Assembly (NCBI RefSeq): GCF_030696885.1 | Contig: NZ_JAUYRI010000013.1 | Location: forward strand, 1 to 64,000 | Origin: Thiobacillus sp. | GTDB lineage: Bacteria > Pseudomonadota > Gammaproteobacteria > Burkholderiales > Thiobacillaceae | Direction of reading: 5' to 3' | Length of the DNA: 64,000 nucleotides | Part shown: piece after piece, positions 1-64,000 of the stretch | How positions within the stretch are numbered: position 1 is the stretch's first letter | Layout of the letters: each line of letters begins with the position of its first letter | The notes under the pieces: generated by a model | The model's database searches: none | The model's input: only the letters and a program-made list of their open reading frames with translations | What the model was told of the DNA's origin: nothing | Translations under genes and position numbers: made by a program

Positions 1-1
1 G

Positions 2-265
2 CCGCTGATCACAACCAATTGCGCGGTACTCGGCATCCCGCTGCTCAACGTGAGCCTGCGGCACAACTTCCTCGAGTCGCTGCTGTTCGGCTTCGGCAGC
101 GCGGTCGGCTTCACGCTCGCGCTGATCCTGTTCGCCGGCATCCGCGAAAGACTCGAAGCCGCAGACGTTCCAATCCACTTCCGCGGTACGGCGATCGCCA
201 TGATTACCGCGGGCCTGATGAGCCTCGCCTTCATGGGCTTCGCCGGACTGGACAAATACAAGTAA
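2..265 (+). CDS. rnfA: Electron transport complex subunit RnfA/RsxA, C-terminal part
   Basis: Only the last 87 residues lie in the window; the 5' end is cut by the window edge. The frame opens with [11 protein letters not shown], the conserved segment shared by RnfA and RnfE, and continues through hydrophobic membrane spans to the ending GLDKYK. RnfA is an integral membrane subunit of the Rnf complex, which couples ferredoxin and NADH redox chemistry to ion movement across the inner membrane. rnfB follows after 2 nt, in the usual rnfABCDGE order, so the assignment is firm despite truncation. Confidence 0.93.
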
Positions 266-267
266 CC

Positions 268-819
268 ATGCTTGAAGCGATTCTGGTCATGGCATTCGGT
301 GCCGTCGTGCTCGGTGCCGCGCTCGGCTACGCCGCCGTGAGGTTCCGCGTCGAAGGCGATCCGCTGGTGGAGAAGATCGATGCAATATTGCCGCAGACCC
401 AATGCGGCCAGTGCGGTTTCCCCGGTTGCAAACCCTACGCCCAGGCCATCGCCAAGGGCGAGGCGGAGATCAACCAGTGCCCGCCGGGCGGCGAAGAAGG
501 CATCCACAAGCTCGCCGATCTGCTCGGCCGCGAGTTCAAGCCGCTTTCCGCGGAGCACGGTATCGAAAAGCCGAAGTCCGTTGCCTTCATCGACGAACAG
601 ACCTGCATTGGTTGCACGCTGTGCATCCAGGCCTGCCCGGTCGATGCAATCTCGGGCGCCGCCAAGCAGATGCACACCATAATTGCCGACGAATGCACCG
701 GCTGCGAGCTGTGCCTGCCGCCCTGCCCGGTCGACTGCATCAGCATGGTGCCGATCGCCGAAGACCTGCCGCACTGGAAATGGAAGCATCCGGTCATCAT
801 GCTCAAAGAAGTGCCATGA
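268..819 (+). CDS. rnfB: Electron transport complex iron-sulfur subunit RnfB
   Basis: A 183-aa protein with one N-terminal membrane helix (about residues 4-24). A four-Cys cluster domain follows (C46, C49, C54, C71), then two ferredoxin-type 4Fe-4S motifs (C113, C116, C119, C123 and C143, C146, C149, C153). This is the RnfB layout: it passes electrons between ferredoxin and the membrane core. The ATG at 268 is 2 nt after rnfA. A longer in-frame reading that begins at 19 is not supported because it overlaps rnfA. The stop overlaps the rnfC start by 4 nt (ATGA). Confidence 0.95.
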
Positions 820-2489
820 GCCGAACTCTCCACACCTTCAAGGGCGGCGTGCATCCGCCCGAGCACAAGGCCGAATCGAATGCGCGCCCGGTTCACGCCG
901 CACCCCTGCCCCGAAAACTGGTCATCCCGCTGCGCCAGCACATCGGCAATCCGGCCAAGCCGGTGGTCAGCGTGGGCGAACGCGTGCTGAAAGGCCAGCT
1001 GATCGGCGCGGCGGACGGCTACATTTCCGCCGCCGTCCATGCGTCGAGCTCGGGCACAATCACTGCCATCGGCCCGGCCCTCGTGCCGCACGCGTCGGGC
1101 CTGCCAGACGACTGCATCACGATCGAGACCGACGGCCTCGACGAATGGATCACCCGCACGCCGCTCGACTACCGCGCGCTGGATCCGTCCGAACTGCGGA
1201 TGCGCTTGCGCGACCTGGGGCTGGCCGGTCTGGGCGGCGCGGCGTTTCCCAGCGCGGTCAAGCTCGATCCCGGTGCACGCCATGACTGCCCCACGCTGAT
1301 ACTCAACGGCGGCGAATGCGAACCGTGGATCACCTGCGACGACGTGCTGATGCGCCAGCATGCCGACGACATCCTGCAGGGCGTGGCGGTGATGCGACAT
1401 CTGCTCGGCAGTACCGAGGTGATCGTCGGCATCGAGGACAACAAGCCCGAAGCGATCGCCGCAATGCAGGCTGCGGCCGCGAAAATGGACTTTGCGACGG
1501 AGGTCGTCGCCGTGCCGACGATCTATCCCGCTGGAGGTGCCAAGCAGATGGTGCAGACGCTCACCGGCAAGGAAGTCCCTTCCGGCAAGCTGTCCACCGA
1601 CATCGGCATCCAGGTGTTCAACGTCGGCACCGCCTACGCGCTGGCGCGTGCGGTGCACCGTGGCGAACCGCTGATTTCGCGCCTGGTCACCGTCACCGGC
1701 CACGTGCTGCGCCCGCAGAACGTGGAAGCGCTGATCGGCACCCCGATGCAAGCCTTGATCGATGTCGCCGGCGACCGCGACGGCACCACCGGCGTCTTGA
1801 TGGGCGGGCCGATGATGGGTGTGCCGATCACGAATACCGGCGTGCCGGTGATCAAGGCCACCAACTGCGTCCTGGTGAAATCCCGGGAACTGTTCCCGCC
1901 GCTGCCCAGGGCGCTGCCGTGCATCCGCTGCACCCGCTGCGCCGACGCCTGCCCGGCCGAACTGCAGCCGCAGGAGCTGTTCCGCTTTGCCAAGGCGGGC
2001 GACTTCGGACGCGCACAGGAATACCACCTGTTCGACTGCATCGAATGCGGCTGCTGCAGCTATGTCTGCCCCAGCCATATTCCGCTGGTCGATTTCTATC
2101 GCTACGCCAAGAGCGAAATCTGGGCGCGAGAAAAGGAAAAGCGCGCCTCGGACCTGGCGCGCGAACGCCACGATTTCCGCCAGTTCCGGCTCGAGCGTGA
2201 GAAAAAGGAAAAGGCCGAGAAGCTCGCCGCCAAGGCGAAGGTCAAGCGCGCCGAACTCGCTGCGGCGCCTGCAGCCGAGGGGGCTGCCGCCCCCAGCGAT
2301 GCCGACGCCAAGAAGGCGCTGATCGCCGCCGCGCTGGCACGCGCGCAGGCAAAAAAGGCCGAAGTTGCGCCGAAAAACGTCGATCACCTTCCGCCCGAGG
2401 CCCAGCGCGAGATCGAGGAAATCGAGGCGCGCCGGGCTAAAATCCGCGAAATAGCGCACCAGCCGCTGGAAACCGACGACAAGAAATAA
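816..2489 (+). CDS. rnfC: Electron transport complex subunit RnfC
   Basis: 557 aa, beginning [11 protein letters not shown], the typical RnfC N-terminus. The middle carries the NADH/FMN-binding region similar to respiratory complex I NuoF ([12 protein letters not shown]). Two 4Fe-4S motifs start at C369 ([12 protein letters not shown]) and C408 ([12 protein letters not shown]). A charged Lys/Ala/Glu-rich tail of roughly 120 residues looks like coiled coil, as in many proteobacterial RnfC proteins. RnfC is the peripheral NADH-reacting subunit. It overlaps rnfB by 4 nt and rnfD by 1 nt, which indicates translational coupling. Confidence 0.95.
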
Positions 2490-3523
2490 TGCCGAGTCCT
2501 TTCATTCTCGATCGCACCAGCGTCACCCAGGTCATGGCCTGGGTGCTGGCCGCGCTGCTGCCCGGCATCGCGGTCTATGTGTGGCTGTTCGGGCCGGGCA
2601 TCCTGATCACGCTGACGCTCGCCACCGCGACTGCGCTGGCGGCCGAAGCGGCGATGCTAAAGATGCGCGGCTATCCGGCCAAACCCTTCCTCACCGACCT
2701 GTCCGCCATCGTCACCGCCTGGCTGCTGGCGCTGTCGCTGCCCGCGCTGGCGCCCTGGTGGCTGATCGTCACCGGCACGCTGTTTGCGATCGTGGTGGCC
2801 AAGCACCTGTACGGCGGGCTGGGGCAGAATATTTTCAATCCGGCGATGGTCGGCTATGCGGTGCTGATCGTCTCCTTCCCGGTGCAGATGACACAGTGGC
2901 CAGGTCCGCTTTCGCTCACCGACGCGCCGCTCACGCTGGCGCAAAGCGCAAGCGTGATTTTTGGCGGCATACCGCAGGCCACGCTCGACGCGGTGACCAT
3001 GGCCACCCCGCTGGACGCACTGCGCACCGGGCTGCTGCAGCAATACACCGTGGACGAGATCATGACGCAGCCGATCTTCGGCTATTACGGCGGCATCGGC
3101 TTCGAGTGGCTGGCCGGCGCCTTTCTACTCGGCGGTCTGCTGCTGTGGGCGCTGCGCATCATCAGCTGGCAGGTGCCGCTGGCCTTCCTCGCCGGCATCT
3201 GGCTGGCCGCCGGTTTCCTGCATTTTTTCGACGCCGGCCGTTTCGGCGCACCGTGGTTCCATCTGTTTTCGCCGGCGGTGATGCTGGGTGCTTTCTTCAT
3301 CGCCACCGATCCCGTATCGGGTGCCACCACGCCGCGCGGCAAGCTGGTCTTCGGCTTCGGCGCGGGCCTGCTCACCATCATCATCCGCACCTGGGGCGGC
3401 TACCCGGACGGCGTCGCGTTCGCGATCCTGCTGATGAATCTGTCGGTGCCGCTGATCGACGCCTGGACCCAGCCGCGCATCTACGGCGAAGCCAGGCGCC
3501 GCGACAAGGAGCCGCCCGCATGA
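2489..3523 (+). CDS. rnfD: Electron transport complex membrane subunit RnfD
   Basis: 344 aa with about nine hydrophobic segments and the covalent-flavin motif SGAT near residues 277-280 (context DPVSGATTPRG). Thr280 is the expected FMN phosphothreonine linkage. RnfD is the NqrB-like membrane subunit of the Rnf complex. Start and stop each share bases with neighbours (TAATG with rnfC, ATGA with rnfG), so the operon is compact. Confidence 0.95.
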   Translation: MPSPFILDRTSVTQVMAWVLAALLPGIAVYVWLFGPGILITLTLATATALAAEAAMLKMRGYPAKPFLTDLSAIVTAWLLALSLPALAPWWLIVTGTLFAIVVAKHLYGGLGQNIFNPAMVGYAVLIVSFPVQMTQWPGPLSLTDAPLTLAQSASVIFGGIPQATLDAVTMATPLDALRTGLLQQYTVDEIMTQPIFGYYGGIGFEWLAGAFLLGGLLLWALRIISWQVPLAFLAGIWLAAGFLHFFDAGRFGAPWFHLFSPAVMLGAFFIATDPVSGATTPRGKLVFGFGAGLLTIIIRTWGGYPDGVAFAILLMNLSVPLIDAWTQPRIYGEARRRDKEPPA

Positions 3524-4182
3524 TCCGGCAGGCCCGGGCCGCCGCCCGCAATGCCCTGCGCACCGGGGTGATCCTGTTCGTGTTTGCGCTGGTCGCCACC
3601 GCACTGCTGGTGTTCACGTTCTCCCGCACCGAGTCGACCATCGAGCGCAGCGAGCAGGCCGAGAAGCTGACCTTGCTGGGTCAGGTGCTGCCGCCTGCGC
3701 TCTACGACAACGACCTGCTCGCCAGCCAGCAGGGGGTGGCGCCGCACGAACTGCTGGGCACGCGCCAGCCTTCGGCCATGTGGATCGCCCGTCGCGGCGA
3801 AGCCATTACCGCGGTGGTGCTGGAGGCCATCGCGCCGGACGGCTACAGCGGCAACATTCATTTGCTGATCGGCATCGGCATCGATGGCACGGTAACCGGC
3901 GTGCGCGTCACCGCGCATCGCGAAACGCCCGGGCTGGGCGACTACATCGTCCGCAGCAAGAGCCTATGGATCGAGCAGTTTGCCGGCACCTCGCTGACCC
4001 GGCCCGAAGCCCGGCGCTGGAAAGTGGCCAAGGACGGCGGCCAGTTCGACGCCCGCGCCGGCGCCACCATCACCCCGCGCGCCGTGGTCAAGGCAGTGCA
4101 CGGCGCGCTACACTACTTTGCCCGCAACCGCGCTGCGCTGCTGGCCGAGAAAGCCGCATCCGGAGAGGAAACCGCCCCATGA
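3520..4182 (+). CDS. rnfG: Electron transport complex subunit RnfG
   Basis: 220 aa with one N-terminal membrane helix (about 15-33) and an FMN-binding domain. The covalent-flavin motif reads AGATIT, with the acceptor Thr at about 183. The residue three before it is Ala instead of the usual Ser or Thr, a mild departure from the S/T-G-A-T consensus used by the flavin transferase ApbE. RnfG is a NqrC-like subunit facing the periplasm. It overlaps rnfD and rnfE by 4 nt each. Confidence 0.93.
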   Translation: MIRQARAAARNALRTGVILFVFALVATALLVFTFSRTESTIERSEQAEKLTLLGQVLPPALYDNDLLASQQGVAPHELLGTRQPSAMWIARRGEAITAVVLEAIAPDGYSGNIHLLIGIGIDGTVTGVRVTAHRETPGLGDYIVRSKSLWIEQFAGTSLTRPEARRWKVAKDGGQFDARAGATITPRAVVKAVHGALHYFARNRAALLAEKAASGEETAP

Positions 4183-4853
4183 CGCTGCAGGAATTCAATA
4201 CGATTTTCCAGAACGGCCTGTCGAAACAGAACGCCGGGCTGGTGCAGCTGCTGGGCCTGTGCCCGCTGCTCGCGATCAGCACCACGCTGGTCAACGCGCT
4301 GTCACTGGGGCTGGCGACCATGCTGGTGATGGCTTCCGCCAGTGGCGCCGTGTCGAGTGTGCGGCATTTCGTTCCGCACGAAATCCGCATTCCGGTGTTC
4401 GTGCTGATCATCGCCGCACTGGTCACGGTGATCGACCTCTTGATGAACGCCTTTGTGCATCCGCTGTATCTGGTGCTGGGGATTTTCATTCCGCTGATCA
4501 CCACCAACTGCATCGTGCTCGCGCGCGCCGATGCCTTCGCCTCCAAGAACCGTCCACTGCACAGCGTGGTCGATGCGATTGCGATGGGCCTCGGCCTGAC
4601 GATGGTGCTGGTGGTGCTGGGCGGCATGCGCGAGCTCGCCGGCCAGGGCACGCTGCTGTCCGGCATCGACCTGGTGTTTGGCGAGGAATCCAAGCAGTTC
4701 GTGCTGCACGTGCTGCCCGATTACCAGGGCTTTCTGCTCGCCATCCTGCCGCCCGGCGCCTTTATCGCGCTGGGGCTGCTGATCGCCGCGCACAACTGGC
4801 AGAAGGCCCGCGCCGAACGCCGCCTTCATGCCGCCACGCCGATGCCGGCATGA
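4179..4853 (+). CDS. rnfE: Electron transport complex membrane subunit RnfE
   Basis: 224 aa, strongly hydrophobic, with the segment PLITTNCIVLARA that is paralogous to RnfA. It belongs to the NqrD/RnfE family of membrane subunits. It closes the rnfABCDGE series and overlaps the next small ORF by 4 nt (ATGA). Length and ending are normal for the family. Confidence 0.94.
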   Translation: MTLQEFNTIFQNGLSKQNAGLVQLLGLCPLLAISTTLVNALSLGLATMLVMASASGAVSSVRHFVPHEIRIPVFVLIIAALVTVIDLLMNAFVHPLYLVLGIFIPLITTNCIVLARADAFASKNRPLHSVVDAIAMGLGLTMVLVVLGGMRELAGQGTLLSGIDLVFGEESKQFVLHVLPDYQGFLLAILPPGAFIALGLLIAAHNWQKARAERRLHAATPMPA

Positions 4854-5002
4854 AGCCGCCGCTGAAGCGGCGCGTGCCCAAGCCGCGCAATCCCTATGTG
4901 CCGCTGGTCATCGCCCGCAAGGCCGGTGCGCATGACAAGACGCCGGGGGCGAAACGCCAGGCCGAAAAACAGGCCTTGAAGAAACGCCTCGTCGAACAAT
5001 GA
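4850..5002 (+). CDS. Small basic protein between rnfE and nth
   Basis: A 50-aa ORF, MKPPLKRRVPKPRNP at its start, rich in Lys and Arg with few acidic residues and no membrane segment. Its ATG overlaps the rnfE stop and its stop overlaps the nth start, both as 4-nt ATGA overlaps, which is the main reason to call it a gene. I do not recognise a family. The charge suggests nucleic-acid or ribosome contact, but this is inference only. Confidence 0.6.
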   Translation: MKPPLKRRVPKPRNPYVPLVIARKAGAHDKTPGAKRQAEKQALKKRLVEQ

Positions 5003-5727
5003 ACGCCGACAAGCGCCACAAAATCTTCAGCCGCCTGCGCGCCGCCAATCCGCATCCCACCACCGAGCTCGAATACACGACGCCGTTCGAGCTGCTGGTG
5101 GCGGTGGTGCTCTCCGCGCAATCCACCGACAAGGGCGTCAATCTCGCCACGCGCAGGCTGTTTCCGGTGGCCAATACGCCCGAGGCCATCTACGCGCTGG
5201 GCGAAGCAGGCCTGGCCGATTACATCCGCACCCTTGGTCTCTACACGAGCAAGGCGAAGCATCTGATTGCCGCCTGCCGCATGCTGATCGAGCTGCACGA
5301 CAGCCAGGTGCCGGCCGACCGTGCCGCGCTCGAGGCGCTGCCGGGCGTGGGTCGCAAGACCGCCAACGTCATCCTCAACACCGCCTTCGGCCAGCCGACC
5401 ATGGCGGTCGACACGCATATCTTCCGCGTGGCCAACCGCATTGGGCTGGCCCCCGGCAAGACCGTGCTGGAGGTGGAGAAGAAGCTGGTCAAGACCATCC
5501 CCGCCGAATTTCGCGTCGACGCCCATCACTGGCTGATCCTGCACGGACGCTACGTCTGCCAGGCGCGCAAGCCGAAATGCAGTGAGTGCATCATCGCCGA
5601 CCTGTGCGAGTACAAGGGCAAGACCTGGCCCGCCGCTGATGAGGGAAAGAGGAAACGCGGCCCCCGAACCCTCCCCCAGGACGGGGGAGGGGGCAAACGC
5701 CGCGCTGCGCGCGCCCAAAACGATTAA
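4999..5727 (+). CDS. nth: Endonuclease III
   Basis: 242 aa. The helix-hairpin-helix LPGVGRKTAN carries the catalytic Lys, VDTH carries the catalytic Asp, and the C-terminal 4Fe-4S motif is C-x6-C-x2-C-x5-C. Endonuclease III is a bifunctional DNA glycosylase/AP lyase that removes oxidised pyrimidines. Family members usually end soon after the cluster, at about 211 aa. Here a low-complexity tail of about 30 residues follows, encoded by DNA holding a 9-bp GC-rich hairpin. nth commonly follows rnf in proteobacteria. Confidence 0.95.
   Translation: MNADKRHKIFSRLRAANPHPTTELEYTTPFELLVAVVLSAQSTDKGVNLATRRLFPVANTPEAIYALGEAGLADYIRTLGLYTSKAKHLIAACRMLIELHDSQVPADRAALEALPGVGRKTANVILNTAFGQPTMAVDTHIFRVANRIGLAPGKTVLEVEKKLVKTIPAEFRVDAHHWLILHGRYVCQARKPKCSECIIADLCEYKGKTWPAADEGKRKRGPRTLPQDGGGGKRRAARAQND
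5669..5691. repeat. GC-rich REP-like hairpin inside the nth 3' end
   Basis: CCCTCCCCC, a 5-nt loop, then GGGGGAGGG: a perfect 9-bp inverted repeat. It sits in the extra C-terminal codons of nth and resembles short palindromes common between proteobacterial genes. It probably inserted at the gene end and was captured as coding sequence. Confidence 0.6.
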
Positions 5728-5733
5728 CGACTC

Positions 5734-6168
5734 ATGTTCAACCCCAGCCGCGATCAGGTCCGCCAGTTTTTTTTCGACGTGTGGGCGAAATACCGTGCCG
5801 GCCAGCCGCTGGCAGGTGCGGAGCAGCCGGCGCTGGAAGCAGTGCTGGCGCATCCCGAGTACCACGCGCTGCTCGACCAGCCGGAGCGCCACCGGGAGCG
5901 CGATTACCTGCCGGAGTCCGGCGAGACCAACCCCTTCCTCCATCTTTCCATGCACCTGGCGATCGCCGAGCAGGTGTCGGTCGACCAGCCGCCCGGCATC
6001 CGCGCACGCTACCAGGCATTGCTCACGCGCTACGGCAACGCGATGGATGCCCAGCATGACGTCATGGACTGCCTCGGGGAAATGATCTGGCAGGCGCAAC
6101 GCGACCAGTCCGCATATGACCCGGCGGCCTACCTGAACTGCCTCGATCGCAAAACCGGTCAGGCCTGA
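5734..6168 (+). CDS. DUF1841 family protein
   Basis: 144 aa, soluble, no signal peptide. The N-terminal pattern (MFNPSRDQVRQFFFDVW) and the internal HLSMHLAIAEQ match the DUF1841 family, which is conserved in beta- and gammaproteobacteria and has no known biochemical role. It lies 6 nt after nth, so it is likely co-transcribed with the rnf-nth group. Confidence 0.85.
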   Translation: MFNPSRDQVRQFFFDVWAKYRAGQPLAGAEQPALEAVLAHPEYHALLDQPERHRERDYLPESGETNPFLHLSMHLAIAEQVSVDQPPGIRARYQALLTRYGNAMDAQHDVMDCLGEMIWQAQRDQSAYDPAAYLNCLDRKTGQA

Positions 6169-6383
6169 ACTGACGAAATCCGCACTTCATTTTGTCGAAA
6201 TCCTGTCGATAAACCCTTAGGACGCAGTGTTGCGCATTCCGCGCCCGTCCCGTGCTGTGCTTCCCTGTTTGTTGCAACGATTGGCCTGAGCTGGCCTTGG
6301 GTACGTTTGGCCCGGTTGCGCGGAAATCCGGGAAACAGGCAGCGAAAACAGCAGCGCATATGCTCCATCGAACGGGTTGATGA

Positions 6384-8285
6384 ATGAAACAGCTTGAACA
6401 ACTCAAACTCAGCGGCCAGCTGCCCACACCTCGCGGTGTCGCGCTGTCCATTCTGACGATTTCGCAGCGCGAAAACGCCACGCTGGGTGAGATTGCACGG
6501 GTAGTGCAGACCGATCCGGCCCTGTCCGGCCGGCTGATCAAGCTGGCCAACAGTGCTACGCATATTGCACGCCCGGTGGTCTCGGTCCAGGAAGCCGTCG
6601 TGCGCCAGGGCATGGCCACGGTGCGTCACCTGGCCCTGGGATTTTCGCTGGTGGACCAGTACCGCGACGGCGTCTGCCAGGCGTTCGACTACCAGGAATA
6701 CTGGTCGCATTCGCTGCTGATGGCGCTCGGCATGCAGGCGCTCGGCATGCGGGTGCACGTGGCCGCGGTGGACGAGTTGTTCATCTGCGGCCTGCTCGCT
6801 CAGGTCGGCAAGCTCGCGCTGGCGACGGTTTATCCCGAGGAATACAGCGCAGCCCTGACGGCGCAGAATACCCATCCCGCCCAGCCGGCCATCGAACACG
6901 AACACACGCACCTGGCAATCGACCACATTGAACTCGGCGTCGCGATGGTGGCCGACTGGGGCCTGCCCAAGGTGTTTACCGGGCCGCTCGCACACTACGA
7001 GGACGATGAGCCCCCGAGCTATCCGCATGACTCGCGCTCCAACAGCCTGCTGCTGATGCTGCGTCTGTCGCATCGCCTGGCCGATCTCGGCCTGGCCAAT
7101 GCCGACGTGCGCCCCAAGCTTCTGAAAGACTGGATGAAGCTGGCGGTCGAACTCGACATCCAGCCGGATCAGGCCGGCGGCTTTATCGACGAGGTCATCA
7201 CCCAATGGCGCGAATGGTCCGAGCTGTTGAAGATTCCGGCCACCGTGCTGCCGTCGTTTTCCGAAATCTGCCACGGCCATCACGAAGACGAGGACGCGGC
7301 GCCGGTGCATGCAGCGCCGCTTCGCATCGTGGTCGCCGACGGCAACGCCACCCATCGCCGCAACACCATGGCCCTGCTGACCGAGGACACCGCGCACACG
7401 GTCTACCCGGCAGAAAACGGTACGGCCGCGCTGGCGCTGGCGATGGAAGTGCTACCGCACGTCATTATCGCGCGCGTCGACCTGCCGCTGCTCGACGGCT
7501 ACGAACTGTGCCAGGCGCTGCGCGCAACCGATGACGGCAGCCGCATGCACCTGCTGCTGACCGGACAGGAAAACGATGAAAGCCAGCTGACCCTGGCCTT
7601 TGATGCCGGCGCCGACGGCTATGTGCCACTCAACATCAGCGCAAAAAGCCTGCACACCCGCCTGCTCGCCGCACAACGGATGATCCAGCTGCAAACCGCG
7701 TGGGAAAAAGACCGCGCGCAACTGCGCCAGATCGCTGCCGAGCTCGCGGTGGTCAACCGGCGCTTGGCCACCGCAGCCCTGACCGACCAGCTGACCGGAC
7801 TGCCCAACCGCCGTTCGGCGATGGACCAGCTCGAACAGGCCTGGAGCGCGGCATCGCGTTCAGGTATGCCGCTGTCGGTCATGGTGATCGACATCGACCA
7901 CTTCAAGAAAATCAACGACACCTATGGTCACGCCGCCGGCGATACCGTGCTGCGCGAGGCCGCCGCCAACCTGCGTACGTCGGCACGCCGCGAGGACAGC
8001 GTCTGCCGCATCGGTGGCGAGGAATTCCTGGTGATCTGCCCCAACACCGACCTCAAGGCCGCGATGCTCTCGGCCGAGCGCCTGCGTACCAATCTCAGCG
8101 AAAAGAAGATCACCCTCGGTCAGGCCACCAAATCGCTCACGGTCAGCATCGGCGTGGCGACCCGCGAGCCCGGCACCGTCGACGTCGACGCGCTGGTCAG
8201 CAGCGCCGACCAGGCGCTGTATGCCGCCAAGGAATCCGGGCGCAACCAGGCCTATCCTGCCCAGCCGCGGCGCCAGACCCACTGA
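6384..8285 (+). CDS. HDOD / pseudo-receiver / GGDEF diguanylate cyclase
   Basis: 633 aa with three domains. An HDOD domain spans about residues 1-270 (TPRGVALSIL through LKIPATVLPSF), a receiver-like domain about 313-430, and a GGDEF domain about 470-630. The GGDEF active site reads GGEEF (544-548), with an intact RxxD inhibitory site at 535-538, so it should make c-di-GMP and respond to product. The receiver has Arg364 where the phosphoacceptor Asp should be, and the usual Lys is also missing, so it is probably not phosphorylated. It is alone between an unrelated gene and a strong terminator. Confidence 0.92.
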   Translation: MKQLEQLKLSGQLPTPRGVALSILTISQRENATLGEIARVVQTDPALSGRLIKLANSATHIARPVVSVQEAVVRQGMATVRHLALGFSLVDQYRDGVCQAFDYQEYWSHSLLMALGMQALGMRVHVAAVDELFICGLLAQVGKLALATVYPEEYSAALTAQNTHPAQPAIEHEHTHLAIDHIELGVAMVADWGLPKVFTGPLAHYEDDEPPSYPHDSRSNSLLLMLRLSHRLADLGLANADVRPKLLKDWMKLAVELDIQPDQAGGFIDEVITQWREWSELLKIPATVLPSFSEICHGHHEDEDAAPVHAAPLRIVVADGNATHRRNTMALLTEDTAHTVYPAENGTAALALAMEVLPHVIIARVDLPLLDGYELCQALRATDDGSRMHLLLTGQENDESQLTLAFDAGADGYVPLNISAKSLHTRLLAAQRMIQLQTAWEKDRAQLRQIAAELAVVNRRLATAALTDQLTGLPNRRSAMDQLEQAWSAASRSGMPLSVMVIDIDHFKKINDTYGHAAGDTVLREAAANLRTSARREDSVCRIGGEEFLVICPNTDLKAAMLSAERLRTNLSEKKITLGQATKSLTVSIGVATREPGTVDVDALVSSADQALYAAKESGRNQAYPAQPRRQTH

Positions 8286-8297
8286 CGCCCTTCCAAA

Positions 8298-8334
8298 AGA
8301 AAACGGGCGTGGCCACTGGCCACGCCCGTTTTCT
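8298..8334. terminator. Bidirectional intrinsic terminator
   Basis: An almost perfect inverted repeat of up to 18 bp (AGAAAACGGGCGTGGCCA and its complement) with A-rich and T-rich flanks on opposite sides. It lies between the GGDEF gene (plus) and a cytochrome c gene (minus) that converge on it, so it can stop transcription from both. Confidence 0.9.
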
Positions 8335-8352
8335 TTGAACTTTGCTCAGCGC

Positions 8353-8676
8353 TCAATACTTCAGCGTCAGTCCCTTCTGCTTCGAGAAATACATCGCCAG
8401 GTCCAGCATGTCCGCATCGGACAGGGCTTTCACCTGCTCGGCCATCAGCGGATTGTTGCGCTTGCCCGACTTGTAGTCCTTGAGCGAGTGGTACAGGTAA
8501 TCGCGATGCTGCCCGGCCAGCGTCGGGAAGGACGGCACGGCACTGACACCCTCCGCGCCATGGCAGGCCGCGCAGGAGGTCGATTTGGCCTTGCCGGCTT
8601 CATAATTGCCTTTGGCATGGACAGGCAGCGAAGCCGCCAGCGCGACGGCGGCGAGGATGAACAATGGTGTTTTCAT
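8353..8676 (-). CDS. Class I cytochrome c (c553-like)
   Basis: 107 aa with a Sec signal peptide ending near VHA (residues 19-21) and one haem motif, CAACH (residues 35-39). A Met-containing C-terminal half (NNPLMAEQ) probably gives the axial Met. It is a small periplasmic monohaem electron carrier. The start ATG at 8676 is preceded by GAGGACA-type sequence. It follows another small cytochrome in the same direction, 14 nt downstream, so the two are likely one transcript. Confidence 0.92.
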   Translation of the reverse strand: MKTPLFILAAVALAASLPVHAKGNYEAGKAKSTSCAACHGAEGVSAVPSFPTLAGQHRDYLYHSLKDYKSGKRNNPLMAEQVKALSDADMLDLAMYFSKQKGLTLKY

Positions 8677-8690
8677 GATGTTGTCCTCGA

Positions 8691-9026
8691 TTAGTTGGCC
8701 GGGCCGCTGTAGGACGACGCGTAATACGCCGCGAGATCTTCCATGTCCTGCTCCGACAGGCTGCCGGCAATGCCCACCATGCTCGGGTGGCTGCGTTCGC
8801 CGCTCTTGTAGGCCTTGAGCGCGGCGACGAGATAGTCGGCATGCTGGCCGCCCAGCTTGGGTACGCTGTATACGCTGGGATAGGCGGTACGCCAGCCGGG
8901 AATGCCGTGGCAACCCGCACACATCGAAGTTTTGAGTTGTCCGGCCTTGGGGTCGCCCGCCGCCTGAACAGGCATGGCCAACGCCAACAGCACGGACGCG
9001 CACAGCGTCATCGTGGTCGTTTTCAT
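8691..9026 (-). CDS. Class I cytochrome c (c553-like)
   Basis: 111 aa, signal peptide MKTTTMTLCASVLLALAMPVQA, haem motif CAGCH and likely axial Met in HPSMVG. It is homologous in layout to the downstream cytochrome (LGGQHADYL versus LAGQHRDYL), so the pair probably arose by duplication. I chose the ATG at 9026. A GTG at 9035 in frame is an alternative that adds three residues. It is divergent from sulP. Confidence 0.9.
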   Translation of the reverse strand: MKTTTMTLCASVLLALAMPVQAAGDPKAGQLKTSMCAGCHGIPGWRTAYPSVYSVPKLGGQHADYLVAALKAYKSGERSHPSMVGIAGSLSEQDMEDLAAYYASSYSGPAN

Positions 9027-9136
9027 CTTCCTCACTCTCTCTGGTTGAGTTGTCGTTAGACCCCGTCTGACGCAGGGCTTGCCTCGGATTATAAAGCGGT
9101 ACCGCCTGTTTGATAAACGTCCGGAAGCTCAAAAAT

Positions 9137-9151
9137 CCTTTTATACCAAGG
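9137..9151. promoter_or_regulatory. Operator-like CCTT-N7-AAGG motif upstream of sulP
   Basis: CCTT-TTATACC-AAGG is followed by GTTTATA in the divergent region between the cytochrome genes and sulP. A similar arrangement (AAAACCTT-N9-AAGGTTTTATA) lies upstream of fccA. A shared repressor or activator site is possible; this is inference from two sites only. Confidence 0.3.
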
Positions 9152-9190
9152 GTTTATAGTATTATTCCCTAATATGCTTCTGGAGATAGC

Positions 9191-11011
9191 GTGATCGACC
9201 TCAAGGCCTGCCCGCTGTGGCTTTATCGCCTGCTACCCTTCCTGCGCTGGTGGCCCAATGTTACGCAGCAGACCTTCAAGGCCGACAGCCTCGCCGCGAT
9301 CACCGGCGCGATGATCGTGCTGCCGCAGGCGGTGGCGTTTGCCACCATTGCCGGGCTGCCACCCGAATACGGCCTCTACGCGGCAATGGTGCCGGCCATC
9401 GTCGCGGCCTTGTGGGGATCGAGCTGGCATCTGGTCTCCGGGCCGACCACCGCAATATCGATCGTGGTCTTCGCCTCGATCAGCCCGCTGGCCGAACCCG
9501 GCAGCCCGCAGTTCATCGGCCTGGTGCTCACGCTCACGCTGCTGGCCGGCCTGATCCAGCTGGCAATGGGCCTGGCGCGACTGGGCACCCTGGTCAACTT
9601 CATCTCGCACACCGTCATCACCGGCTTCACCGCGGGCGCGGCCATTCTGATCGCCGCTAGCCAGATCAAGCATTTCTTCGGGATCGACATGCCGCGCGGT
9701 GCGCATTTCCACGAAGTGCTGATCCAGTTCGGCGCGCACATCCCCGACATTCAGCCCTGGGTGGCGACCGTGGGCGTGGTGACGCTGATCTCCGGCGTGC
9801 TCGCCCGCCGCTATCTGAAAAAGCTGCCCTACATGATCGTCGCGATGGTGGTGGGCAGCGTGGTGGCAACGCTCATCAACCTTCAATTCGGCGCCGAAGC
9901 GACCGGCATCCGCACCGTCGGCGCGCTGGCGGCCTCGTTCCCGCCGCTGTCGCTGCCGGATTTCTCGTTTGCCGCGATCCAGCAAACGCTATTCCCCGCC
10001 ACCATCATCGCGATTCTGGCGCTCACCGAAGCAGTGGCGATCGCACGCTCGGTCGCTGCCAAATCCGACCAGCGCATCGACAGCAACCAGGAATTCGTCG
10101 GCCAGGGCCTGTCCAACATCGCCGGCAGCTTTTTCTCCGGCTATGCCGGCAGCGGCTCGTTCAACCGCAGCGGCGTGAACTTCGCGTCGGGCGCGAAAAC
10201 ACCGCTGGCTGCTGCGATGTCGGCAGTGTTCCTGCTCGCCATCGTGCTGCTGGTGGCGCCGCTCGCCGCCTATCTACCGGTCGCGTCGATGGCGGCGATC
10301 CTATTCATCGTGGCGTGGAGCCTGATCGACTTTCACTACATCCGCGAAATCCTCAAGCGCCACAAGCGCGAGCGCATCGTACTGATCCTCACCTTCGTCG
10401 GCACCCTGGTCGATCTGGAAAAAGGCATCTTCCTCGGCATCCTGGTATCACTGCTGTTTTATCTCTACCGCACCTCGCAGCCGTCGATCCGCGAACTGGT
10501 GCCATCCGCTGCCGGCCGCGAAAATCCGCGCCGAAAATTCGTGCCGCGCGACGACAACAACCCCGGCTGCCCCCAGCTCACGATGCTGCGTGTCGAAGGC
10601 TCGATCTTTTTTGGCGCGGTCGAGCATGTGCAGAAATTTTTCCGCCACGTCGACGAAGCCGACCCGCAGAAAAAGCACCTGCTGCTGTCCGCGCGCGCGA
10701 TCGGCATGATCGATCTGGCCGGCGCTGAAATGCTGGCCAAGGAAGCCACGCGTCGGCGCCGGCTGGGTGGGGGCCTGTATCTGGTGGGGGTACAGCCGGA
10801 CCTGTGCGAAATGTTGCGTCGCAGCGGCCAGGTCGATGTCGTCGGGGAGAATCAGATCTTCCGCCACAAGGGCGATGCGCTTCAGACAATCTATCCGCGG
10901 CTCGACAACGAAATCTGCCGCACCTGCACCGCGCGCGTATTCCATGAATGCAACGTGGCGCTGCCGGACGGCACACCGCGCGAAGTCGCCGACAGGCAGC
11001 TGATTCAATAA
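9191..11011 (+). CDS. SulP family anion transporter with STAS domain
   Basis: 606 aa starting at GTG, with GGAGA 7 nt upstream. About 12 membrane segments fill residues 30-435 (conserved GLPPEYGLYAA and NRSGVNFASGAKT). A cytoplasmic STAS domain follows (about 465-575, MLRVEGSIFFGAVEHV). The tail adds three Cys (CRTCTARVFHEC), not usual in the family as far as I know. SulP proteins move sulfate, bicarbonate or other anions; the substrate cannot be told here. Sulfate export or uptake would fit a sulfur oxidiser. The 3' end overlaps the convergent nuclease gene by 7 nt. Confidence 0.9.
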   Translation: MIDLKACPLWLYRLLPFLRWWPNVTQQTFKADSLAAITGAMIVLPQAVAFATIAGLPPEYGLYAAMVPAIVAALWGSSWHLVSGPTTAISIVVFASISPLAEPGSPQFIGLVLTLTLLAGLIQLAMGLARLGTLVNFISHTVITGFTAGAAILIAASQIKHFFGIDMPRGAHFHEVLIQFGAHIPDIQPWVATVGVVTLISGVLARRYLKKLPYMIVAMVVGSVVATLINLQFGAEATGIRTVGALAASFPPLSLPDFSFAAIQQTLFPATIIAILALTEAVAIARSVAAKSDQRIDSNQEFVGQGLSNIAGSFFSGYAGSGSFNRSGVNFASGAKTPLAAAMSAVFLLAIVLLVAPLAAYLPVASMAAILFIVAWSLIDFHYIREILKRHKRERIVLILTFVGTLVDLEKGIFLGILVSLLFYLYRTSQPSIRELVPSAAGRENPRRKFVPRDDNNPGCPQLTMLRVEGSIFFGAVEHVQKFFRHVDEADPQKKHLLLSARAIGMIDLAGAEMLAKEATRRRRLGGGLYLVGVQPDLCEMLRRSGQVDVVGENQIFRHKGDALQTIYPRLDNEICRTCTARVFHECNVALPDGTPREVADRQLIQ

Positions 11012-11541
11012 GCGGGCGTGGCCTGCGTGCGCCGCCAGGCCCACGGCGGCACCGGCGCAGCGTCGCGCCACAGCCCGCGTCGCGCATGCTGCGCCTCGTT
11101 CTGCAGCGCCGACAGCGCGTCGCCGGCAGCGCGCGGCCCTGTCCTGACGGGGTCCGGTCCGCGACGCGCTGAAGCGCGTGGCGAGCCATATGACCACGCA
11201 TGACCGCGCCGAACCAGTTCCGCGTTCACCGCGAGCGTTCCCACGCTGAGCCGTCCCAGTTTGCGGCCGTAGTGGTCGGTGGCGACGATCTCCAGCGTTG
11301 CGCGCTGCTTCAACGCCATCTCCTTGAGCGCGCGGGTCGCCGCGTCGCCGTGCGGCTGCGCCGCTTCCGGCGCGTCGATGCCGGCCAGGCGCACCTTGAG
11401 AAAGGCGCGCGACGAAGATGCGTAGTGATCGGGTTTGAACAGCACGGTATCGCCGTCGATGACGACGATGACGACGCCCTGCAGCGTGTCCGCCCAGGCT
11501 GCGCTGGCGAACAGCAGCCAGGCTGCCAGAAGGCATCTCAC
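11005..11541 (-). CDS. Secreted thermonuclease-like nuclease (SNase fold)
   Basis: 178 aa with signal peptide (about 1-17, ending AWA). SNase motifs are visible: VIDGDTV (Asp29, Asp31), VRLAGIDAPE (Arg51, Asp56, Glu59) and YGRKLGR (Arg93). The end, ARRGLWRDAAPVPPWAWRR, is the standard C-terminus of the family. Between HAWSY and ALSALQNEA sits an extra Arg/Pro-rich segment of about 23 residues (119-141) that I do not expect in the fold. It may be a loop insertion. The start overlaps the recN stop by 4 nt. Confidence 0.85.
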   Translation of the reverse strand: MRCLLAAWLLFASAAWADTLQGVVIVVIDGDTVLFKPDHYASSSRAFLKVRLAGIDAPEAAQPHGDAATRALKEMALKQRATLEIVATDHYGRKLGRLSVGTLAVNAELVRRGHAWSYGSPRASARRGPDPVRTGPRAAGDALSALQNEAQHARRGLWRDAAPVPPWAWRRTQATPAY

Positions 11542-13193
11542 CCGGCGAGCATCTCCGCAGCGTGCTGCCGCGTGGTGGCGGTGATTTTCATGCCGCCCAG
11601 CATGCGGGCGATTTCCTCCACCCGCGCGTCGGCGTCGAGCCGCTCGATGTTGGACGAGACGAAGCCGCCGTTCGCCTGCTTGCTGACCTGCAGATGCTGC
11701 GTGCCGCGCGCAGCCACCTGTGGCAGGTGGGTGATCACCAGCACCTGCCGGGTTTCGCCCAGCTTCGCCAGGCGCCGCCCCACCGCTTCGGCGACGCTGC
11801 CGCCGATGCCGACATCGACCTCGTCAAAGATCAGCGTCGGCACGCCGGCCATGCCCGACAGTGCAGTCTGGATCGCCAGGCTGATGCGCGACAGCTCCCC
11901 GCCCGAGGCCACCTTGCCGAGCGGACCCGGCGGCAGGCCGGGATGGCTGGCGACCAAAAAACCCACGTCTTCCAGACCGTACGCACGCGGCTCGTGGGTG
12001 GGCTGTAACACGATATCGAGGTGGCCGCCGGCCAGTGCCAGTTCGTGCATCGCCGTCGTCACCTGCTTCGACAACGCAGTCGCCGCCTTGCGGCGCTGCG
12101 CACCGAGCTTTTTCGCATCAGTTTGATAGCGCGCCCAGGCGGCCGCTTCGTTTGCCTGCAGCGCATCGAGATCGTCGCTGGCGGCAAGCTCGGCGAGCCG
12201 CGCCTCGAACAGCGCCAGCAAGCCGCCCAGCGCGTCCGGCTGCACGCGGTGCTTGCGCGCCAGCCGGTGCATGTCGGCCAGCAGACGGTCAAGTTCGGCG
12301 AGCCGCTCGGGGTCGAGACTGAGATGCCCGGCATAGCGGCGCAGCGCGTGTACCGCTTCGGCCACATCGGCGCTGGCCGCATCCAGCAGCGCGGCAACCT
12401 CGCCCAGGCTGTCGTCCACCGCCTGCATGGCGGCCAGCCGCGCGCTCATCTCGCCGAGCTGACCCGATACCGCACTCTCGTCTTCATCCAGGCCCAGGAT
12501 CAGGGCCTGGCTGCCTTCGAGCAGCGTGGTGACGTGCGCCAGTCGCGCATGCTCGGTCTGGATTTCTTCCCAGCGCGCGAGGTCGTCGCCCAGCGCACGC
12601 AATTCCTCGACCGCCAGCGTCAGGCCCTCGCGTTCGATCTGCCGCGCCTGGCTGTGGCCCTCGGCATCGAGGCGGCGCTGCCGCGCGGCCTGCCAGGCGT
12701 GCCAGCCGGCGCTGACGGCAATGGCCTGGGACTGCGCGCCGGCGTAGGCGTCGAGCACCTCGCGCTGGGCCTGTGGGCGCAGCAGCGCGTGGTGTGCATG
12801 CTGGCCATGGATGTCGAGCAGGAATTCGGCGGCGTCCTTCAATTGCGCCAGCGGTGCGGGGCTGCCGTTGACGAAGGCACGCGAGCGGCCACCAGCGTCG
12901 ATCACGCGGCGCAGGATCAGCGTGCCGTCGTCTGCGGTGAAACCGGCTTCGTCGAGCCAGGCCGCCAGTGCAGGCAGTTTATCGATGACGAATTCGGCGG
13001 CAATTTCGGCACGCGGCGCGCCGGGCCGCACCACACCGCCTTCGGCGCGGTCGCCCAGCGCCAGCGCCAGCGCGTCGATCAGGATGGATTTGCCGGCGCC
13101 GGTCTCGCCAGTGAGCACGGTCAGCCCCGGCGCGAAATCGAGCTCGACCGATTCGACCAGCAGGTAATTGCGGATGGAGAGATGAGTGAGCAT
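11538..13193 (-). CDS. recN: DNA repair protein RecN
   Basis: 551 aa SMC-like ATPase. Walker A is GETGAGKS at 29-36. A coiled-coil region rich in Leu, Ala, Glu and Arg spans roughly 150-350. The C-terminal half has the signature LGKVASGGELSRISLA and Walker B TLIFDEVDVGIGG. RecN acts in recombinational repair of double-strand breaks. It lies downstream of nadK, from which it is separated by a 142-bp inverted-repeat element. The nadK-recN pairing is common in proteobacteria. Confidence 0.96.
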   Translation of the reverse strand: MLTHLSIRNYLLVESVELDFAPGLTVLTGETGAGKSILIDALALALGDRAEGGVVRPGAPRAEIAAEFVIDKLPALAAWLDEAGFTADDGTLILRRVIDAGGRSRAFVNGSPAPLAQLKDAAEFLLDIHGQHAHHALLRPQAQREVLDAYAGAQSQAIAVSAGWHAWQAARQRRLDAEGHSQARQIEREGLTLAVEELRALGDDLARWEEIQTEHARLAHVTTLLEGSQALILGLDEDESAVSGQLGEMSARLAAMQAVDDSLGEVAALLDAASADVAEAVHALRRYAGHLSLDPERLAELDRLLADMHRLARKHRVQPDALGGLLALFEARLAELAASDDLDALQANEAAAWARYQTDAKKLGAQRRKAATALSKQVTTAMHELALAGGHLDIVLQPTHEPRAYGLEDVGFLVASHPGLPPGPLGKVASGGELSRISLAIQTALSGMAGVPTLIFDEVDVGIGGSVAEAVGRRLAKLGETRQVLVITHLPQVAARGTQHLQVSKQANGGFVSSNIERLDADARVEEIARMLGGMKITATTRQHAAEMLAG

Positions 13194-13202
13194 GCGCGGT
13201 TA

Positions 13203-13344
13203 AGGCTTGTGAAGAAACCGTAGCGAGCGCAGCCAGGTCGGGGGCGGACGGAGCGCAGCAACCGGAATGTACTCAAAGTACATGAGGATTGCGAGCACCG
13301 CCCAACCCCGAGATGGCAAGCGCAGTAGGTTTATTCACAAGCCT
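13203..13344. repeat. MITE-like element with 17-bp terminal inverted repeats
   Basis: 142 bp bounded by AGGCTTGTGAAGAAACC and, on the other strand, AGGCTTGTGAATAAACC (one mismatch). An internal palindrome ATGTACT-CAA-AGTACAT lies at the centre. It contains no ORF of note and fills the recN-nadK gap; its right end reaches into the nadK stop codon. Structure suggests a non-autonomous mobile element; I recall similar sequences between betaproteobacterial genes but cannot verify this. Confidence 0.65.
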
Positions 13345-14215
13345 AGAGTTTTTTGCCCCAGTGCAGCTTCTGCCGCAGGGTGTCGTAGTAACTGTAGGAA
13401 TGCGGATGAAGCAGGGTGATCGGACGGCTGGCACGGGTGATCCACACATGGTCGCCGCTCATCAGATCGAAATGATGCTGGCCGTCGAAGTGGACGCGCG
13501 CATCGTCGGCATAGGTCAGGTGCAGTTCGATGCGCGAATGGCTGCTGACCACGATAGGCCGCGCCGACAGCGTGTGTGGGCAGATCGGCACCAGCGCGAC
13601 GGCTTCCAGCGTAGGGTGGACGATGGGCCCGCCCGCCGACAGCGCATACGCCGTGGTACCGGTGGGGCTGGTGACCACCAGGCCGTCGGCGCGCTGGCTG
13701 TAAACGAACTCGCTGTTGATGGAGATTTCCAGATCGATCACGCGGCCCGAGCCGCCCTTGCCCAACACCACGTCGTTGAACGCCGTAGCTTCGAACACGC
13801 GTTCGCCCGCTCGACGAACCTGGCCGTTCAGCAGGATGCGTTCTTCCGCCACGTACTGTCCGCTGAGAATTTCGGCGACGGCGTCGAACATGCTGTCGAC
13901 CGTGACGTCGGTGAGAAACCCCAGCCGCCCCTGGTTGATGCCGATCAGCGGAACGCCCTGCGGCGCCAGTTCACGCGCGATCGACAGCATGGTGCCGTCG
14001 CCGCCGAGCACCACGACGACATCGCTTTCGGCTGCCAAGTCGTGCAGGTTGCGCTTGGTGAAATCCTCGATGCCGAAATGTTCCGCCGTCTGGCTGGCCA
14101 GCAGCACGGCATGGCCGCGCGCACGCAGAAAGTCTGCCAGCGCGCGCACGGACGCCTGCATGCCCTGATTATCGTATTTGCCGACGAGACCGACGGTGTG
14201 GAAAGGTGTTTGCAT
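13343..14215 (-). CDS. nadK: NAD kinase
   Basis: 290 aa. The GGDGT motif (71-75) and FNDVVLGKGGSGR region are present, as is the glycine-rich TSPTGTTAYALSAGGP that closes the active site. The enzyme phosphorylates NAD to NADP in the cytoplasm. The TAG stop codon overlaps the terminal repeat of the element between nadK and recN, so its last bases come from, or are shared with, that element. It is divergent from hrcA. Confidence 0.96.
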   Translation of the reverse strand: MQTPFHTVGLVGKYDNQGMQASVRALADFLRARGHAVLLASQTAEHFGIEDFTKRNLHDLAAESDVVVVLGGDGTMLSIARELAPQGVPLIGINQGRLGFLTDVTVDSMFDAVAEILSGQYVAEERILLNGQVRRAGERVFEATAFNDVVLGKGGSGRVIDLEISINSEFVYSQRADGLVVTSPTGTTAYALSAGGPIVHPTLEAVALVPICPHTLSARPIVVSSHSRIELHLTYADDARVHFDGQHHFDLMSGDHVWITRASRPITLLHPHSYSYYDTLRQKLHWGKKL

Positions 14216-14244
14216 GAAGGGCGATTATATAGGGGTGCCCGGTG

Positions 14245-14340
14245 TGAGGGGCTAGGATCTAGGGACTAGGGACTCGTTCGCGGCCTCCGGCCGCTCGTTC
14301 CCTAACGCCTAACTCCCAGTTCCTAGCTCCCAGCCCCTTA
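14245..14340. repeat. Inverted heptanucleotide array, copy 1 (nadK/hrcA)
   Basis: The left arm has 7-nt units TGAGGGG, CTAGGAT, CTAGGGA, CTAGGGA (14245-14272). The right arm is the reverse orientation: TCCCTAA, CGCCTAA, CTCCCAG, TTCCTAG, CTCCCAG, CCCCTTA (14299-14340). The centre contains GCGGCC-TCC-GGCCGC (14280-14294). The arms can pair imperfectly. The last unit runs into the hrcA -10 box. Confidence 0.85.
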
Positions 14341-14344
14341 TAAT
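14339..14344 (+). promoter_or_regulatory. -10 box TATAAT for hrcA, predicted leaderless
   Basis: A perfect TATAAT ends 6 nt before the hrcA ATG, which puts the expected transcription start at or next to the A of ATG. No Shine-Dalgarno sequence is visible. No clear -35 box is seen, because that position lies inside the heptamer array. Confidence 0.5.
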
Positions 14345-14350
14345 GTCCCC

Positions 14351-15367
14351 ATGCTCAACGACCGCGCCCGCATCCTGCTGAAAACCCTGGTGGAACGCTA
14401 TATCAGCGAGGGCGAACCCGTGGGCTCACGCACGCTGTCGAAGCACTCGGGGCTGGATTTGTCGCCGGCGAGCATCCGCAACATCATGGCCGACCTCGAG
14501 GATATGGGCTTCGTCACCAGTCCGCACACCTCGGCCGGTCGGGTGCCGACGCCGCGCGGCTATCGCTTTTTCGTCGACAGCCTGCTGACAGTGCGTCCGC
14601 TCGACCAGGTTTCGGTCAACCAGCTCGAAAGCAGCCTGACGCCATCCGATCCGCAGCGGCTGATCGCATCGGCCTCGACGCTGCTGTCCGAGCTCAGCCA
14701 GTTTGCCGGCCTGGTGATGACGCCGCGCCGCAACCCGGCCTTCCGCCAGATCGAATTCATGAGCCTGTCGGACAAGCGCATCCTGCTGATCATCGTCACC
14801 ATGGAAGGCGAGGTCGAAAACCGCGTCATTCTCACCGACAAGCCCTACAGTGCCTCGGCGCTGACCGAGGCGGCCAATTTCTTCAACCAGAATTTCGCCG
14901 GCCACCGCTTCGACCAGGTGCGCGTCAAGTTGCGGGACGAACTCGGGCGCATGCGCGACGACATCACCCGGCTGATGGCGGCGGCCGTCGACGCCGGCAG
15001 CCAGGCGCTCGACCCCAGCCAGGAACACATGGTGGTGTCCGGCAGCCGCCGTCTGCTCGATGTGGAAGAACTCTCCAGTAACATGGGCAGCCTGCGCCGC
15101 TTGTTCGATGCCTTCGAGCAGAAAACCGGCCTCCTGCAACTGCTCGACCAGTCGCGCAGCGCGGCCGGCGTGCAGATTTTCATCGGCGGCGAATCCGACC
15201 TGCTGCCGTTCGACGAATGCAGCCTGGTCAGCGCGCCCTATTCCGTAGATGGCCAGGTGGTCGGCACGCTCGGCGTGGTTGGCCCCACCCGCATGGCCTA
15301 CGAACGCGTGGTGCCGATCGTCGATCTCACCGCCAAAATTCTTTCCAGCGCGCTGTCGCACCACTGA
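14351..15367 (+). CDS. hrcA: Heat-inducible transcription repressor HrcA
   Basis: 338 aa. The N-terminal winged helix ([28 protein letters not shown] cut short here) and the [16 protein letters not shown] recognition region are typical. A GAF-like central domain and HrcA-type end follow. HrcA represses groESL and dnaK by binding CIRCE; no CIRCE is visible within this window. hemH starts in its stop codon (TGATG), so the two are coupled. Confidence 0.96.
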
Positions 15368-16470
15368 TGCGTTATTTAAAAGAGCCGGACTACACGCACG
15401 GCCAGCAAGCCAAAACTGGCGTCCTGCTGGTCAACCTCGGCACCCCCGAGGCGCCCACTGCGGGGGCACTGCGCACCTATCTCAAAGAGTTTCTGTCCGA
15501 CCCGCGCGTGGTGGAAATTCCGCGCGCCGTCTGGTGGCTGATCCTCAACGGCATCATTCTCAACACGCGGCCAAAGAAATCGGCCGCGAAATACGCTGCG
15601 ATCTGGACCCCCGACGGCTCGCCGCTGAAGGTGCACACCGAAAAACAGGCCAAGCTGCTGAAAGGCTGGCTGGGCGAAAAAATCGCCAGCCCAGTGATGG
15701 TCGAATACGCGATGCGCTACGGCAACCCGTCGGTGGCCGACACGCTGGCGAGAATGAAGGCGGCCGGCTGCGAGCGCATCCTGATCTTGCCGTCCTATCC
15801 GCAATACGCCGCGTCCAGCACCGCGACCGCATTCGACGCCGCCTACGCCTGGCTGGCGAAAACCCGCAACCAGCCGGCGCTGCGCACGGTGAAGCACTAT
15901 CACGATCATCCGGCCTACATCCACGCGCTGGCCGCCAACATCCGCGACTACTGGCAGATGCATGGCCGCCCCGACGTGCTGCTGATGAGCTTTCACGGCG
16001 TGCCGCGCTACACGCTGGAGAAGGGCGACCCCTACCACTGCGAATGCCAGAAAACCGGTCGCCTGCTGGCGGAAGCGCTCGGACTGGAGCCCGGCCAGTT
16101 CCGCCTCACCTTCCAGTCGCGCTTCGGCCGCGCCGAGTGGCTGCAGCCCTATACCGACAAGACACTGGAAACACTCGGCCACGAGGGCGCCGGGCGCGTC
16201 GACGTGGTCGCGCCGGGCTTCACGGCCGATTGCCTGGAAACGCTGGAAGAACTGGCGATGGAAGGCCGTGCGAGTTTTCTCGCGGCTGGCGGCAAGGCAT
16301 TCCACTACATCCCCGCGCTCAACGAAAAAGCCCAATGGATCGATGCGCTCGGCCACATCGCGCTCGAAAACCTGGGCGGCTGGGTCAGCGCAAGCTGGGA
16401 CCGCGACGCCGATGAACAGGCACGACAGACCAGCAAGCATCTGGCACAGAACCAGGGCGCAGCACGCTAG
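15367..16470 (+). CDS. hemH: Ferrochelatase
   Basis: 367 aa. The family motifs [12 protein letters not shown] near the N-terminus, the catalytic-His segment [19 protein letters not shown], and [11 protein letters not shown] are all present. The enzyme inserts Fe2+ into protoporphyrin IX, the last step of haem b synthesis. That fits a genome with many c-type cytochromes nearby. Length is normal and the start overlaps hrcA by 1 nt. Confidence 0.96.
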
Positions 16471-16518
16471 TCTTTCCCGGTACACCTTTGCACCGCCCCG
16501 ACAGCGCCGGCCATCAAC

Positions 16519-16543
16519 AAAACCTTTTCGTATATAAGGTTTT
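16519..16543. promoter_or_regulatory. Palindrome upstream of fccAB (AAAACCTT-N9-AAGGTTTT)
   Basis: Perfect 8-bp arms with a 9-nt AT-rich spacer, about 130 nt upstream of the fccA start. It resembles the CCTT-N7-AAGG site before sulP. It may be an operator for a sulfide- or redox-responsive regulator; the regulator is not identifiable. Confidence 0.4.
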
Positions 16544-16586
16544 ATAAGTTGACTGACACGCTCCGACCCCCGAAGATGGTTTTTAC

Positions 16587-16610
16587 GGACTAGTTCTTCT
16601 GGTCTAGTCC
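16587..16610. promoter_or_regulatory. Inverted repeat GGACTAG-N10-CTAGTCC upstream of fccA
   Basis: Seven-bp perfect arms in the fccAB leader region, 62 nt before the fccA start. There is no T-run, so it is not an intrinsic terminator. It could be an operator or an RNA hairpin. Confidence 0.4.
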
Positions 16611-16672
16611 TAACATGAGGTGACAGCACGACCGTGTGTTGTTGCCATTCTGACCGTTCTCCGGAGGACACC

Positions 16673-16981
16673 ATGCCCAGAATAATCACACCCCTCGCAT
16701 TGGCCGGCTTCGTTGGCCTCGCTCTGTCCGGCCTCGCCGGCGCTGCGGATATCCACACCAAATCGATCTCATCCACCTGCATGTCCTGCCACGGCCCCGG
16801 CGGCAAAAGCCTCGGCGCAATCCCCAGCCTGACCGGCCTGGACAAGGCCTACTTCGTCAAAGCCATGAAGGATTTCAAATCGGGCGCACGCCCGTCGACC
16901 ATCATGAAGCGACACGCATCCGGTTACACCGACGCCGAGTTCGAGGCCATGGGCGCGTACTTCGCCGGCCTGAAAAAATAA
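16673..16981 (+). CDS. fccA: Flavocytochrome c sulfide dehydrogenase, cytochrome subunit
   Basis: 102 aa with a signal peptide (about 1-24) and a single haem motif CMSCH (36-40). A later Met (MKRHASGYTDAEFEAMG) is the likely axial ligand. FccA accepts electrons from the FAD of FccB during sulfide oxidation. The ATG at 16673 has GGAGGA 5 nt upstream; an in-frame GTG at 16634 is less likely. fccB begins 22 nt downstream with its own AAGGAGA site. Confidence 0.88.
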   Translation: MPRIITPLALAGFVGLALSGLAGAADIHTKSISSTCMSCHGPGGKSLGAIPSLTGLDKAYFVKAMKDFKSGARPSTIMKRHASGYTDAEFEAMGAYFAGLKK

Positions 16982-17003
16982 TCCATCCAAGGAGACCGAT
17001 ACC

Positions 17004-18269
17004 ATGACCCTGAATCGTCGCGACTTCCTGAAAATTTCCGGCGCGGGTGCAGCGATCACGCTCACCGGCTGTGCCACCACCTCGTCTGCTTCCGGCCCCC
17101 GCGCCCACGTTGTCGTGGTCGGTGCCGGTTTTGGCGGCGCCACCTGCGCCAAATACCTGCGCACCTGGGGCCCCAATGTCGACGTTACCCTGATCGAGCC
17201 GAACGACACGTTCATCTCCTGCCCGATTTCCAATTGGGTGATCGGCGGCCTGCGCAACATGAACGACATCACCCACCGCTATGACAAGCTGTCGAAGCAT
17301 GGCATCAAGATGGTCAAGGACAGCGTCGTCGCCATCGACCCCGGCAAGCGCACCGTCACCACACGCGGTGGATCGACCATCGGCTACGACCGCCTGGTGC
17401 TGGCCCCCGGTATCGATGTGATGACCGACAGCATCAAGGGCTACCAGGATGCCGAAGCCGCCGGCAAAGTCGTCCACGCCTGGAAAGCCGGTCCGCAGAC
17501 CGCGCAGTTGCGCCAGCAGCTCGAGGCCATGCCCGACGGCGGCACCTTCGTCATGTCGGTTCCGGCCACGCCCTACCGATGCCCGCCTGGACCCTACGAG
17601 CGCATCTGCATGGTCGCCCACTACTTCAAGCAGGCAAAGCCGAAGTCCAAGATCATCGTGCTCGACAGCAACGCCGACATCGTGTCGAAGAAGCCGCTGT
17701 TCACCGATGCCTGGAACACCTTCTACCCCGGCATGATCGAATACCGTGGCAGCAACGCACCGGTGTCGGTGGACGGCGGCAAAATGATCGTCACAACCGA
17801 CCTCGACGACGTCAAGGCCGACGTGATGAACGTGGTGCCGCGCCAGCGTGCGGGTAGCCTCACGGCCCTGGCCGGCGCGCGCAACGACAGCGGCGGCAAC
17901 TGGTGCACGGTCAACCTCGCCACCTTCGAGTCGACCACGGTACCCAACGTCCATGTCATCGGCGATTCGGTGCTGTCCGGCCTGCCGAAATCCGGCCACA
18001 TGGCGACCAACCAGGCCAAGGTGTGCGCCGCCGCCATCGTCGAACTGCTGGCCGGCCGCCAGCCCGACGCGATGCCCGTTATCGCCAACACCTGCTACTC
18101 CGCCACCTCCGGCAATACCTCCGGCTACGTCGCCAACGTATGGCGCTACGACGCCGCCAAGGGCTATGTCAACCAGCCGGAAAGCGGCGCCACGCCGAAG
18201 GGCGACGCCGCCAACTTCGTCTTCAATGAATCGTGGGCGAAGAACATCTGGGCCGACGTGCTCAGCTGA
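17004..18269 (+). CDS. fccB: Flavocytochrome c sulfide dehydrogenase, flavoprotein subunit
   Basis: 421 aa. It has a Tat signal (RRDFLK, 5-10), an FAD dinucleotide fold (VVVGAGFGG), the Cys segment SCPISNW, and a second Cys in NTCYS near the C-terminus. These match the FccB/SoxF family, whose redox cysteines form the disulfide next to FAD. With FccA it oxidises sulfide to sulfur in the periplasm. The Tat signal ends with LTGC (20-23), a lipobox-like site, so the protein may be lipid-anchored; this is unusual for FccB. Confidence 0.92.
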   Translation: MTLNRRDFLKISGAGAAITLTGCATTSSASGPRAHVVVVGAGFGGATCAKYLRTWGPNVDVTLIEPNDTFISCPISNWVIGGLRNMNDITHRYDKLSKHGIKMVKDSVVAIDPGKRTVTTRGGSTIGYDRLVLAPGIDVMTDSIKGYQDAEAAGKVVHAWKAGPQTAQLRQQLEAMPDGGTFVMSVPATPYRCPPGPYERICMVAHYFKQAKPKSKIIVLDSNADIVSKKPLFTDAWNTFYPGMIEYRGSNAPVSVDGGKMIVTTDLDDVKADVMNVVPRQRAGSLTALAGARNDSGGNWCTVNLATFESTTVPNVHVIGDSVLSGLPKSGHMATNQAKVCAAAIVELLAGRQPDAMPVIANTCYSATSGNTSGYVANVWRYDAAKGYVNQPESGATPKGDAANFVFNESWAKNIWADVLS

Positions 18270-18283
18270 TCAGGGTGTCGCTG

Positions 18284-18320
18284 CAAATAAAAACGGGGCC
18301 GCGGCCCCGTTTTTATTTTC
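18284..18320. terminator. Bidirectional intrinsic terminator after fccB
   Basis: AATAAAAACGGGGCC pairs with GGCCCCGTTTTTATT directly, with flanking A and T tracts. It serves fccB on the plus strand and the convergent yjdM on the minus strand. Confidence 0.9.
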
Positions 18321-18345
18321 CGGACCGAAACGATCCGGACCGCCC

Positions 18346-18684
18346 TTACGCCTTCCTCACAAACTCCGACTTCAAACCCATCTGGCCGATGCCCTCGATC
18401 TTGCAGTCGATGTCGTGATCGCCTTCGACGAGACGGATATTCTTGACCTTGGTGCCCACCTTGACGACCAGGGACGAGCCCTTGACCTTCAGGTCCTTGA
18501 TCACCGTCACAGTATCTCCGTCCGCCAGCATATTACCGTTGGCATCGCGCACCACCTTCGCATCCTCCGTGGCCGCCGGCGCATCCTTGGACCACTCATG
18601 CGCACACTCCGGACACACGAGCACCGTGCCGTCTTCGTAGGCAAATTCAGAACCGCACTGGGGGCACTTCGGCAAACCGCTCAT
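18346..18684 (-). CDS. yjdM: Zinc-ribbon protein of the PhnA/YjdM family
   Basis: 112 aa. The N-terminal zinc ribbon (CPQCG ... CPECAHEW) is followed by the conserved PhnA domain ([26 protein letters not shown]). The family was once named PhnA for a suspected phosphonoacetate link, but its biochemical role is unsettled. The start ATG at 18684 gives [11 protein letters not shown], the usual N-terminus; longer readings upstream have no support. Confidence 0.93.
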
Positions 18685-18817
18685 GCTGTCCTCCGTTGCG
18701 TGCTTGCGTTGCCGTCTTTCATATTCATTCGGGGGAATACATGTACAGCCGGATAACAATAGCCGGCGCAATCCGCTGGAATATCAAGAAAGCATGGAGC
18801 AACACGATATCCTCTTA

Positions 18818-19345
18818 TCACCTCTCGTACACCACAAAATCAAACCTCAGCGCATCGCCCTTTTCGCCCGTGTGCGATTCGCGCGAGACTTCCCTGAACA
18901 GACCCTTGTCGTAGTCGGGAAACCAGGCGTCGCCCACCGTGTCGATGTCGACCTCGGTCAGGTACAGCCGATCGGCCAGCGGAATGGCCTGCGCATAGAG
19001 TTCGGCGCCGCCGATGAAGAAGGCTTCGTCGGCATCCTCGCACAGGGCGAGCGCGGCGAGGATCGAGTCGGCCACGAGGCAGCCTTCGGGCCGATAGTGT
19101 GCATTGCGGGTGATGACGATGTTGGTGCGACCGGGCAGCGGGCGGCCGAGCGACTCGAAGGTCTTGCGGCCCATCAGGATGGGGTGCTTGAGCGTCAGCG
19201 CCTTGAAGTGGGCGAGGTCTTCCGGAAGCCGCCAGGGCAAGCGGTTTTCAATGCCGATGACGCGGTTTTTCGCGAGCGCGGCGATCACACTGATCCTCGG
19301 CTTTTTCCCTTCACCCTCCACCCTTCCCCCTTCACCCATCGTCAT
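18818..19345 (-). CDS. folA: Dihydrofolate reductase
   Basis: 175 aa. [31 protein letters not shown] is split here only to show its start; it holds the substrate-binding Asp/Trp region. [15 protein letters not shown] and FFIGGAELY bind NADPH. The enzyme makes tetrahydrofolate and works with ThyA. The first 16 codons ([15 protein letters not shown]) are an atypical Gly/Glu-rich extension encoded by a heptanucleotide array. The ATG overlaps the thyA stop by 4 nt. Confidence 0.95.
19303..19337. repeat. Heptanucleotide array inside the folA 5' end
   Basis: Five consecutive 7-nt units on the plus strand: TTTTCCC, TTCACCC, TCCACCC, TTCCCCC, TTCACCC. Read on the coding strand they are GGGTGAA-type units. 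They encode the unusual FolA N-terminal extension. No opposite arm is seen. Confidence 0.8.
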
Positions 19346-20136
19346 ACCGCCACCGGCGCCTTGATCGCGGGGTGCGGGTCGTAGCCTTCGAGCGTGAAAT
19401 CCTCGAAGCGGAACGCGAAGATGTCTTTCACCTCAGGATTCAGCGTCATCGTCGGCGACAGGCGCGGCTCGCGGGAGAGTTGTTCGCGCGTCTGGTCGAG
19501 GTGATTCAGGTACAGGTGCGCGTCGCCCAGGGTGTGGACAAAGTCGCCGGGTTTCAGGCCCGTGACCTGCGCCATCATCAGCGTCAACAAAGCATACGAG
19601 GCGATATTGAACGGCACGCCGAGGAAGATGTCAGCGCTGCGCTGATACAGCTGGCAGCTCAGCTTGCCGTCTGCAACATAGAACTGGAAGAAGGCGTGGC
19701 ACGGTGCCAACGCCATCTTGTCTAGATCTGCCACGTTCCACGCCGAGACGATGATGCGGCGCGAGTCTGGGTTGGTCTTCAGCGTTTTCACCGCTTCGGA
19801 AATCTGATCAATGGTGCCGCCGTCGGGTCGGGGCCAGGATCGCCACTGATGGCCGTAGACCGGGCCGAGGTTGCCGTTCTCATCCGCCCATTCGTCCCAG
19901 ATCGAGACGCCGTTTTCCTTCAGGTACTTGATATTGGTGTCGCCCTGCAAGAACCACAGCAGCTCGTGAATGATCGAGCGCAAATGGCATTTCTTGGTGG
20001 TGACGAGCGGAAAGCCGTCAGCGAGGTTGTAGCGCATCTGCCAGCCGAACACCGACAGGGTGCCGGTGCCAGTGCGGTCGTCTTTTCGGGTACCGTGCTC
20101 AAGCACGTGGCGCATCAGGTCGAGGTAGGGTTTCAT
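19342..20136 (-). CDS. thyA: Thymidylate synthase
   Basis: 264 aa, the E. coli length. The catalytic Cys lies in [12 protein letters not shown], the folate/dUMP residues in [17 protein letters not shown], and the end is normal. It converts dUMP to dTMP while oxidising methylene-tetrahydrofolate, so pairing with folA downstream is functional. The ATG is at 20136; the same frame is open further upstream, but that part belongs to the neighbouring gene region. Confidence 0.97.
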
Positions 20137-20147
20137 CGTAAGAATCG

Positions 20148-21023
20148 TCAGGGTTTTGCGGGGGCGGCCTGGACCGCCTGCGTATCGTTCGCTGCCACGG
20201 GATCGGTCAGCGCACCGTCGAAGAAACCGGCAAACCGGGTTGCGGGCGCGTGGCCGTAGACATTCCAGAATGCGATCTCGAAGTCGGCATTGTCCTGCAC
20301 CGCCAGCGCCAGCGCGCGGAAGCGCGCCGCGTCGTGCGCCTTGAGCCAGCCGACCAGCAGCATAGACTGGCGGTAGAACTCGTGGATGCTGAGCCCGGAC
20401 GCGGCGGCGCGGTGGCGCTTGTCCGGCGTGTCGCGCGCGCCAAGTTTGACCTGGCGGCCGGCGCGGATGGCCGCATAGGCCTGGGCGTCGGTCGCGTATT
20501 CGGCACCGCCGCCCTCCGCAGTGAGCGAGGCCCAGCCTTCGTGGAACCACACCGGCAGCGTGCTGTGATAGTGGCCGATGCGCTGGCCCAGATGCAGGTG
20601 GGCCAGCTCATGGGCCAGCAGCGCGGGCAGGCGGTGCTTTTCGCGGCCGTCGAGATTGGGCGACAGGATCAGGCGATTATCGGGGATGACGGCGGCCGAC
20701 AGTTTGGGCGTCAGCACATGGCGCTTGAAGCAGGCCTCGCTGCCGCACACATGCACGCGCGGCGGGCGGACAAAGGGCAGGTAGTGTGCCGCCTCGACTT
20801 TTGCGATGGCCGCCGGCAGCACCGCCGACACCCGCTCGCCGTAGACCTCGTAGCCCGGCTCGACCCACACCCGCGCATCGCCCGCCAGCGGGACAAAACT
20901 TTCCAGCGGCGTGAGCGCGCGCGGGTGGCTCACAGTCATGGCGCAGCCGGACAGCAGCAGGCAGGCTGCTGCCACGATCACGCCCGGCAGCGACCTGCTT
21001 GAAGAGAAATTCGGCCAGTCCAT
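20148..21023 (-). CDS. Lipoprotein with gluzincin-type metallopeptidase motif
   Basis: 291 aa. A lipoprotein signal ends LLSGC (Cys27). HELAH (138-142) and a downstream Glu in WFHEGWAS (Glu162) form the HExxH...E zinc site seen in peptidase MA-like proteins. No close named family is recognised. It would be anchored in the periplasm or outer membrane and could be an active protease. The ATG at 21023 is chosen; a TTG at 21032 is possible. It lies 11 nt upstream of thyA in the same direction, but a functional link is not evident. Confidence 0.75.
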
Positions 21024-21123
21024 TTTCCGCAAAATTGTCTATTGTCTATAACTGACGTGGGCTTCATGCCCCCGCACGTTTACCTGCTTCACAATCCATC
21101 GCCCCCCAAGGAGGAATCTCGAC

Positions 21124-22404
21124 ATGGAGCATTCAGCCTTTCTGCCCACCCGGGCAGCACGCCTCTCATTATCCACCCTGCTCGGCGCCCTGGCATGGGC
21201 CGCGTTTCCGCTCGACAGCGATGCCCAGTCCGGCAAAGGCGCGCGCACCGCACCGATGGAGCTGACGCAGCCGGTGTCCGCCACGCCCTGGACACGCTAT
21301 GGCGGCTGGCCCGCCACCGACTGGAAAGACTACAACACGCTGGCCGTGCTCACCTCACCCGCCCATGCCCCCCCGCCGAAACTCGATGGGCCGATCGCCG
21401 GCAACCCCGCGAACGGCGAGAAGCTCGCGTTCGACCGCGCACGCGGCGGCAGTTGCGTCGCCTGCCATATCATGGGCAAGACCACCCCCGCGCTGCCCGG
21501 CAACATCGGACCGGATCTATCCACGATCGGCACCTGGGGACGGACCGACCAGTGGCTGTTCGATTATGTGTACGACCCACGCAGCGTCAATCCCAATTCG
21601 ATGATGCCGCCCTGGGGTGCCCACAAGCTGTTCAGCGTGCAGGAAATCCACGACATCGTGGCCTTCATGAAAACGCTCAAGACGCCCCACGTCTTCAGTA
21701 ACGAACTGGAAAACCCCGCCACACGGCCCGTCCCGGTCGAAACCCGCGACAACCTCGACCCCTTCGTTAACGACGGCATGGCCGCGGTGGAGCGCGCCCG
21801 CGGAATCTATGCGCGCGCCGGCGCCAGCGGTAAATCCTGCGCGTCCTGTCATGCCGCGCCGGAAAAAAGCTTCAAGACCTGGGCCGCCACGATGCCGCGC
21901 TACGACGCGCGGCTGAAAAAGGTCATCGGCGTCGAGGAATTCATCACGCGCCACGCCCGCAGCACCACCGGCGACACCCTGCTGATGCAGAGCGCGGACA
22001 ACATCGACCTGGCGATCTACCTGCGCCATCTCGCCAACGGCACCCCGATCAAGGTCGACACCACGTCGAAGGACGCAGCCGCAGCAATTCAGCGCGGCAA
22101 CGATTTGATGGCACGGAAGATCGGCCAGCTCAATTTTGCTTGCATGGACTGCCACAGCCTGGGCGCCAACAAGTGGGTGCGCGGTCAGTGGCTGACCGGA
22201 ACCAAAGGGCAGATTGCGCACTTCCCCACTTTCCGCACCAGTCGCAGCGAAATCTGGGATCTGCGCAAACGCTTCCAGTGGTGCAACGTCGCCATCCGCG
22301 CCAACGAACTGCCGCCTGACGCGGTGGAATACGGCGACATCGAACTCGCCCTGACCGCCCTCAATCAGGGGCAGAAAGTGAACGTGCCGGGCATCCGCCA
22401 CTGA
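21124..22404 (+). CDS. SoxX-SoxA fusion, triheme sulfur-oxidation cytochrome
   Basis: 426 aa with a strong AAGGAGGA site and a signal peptide ending near 35. The N-terminal third is SoxX-like: haem CVACH at 111-115, GNIGPDLS, and Met160/161 as likely ligand. The rest is SoxA-like: haems CASCH (239-243) and CMDCH (340-344). RFQWCN then places Cys387 as the persulfide active-site ligand. SoxXA joins thiosulfate to the SoxYZ carrier. The two subunits are normally separate genes in a sox operon; here they are fused and stand alone beside thyA and bpt. The two-domain reading is inferred from motifs. Confidence 0.85.
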   Translation: MEHSAFLPTRAARLSLSTLLGALAWAAFPLDSDAQSGKGARTAPMELTQPVSATPWTRYGGWPATDWKDYNTLAVLTSPAHAPPPKLDGPIAGNPANGEKLAFDRARGGSCVACHIMGKTTPALPGNIGPDLSTIGTWGRTDQWLFDYVYDPRSVNPNSMMPPWGAHKLFSVQEIHDIVAFMKTLKTPHVFSNELENPATRPVPVETRDNLDPFVNDGMAAVERARGIYARAGASGKSCASCHAAPEKSFKTWAATMPRYDARLKKVIGVEEFITRHARSTTGDTLLMQSADNIDLAIYLRHLANGTPIKVDTTSKDAAAAIQRGNDLMARKIGQLNFACMDCHSLGANKWVRGQWLTGTKGQIAHFPTFRTSRSEIWDLRKRFQWCNVAIRANELPPDAVEYGDIELALTALNQGQKVNVPGIRH

Positions 22405-22499
22405 GCAGCCTGGCGACACGACGGCGCGCGCGGGTCAGGCCATCTCGTGAACCGCCCCAGAAACCAAGGTGGCGCGCCAGCGCATTAGGCACCATCGGT

Positions 22500-23225
22500 C
22501 TATGCAGGGGCCATCAACTGCCAGCGGCCGTCGATCAGGCCTTCCAGCGGCGGGTACTGCTGCTTGTAGGCCATCTTCGGGCTCTCGCCGATCCAGTAGC
22601 CGAGGTAGAGGTAGGGCAGGTCCAGTCGTTTTGCGAGCTCGATCTGCCACAGCACGCCGTAGACGCCGAGGCTGTCGCGGTCGCGCGCGGGATCGAAGAA
22701 AGTGTAGACGGCCGAGATGCCGTCATCGATCTGGTCGACCACCGCCACCATCACCAGGGTCTCACCGTCGCGGAATTCGACCATCACGGAATCGACGTTA
22801 GACGACAGCAGAAACTGGGTGTACTGGTCGGGGCCATCGCGGTCCATGCCGCCGCCGGCGTGGCGGCTGCCGAGGTAACTGCGATAGAGCTGGTAATGTT
22901 CTTCCTTGAAATCGAGCGGCAGAAAGCGCGCGCTCAGGTGCCGGTTGCGCTTGAGGCAGCGGCGCTGGGTGCGGTTGGGTACAAAGCGCGCAACCTCGAC
23001 CCGCACCGGCACGCAGGCATGGCACTGCTCGCAGTGGGGGCGGTAGGTGAACTGGCCGCTGCGGCGGAAGCCGGCGCGGATCAGCGCACTGTAGGCATGC
23101 GCGTCGATCATGTGGGTGGGGGTGGCGACCTGCGAGCGCGCGCGTCGTCCCGGCAGGTAGCTGCAGTCGTAATGCGCGGTCAGGTAGAACTGGATGCGCT
23201 GAAAAGGCGGTTCGGTCGGATGCAT
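22500..23225 (-). CDS. bpt: Aspartate/glutamate leucyltransferase
   Basis: 241 aa. [16 protein letters not shown], the Cys pair in [16 protein letters not shown] and the C-terminal [21 protein letters not shown] are hallmarks of the bacterial Ate1-like Bpt family. It adds Leu to proteins that begin with Asp or Glu, marking them for ClpAP. It overlaps the upstream aat by 1 nt; both belong to the N-degron pathway. Confidence 0.95.
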
Positions 23226-23911
23226 TACGGGTCAAAGGTCCAGGGGCCGCTTCGATGCGGCAAGTTTACCAATTCCGTCAGCCGCGCCGTGAATGCCGTG
23301 CGCGGCATCGTGCGGGCGCCCATACTGGCCAGGTGCGGGGTTTCCATCTGGCAGTCGATCAGACCGAATTCCCAGCGCTGAAGTTGCTGCGCCAAGCGCA
23401 CCAGCGCCACCTTGGAGGCGTCGGCTTCGCGACTGAACATCGATTCGCCGTAAAACATGCGGCCGATCGCCACGCCGTACAGGCCACCGACCAGCTGGCC
23501 GTCGCGCCAGGTTTCCACCGAATGCGCATAGCCCGCCTCGAACAGACGGCTGTAGGCCGCGACCATCGCCGGCGAAATCCAGGTGCCGCCGGCGTCTTCG
23601 CGCGGCGCAGCGCAGGCGCGCATCACGTCGGCGAAGGCGCTGTCGACGCGCAGCTCGAAGCCGCCATTGCGCAGGCGCCGGGCCAGCGAACGGGTGACGC
23701 GCACTTCGCCGGGTACCAGCACCATGCGCGGATCGGGGCACCACCACAGGATCGGTTCGCCGGGATTGAACCAGGGAAAGATGCCGTGACGGTAGGCGTC
23801 CAGCAGGCGCGCCACGGACAGATCGCCGCCCATGGCCAGCAGGCCGTTGGGGTCGGCCAGCGCGGTTTCGACCGGGGGAAAGAATGTGGTGTTTTGGAGA
23901 CGTTCCGTCAT
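23225..23911 (-). CDS. aat: Leucyl/phenylalanyl-tRNA-protein transferase
   Basis: 228 aa. [41 protein letters not shown] and [20 protein letters not shown] are diagnostic Aat segments. It transfers Leu or Phe from tRNA to N-terminal Lys or Arg of proteins. It is followed by bpt in one unit and is divergent from the OmpW-like gene. Confidence 0.96.
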
Positions 23912-23964
23912 GACTTCATGGTATCGGATTCAACAGGGCTTGCATCCGAACCTAGGCTGGTATT

Positions 23965-23980
23965 AAGATATTGATATCTT
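23965..23980. promoter_or_regulatory. Perfect palindrome AAGATAT-TG-ATATCTT before ompW
   Basis: A 16-bp dyad with 7-bp arms, 25 nt upstream of the start of the OmpW-like gene and in the aat-ompW divergent region. It does not match the FNR consensus exactly. It is a good operator candidate; the regulator is unknown. Confidence 0.45.
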
Positions 23981-24005
23981 CAATATTACTTAAATGAGGT
24001 CGATC

Positions 24006-24581
24006 ATGAAAAAAACCCTGCTTGCCCTGGCTTTGATTGCCGCCCTGCCCGCTTCTGCCTTCGCCGACAACTGGATGATGCGCGTGCGCGCCATCGACAT
24101 CGCGCCGGACGTCAAGTCGTCCAGCCTGCCCGGTGTCGACGTATCGGACGAATGGGTACCGGAAATCGACTTCACCTATTTCGTCACGCCCAACATCGGC
24201 CTGGAACTGATCCTGGCGACCGCCCGTCATGAAGTGACGCTGAACGGCACGAGCCTCGGCAAGCTGAACCACCTGCCGCCGACGCTGCTGCTGCAGTACC
24301 ACTTCAACCCCACGTCCAAGATCAAACCGTATGTTGGCGCCGGCCTGAACTACACCCGCTTCTATAATGTCGATTTGCCCGGCTTCAAGGTCGACAGCAA
24401 CAGCGTCGGCGGCGCGTTGCAGGCGGGCGTGGACATCGCAATCACCAAGAATGGCTATATCAACCTCGACGTCAAGAAAATCTGGATCGACACCACGGTC
24501 AAAACGGACGCAGGCGTCAAGGTCACCGACCTCGACATCAATCCGGTCGTCTGGGGCATCGGCTACGGGTTCCGCTTCTGA
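24006..24581 (+). CDS. OmpW family outer membrane protein
   Basis: 191 aa with signal peptide MKKTLLALALIAALPASAFA. It forms a small beta-barrel, with features of OmpW: LLLQYHFNP, PYVGAGLNYTRFY and a C-terminal aromatic residue (GYGFRF). OmpW proteins form an eight-stranded barrel thought to pass small hydrophobic molecules. The ATG at 24006 has GAGGT 6 nt upstream; an ATG at 23994 is in frame but has no such site. Confidence 0.92.
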   Translation: MKKTLLALALIAALPASAFADNWMMRVRAIDIAPDVKSSSLPGVDVSDEWVPEIDFTYFVTPNIGLELILATARHEVTLNGTSLGKLNHLPPTLLLQYHFNPTSKIKPYVGAGLNYTRFYNVDLPGFKVDSNSVGGALQAGVDIAITKNGYINLDVKKIWIDTTVKTDAGVKVTDLDINPVVWGIGYGFRF

Positions 24582-24665
24582 CAACACGCGTTTGTTGACG
24601 CCAGCGGCCGTTCCGACCTCTCTCCCGGATCAGCCGACTGATCGCGTCCTTTTGCGGGGCGATTC

Positions 24666-27203
24666 GTGAGCCGCTCGTCTGGGCTCACGGACGCCCCTTC
24701 TTTTTCGGCCTGCTTTCACTGCGGCCTGCCGGTGCCAGACGGCGCCCACTATCCGATCCAGTTCGAAGCCGACACCAAACAGGCCTGCTGCCGCGGCTGT
24801 CAGGCGGTGGCGCAGACCATCATCGACAGCGGTCAGGGCGCCTACTACACCCATCGCACCGCGTTGCCTGCGACACCGCGCGAGGCCGAAGCCGAACTGG
24901 CGCAGATGGGCCTGTACGACCTGCCGGAAATCCAGGAAAGCTTCGTCAGGACGGAATCGGAGAATATCCGTGAGGCCGCGCTGATCCTGGAAAACATCGT
25001 CTGCGCCGCCTGCATCTGGTTGAACGAGCGCCACATCGCCGGGCTGCCGGGCGTGCTGTCGGTCGAGATCAACTACGCCACCCGGCGCGCGCGCGTGCGC
25101 TGGGACAACAGCCGCATCCAGCTCTCGGCGATCCTGAAAGCGGTGTCCGACATCGGCTACATCGCCCACCCGTTCGACCCCGGCCGCTCCGACGACATCC
25201 ACCGCCGCGAGCGCAACACCGCGATCAAGCGGCTGGCGATCGCCGGCCTCGGCATGATGCAGGTGATGATGTATGCGCTGCCGACCTATACGGCAACCGA
25301 CATGACCGACGAGATCCGGCTGCTGATGAGCTGGGCAAGCCTGATCCTCACGATACCGGTCGTCGGCTATTCGGCGTGGCCGTTCTTCATCGGCGCCTGG
25401 CGCGACTTCAAGCGGCGCATGCTGGGGATGGACGTGCCGGTCGCGCTCGGCATCGGCACCGCCTTCGTCGCCAGCGTCTACAGCACCTTCTCCGGCGAGG
25501 GCGAGGTGTATTACGACTCGGTCACCATGTTCGTTTTCCTGCTGTTGACCGGGCGCTTCCTCGAAATGAACGCGCGCCGAAAAGCCGGCGCCGCGGTGGA
25601 GGAACTGGTAAAGCTGATTCCCGCCGCCACCACGCGACTGCCGAACTGGCCGGCGCGCAACGAGGAACAGGTGCCGGTAGCGCGACTCGCCGTGGGCGAC
25701 CACGTGCTGGTGCGCCCCGGCGAGACGCTGCCGGCCGATGGCGTGGTGGTCGAGGGGGACAGCGCGGTAAGCGAGGCCATGCTGACCGGCGAATCGCTGC
25801 CGGTGTCGAAGAGCGTGCATGCGAATGTGGTCGGCGGTAGCCTCAACCAGGCGAGCCCGCTGGTGGTGCGGGTCGACAAGCTGGGCGCCGACACGCGGCT
25901 GGCTTCCATCGTGCGCCTGCTCGACCGCGCCCAAAGCGAGAAGCCGCGTATCGGCCAGCTGGCCGACCGCGCTGCCGCCTGGTTCGTCGGCCTGTTGCTG
26001 GTGATCACCTTCTTCGTCGGGCTGGCGTGGTACATGATCGATCCGTCGCGCACCCTGTGGATCGTGGTGTCGATCCTGGTCGTCACCTGCCCCTGCGCGC
26101 TCGGCCTCGCCACCCCCGCCGCGCTGACCACCGGCACCGGCCGGCTGACAAGATTGGGCCTGCTGACCACGCGCGGCCACGCGCTGGAAACGCTGGCGCG
26201 TGCTACCGACCTGGTGTTCGACAAGACCGGCACACTCACCCACGGCCGCCTGTCGGTGCGCCGTGTGGTGCCGCTGGGTGGCCGCAGTGCCGAGGACGTC
26301 AGCCGGATTGCGGCCGCGCTGGAAGCCGGTTCCGAGCATCCCATTGCGCGTGCACTGCGCGACGCCGGCGGTTCCGTGCTTTCCGCCAGCGACATCCGCA
26401 ACACGCCGGGACGCGGCGTCGAAGGCACGATCGAGGGCCTTCTCTATCGACTCGGTTCGCCGCGCTACGCCGCCGCCGGCCAGACGCCGCCGCAATCCGC
26501 GGGCGGCGAGCACCCGGAAAGTGCCCACGCCAGTTGGGTGGCGCTGGCGCAAGGCGACGACACCATCGCCTGGTTCGCGCTGGCCGACACGCTGCGCGCG
26601 GATGCCCCTGCCGCGCTCGCCGCGCTGCAACAACTGGGCGTGCGCCTGCACCTGCTGTCGGGCGACGCCGAACCCGCGGTGAAGGCAGTGGCGCAGCAAC
26701 TCGGCATTGCCGAATGGCACGCCGGCGCGCTGCCGGAAGACAAGCTTGCCTACGTCAAGGCACTGCAGCAGCAGGGCCGCATCGTCGCGATGGTCGGCGA
26801 CGGCATCAACGACGCGCCGGTGCTGGCCGGCGCGCAGGTATCGATCGCCATGGGCGAAGGCGCCGACGTCGCGCAGGCCGCCGCCGACATGGTGATGCTG
26901 GGCAGCCGGCTCGGCACGCTGGCCGAAGGCGTGGCACTCGCCCGCAAGACGCAGCAAATCATACGCCAGAACCTCGGCTGGGCGCTCGGCTACAACCTGA
27001 TCGCCATCCCCGCCGCCGCGCTCGGCCACGTCACGCCGTGGATCGCCGGCATCGGCATGTCGGCGAGCTCGCTGCTGGTGGTGCTGAACGCATTGCGACT
27101 GTCGGAATTCAAATCTAAGGAATCAGGATTCAGGGATCAGGATTCAGGGAATGCGCGGCCTCTGGCCGCGGCGAATCTTGAAAACCTGACCCCTGACCCC
27201 TGA
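24666..27203 (+). CDS. ccoI: Cu+-exporting P-type ATPase for cbb3 oxidase assembly
   Basis: 845 aa, GTG start. N-terminal Cys-rich segments (CFHCG, CRGC) come first, then an HMA domain with CAAC. Eight membrane helices follow, with the Cu-site CPC in VTCPCALGLATP. Actuator TGES, phosphorylation DKTGT and hinge GDGIND are all present. This is the CcoI/FixI subtype that supplies copper to cbb3 oxidase; ccoS follows. About 30 C-terminal residues (from KSKESGFRDQDSG) derive from a repeat array rather than the family, so the ancestral end was near LRLSEF. Confidence 0.93.
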   Translation: MSRSSGLTDAPSFSACFHCGLPVPDGAHYPIQFEADTKQACCRGCQAVAQTIIDSGQGAYYTHRTALPATPREAEAELAQMGLYDLPEIQESFVRTESENIREAALILENIVCAACIWLNERHIAGLPGVLSVEINYATRRARVRWDNSRIQLSAILKAVSDIGYIAHPFDPGRSDDIHRRERNTAIKRLAIAGLGMMQVMMYALPTYTATDMTDEIRLLMSWASLILTIPVVGYSAWPFFIGAWRDFKRRMLGMDVPVALGIGTAFVASVYSTFSGEGEVYYDSVTMFVFLLLTGRFLEMNARRKAGAAVEELVKLIPAATTRLPNWPARNEEQVPVARLAVGDHVLVRPGETLPADGVVVEGDSAVSEAMLTGESLPVSKSVHANVVGGSLNQASPLVVRVDKLGADTRLASIVRLLDRAQSEKPRIGQLADRAAAWFVGLLLVITFFVGLAWYMIDPSRTLWIVVSILVVTCPCALGLATPAALTTGTGRLTRLGLLTTRGHALETLARATDLVFDKTGTLTHGRLSVRRVVPLGGRSAEDVSRIAAALEAGSEHPIARALRDAGGSVLSASDIRNTPGRGVEGTIEGLLYRLGSPRYAAAGQTPPQSAGGEHPESAHASWVALAQGDDTIAWFALADTLRADAPAALAALQQLGVRLHLLSGDAEPAVKAVAQQLGIAEWHAGALPEDKLAYVKALQQQGRIVAMVGDGINDAPVLAGAQVSIAMGEGADVAQAAADMVMLGSRLGTLAEGVALARKTQQIIRQNLGWALGYNLIAIPAAALGHVTPWIAGIGMSASSLLVVLNALRLSEFKSKESGFRDQDSGNARPLAAANLENLTPDP

Positions 27204-27210
27204 CCCCTGC
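27122..27210. repeat. Inverted heptanucleotide array, copy 2 (ccoI/ccoS)
   Basis: Left arm: ATCAGGA, TTCAGGG, ATCAGGA, TTCAGGG (27122-27149). Core: GCGGCC-TCT-GGCCGC (27155-27169). Right arm: three CCTGACC units plus CCTGC (27185-27210). It encodes the ccoI tail and ends 1 nt before the ccoS ATG. Confidence 0.85.
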
Positions 27211-27211
27211 A

Positions 27212-27385
27212 ATGGATATCCTGCTACTCCTGATTCCCCTGAGCCTCGTCCTCGTCGGCGTCATCGCCTGGGTCATGCTGTGGGCGGCACGGAACGGCCA
27301 GTTCGACGACCTCGAAGGCCCGGGGCACAGCGTCATCATGGACGACGACAATCCGCCCAAGCCGGACGATACGCCCCGGCCCTGA
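27212..27385 (+). CDS. ccoS: cbb3-type cytochrome oxidase assembly protein CcoS
   Basis: 57 aa: an N-terminal membrane helix (about 3-25) followed by ARNGQFDDLEGPGHSVIMDDD. NGQFDDLEGP is the CcoS signature. It assists cofactor insertion into cbb3 oxidase and normally follows ccoI, as here. No Shine-Dalgarno sequence is visible because the repeat array runs to the start codon. The gene is short and easily missed. Confidence 0.93.
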   Translation: MDILLLLIPLSLVLVGVIAWVMLWAARNGQFDDLEGPGHSVIMDDDNPPKPDDTPRP

Positions 27386-27439
27386 GCCCCGATCGCGTAT
27401 GCTGATGAAGTGTGTCCCCCTGTCACAGCCGACCGAACC

Positions 27440-28060
27440 ATGAACGCGCCCCTCCTCTGGTACTTCGCCGACCCGATGTGCTCGTGGTGCTGGGGCTTTT
27501 CGCCGGTGATCGAAACCCTGCGCGACGCCTACCGCGACCGCCTGAAAATCGCGCTGGTGCTGGGCGGCCTGCGACACGAAACTGCGCCGATGACGGCGAC
27601 CGGACGCGAAGAGATCCTGCACCACTGGCAACAGGTGAATGCCCGCACCAACCAGCCTTTCCGTTTCGAGCGGGCGCTGCCGCAGGGCTTCGTCTACGAT
27701 ACTGAACCTGCGTGCCGCGCGGTGGTGGCGATCGGCGGCCTCGATCCCGCGCTGATCTTTCCGCTGTTCAAGGCGATCCAGCATGCCTTCTACGCTGAAG
27801 GGCGCGACGTCACGCAATCAGGCGTGCTGGCTGACTTGGCGGCTGAACTCGGCGTCGACCGCGATGCGTTTCTGCAGGCGTTCGACAGTGACGCCGCGCG
27901 CGCAAAAACCCAGGCGCATTTCAAGCAGGCACGCCAGGCCGGCGTGCGCGGTTTTCCCGCGCTGATCCTGCAGCGGGATGCGCAACTGCACCCGATCTGC
28001 CACGGCTGCCAGCCGCTGGAGACGGTGCGCGCGGCGCTCGACGCAGGGCTCTCCACTTGA
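27440..28060 (+). CDS. DsbA family thioredoxin-fold protein
   Basis: 206 aa without a signal peptide. The active-site motif CSWCWG starts at Cys14, right after the first beta strand (LLWYFADPM). A cis-Pro appears in RGFPALIL. This layout is that of cytoplasmic DsbA/FrnE-like oxidoreductases; the substrate is unknown. The stop overlaps the TTG start of the next gene by 3 nt. Confidence 0.85.
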   Translation: MNAPLLWYFADPMCSWCWGFSPVIETLRDAYRDRLKIALVLGGLRHETAPMTATGREEILHHWQQVNARTNQPFRFERALPQGFVYDTEPACRAVVAIGGLDPALIFPLFKAIQHAFYAEGRDVTQSGVLADLAAELGVDRDAFLQAFDSDAARAKTQAHFKQARQAGVRGFPALILQRDAQLHPICHGCQPLETVRAALDAGLST

Positions 28061-28890
28061 AGCTGCGCGTGTTGATTCTGCTTGCCGCGTTCGGCGGCAG
28101 CGCCGTCGCCGCCGAACTGCCGCCGATGATCGACGCCCACGCCCACTATTCCGCGCCCGACGCGGCCGTGCTGTCGCCCGCCGACGTGGTGGCAAAGCTC
28201 GATGCCGCCGGCGTGCGCCAGCTGGTGCTGACGAGTTCGCCGCCGCAGCTGACGCAAACGCTCTACCGTCACGCGCCCGGCCGTGTGATTCCGCTGCTCG
28301 GCGTCTACGAATCGGATCGCCACAAGGGCAACTGGGTGCACGACGCCACGCTGCCCGCGCGGGTGGCGGCGCAGCTCAAGCGCGGCGTCTGGGCCGGCAT
28401 CGGCGAACTGCATCTGTTTGCGCGCGACGCGCAACAGCCCGTATTCGCGCAACTGGTGCGGCTGGCGGCGGCGCATTCGCTGGTGCTGATGATCCACGGC
28501 GACGCCGACGTGGTGGCGCAGGCGTTTGCCGTGGAACCCGGCGTGCGCGTGCTGTGGGCGCACCTCGGCACCGTGCCCGAGCCGGCGCGTCTGTCTGCGA
28601 TGCTGGAGCGCTACCCGCTGCTGTGGATCGACACCTCGGTGCGCGACGAACGCATCGCGCCGGACGGCAGGCTGTTGCCCGTATGGCGCGCACTGTTCGA
28701 ACGCCACCCCGAGCGCTTTGCGGTCGCGGTGGACAGCTTCAGCGTCAACCGCTGGCAACACTATGACCAGGTCGTCGCGCGAATCCGCGGCTGGGTCGAC
28801 CCGCTGCCGCACCCCTTGAAGCAGAATCTGCTGCACGACAATGCGGTCCGGCTGTTCGAAAGCTTCCGGCCGCCGCCCGCGCACCCGTAA
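28057..28890 (+). CDS. Amidohydrolase-family protein (TIM-barrel)
   Basis: 277 aa with a signal peptide (about 1-18). DAHAH (His28, His30) marks the metal site at the start of the barrel, and LMIHGDAD and LWAHLG are likely later metal ligands. The family is amidohydrolase_2-like; the reaction is not determined. The start is TTG at 28057, overlapping the previous stop (TTGA). No better start with the signal peptide is present. Confidence 0.75.
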
Positions 28891-28922
28891 AATCCCTCCA
28901 CCCTCACCCCTGGAGCATTCCG

Positions 28923-29567
28923 ATGTCCCGTTCGACCCTGCTTCCCATCACCTTGCTGCTTGGCCTGCTGATGCCCGGCCTGTCCGGTTGCGGCGCCAGC
29001 GAGCCCGCCACCCAAGCCGTCTCCACCGCACCGCCTGCCGGCCAGACGGCCAACCCGCGCGTGCTGATCGAAACCAGCAAGGGCAACATCACCGTGGAAG
29101 TCTTCCCGGCGCAAGCGCCGCAGTCGGCCGGCAATTTTCTCAATTACGCAAAGACCGGGTTTTACGACGGCCTGGTGTTCCACCGCGTGATCCCCGGCTT
29201 CATGATCCAGACCGGCGGCATGACGGCAGACATGGCCGAAAAGCCCAAGAACGCGCCAATCCGCAACGAGGCCGACAACGGCCTGAAGAACCTGCGCGGC
29301 ACGCTGGCGATGGCGCGCACCGGCGACCCCCATTCGGCATCCTCGCAGTTCTTCATCAACGTCAAGGACAACGCCTTCCTCAACCACCGCGGACAAACAC
29401 CCCAGGGCTGGGGATACGCCGTGTTCGGCCAGGTCGTCGACGGCATGGACGTGGTCGATGCCATCGTCGCAGTACCGCGCGGCAACCGCGGCCCGCACGG
29501 CGATGTGCCGCTCGAGCCCATCGTGATGAAACGCGTAAGCGTGCTACCCGAGGCCGCCCAGCCCTGA
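28923..29567 (+). CDS. Cyclophilin-type peptidyl-prolyl isomerase, lipoprotein
   Basis: 214 aa. A lipoprotein signal ends LSGC (Cys23). A cyclophilin domain follows from about residue 46, with [30 protein letters not shown] and [15 protein letters not shown], which hold the catalytic Arg and Phe. It probably folds proteins in the periplasm as a membrane-anchored version of PpiA/PpiB. The next gene starts inside or right at its stop. Confidence 0.92.
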
Positions 29568-30490
29568 GCCCTGTATCCCGACTGCTGCTGCTCGGACTGG
29601 CCGCGCCCGTCGCGATTGCGCTTGGTCTGACAGCCGGTGCATTGCCGGACGACCGCGCGCTGGCGCAGCAAATCCTCACCGAACTGCGCGCCCCCCGCGT
29701 GGCGGCGGCGTTTGCCTGCGGCGGCCTGCTGGCGCTGGCGGGCGCGTTGATGCAAACACTGTTTCGCAACCCGCTGGCCGAACCCTATCTGCTCGGCGTC
29801 TCCGGCGGCGCCGGCTTGTTGGCCCTGCTCGGCATGGCGGCCGGCCTCGCGTGGCCATGGATTTCCGTGCTGGCGTTTGCCGGCAGCCTGCTGGCGCTGG
29901 CGCTCGCCGCTGCGCTCGGCGGGCGACTGCTCGCGCGCGACCACACGCCGCTCTTGCTCGCCGGCGTCATGCTGGCGGCCGGCTTCGGTGCGCTGATCGC
30001 GCTGGTGCTTTCGGTCACGCCAGCCGAGCGCCTGCCCGGCATGCTGTTCTTTCTGATGGGCGACCTCGCCTGGACCAGCCAGCCCACGCTGTTGTGGGCG
30101 GCTCTGCTGTTGGCGGTGGCCGCGGCGCTGGGCCTGTCGCGTCGACTCGACGTCCTGCAGCTGACGCCGCTGAAAGCCGCCTCGCTCGGCGTAGCCGTCG
30201 CCCCCACGCGCTGGACGCTGTTTGTGCTGGCCGGCGCCTGCACCTCGATGGTCGTCGCGCAGGCCGGCAGCATCGGTTTCGTCGGCCTGATGGTGCCGCA
30301 CGCCTTGAGGCGCCTCGGCTTTGCCGGCCACCGCGCCCTGCTACCGGCCTGCGCGCTGGCCGGCGGCAGCCTGCTGGTGCTGGCCGACGCGCTGGCGCGC
30401 ACTGTGATCGAGCCGCGCGAACTGCCGGTGGGCGTGCTCACTGCATTGATCGGCGTGCCGATGATGCTGTGGTTGTTACGCAAACCATGA
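29564..30490 (+). CDS. BtuC/FecCD-type ABC transporter permease
   Basis: About 308 aa with roughly nine hydrophobic spans. [20 protein letters not shown] and the conserved [14 protein letters not shown] and [12 protein letters not shown] identify the FecCD/BtuC family, which imports vitamin B12, haem or ferric siderophores. No ATG, GTG or TTG is available upstream of the first helix. A CTG at 29564, which overlaps the previous stop as CTGA, is the best start; it is uncertain. A binding protein is not seen nearby. Confidence 0.85.
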
Positions 30491-31221
30491 GCCTCGTCGC
30501 CAGCAAACTGGCCCTGCTAGCCAACACCCGCACGCTGGTCGACGCCCTCGACCTCGCGCTCGAACCGGGCGAAGTGCTCGGCATCCTCGGCGCCAACGGC
30601 GCCGGCAAGTCGACGCTGCTGACGGTGCTGGCGGGACTGGCCGCGCAGGCGCAGGGCACGATCACGCTCGACGGTCACCCACTCGCCACGCTGACGCCGC
30701 TGACCCGTGCGCAGCACATCGGCCTGCTGCCGCAGGGCGACGAGGGCGGCTTTTTCGGCAACGTGGCCGACTATGTCGCGCTGGGGCGCTATCCCTTCGG
30801 CCACGCCGCCGGCGACCTGGCGCCGCATCTGGCGACTTGGGAACTGACCGAGCTTGCTGACCGCCCGCTCGATACGCTGTCCGGCGGCGAGCGCCAGCGC
30901 GCGCGGCTGGCGCAGCTGGCGGTACAGGCGCCGCGCATCGCCCTGCTCGACGAGCCGCTGACGCATCTGGACCCCGCGCATCAAGCCCGCCTGCTGGCCT
31001 GGGCCCGCGGCGAAGCCGATGCGGGGCGCAGCGTGGTGCTGACGCTGCACGACCCCAACTGGGCCGCTTGTCACTGCGACCGCCTGCTGTTCCTGCACGG
31101 CGACGGCCGCTGGCAGCTGGGCACCCCGGCCACGCTGCTGACCCCGGCCGCGCTCGAGGCCCTGTACGGGCCCGGCACGGCCGTGCTGTGGCGGCAGGGC
31201 GGCCGGGGCGACCCTGTATAA
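30487..31221 (+). CDS. ABC transporter ATP-binding protein, BtuD/FecE type
   Basis: 244 aa. Walker A GANGAGKST (about 36-44), signature LSGGERQRARLAQ, Walker B IALLDEPLTHLD and the switch His in LTLHDPNW are all present. It overlaps the permease by 4 nt, so the two form an importer for a metal chelate such as B12 or siderophore; the substrate is not determined. Confidence 0.9.
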   Translation: MSLVASKLALLANTRTLVDALDLALEPGEVLGILGANGAGKSTLLTVLAGLAAQAQGTITLDGHPLATLTPLTRAQHIGLLPQGDEGGFFGNVADYVALGRYPFGHAAGDLAPHLATWELTELADRPLDTLSGGERQRARLAQLAVQAPRIALLDEPLTHLDPAHQARLLAWARGEADAGRSVVLTLHDPNWAACHCDRLLFLHGDGRWQLGTPATLLTPAALEALYGPGTAVLWRQGGRGDPV

Positions 31222-31222
31222 T
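31217..31222 (+). promoter_or_regulatory. -10 box TATAAT upstream of pcnB
   Basis: A perfect TATAAT overlaps the 3' end of the ABC ATPase gene, 38 nt before the pcnB ATG. The -35 region is weak. It probably starts the pcnB-folK-dNK-panBC unit. Confidence 0.5.
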
Positions 31223-31260
31223 CGCGCCTTGGTCTTCTCGTCCCTGCCGCAGCGCATTCC

Positions 31261-32616
31261 ATGATTCGTCGTCTCATCAACAAAGTATTCGGCCGCAAGT
31301 CGCGCGCCACCGTCCACGGTGCACAGATCCTGGCGCCCGCCGCCCACGGCATCCGCCTCGACCAGCTCGACGAATGCGCGCTGAGAACCTGCGAGACGCT
31401 GGCGCAGGCCGGATTCAAGGGCTATGTGGTGGGCGGCGCGGTGCGCGACCTGCTGCTGGGCAAGACGCCCAAGGATTTCGACGTCGCCACCGACGCCACC
31501 CCGGAAGAAGTGCGGCGGCTGTTCCGCCGCTCGCGCATCATCGGGCGCCGCTTCCAGATCGTCCACGTGATGTGCGGCCGCGTCACCATTGAGGTCACCA
31601 CCTTCCGCTCCAATGGGCAGAAGGAAGCCGAGGACGATGAGGGTCGGTCGACCGACGAACACGGCCGGCTCCTGTCCGACAACGTGTTCGGCAACATGGC
31701 GGACGACGCCGCGCGGCGCGATTTCACCATCAATGCGCTGTACTACGACCCGGTGCGCGAGGAAGTGCACGACTATTTCGGCGGCGTCGCCGACTGCAAG
31801 AAGCGCGTGCTGCGCATGATCGGCGACCCCGAGACGCGCTTCCGCGAGGATCCGGTGCGCATGCTGCGCGCCGCGCGCTTTGCCGCCAAGCTCGATTTCC
31901 ACATCGACCCCGACACCCGTCGCCCGGTCGCCACGCTGGCGCCGCTGCTGGCCAACATTCCGCGCGCGCGCATCTTCGACGAGGCGCTGAAGCTCTTGAT
32001 GTCGGGCCACGCACTGCGCGGCGTCCACCAGTTGCGCGCCGAGGGCCTGCACCACGGCATGCTGCCGCTGCTGGACACCATCCTCGACGACCCCACCGGC
32101 GAGCGCTTCATCACTGCTGCGCTGAAGACCACCGATGCGCGCATCGCGCAGGACAAGCCCGCCTCGCCGGCCTTCCTGTTCGGCACGCTGTTGTGGCCGC
32201 AGACGCTGCAGCGCTGGCGCGCGCTCGAAGCCGCCGGCGAAAAACCGCAACCCGCCCTGTTCATGGCGATGGACGAGGTGCTCGATGCGCAGCGCGGGCA
32301 GCTTGCGATCCCGCGCCGCTACGACGGCATGATCAAGGAAATCTGGGCACTGCAGCCGCGCTTCGAGCAGCGCGGTGGACAGCGCCCGTATCGCCTGCTG
32401 GAGCATCCGCGCTTCCGCGCCGCCTACGACTTTTTGCTGCTGCGCGCCGAATCCGGCGAAGTCGACACCGAGCTCGGCGAGTGGTGGACGCGCTTCCAGG
32501 AGGTCGACGACGACGAGCGCGCCGCCATGCTGCTGGCCGACAGCGGCCCCAAGCCGCGCCGCAAGCGCAAGCGCAAAAAACCGGCCGATGCCGCCGGCGA
32601 GGCGCCGTCTGCATGA
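31261..32616 (+). CDS. pcnB: Poly(A) polymerase I
   Basis: 451 aa. The nucleotidyltransferase motif GYVVGGAVRDLLLGKTPKDFDVATDA carries the two catalytic Asp (DFD). DNVFGNMADDAARRDFTINALYY and FREDPVRMLRAARFAAKL are class II motifs typical of PcnB. A basic C-terminal tail (RRKRKRKKPAD) probably binds RNA. It adds A tails that speed RNA decay. It overlaps folK by 4 nt, as is common in this group. Confidence 0.95.
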   Translation: MIRRLINKVFGRKSRATVHGAQILAPAAHGIRLDQLDECALRTCETLAQAGFKGYVVGGAVRDLLLGKTPKDFDVATDATPEEVRRLFRRSRIIGRRFQIVHVMCGRVTIEVTTFRSNGQKEAEDDEGRSTDEHGRLLSDNVFGNMADDAARRDFTINALYYDPVREEVHDYFGGVADCKKRVLRMIGDPETRFREDPVRMLRAARFAAKLDFHIDPDTRRPVATLAPLLANIPRARIFDEALKLLMSGHALRGVHQLRAEGLHHGMLPLLDTILDDPTGERFITAALKTTDARIAQDKPASPAFLFGTLLWPQTLQRWRALEAAGEKPQPALFMAMDEVLDAQRGQLAIPRRYDGMIKEIWALQPRFEQRGGQRPYRLLEHPRFRAAYDFLLLRAESGEVDTELGEWWTRFQEVDDDERAAMLLADSGPKPRRKRKRKKPADAAGEAPSA

Positions 32617-33119
32617 ACGTGATCGCCACCATCGGCCTCGGGGCCAACCTCAACGACCCGGCGGCGCAGGTTGAATATGCGCTGGCCGAGCTCGACCGCC
32701 TGCCCGCCACCCGGCTGATCGCGCGGTCCAGCCTGTATGCGTCGGCGCCGGTGGGCTACGTCGACCAGCCCGACTTCATCAACGCGGTGGCGCAGGTGGA
32801 AACCGGCCTCGCGCCGCGCGCGCTGCTCGTTGCGCTGCTCGACATCGAACACCGCCACGGCCGCGAGCGTAGCTTTCGCAACGCGCCGCGCACGCTCGAC
32901 CTCGACCTGCTGCTGTACGGCAACGCGCATTTTCATGAAGAAGGCCTGACGCTGCCACATCCGCGCATGACCGAGCGCGGCTTCGTGCTGCTGCCGCTGA
33001 TTGAAATCGCGCCGGACGCGACCATTCCCGGCCGCGGCCGCGCCGCCGACTGGCTTGCCGGCTGCGCCGACCAGAGTGTGGCCGTACTGCCCCCCCCTGC
33101 CGCCGCCGTCAACGCATGA
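32613..33119 (+). CDS. folK: HPPK, folate biosynthesis pyrophosphokinase
   Basis: 168 aa. IGLGANLNDP at the N-terminus, RHGRERSFRNAPRTLDLDLLLYG (with the two catalytic Asp) and LPHPRMTERGFVL are the hallmark motifs. The enzyme transfers pyrophosphate to 6-hydroxymethyl-dihydropterin. It overlaps both neighbours by 4 nt. Confidence 0.95.
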   Translation: MNVIATIGLGANLNDPAAQVEYALAELDRLPATRLIARSSLYASAPVGYVDQPDFINAVAQVETGLAPRALLVALLDIEHRHGRERSFRNAPRTLDLDLLLYGNAHFHEEGLTLPHPRMTERGFVLLPLIEIAPDATIPGRGRAADWLAGCADQSVAVLPPPAAAVNA

Positions 33120-33757
33120 GTCTGGACCGTTACCGCTACATCGTCGTCGAAGGTCCGATCGGCGCCGGCAAGACCAGCCTCACCTACAAGCTGGCCGAAC
33201 GGCTCGATGCCGACACCCTGCTGGAAAACGCCGGCGACAACCCCTTCCTGCCGCGCTTCTACCAGGAGCCGAAACGCTACGCGCTGCCGACACAGCTGCA
33301 TTTCCTGTTCGACCGCACGCGCCAGCTGCGCGACCTGGCGCAGGGCGACCTGTTCCGCGCCGGCACGGTGTCGGATTTCCTGATCGACAAGGACATGCTG
33401 TTCGCGCGCCTGAACCTGGACGATGACGAATTCGAGCTGTACCAGAAGGTCTACGCCGACCTGGCCCCGCAGGCGCCGACGCCCGACCTGGTGATCTACC
33501 TGCAGGCGCCGATCGACGCGCTGCGGGAGCGCGTCCACCGCCGCGGCGTGGAGTTCGAGCGCGGCATGGATGCCGACTACCTGCAGCGCCTGGCCAACAG
33601 CTACAGCGAGTTTTTCCACCGCTACGAGGCGGCGCCGCTGCTCATCGTCAACACCGCCAACCTCAACTTCGCGCAGAGCGAAGACGACTTCGAGCTGCTG
33701 CTGGAACGCGTGGACAAGATGCGCGGCCCGCGCGAATTTTTCAACCGGGGAGCCTGA
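33116..33757 (+). CDS. Deoxynucleoside kinase family protein
   Basis: 213 aa. P-loop GPIGAGKTS near residue 13, then a DRTRQLRD/E-type lid region and the [15 protein letters not shown] segment. It fits the deoxyadenosine/deoxyguanosine kinase family, which phosphorylates deoxynucleosides. Position between folK and panB is conserved in betaproteobacteria. Substrate choice cannot be read from sequence. Confidence 0.88.
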
Positions 33758-33758
33758 C

Positions 33759-34547
33759 ATGGGCATCACCCTGACCACCCTCAAAACCCTGCGCGAGCGC
33801 GGCGAGAAAATCGCCGTGCTCACCTGCTACGACGCCAGCTTTGCGCGCGTGCTCGATGGCGCCGGCGTCGAGGTGCTGCTGGTCGGCGATTCGCTCGGCA
33901 TGGTGGTGCAGGGCCACGCCTCCACGCTGCCGGTGAAGCTGGCCGAAATGACGTATCACACGCGCTGCGTGGCGGCCGGCACCGAGCACGCCTTCATCGT
34001 TGCCGACCTGCCCTTCGGCAGCTACCAGCCCTCGCCCGAGCGTGCGTTTGCCGCCGCCGCGCGGCTGATGGCGGCAGGCGCGCACATGGTCAAGCTCGAA
34101 GGCGGCACGGTCATGGTCGAGACGGTGGCTTTCCTGACCCAACGCGGCATTCCGGTGTGCGCGCACGTCGGCCTGTTGCCGCAGTCGGTCAACCAGCTCG
34201 GCGGCTACCGGGTGCAGGGGCGCGAGGACGCCGCCGCCGCGCAACTGATCGCCGACGCCCGCGCGCTAGAAGCCGCCGGGGCCGGCCTGATCGTGCTGGA
34301 AATGGTGCCGGCCGCGCTGGCGAAAGCAGTCACCGAGGCGCTGACGATTCCGACCATCGGCATCGGCGCCGGCGTCAACTGCTCCGGCCAGGTGCTGGTG
34401 CTGTACGACATGCTGGGCCTGTATCCGCGCGCGCCCAAATTCTCGAAGAATTTCCTCACGGGTGCCGACGGCATCGAAGCCGCCGTGCGCGCCTACGTCG
34501 CCGCAGTCAAGGACGGCAGCTTTCCCGCCGCCGAACACAGCTTCTGA
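33759..34547 (+). CDS. panB: Ketopantoate hydroxymethyltransferase
   Basis: 262 aa. [25 protein letters not shown] and the metal/substrate residues in [15 protein letters not shown] and [18 protein letters not shown] are typical. First committed step of pantothenate synthesis. ATG at 33759 follows the kinase stop by 1 nt. It ends in the TGATG overlap with panC. Confidence 0.96.
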
Positions 34548-35395
34548 TGCAGGTCGCCCACACTGCCGCCGCCTTGCGCGCCGCGCTGGCCGGGAAAACC
34601 GGCACCGCGTTCGTGCCGACCATGGGCAACCTGCACGCCGGCCACGTCTCGCTGGTCGAACTCGCAAAACAGCACGGCCAGCCGGTAGTTGCCAGCATCT
34701 TCGTCAACCCGCTGCAGTTCGGCGCCGGCGAGGATTTCGAGCGCTATCCGCGCACGCTGGATGCCGATTGCGACAGGCTCGCCGCCGCCGGCTGCGACCT
34801 GGTGTTCGCGCCCGACGTCGCCGAGCTGTATCCGGTGGCGCAGACCTTCACCGTGCAGCCGCCCGACGCGCTGGCCAACGACCTGTGCGGCGCCTTCCGA
34901 CCCGGCCACTTCGCCGGTGTGGCCACCGTGGTGCTGAAGCTGTTCAACCTGGTGCAGCCGCGCGTGGCCGTGTTCGGAAAAAAGGATTTTCAGCAGCTCT
35001 TCGTCATCCGCGCGCTGGTCGAGCAGTTCAATCTGCCCATTGAAATCGTGGCGGGCGACACCCTGCGCGAGCCTGACGGCCTGGCGATGAGTTCGCGCAA
35101 CGCCTACCTCGGCACCTCCGAGCGCATCCAGGGGGCGCAGCTGCAGCGCGAGCTCGCCGCCGTCGTCACCGCGGTAGAGGCAGGCGAACGCGATTTCGAT
35201 GCGCTCGCCGCCTCCGCCGCCCGCCACCTGAAAATGGCCGGCTGGCGCGTCGATTACGTCGCGTTGCGCGATGCCGCGACCCTGCAGGCCCCTACCCCGG
35301 CGAGCAACCGGCTGGTGGTGCTGGGCGCGGCCTGGCTGGGCAACACCCGGCTGATCGACAATCTCGATTTTTCCCTTCCGGCTGCAAGCCCATAA
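34547..35395 (+). CDS. panC: Pantothenate synthetase
   Basis: 282 aa. FVPTMGNLHAGHVSLV holds the HxGH ATP-binding site. FVNPLQFGAGEDFERYPRT, FGKKDFQQLFVIR and the KMSKS-like MSSRNAYL are also family hallmarks. It joins pantoate and beta-alanine. With panB upstream and panD about 660 nt downstream, most of the pantothenate route is here. Confidence 0.96.
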   Translation: MQVAHTAAALRAALAGKTGTAFVPTMGNLHAGHVSLVELAKQHGQPVVASIFVNPLQFGAGEDFERYPRTLDADCDRLAAAGCDLVFAPDVAELYPVAQTFTVQPPDALANDLCGAFRPGHFAGVATVVLKLFNLVQPRVAVFGKKDFQQLFVIRALVEQFNLPIEIVAGDTLREPDGLAMSSRNAYLGTSERIQGAQLQRELAAVVTAVEAGERDFDALAASAARHLKMAGWRVDYVALRDAATLQAPTPASNRLVVLGAAWLGNTRLIDNLDFSLPAASP

Positions 35396-35414
35396 GCCCA
35401 GTCGCACCCCACCC

Positions 35415-35987
35415 ATGAATAGCGTGCGCCCCTACAAGCGGCTTCTCGCGGTTCTCCTGTTTCTCCTCCTGCTGCTGGCGGTCTTTGAGCTGTCCGGCCT
35501 GCGGAGTCAGTTCAATCTGGCCTACCTGCACCAGATCCTGGTCGAGAACCCCGTCACCGGGCTGGCCGTTTTCATCCTGATCTTCACCCTGGGCAACCTG
35601 GTCCAGATACCGGGGTGGATTTTCCTGGCTGCGGCGGTGTTCGCGCTGGGCAAGACCTGGGGCGGGCTGGCCACCTATGTCGCGGCCATCGTCTCGTGCA
35701 CCGTCACCTATTTTTCCATCCGTTTCGTCGGCGGCGATGCGCTGCGCACGCTCAAGGGCCCACTCGCAACGCGGCTACTGAACCAGCTCGACACGCATCC
35801 GATCCGCAGCATCGTGCTGCTGAGAATGCTGTTCCAGACCGTTCCGGCGCTCAATTACACCCTCGCCCTGTCCGGCGTCCGCTATCGCGACTACCTCATT
35901 GGCACGCTGCTCGGCCTGCCCCTGCCGATCGCGGCCTACTGCCTGCTCTTCGACTACCTCGACGTCCAGCTGCGCCTCCACAGTTAG
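35415..35987 (+). CDS. VTT-domain (DedA/TVP38-like) membrane protein
   Basis: 190 aa with about four to five membrane spans. The GNLVQIPGWIFLAAAVFALG and RFVGGDALRTLKG regions, and LLRMLFQTVPALNYTLALSGV, match the VTT (SNARE-associated Golgi) family. Its members are linked to lipid scrambling and undecaprenyl phosphate handling in other bacteria; the role here is not known. It sits between panC and panD, 19 nt after panC. Confidence 0.85.
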   Translation: MNSVRPYKRLLAVLLFLLLLLAVFELSGLRSQFNLAYLHQILVENPVTGLAVFILIFTLGNLVQIPGWIFLAAAVFALGKTWGGLATYVAAIVSCTVTYFSIRFVGGDALRTLKGPLATRLLNQLDTHPIRSIVLLRMLFQTVPALNYTLALSGVRYRDYLIGTLLGLPLPIAAYCLLFDYLDVQLRLHS

Positions 35988-36022
35988 GCCGACCCGGCCC
36001 TTCTGGATCAGGGGCGCGTTTT

Positions 36023-36030
36023 GGTATAAT
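36023..36030 (+). promoter_or_regulatory. Extended -10 promoter of panD (TG-N-TATAAT)
   Basis: TGG-TATAAT-type extended -10 element ends 29 nt before the panD ATG. The -35 is weak. A GAGGG ribosome binding site lies between it and the start, so panD probably has its own promoter. Confidence 0.55.
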
Positions 36031-36059
36031 GGCCGTCCATTTTTTGCGAGGGCACCGTC

Positions 36060-36440
36060 ATGCAAAGAACGATGCTCAAGTCCAAGCTGCACCGGGCGAC
36101 CGTCACGCATTCCGAGCTGCATTACGAAGGCTCGTGCGCCATCGACGAAACCCTGCTGGACGCGGCCAACATCCATGAGTACGAGCAGATCCAGATCTAC
36201 AACGTCACCAATGGCGAGCGTTTCACCACGTACGCCATTCGTGCCGCGCGCGACTCCGGCATCATTTCGGTGAACGGCGCCGCCGCGCACAAGGCGAACC
36301 CGGGCGACCTCGTCATCATCGCCACCTACGCGGTGTACAACGAGATCGAACTGGCGCGCTATGAGCCGGAGCTGGTCTATGTGGACGCGGACAACCGCAT
36401 CATGGACACGCGCCACGCCATACCGGTGCAGGCAGCCTAA
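36060..36440 (+). CDS. panD: Aspartate 1-decarboxylase proenzyme
   Basis: 126 aa. [12 protein letters not shown] and YEGSCAID, where self-cleavage between Gly and Ser makes the pyruvoyl group, are diagnostic. The enzyme makes beta-alanine for PanC. Length and termini are normal. It is followed by a strong terminator. Confidence 0.97.
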
Positions 36441-36458
36441 AGCGGCGTCGACTGAAGC

Positions 36459-36487
36459 AAAAAGGCCGGGGAAACCCGGCCTTTTCA
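36459..36487. terminator. Bidirectional terminator after panD
   Basis: AAAAGGCCGGG, GAAA loop, CCCGGCCTTTT: an 11-bp perfect stem with A and T tracts. It ends panD on the plus strand and the small convergent gene on the minus strand. Confidence 0.93.
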
Positions 36488-36514
36488 TGCGCGCCTGGAA
36501 AGGAACCGGGGCTT

Positions 36515-36748
36515 TTACAAGCCCACGACCTGCGCATGCAGGCCGCGCTCCTGAAACGTGTGGAGCAGGCTTGCCGCTCGCGTCGTTTCCGAGTCGTACA
36601 CCACCATGATCATGTGCGCGTTGTCCGGATTGTGCCCCACCGACACCACTCCCGCGTCCTGACGCACACCGTCTTCAAGCGTGTGCAGCGTCTCCTCATC
36701 CAGCGTTTCTTCCAGGTGCAGCATCACTTCATTCAGATTCGAGCTCAT
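36515..36748 (-). CDS. Small HMA-fold-like hypothetical protein
   Basis: 77 aa. It has an alternating beta-alpha-beta pattern (VMLHLEETLDEETLHTLEDGV, then VVSVGHNPDNAHMIMVVYD) like ferredoxin-fold heavy-metal-associated domains, but without the CxxC metal site. AAGGAG lies 6 nt upstream of the ATG at 36748. Function is unknown. It converges on panD and shares its terminator. Confidence 0.7.
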   Translation of the reverse strand: MSSNLNEVMLHLEETLDEETLHTLEDGVRQDAGVVSVGHNPDNAHMIMVVYDSETTRAASLLHTFQERGLHAQVVGL

Positions 36749-36751
36749 CAC

Positions 36752-37082
36752 GGTCTCCTTGATAACAGGAAGGATGTTTGGTCTTTATAGCCTGTGGGAC
36801 GAGATGCTGCCGGAGAAGCGGGGCTGCTTTTCAGGAGAAGACTCCTGCCAAAGGCCTGTTTACACACAAAATATCGGACACGCTCCTCGGTCGTAGCCAG
36901 CATCGAGGAAACGGGTTCGGCCTAAAACAGCAAGGCAGCAAACAAGGAAAGAAAAACCCGCCTTCAACAGGCGGGCGGGAAAGGTGTTCGCGCTTGACTA
37001 CGGCCGGCTAATGAGTGTCCCTTATTGCCCCTCGCTCAACTTAATTTGTGCTGCCTTGACGCTTATGGGACTACTGGATGCG
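36752..37082. other. 331-bp gene-free region
   Basis: No convincing gene. It contains the upstream region of the small HMA-like gene and, from 36952 to 36975, a minus-strand terminator for the universal stress protein gene. Nothing else with clear structure is seen. Confidence 0.6.
36952..36975 (-). terminator. Intrinsic terminator of the universal stress protein gene
   Basis: On the minus strand CCCGCC-TGTTGAA-GGCGGG is followed by TTTTT. It lies 107 nt downstream of the usp stop. Confidence 0.75.
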
Positions 37083-37919
37083 TCAGTCAGCGTCCACCAG
37101 CAACACGTCGCAATTCGCAGCCTGTGCCACGTCCTTGCTCACGCTGCCCAGCAAGTACGCTTCCAGCCCGCCCTGACCATGCCGACCCAGCACAATCAAA
37201 TCCGCGTTGCAGTGGGCGGCGTGCTGCAAAATCATAACGAGCGGATAACCGACCCCAATCTGGCCTTCTGTTGCGTAAGGCAGGTCTGATTGCAAATTGG
37301 CCATCAAATTCCCGGCAATGGTGCGCATGCTCTCATTCGCCTGTTCGTCCTGATCCTGCGGCGCCAGCACGTGCAGCAGATGCACCGGTTCGTCACCGGC
37401 CATCCGTTTGGCCCAGGTGCAGACTGCTTGGGTATGCAGGAAGAAATCGACCGCCGCAATTACCTGGCGATAGGGCCCGAGGGGCACAGGGCGCACGACG
37501 AGCACCGGACGCTCGCACACACGTAACAGGCGCCAGGCGGTGGAGCCTAACATCAGGCTCAGCAAAGAATCCTCGCCACGCACGCCCGCCACCACCAAGT
37601 CAGCGGCGACTTCGTTTGCATATTCTCTGATGCGGGTATGCGCCCGGCCGACACGCTGCACAATGTGGACATGGACGTCGTAACGCTCAAGCACGCGTTC
37701 GGCTGTGGCGATGAGCAGATTGCGGGCGGAAGCGAGTCTGGCATCGCCGTTGGCGGCAGGCTCGACAGCCTGACCGGGATACAGCGCCAAGGGGGACAAC
37801 ACATGCAGCAGGTGCAGTTCTGCGCCATGTTGTCGGGCGAGCAGGGCTGCGCGGGTGATGGCAGCATTGGCGGGCACGGAGAAGTCAGTGGCGACGACGA
37901 TGCGGGTCAAGTTTTGCAT
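37083..37919 (-). CDS. Universal stress protein, tandem domains
   Basis: 278 aa with two UspA domains. The first starts RIVVATDFSVPANAA and ends with a GVRGEDSLLSLMLGS ATP-site. The second ends with GRHGQGGLEAYLLGSVS, the G-x2-G-x9-G-S/T motif. Both keep the glycine-rich nucleotide motif. It likely binds ATP and acts in stress survival. A broken single-domain paralogue lies directly upstream. Confidence 0.92.
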   Translation of the reverse strand: MQNLTRIVVATDFSVPANAAITRAALLARQHGAELHLLHVLSPLALYPGQAVEPAANGDARLASARNLLIATAERVLERYDVHVHIVQRVGRAHTRIREYANEVAADLVVAGVRGEDSLLSLMLGSTAWRLLRVCERPVLVVRPVPLGPYRQVIAAVDFFLHTQAVCTWAKRMAGDEPVHLLHVLAPQDQDEQANESMRTIAGNLMANLQSDLPYATEGQIGVGYPLVMILQHAAHCNADLIVLGRHGQGGLEAYLLGSVSKDVAQAANCDVLLVDAD

Positions 37920-38033
37920 AACGCTCCTTCCGAAAAGGTCCTGAATTGTCCACTATAGAGACAGGGATAAAACCGAATAGTTACGTAGCCTGCCTTTTTT
38001 GTGCGCGCTGTGGTTCAACTGGGTTTTCCAGAA

Positions 38034-38459
38034 TCATGGCTTCGGCATCATGCCGGGCGGCGTAACCAGCACATCGCAGGCTGACTCCCGCAGCAAGTGC
38101 TAGGTCATGCTGCCGAGCAACAGATCGATTGTTTCCGATTTTTCATGTTTGCCCACCACCAGATCCGTCACAGTTTCCCGCAGCAAGATGGGGATGACGG
38201 CTTCCGGCCTGCCGTGTTCCAACCGGATGTTGGGGCGGTCTTGCATCTCCGCCCAGGTACGCAGCGTGACCAATGCGGTTTGGCGTTCCTCCTGGCTATA
38301 GTGAAGGATGTCGTCCTCAGAAACACCAGCGAACTGCAGCTTGCCCTCGAACGGCACTTCGAAAGCATGCGCCAGAGTGAGATGCGCCTTGGGCGCAACG
38401 CGGCGGGCGGTTTCCGCCAGCGCCGAACTGTGCGCCGATAGATCGATGGGGGCCAGCAC
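38034..38459 (-). pseudogene. Disrupted universal stress protein gene
   Basis: A frame from LAPIDLSAHSSALAET to LLLGSMT meets a TAG at 38100-38102. The same frame then continues HLLRESACDVLVTPPGMMPKP to a TGA at 38034-38036, the expected UspA end. The 5' side is closed by an in-frame TGA inside the REP-like GGGGTCAGAC sequence, so the normal start is missing; only a GTG at 38459 remains. Both defects point to a decayed gene. Readthrough or a truncated product cannot be excluded. Confidence 0.8.
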
Positions 38460-38778
38460 ACGCCGGTGATAAATGGGGTCAGACTAATGGGGTCAGACTC
38501 CATTAATCGCTCTTTTCCAGGGGTGTTACAAGGTGATTGTTCTCACGTGCGCCTTGCGCGCACTAACACATTCCATTCGACATGGCCCCCTCCCCCTTCG
38601 CGTGTTGCTTTGAATTGTTGTGTTCTTCCGCAGGGTCGACACGCGTGCGTTGCGCGTGCCGTAGTGTGGGGCCGACTCTAATCTAGAGCTTTCTGATTCG
38701 TCAATCGCGCTGGCGTGAACGACGGCCCTCCCTGCCCACCGCGCAACTCGCGTGTGGGCAGGCGCCGTAATTTTCCGC
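38460..38778. other. 319-bp gene-free region with repeat remnants
   Basis: Holds the REP-like repeats near 38471-38510 and 38669-38684 and a hairpin at 38731-38761 (CCTGCCCAC paired with GTGGGCAGG) downstream of glgP. The hairpin lacks a T-run. No gene is supported. Confidence 0.6.
38471..38510. repeat. REP-like TGGGGTCAGACT direct repeat and palindrome
   Basis: Two copies of ATGGGGTCAGACT follow one another closely. The second forms TAATGG-GGTCAGACT-CCATTA. This resembles the repeats near REP-associated tyrosine transposases (RAYT). No transposase ORF is present. A related TGGGGCCGACTCTAAT lies at about 38669-38684. Confidence 0.6.
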
Positions 38779-41280
38779 TTACTTCAGCTTCCAGATCTCC
38801 GCGTTGTATTCCCGCATGGTGCGGTCGGTGGAGAAGAAGCCGCTGGACGCGGTGTTGAGGATGCTCATCCGCGTCCAGCGGGGTTCGTCCTGCCAGGCCT
38901 GCGACACCTGCTCCTGCGCGTCGACATAGCTGCGGAAATCCGCCAGCACCATCCACGGGTCGTGCGGACTCAGCAGCGCATCGAGAATCATATCGAAGAT
39001 GCCCGGCTCGCATTGATTGAAGTGGCCCGAGCGCAGAAGCTCGATGACCTCGCGCAGATCGGAATCGTTCTCCACGTAGGACATCGGCTGGTACTGCGGG
39101 CGCAGCGCCTCGACCTCTTCGGCGCGCAGGCCGAACAGGAAGAAGTTGTCCTCGCCCACGGCTTCCAGGATTTCGATGTTGGCACCATCGTAGGTGCCGA
39201 TGGTGATCGCGCCGTTCATCATGAATTTCATGTTGCCGGTACCGGACGCCTCCTTGCCGGCGGTCGAGATCTGCTCGGACAGATCGGTCGCCGGCGCGAT
39301 GATTTCCATGCTGCTCACCCGGTAGTTGGGCAGGAAGGCGACCTTCAGGCGGCCGTTGACGTCGGGGTCGGCGTTGACCACGTCGGCCACGCTGTTGACC
39401 AACTTGATGATGCGCTTGGCGATGACGTAGCCCGGCGCGGCCTTGCCGCCGATCAGCACGCAGCGGTCGGTCCAGCCATGCAGCTTGCCGCGGTTGATGC
39501 GGTTGTAAAGATGGACAACATGCAGCACATTGAGCAGCTGCCGCTTGTATTCGTGGATGCGTTTGACCTGTACGTCGAACAGCGCGTCGGGGTTGAAGTC
39601 GACACCGCATTCGGCCTTGACCAGATCGGCGAGGCGTTGCTTGTTGGCGCGCTTGACTGCGCGCCAGTCGGCGTGGAAGGCGACGTTCCTGGAATCGGCC
39701 AGCGGCTTCAACTGTTCCAGCTGCGCGAGGTCGGCGACCCAGCCTTCGCCAATCTGTCGGCTGATCAGCGCGCTCATGCCGGGGTTGGCGTGGGCCACCC
39801 AGCGGCGCGGGGTGACGCCGTTGGTCTTGTTGTTGAATTTCCCCGGCCACAGCTCGACGAAGTCGCGGAACAGGCCTTCCTTCAGCAGGCGCGAATGCAG
39901 CGCGGCGACGCCGTTGACCGAGAAGCTGCCGACGATCGCAAGCCAGGCCATCCGCACCTGACGCACATGGCCTTCTTCGATGATGGACATGCGGCGCCGG
40001 CGCTCATTGTCGCCCGGCCATTTGATCGACACCTGGCGCAGGAAGCGGGCGTTGATTTCGTAGATGATCTCCAGCGGGCGTGGCAGCAGGCGTTCGAACA
40101 GCGAGACCGGCCAGCGCTCCAGCGCCTCGGGCAGCAGGGTGTGGTTGGTATAGGCCATGCACTGTGTGGTGATGGACCAGGCCTCGTCCCACTGCATGCG
40201 TTCGTCGTCGAGCAGCAGGCGCATCAGCTCGGCCACCGCAATGGTGGGATGCGTGTCGTTCATCTGGAAGACATTGTGTTCGGCGAACTTGCGCAGGTCG
40301 GTGTTCCCCGCCGCGCGCCACTGGCGCATCGCATCCTGCAGGCTGGCCGACGCCAGGAAGTACTGCTGGCGCAGTCGCAGCTCCTTGCCGTTTTCGCTGG
40401 TGTCGTTGGGGTACAGCACCATGGAAATGTGCTCGGCGTGGTTCTTTGCCTGCACGGCTTCGGTGTAGCTTCCGGCGTTGAATTCAGTGAGGTCGAATTC
40501 GTCGGTGGCGGCGGCCTTCCACAATCGCAGCGTGTTGACGGCGTTGTTGCGGTAGCCCGAGATCGGCATGTCGAACGGGATCGCCAGCACATCGCTGGTG
40601 TCGGCCCAGCGCGCCCGATGGATGCCTGCCTTGTCGTGAAAATGCTCGGTATGCCCGCCAAAGGGAACGCGGCAGGTGAATTCGGAGCGTTCGATCTCCC
40701 ACGGGTTGCCATCGCGCAGCCAGTGGTCGGCTTCCTCGACCTGGTAACCGTCTTCGATCTGCTGGCGGAACATGCCGTACTCGTAATGGAGTCCATAGCC
40801 CATCACGGGGAGGTTGAGCGTGGCGCAGCTGTCCATGAAGCAGGCCGCCAGGCGACCGAGGCCGCCATTGCCGAGCCCGGCGTCGGCTTCTTCCTCGGCC
40901 ACCGCTTCCAGCGTCTGTCCGAAGCTCTGCAGGGCTTCGCGCGTGGGGTCGTCCACGCCCAGGTTCAGCACATGGTTGGACAGCGCGCGCCCAATCAGAA
41001 ACTCCAGCGAAAGGTAATACGCGCGGCGCTTGCCCGGCTGGTCGCGCTCGGCATAGGTGTTCATCCAGTCCGACATCAGCCGGTCGCGCAGCGTCCAGGC
41101 CACGGCGTGGTAGGTGTAGACCGGTGGGCAGCCCTGAAAGCGCCCCATGTGGTAGAACTGATAGCGCTCGAAATCCTGGGTGAAGGCCGCGCTGGTGTTC
41201 GGCAACGGCTTCAAGGCAACGGCACTGGTGACAGCTGGTTTTTCGTCTGGCATGGGGGCTCCCGCTGGATGCATGGTCAT
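38779..41280 (-). CDS. glgP: Glycogen phosphorylase
   Basis: 833 aa. [15 protein letters not shown] near the N-terminal third, [17 protein letters not shown] and the PLP site [15 protein letters not shown] (Lys as Schiff base) are diagnostic. It releases glucose 1-phosphate from glycogen. The ATG at 41280 overlaps the glgA stop by 4 nt. It is the last gene of the glycogen operon. Confidence 0.96.
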
Positions 41281-42749
41281 TGTGTATAGAGGGCAAGGTA
41301 GTGGTCGGCGCTGTCCGACCACTCGAAGGATTGACGCATGCCGGTTTGCTGCAGCCGCCGCCATTGCGTCGGCTGGTGGTAGAGGTCGATCGCGCGGCGG
41401 ATCGCGCCCACGAAGTCGGCCACGTCCGGGCGGTCGAACACGAAGCCGTTGGCGCTGGAGTCTTCCAGCGTGTCCGTGTTGGCATCGATCACGGTGTCGG
41501 CCAGCCCGCCGGTCTTGTAGACGATGGGCGGCGTGCCGTAACGCAGGCTGTACATCTGGTTGAGTCCGCACGGCTCGAAACGCGAAGGCATCATGAACAT
41601 GTCGGCGCCCGCCTCGATCAGATGCGCCAGCGGTTCGTCATAGCCGATTTCGACGAACACCCGATTCGGATACTGGCGTGCCAGGCGCATCAGCTTCTGC
41701 TCGTAGAGCGTCTGGCCGCTGCCCAGCAGCACGAAGCGCGCATCGGTTTCGGCCAGCAGCGTGGGGATCGCCGCCAGCACCCAGTCGATGCCTTTCTGCT
41801 CGACCAACCGCCCGATCAGGCCCAAGAGCGGCGCCTGCATCGACGCATCGTCAACCTGTGGCAGGAACCGTTCGAGCAGGGCCTGCTTGTTGCGGCGCTT
41901 GCCAGGCAGGATGCGGCTCATCGAATAATGCGCGGGCAGGTGCGGGTCGGTGGACGGATTCCACAGCCGGGTGTCGATGCCATTGAGGATGCCGTGCAGC
42001 TTGTGCTGCAGCGAAAGCAACAGGCCGTCGAGACCATAGCCGAATTCGGGGGTGCAGATTTCGGCGGCATAGGTGGGGCTCACCGTGGTGACCGCGTCGG
42101 CGTAGACGATGCCCGCCTTCAGCATGGAAAAGCCGCCGTGGAATTCCACGCCTTCCGGGGTCCACCACGGACCCGGCAATTGCAGCCGGACGAAATCGGT
42201 GTGTGAAAAGTGCCCGCCGTACGCCAGGTTATGGATGGTGAACACGGTCTTCGGCCGCAGCGGCTGGTCGGCCAGAAACGCGGCGACCAGGCCGGTCTGC
42301 CAGTCGTGCGTGTGCACCACGTGGGGCTGCCAGCCGATGTCCAGCGCATCCTGCGCCAGCAAGGCTGCCACCCGCGCAAACACGGTGAAGCGCTCGGCAT
42401 TGTCCGGCCAGTCCAGCCCACTGGCGTTGACGTAGGGATTGCCGGCGCGGTCGAACAGCGGCGGGCAGTCGACGATCCACAGCGGGAACGCAAAATCAGG
42501 ATGGCGCGTTTCCAGGATGCGCGCGCTGACGATGCCTTCGGCGCCGCGCACGTCGAGCCAGCCGATAATGCGCACCTGCTCCAACTGGCGCAGCAGCGCG
42601 CGATAGCCGGGCAGCACCAGGCGAATGTCGGCGCCGCGGTCGTGCAGCGCGTGTGGCAGGCTGTAGGCCACATCGCCCAGCCCGCCGGTCTTCACCAGCG
42701 GGTAGGCCTCGCTGGCCACGAACAGTATTTTTTTTGCTCCGCGTTTCAT
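41277..42749 (-). CDS. glgA: Glycogen synthase
   Basis: 490 aa GT5 enzyme. [13 protein letters not shown] near residue 20 binds ADP-glucose, HDWQTGLV and the C-terminal [20 protein letters not shown] holds the catalytic E-x7-E. No Shine-Dalgarno sequence is visible upstream because the heptamer array ends 5 nt before the ATG. It sits between glgB and glgP. Confidence 0.96.
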
Positions 42750-42754
42750 TATTT

Positions 42755-42871
42755 TTAGGGGCTAGGATCTAGGGACTAGGGGCTAGGGGTTGTGCTTCGC
42801 GCTTTTTCATTGACGCGGCCATTGGCCGCACATCCCCTATCTCCTGGATCCTAGTTCCTATCCCCTCCTAG
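42755..42871. repeat. Inverted heptanucleotide array, copy 3 (glgB/glgA)
   Basis: Left arm: TTAGGGG, CTAGGAT, CTAGGGA, CTAGGGG, CTAGGGG (42755-42789). Core: GCGGCC-ATT-GGCCGC (42815-42829). Right arm (reverse strand): CTAGGAG, GGG, ATAGGAA, CTAGGAT, CCAGGAG, ATAGGGG. It fills the glgB-glgA gap; the glgB TAG stop is part of the outermost CTAGGAG. Confidence 0.88.
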
Positions 42872-45063
42872 CATGGTTTCAGAAAAATGGCGCCCAGCGG
42901 CGGCAGCGTCACCTCCACGGAATGGTCGTAACCCATCCAGGGCAGGTTCTGCGGTTGCAGCGGGCGGCCGTTGCCGAGGTTGCTGCCGCCGTAATACGTC
43001 GAATCGGTGTTGAGCACTTCGCACCACGCCGCGCCCGACGGCACGCCGATGCGGTAGGCCGTACGCGGCACCGGGGTGAAGTTGAACAGCGCCACCAGCG
43101 GTGCCGTCCCCTCGCCGCCCTGGCGCACGAAGCTCAGCACCGACTGGTCGGCATCGTGGCAGTCGATCCAGCGGAAGCCGCGCGGATCGAAGTCGAAGGT
43201 GTGCAGGGCCGGCTCGTCCCGGTACAGCCGGTTGAGGTCGCGCAGCACGGCGCGAATGCTGTCGTGCGCGGGAAACTTGAGCAGCGCCCAGTCCAGCTCG
43301 CCGGCTTCCTTCCATTCGTTCCACTGGCCGAATTCGCTGCCCATGAACAGCAGCTTCTTGCCCGGGTGCGCGTACTGCCAGGCATAGAACAGGCGCAGGT
43401 TGGCAAAGCGCTGCCAGGTGTCACCCGGCATCTTGTCGAGCAGGCTTTTCTTCATGTGCACCACTTCGTCGTGCGACAGCGGCAGCACGAAATTTTCGGT
43501 CCACGCATACATCTGGCTGAAGGTCAGCTGGTTGTGCTGGTACTTGCGATAGACCGGCTCCTTTTCGATGTAGTCGAGGCTGTCGTTCATCCAGCCCATG
43601 TTCCATTTCATCGAAAAGCCCAGCCCGCCGAGTTCGACCGGGCGCGACACCGCCGGCCATGCAGTCGATTCCTCGGCGATGGTGAGCACGCCGGGGAAGC
43701 GGCCGTGCACTTCGATGTTCATCTCGCGCAGGAACTGCACCGCCTCGATGTTTTCGCGCCCGCCGTATTGATTCGGCAGCCACTCCCCCGGATTGCGCGA
43801 GTAGTCGAGGTAGAGCATCGACGCCACCGCGTCGACGCGCAGGCCGTCGATGTGGAATTCCTCCAGCCAGTACAGCGCGTTGGCGACGAGGAAATTGCGC
43901 ACCTCGTTGCGGCCGAAGTCGAACACCAGCGTGCCCCACTCCTGGTGCTCGCCACGGCGCGGGTCGGCGTGCTCGTACACCGGCTCGCCGGTGAAGCGCG
44001 CCAGCGCGAATTCGTCTTTCGGAAAGTGCGCCGGCACCCAGTCGAGCAGCACGCCGATGCCGGCCTGGTGGCAGGCGTCGACAAAGGCGCGAAAATCGTC
44101 CGGCGAGCCGAAGCGCGCAGTCGGCGCGTAATAGCCCGACACCTGGTAGCCCCACGAGGCATCGAGCGGATGCTCGGCCACCGGCATCAGTTCGATATGG
44201 GTGTAGCCGAGGTCCTGCACATAGGGAATCAGCTCGGCCGCGAGTTCGTCCCAGCTGTAGAAGCTGCCGTCGGCATGTCGCCGCCACGAACCGGGGTGCA
44301 TTTCATAGATGCTGACCGGGCGATGTTGCCAGTCGAACTGCGCGCGCGCAGCAATCCAGTCGCCATCCGCCCAGGCATACGCCGTTTCGGCGGGCACGCA
44401 GCTGGTGGTTTCGGGACGCGGAAACATCTGCCGCGCGTAGGGATCGGTCTTTTTCACCAACTGCCCGTGGCTGCCGAGGATCTCGTATTTGTAGGCTTGG
44501 CCAGCCACAAGGCCGGGGATGAACAGCTCCCAGATGCCCGAGCTGCCGCGACAGCGCATCGGGTGACGACGCCCATCCCAGGCGTTGAAGTCGCCGATCA
44601 CGCTGACCCGCTGCACGGCGGGCGCCCACACCGCGAACAGGCAGCCGTCGACGCCGTCGATGGTCTTGAGGCGCGCGCCGAGTACTTTCCAGGCCTGGAA
44701 ATGGCGCCCTTCTCCGAGCAGGTACAAATCCGTTTCGCCCAGCTGCGGGGCAAAGCTGTAGGGGCATTGCGTGGTATGCCAGTGGCCTGCGCCCTTGTCC
44801 TGCCAGCGCAGCACCGGATGGGGTTCGACCGCGCTGCCGGCCGGCAGCAGACGCTCAAAGCAGTCGGTGCCGGACACCCGCATCATGGGGCCGCCGGCCA
44901 CCTCGACCGCTTCGGCGGCGGGCAGGAAAGCACGGATCAGCGTGCTGCCGTCAGGCTGGGCGTGCACCCCCAGCACCTCGAACGGATCGTGGTGGGTGCC
45001 GTGCTGCACGCGCTGGATCGGCGGACTGATCGCGGGCAGTGTGGCCGGCCTGGGGGATTTCAT
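42868..45063 (-). CDS. glgB: 1,4-alpha-glucan branching enzyme
   Basis: 731 aa GH13 enzyme with N-terminal CBM48-like domains. Motifs ELMPVAEHP, GLRVDAVASMLY (nucleophile Asp), IAEESTAWP (acid/base Glu) and PLSHDEVVH are present. It makes the alpha-1,6 branches. The ATG at 45063 overlaps the malQ stop by 4 nt; an ATG at 45084 would add seven residues. Its TAG stop lies in the repeat array. Confidence 0.95.
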   Translation of the reverse strand: MKSPRPATLPAISPPIQRVQHGTHHDPFEVLGVHAQPDGSTLIRAFLPAAEAVEVAGGPMMRVSGTDCFERLLPAGSAVEPHPVLRWQDKGAGHWHTTQCPYSFAPQLGETDLYLLGEGRHFQAWKVLGARLKTIDGVDGCLFAVWAPAVQRVSVIGDFNAWDGRRHPMRCRGSSGIWELFIPGLVAGQAYKYEILGSHGQLVKKTDPYARQMFPRPETTSCVPAETAYAWADGDWIAARAQFDWQHRPVSIYEMHPGSWRRHADGSFYSWDELAAELIPYVQDLGYTHIELMPVAEHPLDASWGYQVSGYYAPTARFGSPDDFRAFVDACHQAGIGVLLDWVPAHFPKDEFALARFTGEPVYEHADPRRGEHQEWGTLVFDFGRNEVRNFLVANALYWLEEFHIDGLRVDAVASMLYLDYSRNPGEWLPNQYGGRENIEAVQFLREMNIEVHGRFPGVLTIAEESTAWPAVSRPVELGGLGFSMKWNMGWMNDSLDYIEKEPVYRKYQHNQLTFSQMYAWTENFVLPLSHDEVVHMKKSLLDKMPGDTWQRFANLRLFYAWQYAHPGKKLLFMGSEFGQWNEWKEAGELDWALLKFPAHDSIRAVLRDLNRLYRDEPALHTFDFDPRGFRWIDCHDADQSVLSFVRQGGEGTAPLVALFNFTPVPRTAYRIGVPSGAAWCEVLNTDSTYYGGSNLGNGRPLQPQNLPWMGYDHSVEVTLPPLGAIFLKPC

Positions 45064-46427
45064 GGGGTGTGCGGCGTCTCGCATCGATGGGCTTTCTGTA
45101 ATTGTTGTAGCAAACGGGGGGCCAGCTCAGGGCTCAGCGCATCCCATTCGAAGCGCCAGCTCCAGTTGCCGCTGCTGGTGCCGGGCGTGTTCATGCGCGC
45201 CGCGCTGCCGAGGTGAAGCACATCCTGCAGCGGCAGCATGGCCAGCGCAGCGCGGCTGTGCAGCACAGTGTCGATCATCGCGCCCGGCAGCGCGGCGGGA
45301 TCCTCAACACCCATCTGCTCCATCACCTGGTGGCGCACCTCGTCAGGCAGCGAACTCCACCAGCCTGCGGTGGTGTCGTTGTCGTGGGTGCCCGTGTAGT
45401 AGACGGTATCGGGCTGGACATTCTCGGGCTTGTGCGGATTGTCGGCGTGCGCATCGAACGCGAATTGCAGCACCGACATGCCGGGCAGGCCAAACTGGTG
45501 GCGCAGCGCGGTGACGTCGGGCGTGATGATGCCGAGGTCCTCGGCCACCAGCGGCAGTTCGCCCATTTCGTCGACGATGGCCTGCAGCAGCGCCGCACCC
45601 GGTGCAGGGATCCACGTGCCGTGGATCGCGGTGGGTTCCTGCGCGGGAATCTCCCAGGCCGCGACCAGGCCGCGAAAGTGATCGATGCGCACCAGGTCGA
45701 ACCATTCGAAGTGCGCGGCCAGCCGCGCCCGCCACCAGGCAAAGCCGTCGGCCAGCATGGCCGGCCAGTTGTAATGCGGATTGCCCCAGCGCTGGCCGGT
45801 CGCGGAAAAATAATCCGGCGGCACCCCGGCCACCACGGTGGGATGGCCTTCGGCATCGAGCAGGAACAGATGGCGTTGCGCCCACACGTCGGCGCTGTCG
45901 TGGGCAACGAAAATCGGCATGTCGCCAAACAGCTCAATGCCACGTACTGCCGCGGCCGCGCGTATTTTCTGCCAGTGCATCGCGGCACGGTACTGGTCGA
46001 CCATCACGATCTTCAACGCGACCGCATGGGCGGCGTCGAATGCGGCGAGCGCCTGCGGGTCGCGATCGCGCAAGGGCACCGGCCAGTCGGGCCAGGACGC
46101 ACCGCCATGCGCCGCCTTGATGATGATGAAACGCGCGTAGTCGTCGAGCCAGTGGCGCTGCCGGTTGCGCCAGCCGACAAAGCGGCGCATGTCGACGCGC
46201 GGGCTGCTTTTATCTTCCAGTGAAAACAGCGCGGGATTGACTGCGAAGGCCGAGGCACACTGATACGGCGACAAACCCACCAGCGGCAGCCCGAGCGGCA
46301 GCATCTGCCAGACGCTGAAACCGGCGTCGCGCAGAAAATCCAGCCAGCGCTCGGCGTCGGCCAGCGTGCCGGACGGCAGCGAGGTCGGGTGCAACAGCAT
46401 GCCGGCGCGGTGGGTGTCGAAATTCAT
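45060..46427 (-). CDS. malQ: 4-alpha-glucanotransferase (amylomaltase)
   Basis: 455 aa GH77 enzyme. LLHPTSLPSG, DMPIFVAHDSADVWA, RIDHFRGL (catalytic Asp), VAEDLGIITPDV (catalytic Glu) and YTGTHDNDT are diagnostic. It moves glucan chains between acceptors and helps recycle maltodextrins. The ATG at 46427 shares a base with the preceding stop (TGATG). Confidence 0.95.
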   Translation of the reverse strand: MNFDTHRAGMLLHPTSLPSGTLADAERWLDFLRDAGFSVWQMLPLGLPLVGLSPYQCASAFAVNPALFSLEDKSSPRVDMRRFVGWRNRQRHWLDDYARFIIIKAAHGGASWPDWPVPLRDRDPQALAAFDAAHAVALKIVMVDQYRAAMHWQKIRAAAAVRGIELFGDMPIFVAHDSADVWAQRHLFLLDAEGHPTVVAGVPPDYFSATGQRWGNPHYNWPAMLADGFAWWRARLAAHFEWFDLVRIDHFRGLVAAWEIPAQEPTAIHGTWIPAPGAALLQAIVDEMGELPLVAEDLGIITPDVTALRHQFGLPGMSVLQFAFDAHADNPHKPENVQPDTVYYTGTHDNDTTAGWWSSLPDEVRHQVMEQMGVEDPAALPGAMIDTVLHSRAALAMLPLQDVLHLGSAARMNTPGTSSGNWSWRFEWDALSPELAPRLLQQLQKAHRCETPHTP

Positions 46428-48151
46428 CAGGCATTCCTGCGCATGGTGCCGGCGTTTTCCACCCAGCCGCCGCCGCTCGACAGCGGCACGTCGAGCATGG
46501 CCGGCGGCGCGATGCCGAGCAGGCGATACAGTTCGCGCAGCTGGGTGCGGTAGAGCTGCTCGAAGTCGCTGACGCTGCCCGCCGGGTTGTAGTCGCCGAA
46601 CCACCAGAACCAGTCGGAACCTTCGCACACGGCGAGCTGGCGGGTAGCGAGCGCAAGCTGGTCGGCATTGATCTTGCCGGCGGCGACGACGCCGTCGAAG
46701 GCCTCCTTGGCGGCCACCAGGTAATCCCAGCCGCGGTTCTTGTCTTCCGAACCGATCCAGGTCGAGAAGCTACCGTAGACCCAGCTGCCGGCCGCCAGCC
46801 GCTTCATCGCCTTGGCCGGCGCGCGCCCGGCCTGCTCGGCGAAGGTGCTGACCGTCAGCGTGGGATGCTCGGACAGCACAGTGTAGAGCGCATCCAGAAA
46901 GTAATGGCCGTTGTCGGGGTAGTACTCCCAGGCGTTTTCGCCGTCGAGGATGACCGAGACCACATGGTGGCCGGCGTCCTTGCCGAAAAAGGTGGCGATG
47001 TTTTCCAGATGCTGGACGAAATCGGCCACCGCGTCGTCGGCGTGCCAGTCGCTGTACTTGAAGCCGATCAGGTCCGACAGGCCGTCGTCGCGGAAAAACA
47101 CCCGCGACTTGTAGCCGTCGATGCGCGTCGGCGAAAACAGCGAGCGCTTGTGGTCGAGGTCGGCCTCGGGGGCGCCCGACTTGATGCCGCTGTTGCGCCA
47201 CACGCCTTCACCCGTTGCGGTCCAGGCAAAGCCGAAGTCGTCAAGCTGGGCCAGCGCATCCTCGCTGACGCCACCCTCGGACAGCCACACGCCGACGGGT
47301 TTTCTGCCGAAATAGTGCTCGAACACCTCGGCGCCGTGCTGTAGATGCCAGCGCGAACGCTCGGCACCACCCGGATAGCCGGGCGCCTCCGGAACCGGCA
47401 CGTCGGGCAGCGCGTCGCGCAGGTTGTCGAAGTCGTTCAGCAGGGGCACGATGGGGTGTCCGTAAGGCGTCATCGACAGCTCGACCTGGCCGCGGTCGGC
47501 GAGCGCGCGGTAGCGCGGAATCAGTCCGGCCAGGCAATGCTGGATCAGATGCAGCAGTTCGTGGCGGTCGGCCGCGGTGAAGCCCCGTTCCTGCGCCATC
47601 AGCCGCTGCACCAACGGCAGGTCCCGCAGCGAATGGCCCAGCCACGCCAGGTGGTACCAGGTCATCAGGTCGAGGAAGAACTGCTCGGACAGATAGCCCA
47701 TGTGCCATTGCAGGCCGGTGCTGCCGACCCCGGCACTGTCGGTGGCGCCGATCATCCGCAACAGGCGATGGAAAGCCGGATACGGATGGATCATGCGCGG
47801 CGCGTGACAACGCTGGCAGTCCTGCACGATGCGCATGCGGCTGGCAACATCCGACGGAATGCGCTCGGCGCCGGACAACAGGTTCAGCATGTGGTCCTGG
47901 GTCGGCTTGCCCTGCTTCAGCAAGGTGTCGAGCTGCCGCCCGTAGTCGTCCAGCTGCTCCAGCAACACCGGCGCGAAATTGACCACGGCACGCATCGCGG
48001 GATGCCGTTCCAGGTGCGCCGCCATGTCGCTGTAGTCCTTGATGCCGTGCAGATAGACCCAGGGCAGGTGGTAGGCGCCCTTGAGGCCTTCGCGGTAATA
48101 CGGCTGGTGCATGTGCCAGCACAGCACGACGTTGAGTGATTTAGCCGTCAT
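46427..48151 (-). CDS. Glycoside hydrolase family 57 protein
   Basis: 574 aa. VVLCWHMHQPYYRE at the N-terminus, WLSEGGVSEDAL (likely nucleophile Glu) and FFRDDGLSDLIGF (likely acid/base Asp) fit GH57. Known activities of GH57 are alpha-amylase, 4-alpha-glucanotransferase, branching and amylopullulanase; which applies is not clear. The position in a glycogen operon suggests glucan trimming or branching. It overlaps glgC by 11 nt and malQ by 1-3 nt. Confidence 0.88.
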   Translation of the reverse strand: MTAKSLNVVLCWHMHQPYYREGLKGAYHLPWVYLHGIKDYSDMAAHLERHPAMRAVVNFAPVLLEQLDDYGRQLDTLLKQGKPTQDHMLNLLSGAERIPSDVASRMRIVQDCQRCHAPRMIHPYPAFHRLLRMIGATDSAGVGSTGLQWHMGYLSEQFFLDLMTWYHLAWLGHSLRDLPLVQRLMAQERGFTAADRHELLHLIQHCLAGLIPRYRALADRGQVELSMTPYGHPIVPLLNDFDNLRDALPDVPVPEAPGYPGGAERSRWHLQHGAEVFEHYFGRKPVGVWLSEGGVSEDALAQLDDFGFAWTATGEGVWRNSGIKSGAPEADLDHKRSLFSPTRIDGYKSRVFFRDDGLSDLIGFKYSDWHADDAVADFVQHLENIATFFGKDAGHHVVSVILDGENAWEYYPDNGHYFLDALYTVLSEHPTLTVSTFAEQAGRAPAKAMKRLAAGSWVYGSFSTWIGSEDKNRGWDYLVAAKEAFDGVVAAGKINADQLALATRQLAVCEGSDWFWWFGDYNPAGSVSDFEQLYRTQLRELYRLLGIAPPAMLDVPLSSGGGWVENAGTMRRNA

Positions 48152-49460
48152 ATTCGTCCTGCCATCTGGCGTAGAGGTTCTGGCCCAGCATGGCTGGCGT
48201 CACCAGCACGATGCCTTCCTTGGTCACGTGGAAGCGCTTGGCGTCTTCGACGTGGTCCTCGCCGATGACGGTGCCGTCCGGGATCACCGTGCCCTTATCG
48301 ATGATCGCGCGGGTGATGCGGCAGTTTTTGCCGATGGCGACCTTGGGCAAGATCACGCTGTCCTTGATGAGGCTGTAGCTTTCGGCCGTGGTGGCGAAGA
48401 ACAGCACCGAGCGCTTGACCCGCGCACCCGACAGGATGCAGCCGCCGGCAATCAGCGAGTCGATCGCCTCGCCGCGCCGGCCTTCGTCGTCGAACACGAA
48501 CTTGGCGGGCGGATACTGTGGCTGGTAGGTCCAGATCGGCCATTCGCGGTTGTACAGGTTGAGTTCGGGCTCGACCGAGCATAGTTCCATGTTGGTCTGC
48601 CAGTAGGAATGCAGGGTACCGACATCGCGCCAGTAGGCCGGCAGGCCATCCTTGTCGCGGAAGGGAAAAGCCATCGCGCGCGCCTCGGCGATCTGGGCCG
48701 GAATGATGTCCTTGCCGAAGTCGTGCGAGGACTTGGTGTCGCTGGCGTCGTCGATCAGCGTCTTGTACAGGAAGTCCTTGGAAAAAATGTAGATGCCCAT
48801 CGAGACCAGCGCGGTGCCGGGCTTACCGGGGATGCTGTCGGGATGCTTCGGCTTCTCTGAAAAATGAGTGATCCGCATGTCGTCGTCCACCGACATGACG
48901 CCAAACGAGCTGGCGTCTTCCACCGGCATCTCGATGCTGCCGACCGTGAAGTCGGCGCCGGTCTGCACGTGATACAGCAGCATTTCGGAGTAATCCATGG
49001 TGTAGACGTGATCGCCGCCCAGCACCAGTACGTACTCGGGATGATGGCGCTGCATGATGTCGATGTTCTGGAACAGCGCATCGGCGGTGCCCTGGTACCA
49101 CTCCTTCTTGTGGGTGCGCTGCTGCGCCGGCAGGATTTCCACAAACTCGCCGATCTCGGCGCGCATGAAACCCCAGGCCCGCTGCAGATGGCGGATCAGC
49201 GAATGCGACTTGTACTGGGTGAGCACGCCGATGCGGCGGATGCCGGAGTTGACGCAGTTGGACAGCGGAAAATCAATGATGCGGTACTTGCCGCCGATCG
49301 GCACGCCCGGCTTGGCGCGCCACGCGGTCAGGTCCTTCAGTCGTGAGCCCTCGCCCCCGGCCAGCACCAATGCCAGCGTCTTGCGGGTCAGCTCGGTCAC
49401 CATTTTCGGCTCGGTGTAATAACGATACAGCCGCGCCTGCTCGTCTTTAGAAATCGTCAT
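48141..49460 (-). CDS. glgC: Glucose-1-phosphate adenylyltransferase
   Basis: 439 aa. LALVLAGGEGSRLKDLTAWRAKPGVPIGGKYR is the nucleotide-binding start; the sugar-phosphate Lys region and left-handed beta-helix end (LIKDSVILPKVAIGKNCRITRAIIDKG) follow. It makes ADP-glucose, the committed step of glycogen synthesis, and the family is under allosteric control. ATGA overlap with glk. Confidence 0.96.
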   Translation of the reverse strand: MTISKDEQARLYRYYTEPKMVTELTRKTLALVLAGGEGSRLKDLTAWRAKPGVPIGGKYRIIDFPLSNCVNSGIRRIGVLTQYKSHSLIRHLQRAWGFMRAEIGEFVEILPAQQRTHKKEWYQGTADALFQNIDIMQRHHPEYVLVLGGDHVYTMDYSEMLLYHVQTGADFTVGSIEMPVEDASSFGVMSVDDDMRITHFSEKPKHPDSIPGKPGTALVSMGIYIFSKDFLYKTLIDDASDTKSSHDFGKDIIPAQIAEARAMAFPFRDKDGLPAYWRDVGTLHSYWQTNMELCSVEPELNLYNREWPIWTYQPQYPPAKFVFDDEGRRGEAIDSLIAGGCILSGARVKRSVLFFATTAESYSLIKDSVILPKVAIGKNCRITRAIIDKGTVIPDGTVIGEDHVEDAKRFHVTKEGIVLVTPAMLGQNLYARWQDEYDG

Positions 49461-50482
49461 GTCCCACTCCGTTGTGCTGCTGGTTGAAGATGTATTGTCG
49501 TTGGAATTGTGTCACGGGCGAAGGCGTGTGCGGTCGCAATCGCGCCCTGCACCCCCAGCCGGTCATTGGTAACCAGGAAGATCGGCGTGCGTTCGACCAG
49601 GCTGCGCATGCGACCCTTGTCGGCGGCCGATGCCATGAAACGCGGCGAAAGCAGGCGAGCGCGCAGATGGCCGGCGACGCCGCCGGCAACATACAGCCCG
49701 CCGACCGGCTTGGCCAGCATCGCCACATTGCCGACCCAGGCGCCGTAGAGGTCGATGAACAGATCGAGCGCGGCCGCGGCGGCGGGATCCCCTGCCGCAT
49801 CGCGCGCGACCAGCACCGCGCCGTCGACCGGCACTTCGGGCAAGGTGGCGCCCAGCTCGATGCAGCAGAAGCGGTAGAGGTCGTTCATCGCCGAGCCCGA
49901 CGCCACGCGCTCCCACGACACATGGCCATAGGTGGCGCGTAGCCGCTGCAACAGGCGGTCCTGTATCGCATTGTCCGGCGCGAAATCGAGGTGGCCGCCC
50001 TCGCTGGGATAGCAGCGCGCGCGCCCGTCGGCATCGCTGACCAGGAAGGCGAGGCCGAGGCCGGTGCCGGCGCCGGTGATCACCCGCATGCCGCCTGCCT
50101 CGACCGGCTGCGGGTTGAGCGCGACGACATCCGCCGCGCCCAGCGTGGCGACGCCGGCAGCAGCGGCCTGGAAATCGTTGATGAAGCGCACGCTGGGCAC
50201 CCCGAGCGCGGCCTGCATGGCGGCGGCGTCGAGCGTCCAGTCGAGGTTGGTGAGCCTGACCTGCTGCGCGTTCAGCGGGCCTGGCAAAGCCAGCATCAGC
50301 CCGTCCGGCCGGCTCGGCAGCTGCGCATCGGCGAAGAACTGGCGCAACAGGTCGTCCGCCGTTGCAAACGCCGCGCTGGTGTATTCGCGCTCGAAGCGCA
50401 GGCGGCTGGCGTCGGCTGCGTCCGTCACCCAGGCCAGCCTGCTGCGCGTTCCCCCGATGTCGCCTGCAATCCACTCCCTCAT
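49457..50482 (-). CDS. glk: Glucokinase
   Basis: 341 aa. GDIGGTRSRLAWV is the ATP-binding phosphate-1 motif, FINDFQAAAAGVA holds the catalytic Asp, and VITGAGTGLGLAFL the adenosine site. It phosphorylates glucose, here probably the glucose freed by glycogen breakdown. It lies 3 nt after pgi and overlaps glgC. Confidence 0.94.
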   Translation of the reverse strand: MREWIAGDIGGTRSRLAWVTDAADASRLRFEREYTSAAFATADDLLRQFFADAQLPSRPDGLMLALPGPLNAQQVRLTNLDWTLDAAAMQAALGVPSVRFINDFQAAAAGVATLGAADVVALNPQPVEAGGMRVITGAGTGLGLAFLVSDADGRARCYPSEGGHLDFAPDNAIQDRLLQRLRATYGHVSWERVASGSAMNDLYRFCCIELGATLPEVPVDGAVLVARDAAGDPAAAAALDLFIDLYGAWVGNVAMLAKPVGGLYVAGGVAGHLRARLLSPRFMASAADKGRMRSLVERTPIFLVTNDRLGVQGAIATAHAFARDTIPTTIHLQPAAQRSGT

Positions 50483-50485
50483 GTC

Positions 50486-52183
50486 TTAAGCGCCCGTCAC
50501 ACGATGATTGGTGCGTCGATAATAATTGATCAGGGCATTGGTCGAGGCATCGTGGCCGCCGGCCGGCGCATCGGCGTGCAGTTCGGTCAGGATTTTGCTG
50601 GCCAGCTGCTTGCCGAGCTCGACGCCCCACTGGTCGTAGGAATTCAGGTTCCAGATCACGCCCTGGACGAAGATCTTGTGCTCGTACAACGCGACCAGCA
50701 TGCCGAGTGCGTGTGGGGTGAGCTTCTGCAGCAGGATCGCATTGCTCGGGTGGTTGCCCTCGAACACCTTGTGCGACACGAACTGGCCGGTTTGCGTTGC
50801 ACCCCCTTCAAGCGAGCCCATTTCGGCCTGCGTCTCCTCACGGGTGCGCCCGCGCATCAGCGCCTCGGTCTGCGCCAGGAAATTGGCGACGAGGATGTCA
50901 TGGTGTTCCTGCAGCTCGGTGTGCGGCTCGACCGAGACGATGAAATCGGCCGGGATCATCTTGGTGCCCTGGTGCAGCAACTGGTAGAAGGCATGCTGGC
51001 CGTTGATGCCGGTGGCGCCCCAGACGATGGCGCCGGTGGCATAGTCGACCGCGTTGCCGTCGCGGTCCACCGACTTGCCGTTCGATTCCATGTCGGCCTG
51101 TTCCAGGTAGGCGGGCAGGCTGCGCAGGTAGTGGTCGTAGGGCAGGATGGCGTGCGACTCGGCGCCGAAGAAGTTGTTGTACCAGACGCCCAGCAGCGCG
51201 AGGATCACTGGCATGTTGCGGTCGAGCGGCGCCTGGCGGAAATGATCGTCCATCGCCTGCGCGCCTTCCAGCAGTTCGGCAAAGCGCTCGGCGCCCACCG
51301 CCAGCACGATCGACAGGCCAATCGCCGACCACAGCGAATAGCGGCCGCCGACCCAGTCCCAGAATTCGAACATGTTGGCCGGATCGATGCCGAATGCGGT
51401 GACCGCTTCGCGGTTGGTCGACACCGCCGCGAAATGCTGCGCGATCGATTTTTCATCCTGCGCCTGTGCCAGGAACCAGGTGCGCGCGTAGTGCGCATTG
51501 GTCATGGTTTCCTGGGTGGTGAAGGTCTTGGACGCCACGATGAACAGCGTCGTTTCCGGATTCAGTGCCTCCAGCGCTTCCTTCACATGGGCGCCGTCGA
51601 TATTGGAAATGAAATGCAGCTTGAGGTCGGGATGGCGGTAGGGCTTCAGCGCCTGGACCACCATCTGCGGGCCGAGGTCGGAGCCGCCGATGCCGATGTT
51701 CACCACATCGGTGATGCGCGCGCCGGTGTAGCCGCGCCAGTCGCCGCTGCGCACCTTCTCGGCGAACGCGCCCATGCGCTCGATCACCGCGTTCACTTTC
51801 GGCATCACGTCCTCGCCGTCGACGACGACCGGCGTATTGCTGCGGTTGCGCAGCGCCACGTGGAGCACCGCGCGGTTTTCGGTGTTGTTGATCTTCTCGC
51901 CACCGAACATGCGCTCGCGCCAGCCGGTGACATCGGCCTCCTCGGCCAGGCGGACCAGCAGGCGCATGGTTTCGTCGGTGATGCGGTTCTTCGAATAATC
52001 CAGCAGCAGATCGCCCACCTGCAGCGAATAGCGTTCGAAGCGCTGCGGATCTGAGGCGAACAGCTCACGCATGTGCACGCTCGCCATCGCGGCCTGGTGT
52101 GCCTTCAAGTGCCGGCAGACCGGGCGATGCAGCTGCCCCGGTGTGTCACTGTATTTGTCTTGCGCGAGTACTGATGTGGCCAT
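50486..52183 (-). CDS. pgi: Glucose-6-phosphate isomerase
   Basis: 565 aa. [31 protein letters not shown], the signature [12 protein letters not shown], and [13 protein letters not shown] and [14 protein letters not shown] are all present. It converts glucose 6-phosphate and fructose 6-phosphate, feeding carbon from gluconeogenesis into glycogen. ATG at 52183 has AGGAGA 8 nt upstream. It heads the eight-gene minus-strand glycogen operon. Confidence 0.96.
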
Positions 52184-52614
52184 GCGGTATTTCTCCTGAC
52201 GCTCCGAAAAACGCCGCGCAATCAAGGCCGGCGCGGCTTTCGAAGCAACCCATGCTGCGACAAGCAATGGCTGTGCCATTGACGGGCGGTGGCGTCGTCC
52301 CTTGATTAACAATAGAAAAAAATGGTGATGGGTTCATGACAAACCCATATGACGCCCCAATATCGCGCCTCACTTCACGGCCGGCGCCGAAATCGAGACC
52401 GCTGTGCACCTAAACAGTGCCTTTGATGGTCGGGCCATCATAACATTGTCGTTGGTACGGTAATTGCAGCTCCCCCTGCCAGGACGAAACACGTCGGTTT
52501 TGTCCCGCAATAAAACAAGACATGCCCTTGTTTTCATTGGGACTTGAATTTGCCCTTGTGGCCGGCCTGTTCAGGGCTCGGCATCAGCTGGCGAAAAATC
52601 GTAGGGAGCACGAT
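52184..52614. other. 431-bp divergent regulatory region
   Basis: Lies between the pgi operon (minus) and the epimerase gene (plus). A sigma-54-type promoter faces the epimerase at 52452-52468. AT-rich sequence around 52300-52330 may hold the pgi promoter. No gene is supported; an in-frame ATG at 52522 would add 31 residues to the epimerase before its GGAGFIG motif and is unlikely. Confidence 0.55.
52452..52468 (+). promoter_or_regulatory. Sigma-54 (RpoN) promoter, GG-N10-GC
   Basis: TTGGTACGGTAATTGCA matches the -24/-12 consensus (TGGCACG-N4-TTGCW) with one change. GG at 52454-55 and GC at 52466-67 are 10 nt apart, as required. The expected start is near 52479, about 135 nt before the epimerase ATG. 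Confidence 0.75.
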
Positions 52615-53598
52615 ATGCATGTCTTGATCACGGGCGGCGCAGGGTTCATCGGTTCGCATCTGGCAGAGCGTCATCTGGCGCAGGGCGACCAGGTATATGT
52701 GGTGGACAACCTCAGCACCGGTTCGCTCAACAACCTGGACGCTTTCCGCGGCCACCCCGGTTTCCGATTTGCCGAGGCCGACATCCTCGAGTGGGACGCC
52801 CTCGACCAGGCCGTTGCCTGGGCCGACCGCATCTACCATATGGCCGCGGTCGTCGGCGTGAAAAAAGTGCTGGAAGACCCGGTGGCGGTAATGGCGACCA
52901 ACATGAGCGGCACCGAACGCATCCTGCGCGCGATCCAGAGTGGCGGCTGGAATCCGCAGGTGATCATCGCCTCGACCTCGGAGGTCTACGGCTTCAACGA
53001 GAAAGACAGCTTCGCCGAGACCGACCATATCGTGCTGCCGTCCGCCGGACGCCTGCGCTGGGCTTATGCGGTGACCAAGCTGGCAGACGAGTTCCTCGCC
53101 TTTTCCTATGCGCGCAAATACAAGCTGAATATCGTGGTGGTGCGCCTGTTCAATACCATCGGCCCGAACCAGGTCGGGCATTACGGCATGGTAGTGCCGA
53201 GCTTCGTCAGGCAGGCAGTGCAGAACGATCCGCTCACCGTGTATGGCGAAGGCCGGCAGACGCGTTCGTTCTGCGACGTGCGCGACACCGTGGTGGCGCT
53301 GGACATGCTCGCCGCCTGCCCGGCGGCCTGGGGCGAAGTGGTGAACGTCGGCAACGACCAGGAAATTTCGATCCGCGACCTCGCCGAGCTGATCGTGCAG
53401 CGAACCCACAGCACCTCGCCGCTGCACTTCATCTCCTACAAGGATGCCTACGGCGAGGAATTCGACGACGTCACGCACCGCCGCCCGGTGCTCAACAAGC
53501 TGCGCGCGCTGACCGGCTTCATGCCGGAATGGGGACTGCGTGACACGCTGGACGATCTGATCGAACGCGAACGCGTAAAAAACCGGCGCGCAGCCTGA
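52615..53598 (+). CDS. NAD-dependent sugar nucleotide epimerase/dehydratase
   Basis: 327 aa extended SDR. The Rossmann motif GGAGFIGS is at the N-terminus and YAVTK (Tyr-x3-Lys) is the catalytic pair; LFNTIGPNQ and EGRQTRSFCDVRDTV are substrate-site segments. It acts on a UDP- or dTDP-sugar; relatives include UDP-glucuronate decarboxylase and UDP-sugar epimerases. GGGAG lies 7 nt upstream. It is the first gene of the polysaccharide cluster. Confidence 0.88.
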   Translation: MHVLITGGAGFIGSHLAERHLAQGDQVYVVDNLSTGSLNNLDAFRGHPGFRFAEADILEWDALDQAVAWADRIYHMAAVVGVKKVLEDPVAVMATNMSGTERILRAIQSGGWNPQVIIASTSEVYGFNEKDSFAETDHIVLPSAGRLRWAYAVTKLADEFLAFSYARKYKLNIVVVRLFNTIGPNQVGHYGMVVPSFVRQAVQNDPLTVYGEGRQTRSFCDVRDTVVALDMLAACPAAWGEVVNVGNDQEISIRDLAELIVQRTHSTSPLHFISYKDAYGEEFDDVTHRRPVLNKLRALTGFMPEWGLRDTLDDLIERERVKNRRAA

Positions 53599-53681
53599 GC
53601 ACATTGCAGCAAACCGGGCGCGGCGTCGTTGCGGCACACCCGCCGCGAACGGCGCCCCGGCTCTCCCACGCAACTTCGGTC

Positions 53682-53687
53682 TAGAAT
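53682..53687 (+). promoter_or_regulatory. -10-like TAGAAT before the GT2 gene
   Basis: TAGAAT ends 6 nt before the ATG, exactly as TATAAT does for hrcA. If active, the transcript would start on the ATG. No Shine-Dalgarno sequence is visible between. Confidence 0.4.
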
Positions 53688-53693
53688 ACCCAC

Positions 53694-55085
53694 ATGGCCA
53701 CTACGCCTTATTTCATCCTCAGCCCCAATACGGTGCTGAGCATCATCGGCCTGATCCACGGACCCGATAAAACCGTTCCGACGCCGGCCGACGACTGGCG
53801 CGACGCCACCGTCGACGTGGTGATCCCGGCCTTCAACGAAGAAAGCAACATTCCGCTGTGCCTGGCGGCGCTGGCGCGCCAGACCCGCAAGCCGACGCGC
53901 ATCATCCTGATCGACGATGGCAGCCAGGACCGCACCGTCGAATATGCCCAGACCTTCTGCGCGCTGAACGGCATGGACCTGATCTCGATCCGCCGCGCGC
54001 ACTCCATCGGCAAGACGCCGACGCTGAAACGGCAATCGCGCGAGTTCGATTCCGACGTCGAATTCATCCTCGACGGCGACACCGTTCTGGAGTCCGAGAA
54101 CTACATCGACCGCGTGGTCGAGGAGCTCTACAAGGGCGCCGGCATCGCCAGCGCCTGCGGCACCGTGCTGCCGCTGCGCGACCGCGACCGCCGTGCGATG
54201 CTCGAAAGCGACGCCCTGCAGACCTTTCTGAAGTCGCACCCCGAGGCCACCATCTACCCGCGCGAAGGCGTCTTCCATCACCTGCAGCGCGGCATCACCA
54301 ACCTGTACCGCGAGGCGCTCTATTTCTTCCTGCAGCGATTCGTCTACCAGGGGCAGATGGCTTTTTTCGGCAGCATCCTCAACCCGGTGGGCTGCGCGGT
54401 GGCGTATCGGCGCGACGTGCTGAAGACCATCGTGTTCGACCGCTACGAGCCGATTCTGGGCGACGACCTCACCAACTCGGAAGACATCTTCATCGGCTTT
54501 GCGATGAACGACAACGGCTACCGCAACATCCAGCTCACCGACGTCACCGCGCGTTCGCAGGAGCCGGAAGTCGGCCGCGTGCCGGGTCAGATCTACCTGT
54601 GGTCCTCGTCCTTCCTGCAAAGCTGCTACTACTTCGACGAATTGATGCGCAGCCCCTTCAAGTCCTTGAAGCGCCGCCGCAATAAGCAGGAAGAACAGGC
54701 CGAACTGGCGGCGGGGCTGGCCGACAAGCGCGTGCATCTTGAGCAGTATCGCCAGCCTTGGGGTATCGACTACACGATCAAGTACGGCCGTCCGATCGGC
54801 TGGGTGTTATTCATGTCGGCACTGGAAAAAGTGGCGTTTCCGACTGCGCTGCTGATCATGATCATCCTGCAGATGTGGGAACCGCTGGCGATCACGCTGC
54901 TCGCCGAGACGGCGGTCTCCACCGCCATCCTGGTGACGCTGGCGAAAGGTCAGCGGCTGGAATATTTCTTCAAGGGGCTGCTGGTGACGCCATTGCGCTA
55001 CGCCGTGCTGCTGTTCGACCTCATCACCGTCGGTCGCTTTGCTGCCGACCTGTGGATCTTCCGGAATCGGCGGTGGCGCAAATGA
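53694..55085 (+). CDS. Membrane glycosyltransferase family 2
   Basis: 463 aa. A GT-A domain has DVVIPAFNEES, LIDDGSQD, the DxD in LDGDTVLES and the base region NSEDIFIGFAMND. The position of the QxxRW motif of processive synthases reads QIYLW, so Arg is Leu. About three to four membrane helices lie after residue 365. It resembles cellulose/PNAG-type synthases. It overlaps the TPR/barrel gene by 4 nt, so product export through that protein is likely. Confidence 0.88.
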   Translation: MATTPYFILSPNTVLSIIGLIHGPDKTVPTPADDWRDATVDVVIPAFNEESNIPLCLAALARQTRKPTRIILIDDGSQDRTVEYAQTFCALNGMDLISIRRAHSIGKTPTLKRQSREFDSDVEFILDGDTVLESENYIDRVVEELYKGAGIASACGTVLPLRDRDRRAMLESDALQTFLKSHPEATIYPREGVFHHLQRGITNLYREALYFFLQRFVYQGQMAFFGSILNPVGCAVAYRRDVLKTIVFDRYEPILGDDLTNSEDIFIGFAMNDNGYRNIQLTDVTARSQEPEVGRVPGQIYLWSSSFLQSCYYFDELMRSPFKSLKRRRNKQEEQAELAAGLADKRVHLEQYRQPWGIDYTIKYGRPIGWVLFMSALEKVAFPTALLIMIILQMWEPLAITLLAETAVSTAILVTLAKGQRLEYFFKGLLVTPLRYAVLLFDLITVGRFAADLWIFRNRRWRK

Positions 55086-56884
55086 AACGGCATTGGATAC
55101 TCGCATGGGCCTTGTGCTCGAACCTGGCGCTGGCGCAGTCCGTACCCGATGCCGGCCTGCGTGCCGAAACAGCGGGGCAATGGGCGGATGCGGTCGCGGT
55201 CTACGCGCAGGCGCTGCAGGCCAACCCGGCACAGGCCCACCTGTGGGAACGCATTGCCGACATTCGCGCCAGCCAGCTCAAGGACCCGACCGGTGCGGCG
55301 ACCGCGCTCGCCGAGGCGGTAAAATACGCGCCGGACGATGCCCGGCTGCACGCCAAGCTGTCGCAGGCGCATGCCGTCGCCCAGCAGCCGGCGCCGGCGC
55401 TCGCAGTGATCAACCGCGCCGTCGCGCTCGAACCCGGCAATGCCGCGTATCTGCGCGCCCGTGCCGAAATCGCCGCCTGGCAGGGCGACCATGCCGCTGC
55501 GCAGGACAGCTATCAGCGACTACTCGCGCTCGCGCCCGACGACGCCCCGGCGCAGCTGGGCACCGCGCGCGTCCACCACTGGCGCGGCGAGCTGTGCGAA
55601 TCGGAGCGCGCCTATCAGGCCTATCTGACGCAGCATCCCGATGACGCCGCAGCACGCATGGAAACCATCGTCGTCGTCACCGAACTCGGTGACTATGCGC
55701 GCGCGCTGGAAATGCTCGAAATCCAGGCCCAGCGCTTCGGCGACAGTCCGGCCCTGCGCAAACAACAAGCGCGCGTGCTGGCCTGGGCACAACGCCCGAC
55801 CCGGGCGCTGGCCGAGGTCGACGCGCTGGCGCCCACGCACCCCGACGATTACGAACTCGCCTACACCCGCACCGTCGCGCTGCACCATGCACACCGTCCG
55901 CACGAGGCGCTCGCCAGCCTGGCCCACGTCGCTCGCCTGCGCCCGACCAGCGCCGAAACCGCCGACCTCGGCCGCTTCATCCGCACCCCGCTGCGTTCCA
56001 GCGCGACCGTCGGCGCAGCCTACAGCGCCGGCTCCGACGACGTCAGCCTGCGCCGCTTCGGCGCGCGCGGGGAATACGTGATCAATCCGGACACGCGCCT
56101 GTTCGGCGGCGGCGACCGGCAGTGGCTGCACGCCGACGCCGGCAGCGGCTTCGAAAAACCGGGCGGCGGCACCACACTCGGCTATAACCGGGCCTGGCTG
56201 GGCGTTCAGCACCGGCTGTCGCCCATGCTGTCGATCGACGGCCAGGTCGGCCACGGCCGCACCGAAGGCGACGGCAATTTCATCTACCAGGTCGGGGCGG
56301 ACCTGCAGCCCGCGGACGAACTCGCCCTGCGCGTGTCGCGCCGGCAGGACCTGCACACGGTGTCGCCGCGCGCCGCCGCGCTCGGCATCGAGCGGCGCGC
56401 CAACACCCTCGACGCGAACTGGACCCCCGACCTGCGCCATACTGTCGCCGCCCGCCTCGCCTACGACACCTTCTCCGACGGCAACGACCGCTGGGAAGCC
56501 CAGCTCGGTCCGCGCCGCGCGTTCGTGCGCAGCCAGCGTTTCAATCTGGACCTCGGCATCAGCGGTGTCTGGTTCGGCTACGACCGCGACCCCGGCAATG
56601 GCTACTACGCGCCGTCGCGTTACCAGCGCTATGCGCTGACCGCCTTTACCTACTGGAAGCTCAGCGACGACGACGGCATCAGCGTGGCGTTCGGTATCGG
56701 CCCCTACAAGGACAACACCATGGGCGGCTACCGTACTGGCGGCGACATTTCGGCCGAGGGCTTCTTCGGGATCTACCGCGACTGGTATCTCAACGTGAAA
56801 GCGGCGTATTCCGACTACGGTGGCGGCTATACCGGTGCCTACCGCTCGCACCTGTTCGAATTGAACCTGACGCGCCGGTTCTGA
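55082..56884 (+). CDS. TPR and outer-membrane beta-barrel protein
   Basis: 600 aa with a signal peptide ending ALAQ (about 1-19). Residues 20-320 are TPR-type helical repeats (AVYAQALQANPAQAHLWERIA and AVNRAVALEPGN-like units). Residues about 325-600 are a predicted beta-barrel ending in Phe (LTRRF), similar to YaiO-type domains. The layout recalls PgaA, PelB and AlgK-AlgE, in which TPRs guide a polymer to a porin. It follows the GT2 gene by ATGA overlap. Confidence 0.82.
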   Translation: MKRHWILAWALCSNLALAQSVPDAGLRAETAGQWADAVAVYAQALQANPAQAHLWERIADIRASQLKDPTGAATALAEAVKYAPDDARLHAKLSQAHAVAQQPAPALAVINRAVALEPGNAAYLRARAEIAAWQGDHAAAQDSYQRLLALAPDDAPAQLGTARVHHWRGELCESERAYQAYLTQHPDDAAARMETIVVVTELGDYARALEMLEIQAQRFGDSPALRKQQARVLAWAQRPTRALAEVDALAPTHPDDYELAYTRTVALHHAHRPHEALASLAHVARLRPTSAETADLGRFIRTPLRSSATVGAAYSAGSDDVSLRRFGARGEYVINPDTRLFGGGDRQWLHADAGSGFEKPGGGTTLGYNRAWLGVQHRLSPMLSIDGQVGHGRTEGDGNFIYQVGADLQPADELALRVSRRQDLHTVSPRAAALGIERRANTLDANWTPDLRHTVAARLAYDTFSDGNDRWEAQLGPRRAFVRSQRFNLDLGISGVWFGYDRDPGNGYYAPSRYQRYALTAFTYWKLSDDDGISVAFGIGPYKDNTMGGYRTGGDISAEGFFGIYRDWYLNVKAAYSDYGGGYTGAYRSHLFELNLTRRF

Positions 56885-56920
56885 CCCGGGCGGGGTCGGG
56901 GTTGAATCCATCTGAATATA

Positions 56921-57007
56921 TGGTGCCGGGAGGGGGACTCGAACCCCCACACTGTTACCAGCGGCGGATTTTGAATCCGCTGCGTCTACCGATTCCGCCA
57001 TCCCGGC
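56921..57007 (-). tRNA. tRNA-Leu (anticodon CAA)
   Basis: 87 nt including an encoded CCA. Acceptor GCCGGGA pairs with TCCCGGC. The anticodon stem GCGGA/TCCGC encloses loop TTCAAAA, giving CAA, which reads TTG. A long class II variable arm and the T-loop GTTCGAGTC are clear. A possible promoter is TTGCGG (57079-57074) and GATAAT (57055-57050), with an 18-nt spacer, on the minus strand. Confidence 0.96.
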
Positions 57008-57049
57008 AAAGGGGCCGCACACGAACGCGTGCGGCGACAGAAGCCGCGC

Positions 57050-57079
57050 ATTATCGCCGAATCGGCCAGCCTGCCGCAA
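57050..57079 (-). promoter_or_regulatory. Candidate tRNA-Leu promoter
   Basis: On the minus strand TTGCGG and GATAAT are 18 nt apart, and the -10 ends 42 nt before the tRNA 5' end. The match is partial. Confidence 0.4.
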
Positions 57080-57088
57080 GGCGGAAGC

Positions 57089-57094
57089 TATAAT
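57089..57094 (+). promoter_or_regulatory. -10 box TATAAT of queA
   Basis: Perfect TATAAT ends 8 nt before the queA ATG, so the transcript would have a leader of only a few nucleotides. No Shine-Dalgarno sequence is visible. Confidence 0.5.
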
Positions 57095-57102
57095 CGCGCC
57101 CC

Positions 57103-59228
<2,126 letters not shown>

Positions 59229-59323
59229 CCTGACCCCATCCCTTCTGCGTGGAGCTTCGTGTGTAGAATGGCGCCGCGGAGTCTCGATTACATAACAAGA
59301 ACACGCACACCCAGGGAGAGACC

Positions 59324-60370
59324 ATGACACCTACCAAGCACTATCCGATGCAGTTCACCGGTCGCGGCGGCGAGTATTTCGTCATCTGGATCGTCAACAT
59401 CGCGCTCACGCTCGTCACCCTCGGCATCTATTCCGCCTGGGCCAAGGTGCGCACGCTGCGCTGGTTCTACGGCCACACGCTGCTCGACAACCAGGCGTTT
59501 TCCTACCTCGCCTCGCCGATCCAGATTCTGAAGGGCCGGCTGATCGCGCTGGCCGCGCTGGTGACGTATTACGCCGCCACCTATTTCGCGCCGATGCTGG
59601 CGGGGCTGTTTCTGCTGGCCCTGCTGATCGTGATGCCGTGGATCGTGGTGATGAGCCTGCGCTTTCGCGCACGGATGAGCGCCTACCGCGGCCTGCGCTT
59701 CGATTTCACCGGCCGGCTGGGCGAGGCCGCGGTGATCTACGTGCTGCTGCCGCTGCTGATGCTGCCTACGCTCGGTCTGATCTTGCCTTACATGGCCTAT
59801 CGCCAGGTCCGCTTTATCGCCAGCAACACGGTGTACGGGCAAACCGCCGCGCGCTACCAGGGCACGCTGAAGCCGTTCTGGGGTGTCTACCTGCTGGCCT
59901 TTGTGTTGATGCTGCTGCCGCTTGCGGTAGTCGCCTACGGCTTCTTCCAGCTTTTTCAGCTGAAGACCGCCGGGATACCGGCAGAAGCGGCAGGCGCTGG
60001 TGTCGCAGGCAGCATCGGCCTCGGCATGCTGTTCTTCTACCTGATGCTGCCGGTCGTCGGTGCCATGATCATGGCGCGCACGGCCAATCTGTTCTACAAC
60101 GGCACGGCGCTGGGGCCGGTGGGCTTCCAGTCCAGCCAGCGCGCACGCAGCCTGGTCTGGATTTATCTCAGCAACCTGATCCTGATCGCACTCACGCTGG
60201 GCCTCTTCATCCCCTGGGCCAAGGTGCGGCTGGCGCGCTATCGTGCGGACCGGCTCACCGTCACCGGCCCGGACGATCTGGGGCTGTTCATCGCCGGCCA
60301 GCATCAGACCAGCACCGCCACCGGTTCCGAAATGGCCGACCTGTTCGACCTCAATATCGGGCTGACGTGA
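59324..60370 (+). CDS. DUF898 / YjgN family membrane protein
   Basis: 348 aa with about seven to eight membrane helices. The repeated FTGRGGEYFVIWIVNI/LGIYSAWAKVR and FDFTGRLGEAAVIYV pattern, and a third copy LILIALTLGLFIPWAKVRLARYR, are typical. The function of the family is not known. It is upstream of an M48 protease gene with a GTGA overlap, a recurring pair. Confidence 0.9.
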   Translation: MTPTKHYPMQFTGRGGEYFVIWIVNIALTLVTLGIYSAWAKVRTLRWFYGHTLLDNQAFSYLASPIQILKGRLIALAALVTYYAATYFAPMLAGLFLLALLIVMPWIVVMSLRFRARMSAYRGLRFDFTGRLGEAAVIYVLLPLLMLPTLGLILPYMAYRQVRFIASNTVYGQTAARYQGTLKPFWGVYLLAFVLMLLPLAVVAYGFFQLFQLKTAGIPAEAAGAGVAGSIGLGMLFFYLMLPVVGAMIMARTANLFYNGTALGPVGFQSSQRARSLVWIYLSNLILIALTLGLFIPWAKVRLARYRADRLTVTGPDDLGLFIAGQHQTSTATGSEMADLFDLNIGLT

Positions 60371-61380
60371 CGCGCTTTTCGGGCGATCTGTTCGACGGCG
60401 TCACTTCGCGCGCGCACCCGGTCACCGCCTGGATCGAGGCCGGCCGGCTGCATATCGAGGGCGACGGCATTGCGCTGACCTTGCCGCTCGACGCCATCGG
60501 CCTCGCACCGCCGGTGGGCGCCGCGCGCGGCGTGGTGCACCTGCCCGACGCGCGCGAACTGCACAGTACCGACCTGGCCGCGCTCGCCGCGCTGGCGCAG
60601 GCGCTGCCCTCACGCGACCCGGAACGCTGGGCGCGGCGCCTCGAAAGCCGGCTGGGCTATGCGCTGGCCGCGCTGCTCGTCTCGGTCCTCGTTATGTTCG
60701 CCGGGCTGCGCTGGGGCGTGCCGGCGGCGGCGCAGCTGGCCGCGCACACCCTGCCGGCCGGGCTGGACAGCCGTATCGGCAGGGAATCACTGGCGCTGAT
60801 GGAAAAAATCAGCTTCCAGCCCAGCGCGCTGCCGGCCGCGCGCCAGCAGGCGCTGGCGCAGCAACTGGCTGCGCGCTGCCGCCAGCAGGCTTGCCCGCCT
60901 TACCGGCTGCTGTTTCGCCACAGCCCGATGTTTGGCGCCAACGCCCTGACGCTGCCGGGCGGCACCGTGGTGGTGACCGACGCCCTGGTCGACCTGGCAC
61001 AGCACGACGAGGAAATCCTCGCCGTCCTCGCCCACGAGCTGGGCCATGTGCAGCACCGCCACAGTTTGCGGCTGGCACTGCAAGGCATCGGCGCCGGGGC
61101 CATCCTGGTGGCCGTCACCGGCGACATCGGCAGCGTCACCGACCTGGCCGCCGGTCTGCCCAGCCTGCTGCTGCAAAGCGGCTATTCGCGCGACATGGAG
61201 CGCGAGGCCGACGCCTACGCGCTGGCCTGGCTGAATGCCGCCTGTATCCCGCCGCAGCGCTTTGCCGATCTGCTCGGCCGGCTCGACAAAAAATCCTCCG
61301 GCACCCCCAGCCTGCTCGGCAGCCATCCCGGCACGCAGGAGCGGACCGGGCCTTTCCAGGTCGCCGGCGACTGTACCTGA
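60367..61380 (+). CDS. M48 family metalloprotease
   Basis: 337 aa, GTG start. One membrane helix near residues 97-117 follows an N-terminal region that may be cytoplasmic or interact with the DUF898 protein. HELGHVQHRHS holds HExxH and MEREADAYAL the third zinc ligand. It probably acts in the periplasm on membrane or outer-membrane substrates. The start overlaps the previous stop by 4 nt. Confidence 0.9.
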   Translation: MTRFSGDLFDGVTSRAHPVTAWIEAGRLHIEGDGIALTLPLDAIGLAPPVGAARGVVHLPDARELHSTDLAALAALAQALPSRDPERWARRLESRLGYALAALLVSVLVMFAGLRWGVPAAAQLAAHTLPAGLDSRIGRESLALMEKISFQPSALPAARQQALAQQLAARCRQQACPPYRLLFRHSPMFGANALTLPGGTVVVTDALVDLAQHDEEILAVLAHELGHVQHRHSLRLALQGIGAGAILVAVTGDIGSVTDLAAGLPSLLLQSGYSRDMEREADAYALAWLNAACIPPQRFADLLGRLDKKSSGTPSLLGSHPGTQERTGPFQVAGDCT

Positions 61381-61395
61381 GCCATCACGCCGGCA

Positions 61396-61404
61396 TGCTA
61401 GAAT
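61396..61404 (+). promoter_or_regulatory. Extended -10 promoter of yajC (TG-C-TAGAAT)
   Basis: TGC-TAGAAT ends 31 nt before the yajC ATG. It likely starts the yajC-secD-secF unit. Confidence 0.5.
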
Positions 61405-61434
61405 CGTCTGGTTTTTGACTCTACGCCCGCCACC

Positions 61435-61752
61435 ATGATTTCGCTCGCTCACGCCCAAACCGCCGCTGCCGCCACCCCAGGCATCACCGACTTCCTGCCG
61501 CTCATCATCATCTTCATCCTGTTCTGGTTCATGCTCATCCGTCCGCAGATGAAGCGTGCCAAGGAACAGCGCAAGATGTTGGGCGAACTGCAAAAAGGCG
61601 ACGAAGTCGTCACCGCCAGTGGCCAGGTCGGCAAGATCGCCAAGCTGGGCGATCAATACGTGGCACTGGAAATCGCCGACGGCGTCACCACCCACGTGCA
61701 AAAACAATCGATCCAGACTCTGCTGCCCAAGGGCACCATCAAGGGCCTGTGA
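61435..61752 (+). CDS. yajC: Preprotein translocase subunit YajC
   Basis: 105 aa. One membrane helix (about residues 20-40, LPLIIIFILFWFMLIRPQ) is followed by RAKEQRKMLGELQKGDEVVTASGQVGKI, the family signature. YajC joins SecDF-YidC in the inner membrane. secD follows after a 120-nt gap that is filled by a heptanucleotide array. Confidence 0.96.
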   Translation: MISLAHAQTAAAATPGITDFLPLIIIFILFWFMLIRPQMKRAKEQRKMLGELQKGDEVVTASGQVGKIAKLGDQYVALEIADGVTTHVQKQSIQTLLPKGTIKGL

Positions 61753-61762
61753 CCACGAGGGA

Positions 61763-61870
61763 ATAGGAACTAGGATCTAGGGGCTAGGGTTTTGCTGCCT
61801 CATGCTTGCAATACCCAGCCCTCTGTCCCCCGAATTCCCTAGCCCCTAACTCCTAACTCCTAGCCCCTAA
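61763..61870. repeat. Inverted heptanucleotide array, copy 4 (yajC/secD)
   Basis: Left arm: ATAGGAA, CTAGGAT, CTAGGGG, CTAGGGT (61763-61790). Right arm: TCCCTAG, CCCCTAA, CTCCTAA, CTCCTAG, CCCCTAA (61836-61870). The centre lacks the GCGGCC core found in copies 1-3. It ends 2 nt before the secD ATG, leaving no Shine-Dalgarno sequence. Confidence 0.88.
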
Positions 61871-61872
61871 CA

Positions 61873-63687
61873 ATGAACCGCTTCCCGCTCTGGAAATACA
61901 TACTCATCGGCTTCACGCTGGTGGTCGCCTTCCTGTACACGCTGCCGAACTTTTTCGGCGAAGTGCCTGCGGTACAGGTGTCGCCGGTGCGTACCACCGA
62001 ACAGGCCGACCCCGCCCTGCTGGCGCGCATGGAAGGCTTGCTGCGAGACGCCAATGTGGCATATGGCGGCATCGAGATGGCGGGCAACAGCATCAAGGCG
62101 CGCTTCGCCAGCACCGACCTGCAGATCAAGGCCAAGGACGTGCTGGAGAAAGGTCTCGGCGAGCGTTACACGGTGGCGCTGAACCTGGTGTCCGCCTCGC
62201 CGGCCTGGCTGAGCTCGATCAACGCACTGCCGATGTATCTCGGCCTCGACTTGCGCGGTGGCGTGCATTTCCTGCTTGAGGTGGACATGGCGGCAGCGCT
62301 GGAAAAATCCGCCATCCGCTACCAGAACGATTTCCGCAGCGAGCTGCGCAGCGCCAAGATCCGCTACAGCCGCATCAGCCGCGAAGGCAATGCGGTGAGC
62401 GTGCATTTCGCCACCCGCGACCAGCGCGACGCGGCCGTCGACAAGCTGGGCTCACTGTTCGGCGACCTCACCTTCGCCACGGCGGACCAGGACGAAAGCT
62501 TCAGCCTGACCGCGCGTCTCAAGCCGGAAGCCGAAACCCAGGTGCAGTCTTTTGCGCTGCAGCAGAACATCACCACGCTCCGCAACCGCGTCAACGAACT
62601 CGGTGTCGCCGAGCCGGTGATCACGCAGCAGGGCGCCAGCCGCGTCGTGGTGCAGCTGCCGGGCGTGCAGGACACCGCCAAGGCAAAGGACATCCTCGGC
62701 CGCACCGCCACGCTGGAAATCCGCATGGTCGACGAACTGGCCGACCCCGCCGCGCTGGAACGGGGCCAGGCGCCGTTCGGCACCGACATCGTGGCCAGCC
62801 GCGACGGTGGCCTGATCGCGGTGAAGAAGGACGTGGTGCTGACCGGCGATTCGATCACCAACGCCGCCCCCGGCTTTGACCAGACCAGCGCGCAGGCGGC
62901 GGTCCACATCAACCTCGACGGCAAGGGCGCGCGCATCTTCAAGGACGTGACGCGCGAAAACGTCAACAAGCGCATGGCCATCCTGCTGATCGAGAAAGGC
63001 CGTGCCGAAGCCATCACCGCGCCGGTCATCCGCGAGGAAATCGGCGGCGGCCGGGTGCAGATCACCGGCATGGAAACCGCGCAGGAAGCGTCCGACGTGG
63101 CGCTGTTGTTGCGCGCCGGTGCGCTCGCCGCGCCGATGCAGATTATCGAGGAGCGCACCGTCGGTCCCAGCATGGGCGCCGAGAACATCGAAAAGGGCTT
63201 CAACGCCAACATCTGGGGCTTCTTCGCTGTGGTGATCTTCATGGTCATCTACTACCGCGTGTTCGGCCTGTTCTCGTCGATTGCGCTCGCCATCAACGGC
63301 TTCTTCCTGATCGCGCTGCTGTCGATGATGCAGGCGACGCTGACCCTGCCCGGCATGGCGGCGATTGCGCTGACGCTGGGCATGGCGATCGACGCCAACG
63401 TGCTGATCAACGAACGCATTCGAGAAGAATTGCGCAACGGCGCCACCCCGCAGGCGGCGATCAGCGCCGGCTACGATCGCGCCTGGGGCACCATTCTGGA
63501 TGCCAACATCACCACCCTGATCGCCGGCATTTCGCTGTTCTGGCTCGGCTCGGGCCCGGTGCGCGGCTTTGCGGTGGTGTTGTGCCTGGGCATTCTCACT
63601 TCGATGTTCAGTGCCGTGACGGTGTCGCGCGCGATGGCCAACCTCACGTACGGCCGCCAGGCGCGCCTGACGAAACTCTCGATTTAA
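61873..63687 (+). CDS. secD: Protein translocase subunit SecD
   Basis: 604 aa. The first membrane helix (9-27) is followed by the periplasmic region with GLDLRGGVHFLLEVD. The later ALTLGMAIDANVLINERIREEL is the conserved fourth helix with the key Asp. Six helices in all; SecD uses the proton gradient to pull proteins into the periplasm. The ATG adjoins the repeat array. Confidence 0.97.
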   Translation: MNRFPLWKYILIGFTLVVAFLYTLPNFFGEVPAVQVSPVRTTEQADPALLARMEGLLRDANVAYGGIEMAGNSIKARFASTDLQIKAKDVLEKGLGERYTVALNLVSASPAWLSSINALPMYLGLDLRGGVHFLLEVDMAAALEKSAIRYQNDFRSELRSAKIRYSRISREGNAVSVHFATRDQRDAAVDKLGSLFGDLTFATADQDESFSLTARLKPEAETQVQSFALQQNITTLRNRVNELGVAEPVITQQGASRVVVQLPGVQDTAKAKDILGRTATLEIRMVDELADPAALERGQAPFGTDIVASRDGGLIAVKKDVVLTGDSITNAAPGFDQTSAQAAVHINLDGKGARIFKDVTRENVNKRMAILLIEKGRAEAITAPVIREEIGGGRVQITGMETAQEASDVALLLRAGALAAPMQIIEERTVGPSMGAENIEKGFNANIWGFFAVVIFMVIYYRVFGLFSSIALAINGFFLIALLSMMQATLTLPGMAAIALTLGMAIDANVLINERIREELRNGATPQAAISAGYDRAWGTILDANITTLIAGISLFWLGSGPVRGFAVVLCLGILTSMFSAVTVSRAMANLTYGRQARLTKLSI

Positions 63688-63696
63688 GGCCTCACC

Positions 63697-64000
63697 ATGC
63701 TTGAACTCTTCCCCTTCAGGAAAACCATCCCCTTCATGAGCTGGGGAAAGGCGACCACCGCCATTTCCCTGCTCACCTTCCTGTTCTCGGTATGGGCGCT
63801 GTGGGATCGTGGCCTCAACCTCGGTGTCGACTTCACCGGCGGCACCGTGATTGAAGTCAGCTACCCCCAGGCCGCCAACCTGCCGGCGATTCGTGCCGCG
63901 CTGGAAAAAACCGGCCTGCCAGAAATCTCGGTGCAAAATTTTGGCACCAGTCACGACGTATTGATCCGCCTGCCGGTCCGCGGCGACGCTACTGCCGCGC
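63697..64000 (+). CDS. secF: Protein translocase subunit SecF, N-terminal part
   Basis: The first 101 residues are in the window; the rest is cut by the window edge. MLELFPFRKTIPFMSWGK, one helix and GLNLGVDFTGGTVIEVSY match SecF. It follows secD by 9 nt and forms the SecDF complex with it. Confidence 0.95.
   Translation, partial: MLELFPFRKTIPFMSWGKATTAISLLTFLFSVWALWDRGLNLGVDFTGGTVIEVSYPQAANLPAIRAALEKTGLPEISVQNFGTSHDVLIRLPVRGDATAA

Follow-up and report, generated by a model that had tools for sequence, protein, structure and literature searches.

Four gene gaps of the window (the whole 64-kb stretch of DNA analysed here) each hold, by direct reading, two opposed arms of consecutive heptanucleotides; the question is what these arrays are, how they arise and whether they are put to use between genes. 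The first-pass annotation, made from the letters alone, had seen in them one design of opposed YYAGGNN arms, and this was confirmed in all four gaps. We believe, with moderate confidence, that these Thiobacillus hairpins are built and kept by slippage and template switching, and that they are presumably used or tolerated as looped-out intercistronic RNA. We infer that they represent, in Thiobacillus, a class widespread among bacteria, the intergenic hairpins made from heptanucleotide simple-sequence repeats.

Results

Arrays of the window

According to Pfam and NCBIfam, the flanking genes are divergent at nadK|hrcA and co-directional at ccoI-like ATPase-ccoS, glgB-glgA and yajC-secD. Arms were read directly, cores were found by an exact-core search, and genes were assigned by Pfam/NCBIfam; "TRF" marks arms also found by Tandem Repeats Finder.

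13343..14215, minus: nadK (NAD kinase)
14224..14229, minus: opposing TATAAT box on the nadK side, 8 nt from the nadK ATG
14247..14274, plus: nadK/hrcA left heptad arm (CTAGGAT, CTAGGGA, CTAGGGA), TRF
14280..14294, no strand: nadK/hrcA core GCGGCC-TCC-GGCCGC
14299..14338, plus: nadK/hrcA right heptad arm, C-rich, degenerate
14339..14344, plus: TATAAT box on the hrcA side, 6 nt 5' of the hrcA ATG
14351..15367, plus: hrcA
19307..19337, plus: one-armed heptad array of a different unit, CCCTTCA, near a gene border (TRF)
24666..27203, plus: ccoI-like heavy-metal P-type ATPase
27118..27150, plus: ccoI-like/ccoS left heptad arm (TCAGGAT and TCAGGGA in alternation), TRF
27155..27169, no strand: ccoI-like/ccoS core GCGGCC-TCT-GGCCGC
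27185..27210, plus: ccoI-like/ccoS right heptad arm (CCTGACC x3.6, perfect), stopping just short of the ccoS ATG at 27212, TRF
27212..27373, plus: ccoS (FixS family), the end being that of the predicted ORF
41277..42749, minus: glgA (glycogen synthase)
42756..42789, plus: heptad arm on the glgA-start side (TTAGGGG, CTAGGAT, CTAGGGA and CTAGGGG x2 on the plus strand), TRF
42815..42829, no strand: glgB-glgA core GCGGCC-ATT-GGCCGC
42833..42863, plus: opposed heptad arm on the glgB-stop side, degenerate
42868..45084, minus: glgB (branching enzyme)
61435..61752, plus: yajC
61763..61788, plus: yajC-secD left heptad arm, TRF
61837..61871, plus: yajC-secD right heptad arm, just short of the secD ATG (61873), TRF
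61873..63687, plus: secD

Tandem Repeats Finder placed its arms at 14247-14274, 27118-27150, 27185-27209, 42756-42789, 61760-61781 and 61837-61871; the right arms of nadK/hrcA and glgB-glgA, which are degenerate, are absent from its list. Rfam at gathering score left the arrays unmatched, its sole match in the 64-kb window being a tRNA (56924-57007).

The ccoI-like frame traverses the left arm and the core and stops within the right arm (27118-27203), so that the repeat codes for the C-terminal tail of the protein. Several relatives have a direct CAAG array ahead of the ccoI-like stop. Elsewhere in the window (38472-38499) a 14-nt unit, AATGGGGTCAGACT, stands in two perfect copies; it is not a heptad of the YYAGGNN type.

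Copies in the genome

The genome to which the window belongs (G000) comprises 3.0 Mb in 35 contigs. Four consecutive YYAGGNN units match there at 53 + 36 positions, overlapping positions within one array each being counted, against 0 + 0 for the reversed pattern; further copies, as expected by the first-pass annotation, thus exist. At least one such match occurs in 59 of the 399 genomes of the order, and the reversed pattern also matches in a number of these, so that it is a clean null for this genome and not for the order.

We read 22 elements in the genome, 20 of which are two-armed by the pattern used; ten lie within 400 kb of contig C17. They occur between genes of an operon, in convergent gaps and in one divergent promoter, are often flush with stop or start codons, and often start at or within the last codons of a gene. 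Examples are the gcvT-gcvH and gcvH-gcvPA gaps, the region upstream of gcvPB and the accB-accC-prmA gaps; other junctions, which from protein starts read by eye, without a search, we take to be tatA-tatB, glyA-nrdR, ompR-envZ, fba and gap, belong here as well. Placement was derived from crude gene calls, with some neighbours mis-assigned. Two elements lie between convergent ORFs (L020 and L027), a count that leaves out the gap at 334.6 kb of C17, beyond which a 663-aa ORF overlaps an opposed ORF of 168-180 aa; locus L028 has arms. The idea that the arrays end near a start codon consequently holds in part: proximity to a start is one context, convergent gaps and the divergent promoter hold such elements too, and the first array of the window ends at the TATAAT box, 6 nt ahead of the hrcA ATG.

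The 22 elements contain 158 units, listed with a search aimed at YYAGG that presets the unit type; the commonest are CTAGGGG (23/158) and TCAGGGG (19/158), both G4N3 units, and many others are AGGAT units with two Gs. Arms differ less within an element than between elements (1.84 vs 2.15; p 0.007; 20 paired elements of this genome). Seventeen of 18 elements of the genome are in G..C arm order, none being read in the reverse order, and in 44 of 44 two-armed cases (37 YYAGG, 4 CAAG, 3 AGC) the G-rich arm precedes the C-rich one.

Period 7 is prominent in the gaps and not in raw genome counts, because whole-stretch counts, which include coding sequence, are no lower at periods 5 and 6 (16, 21 and 13 tandem arrays at periods 5, 6 and 7 in this genome); period 7 does not exceed other periods in two of three samples. 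A lag-7 detector marked 6 segments in the window, 5 in C17 and 3 in T. thioparus, and lags 3, 6, 14 and 15 also gave several. An inverted detector, which asks fewer matches at period 6 than at 7, found more at period 6 than at 7 (mostly 5 in a laxer setting).

The GCGGCC core

The core GCGGCC-N3-GGCCGC was said to lie in the first three arrays, and three exact copies were indeed found in the window, all within arrays (shuffle mean 0.09; 0 of 100 shuffles reach 3); between the arms of yajC-secD there is none, again as annotated. With one mismatch permitted, the window holds 4 against 3.2 expected, so that only the exact core is informative. Genome-wide, 14 exact cores were found vs 5 for the reversed pattern; all 14 were read, and 10 sit in heptad arrays. 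Among 18 elements found mainly through their arms, not the core, the palindrome GCGGC-N3..5-GCCGC is present with at most one mismatch in 12 and exactly in 9; among 2000 random 125-nt stretches of C17 the corresponding counts are 385 and 31. The GCGGC...GCCGC core therefore recurs across elements with different arm sequences.

Such recurrence, together with the empty sites described below, would be expected of a REP/RAYT-like or MITE-like mobile element, a transposase copying the core palindrome plus arms. REP/RAYT elements have a GTAG-type tetranucleotide beside a palindrome; by eye, none was noticed in the core flanks of the elements of this genome. The Y1 transposase family PF01797 has 0 matches in G000 at E <= 0.001, whereas a match occurs in 40 of the 55 congeners scanned, and dispersal driven by a RAYT was rejected on this ground. 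Moreover, between the filled and empty glgB-glgA alleles the entire spacer is exchanged, with no visible target duplication. A resident Y1 enzyme is partly refuted and a past or foreign one is possible; we hold the mobile-element explanation as a whole to be very unlikely.

Orthologous gaps

HrcA relatives at 84-92% identity number 44 among the best 80 of 543 loci, 26 of them bearing the name Thiobacillus and one that of Thiobacillaceae, which places the window in a Thiobacillus-like genome. The four sites were compared in 40 to 50 of the 56 genomes of the genus. Among lags 4-13, lag 7 is best in 37/47 gaps at hrcA, 26/40 at ccoS, 17/50 at glgA and 28/48 at secD, the control being 5/184 stretches farther upstream, mostly coding.

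The unit itself is replaced. Between the two TATAAT boxes the hrcA gaps carry four unit classes, YYAGGNN, RTRAGCG, GAGAGCG and CAAGNNN, assigned by eye in 30 of 47 gaps, the other 17 being left out; lag 7 is best in 28/30 classified and 9/17 unclassified gaps. On the best hrcA tree the unit class changes 10 times among the 30 gaps, and starred branches force 2 to 5 changes per unit class; the classes cluster on the tree, as none of 200 shuffles needs so few changes. Even close pairs may differ in class (G030/G053 at 96.5% hrcA identity, G020/G025 at 95.4%). These counts are to be read with unit classes and filled states assigned partly by eye, MAG assemblies that may contain errors and predicted gene starts. 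By inspection the classes are mutational neighbours (ATTCAGG to ATTCAAG, 1 change; GTCAGGG to GTGAGCG, 2; GTGAGCG to GAGAGCG, 1), and one class could turn into another through a single point change that is then homogenised.

A strict rule of one concerted unit per genome, suggested by the differences between species in their hrcA arrays, was considered and rejected because single genomes contain several classes: G009 has CAAG at hrcA and TCAGG at glgA, and G055 has RTRAGC at hrcA and YYAGG at secD. There may be a unit preference at the genome level.

The hrcA TATAAT-ATG spacing is 6 nt in 46 of 47 genomes and 7 nt in the remaining one; on the nadK side the box was found in 46 genomes, and in 40 of these it stands 8 nt from the ATG. 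Judging by these distances, the nadK and hrcA mRNAs look leaderless, the array occupying the place of the -35 regions.

With its own partner, each half of the hrcA gap pairs on average at -39.9 kcal/mol, vs -30.1 when the halves are swapped, and 0 of 5000 permutations, which disregard phylogeny, were as low (G046 was left out). The own arm is among the five best partners in 22/46 gaps and the top partner in 5/46; in the YYAGG gap of G030 it ranks 27 of 45. In many relatives one arm is absent or the arms pair poorly. Taken together, these comparisons suggest that what persists is the shape and the period rather than the precise letters.

In two relatives (L052 and L068) the C-rich arm just upstream of hrcA consists of 12 and 9 perfect CCCCTGA copies, likely a recent expansion. 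Such perfect runs, and the turnover of the unit between orthologous sites, mean that slippage-like homogenisation belongs to the evolution of the family. The first-pass annotation had argued for a real dispersed family rather than slippage; the first half stands, as the arrays are not due to chance, have copies and empty sites and share a recurring core, while the second half was a false choice.

It is at this point that G-quadruplexes may be weighed, in which the G-rich strand would fold and act on transcription or replication. The two commonest units in the genome, CTAGGGG and TCAGGGG, are of the G4N3 kind, and the placement matches that of the published GGGNATC repeats, as far as the relevant parts of that report go (PMC4692102). 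Judged by a four-G-tract criterion on the sequence, AGGGG units fit, but AGGAT (two Gs), CAAG and RTRAGC units do not; typical CAAGNNN, RTRAGCG and GAGAGCG units at the orthologous site have no three-G runs, and yet the period is kept. Because the unit turns over while the 7-nt period stays, G-quadruplexes are a weak general account of the arrays, one that we regard as highly improbable.

Filled and empty alleles at glgB-glgA

Empty sites in relatives, which the first-pass annotation had proposed to look for, are present at glgB-glgA, where the spacer of many species is short and lacks an array (G010 is among them). On the hrcA tree, the filled/empty state changes 11 times, 7 of these forced by well-supported branches (43 genomes, 13 filled; G036 and three genomes without gap sequence are omitted); on the glgA tree it changes 7 times, 6 forced (30 genomes, 9 filled). 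On neither tree do the states cluster more than in shuffles.

In five filled/empty pairs the whole spacer is replaced, with no clear target duplication, and a clean insertion into an empty site was rejected because the entire spacer is exchanged. In G009/G010 the final ~40 nt of glgB also diverge, as expected from recombination.

The scattered presence and absence, no more clustered than by shuffling, is what one would expect if the arrays were a neutral or selfish filler: heptad expansions would colonise spacers until harmful, and palindromy would be a functionless by-product of template switching. The same can be said of the occurrence in every gap type, often from the last codons of a gene, of the free identity of the unit, and of the missing arm or weak pairing in many relatives. 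Against a filler speak the higher average complementarity of arms to their own partner, the polarity of 44/44, and the 7-nt period kept in 37/47 relatives at nadK/hrcA between boxes of nearly fixed spacing. We consider such a filler possible, though on balance doubtful.

Translation, folding and termination

The reported lack of a Shine-Dalgarno (SD) sequence was borne out: at -20..-1, the three co-directional sites of the window reach anti-SD energies no better than +0.6 to +1.3 kcal/mol. Thirteen of 14 junctions of the genome were scored (one was dropped, its start lying beyond the excerpt); the SD is missing at -20..-1 in 10 and ordinary in 3, and the folding energies run from -51.9 to -90.4 kcal/mol. 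An SD-like stretch, scored without a control, is located at the stop codon or else at the stem's 5' base in six or seven of them (e.g., accB, glgB and yajC); in the remaining ones the best such stretch falls in an arm or in the coding end.

The comparison between relatives, which omitted gaps with a single heptad pair or no recognised start (46/52 kept at glgA), shows a contrast at glgA. Of the 31 gaps lacking AGG heptads, 28 have an SD energy of -3.2 or lower, vs 0 of the 15 filled ones (medians -3.5 and 0.2; strongest filled value -2.2), and at a threshold of -4 the counts are 11/31 vs 0/15. At ccoS they are 10/34 without AGG heptads vs 0/6 with them, at the same threshold. At secD (0/21 vs 0/19; medians 0.7 and 0.7) the SD is weak whether AGG heptads are present or not, so that this gene gives no support for the contrast. 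A literature search for a split SD found nothing.

A terminator scan, limited to loops of 3-8 nt, covered the three co-directional arrays of the window and five arrays of L212 and found no candidate on the strand that is transcribed; in L212 it gave one match on the opposite strand (10830-10844). At the gap-like junction, TTTTT stands 8 nt past the stem.

Discussion

Proposed origin and possible use

The explanation by slippage and template switching, which we prefer, may be set out as follows. Replication slippage would add, remove and homogenise tandem units, and changes would pass from one arm to the other when the template is switched within the quasi-palindrome. Template switching is described as able to create and maintain RNA hairpins in the pertinent portion of PMC8794818. 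A point mutation in one unit could sweep both arms, and therefore the unit would change while period and pairing stay. Alleles may also cross species by recombination at the flanking genes.

In co-directional gaps the stem of the transcript would span almost from the stop codon to the start codon. It would loop the insert out and bring the AUG close to the stop of the upstream gene and to the G-rich side at 5'; downstream translation would then proceed via coupling, or with an SD supplied from the far side of the stem. Coupling is inapplicable at some elements, because convergent gaps (L020, L027) and the divergent promoter hold them. A further point against this reading is that the CAAG and RTRAGC arms are not SD-like.

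It is tempting to go further and to propose that selection keeps a sequence-independent hairpin of 7-nt period, which hands the upstream stop or SD to the start codon while the unit drifts by concerted slippage and template switching; we consider this unlikely. If true, such a device would explain intergenic heptamers without G-quadruplexes or a sequence-specific binder. When one gap holds four unit classes across a genus, nearly always with the 7-nt period and in many cases with opposed arms, period and fold can be told apart from sequence, so that the G-quadruplex, protein-binding and hairpin accounts become directly testable, and the scattered filled and empty glgB-glgA alleles are natural pairs for an expression comparison.

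Relation to known repeats

Heptanucleotide units in direct arrays are known from the cyanobacterial STRR. For Thiobacillus, a literature search in which subscription journals were thinly covered showed no description of such repeats in the titles and abstract openings of the 20 papers listed among 33. The first-pass annotation knew of no betaproteobacterial counterpart; a published one exists outside betaproteobacteria, namely the inverted heptamer pairs of Xanthomonas (Rehm et al. 2015, PMC4692102). The words Thiobacillus and betaproteobacter are absent from that paper. Its parts considered here report GGGNATC heptamers in Xanthomonas and Nostoc that lie for the most part between genes; two Xanthomonas genomes contain 70 and 75 inverted pairs in convergent orientation, and 83% of the repeats are common to the two species. 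They further report a preference for the antisense strand within 50 bp ahead of an ORF, or for the sense strand within 50 bp past a stop, and propose a G-quadruplex. The likeness to the Thiobacillus arrays lies in the 7-nt period within gene gaps, the convergent inverted pairs and the placement. The unit is different, neither GGGAATC nor GGGANTN but, by direct reading of the four window arrays, YYAGGNN. An idea that the unit serves to place stops in all frames was dropped, because GGGAATC arrays contain no stop.

Beyond what those same parts describe, the Thiobacillus arrays have three more unit classes, a GC-rich core hairpin, unit turnover at orthologous sites, filled and empty alleles with an SD contrast at one gene, and several classes unlikely to form G-quadruplexes. 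Inverted heptamer pairs, their conservation and their placement are thus already known from Xanthomonas, as its published portions considered here attest; the turnover with kept period and pairing, the core, the filled and empty glgB-glgA alleles and the SD contrast at one gene look new.

Two other reports bear on the subject, likewise through selected passages. The TAACTGA repeats of Beggiatoaceae, for which the author suggested a translational role and reported SD scarcity as well, form 169 sets of direct repeats with one indirect repeat in that genome (MacGregor 2015, PMC4679880); the four window arrays contain neither this unit nor its direct arrangement. The SPADE survey describes tandem heptamers as the most abundant intergenic repeats across many prokaryotes, with no clear functional clue (PMC6344855); inverted arms and orthologous turnover are not treated in the passages concerned.

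Two minor observations concern the wider order. Heptad arrays stand at contig ends (G000:C23:106, G212:C23:1, G125:C4:25); therefore long arrays may break assemblies and escape counts. In one other genus, G078 has 43 + 46 YYAGG positions and G125 has 71 + 58 of the reversed type, and the dominant heptamer differs within that genus, CTAGGGG in G078 and GGATTGA in G125.
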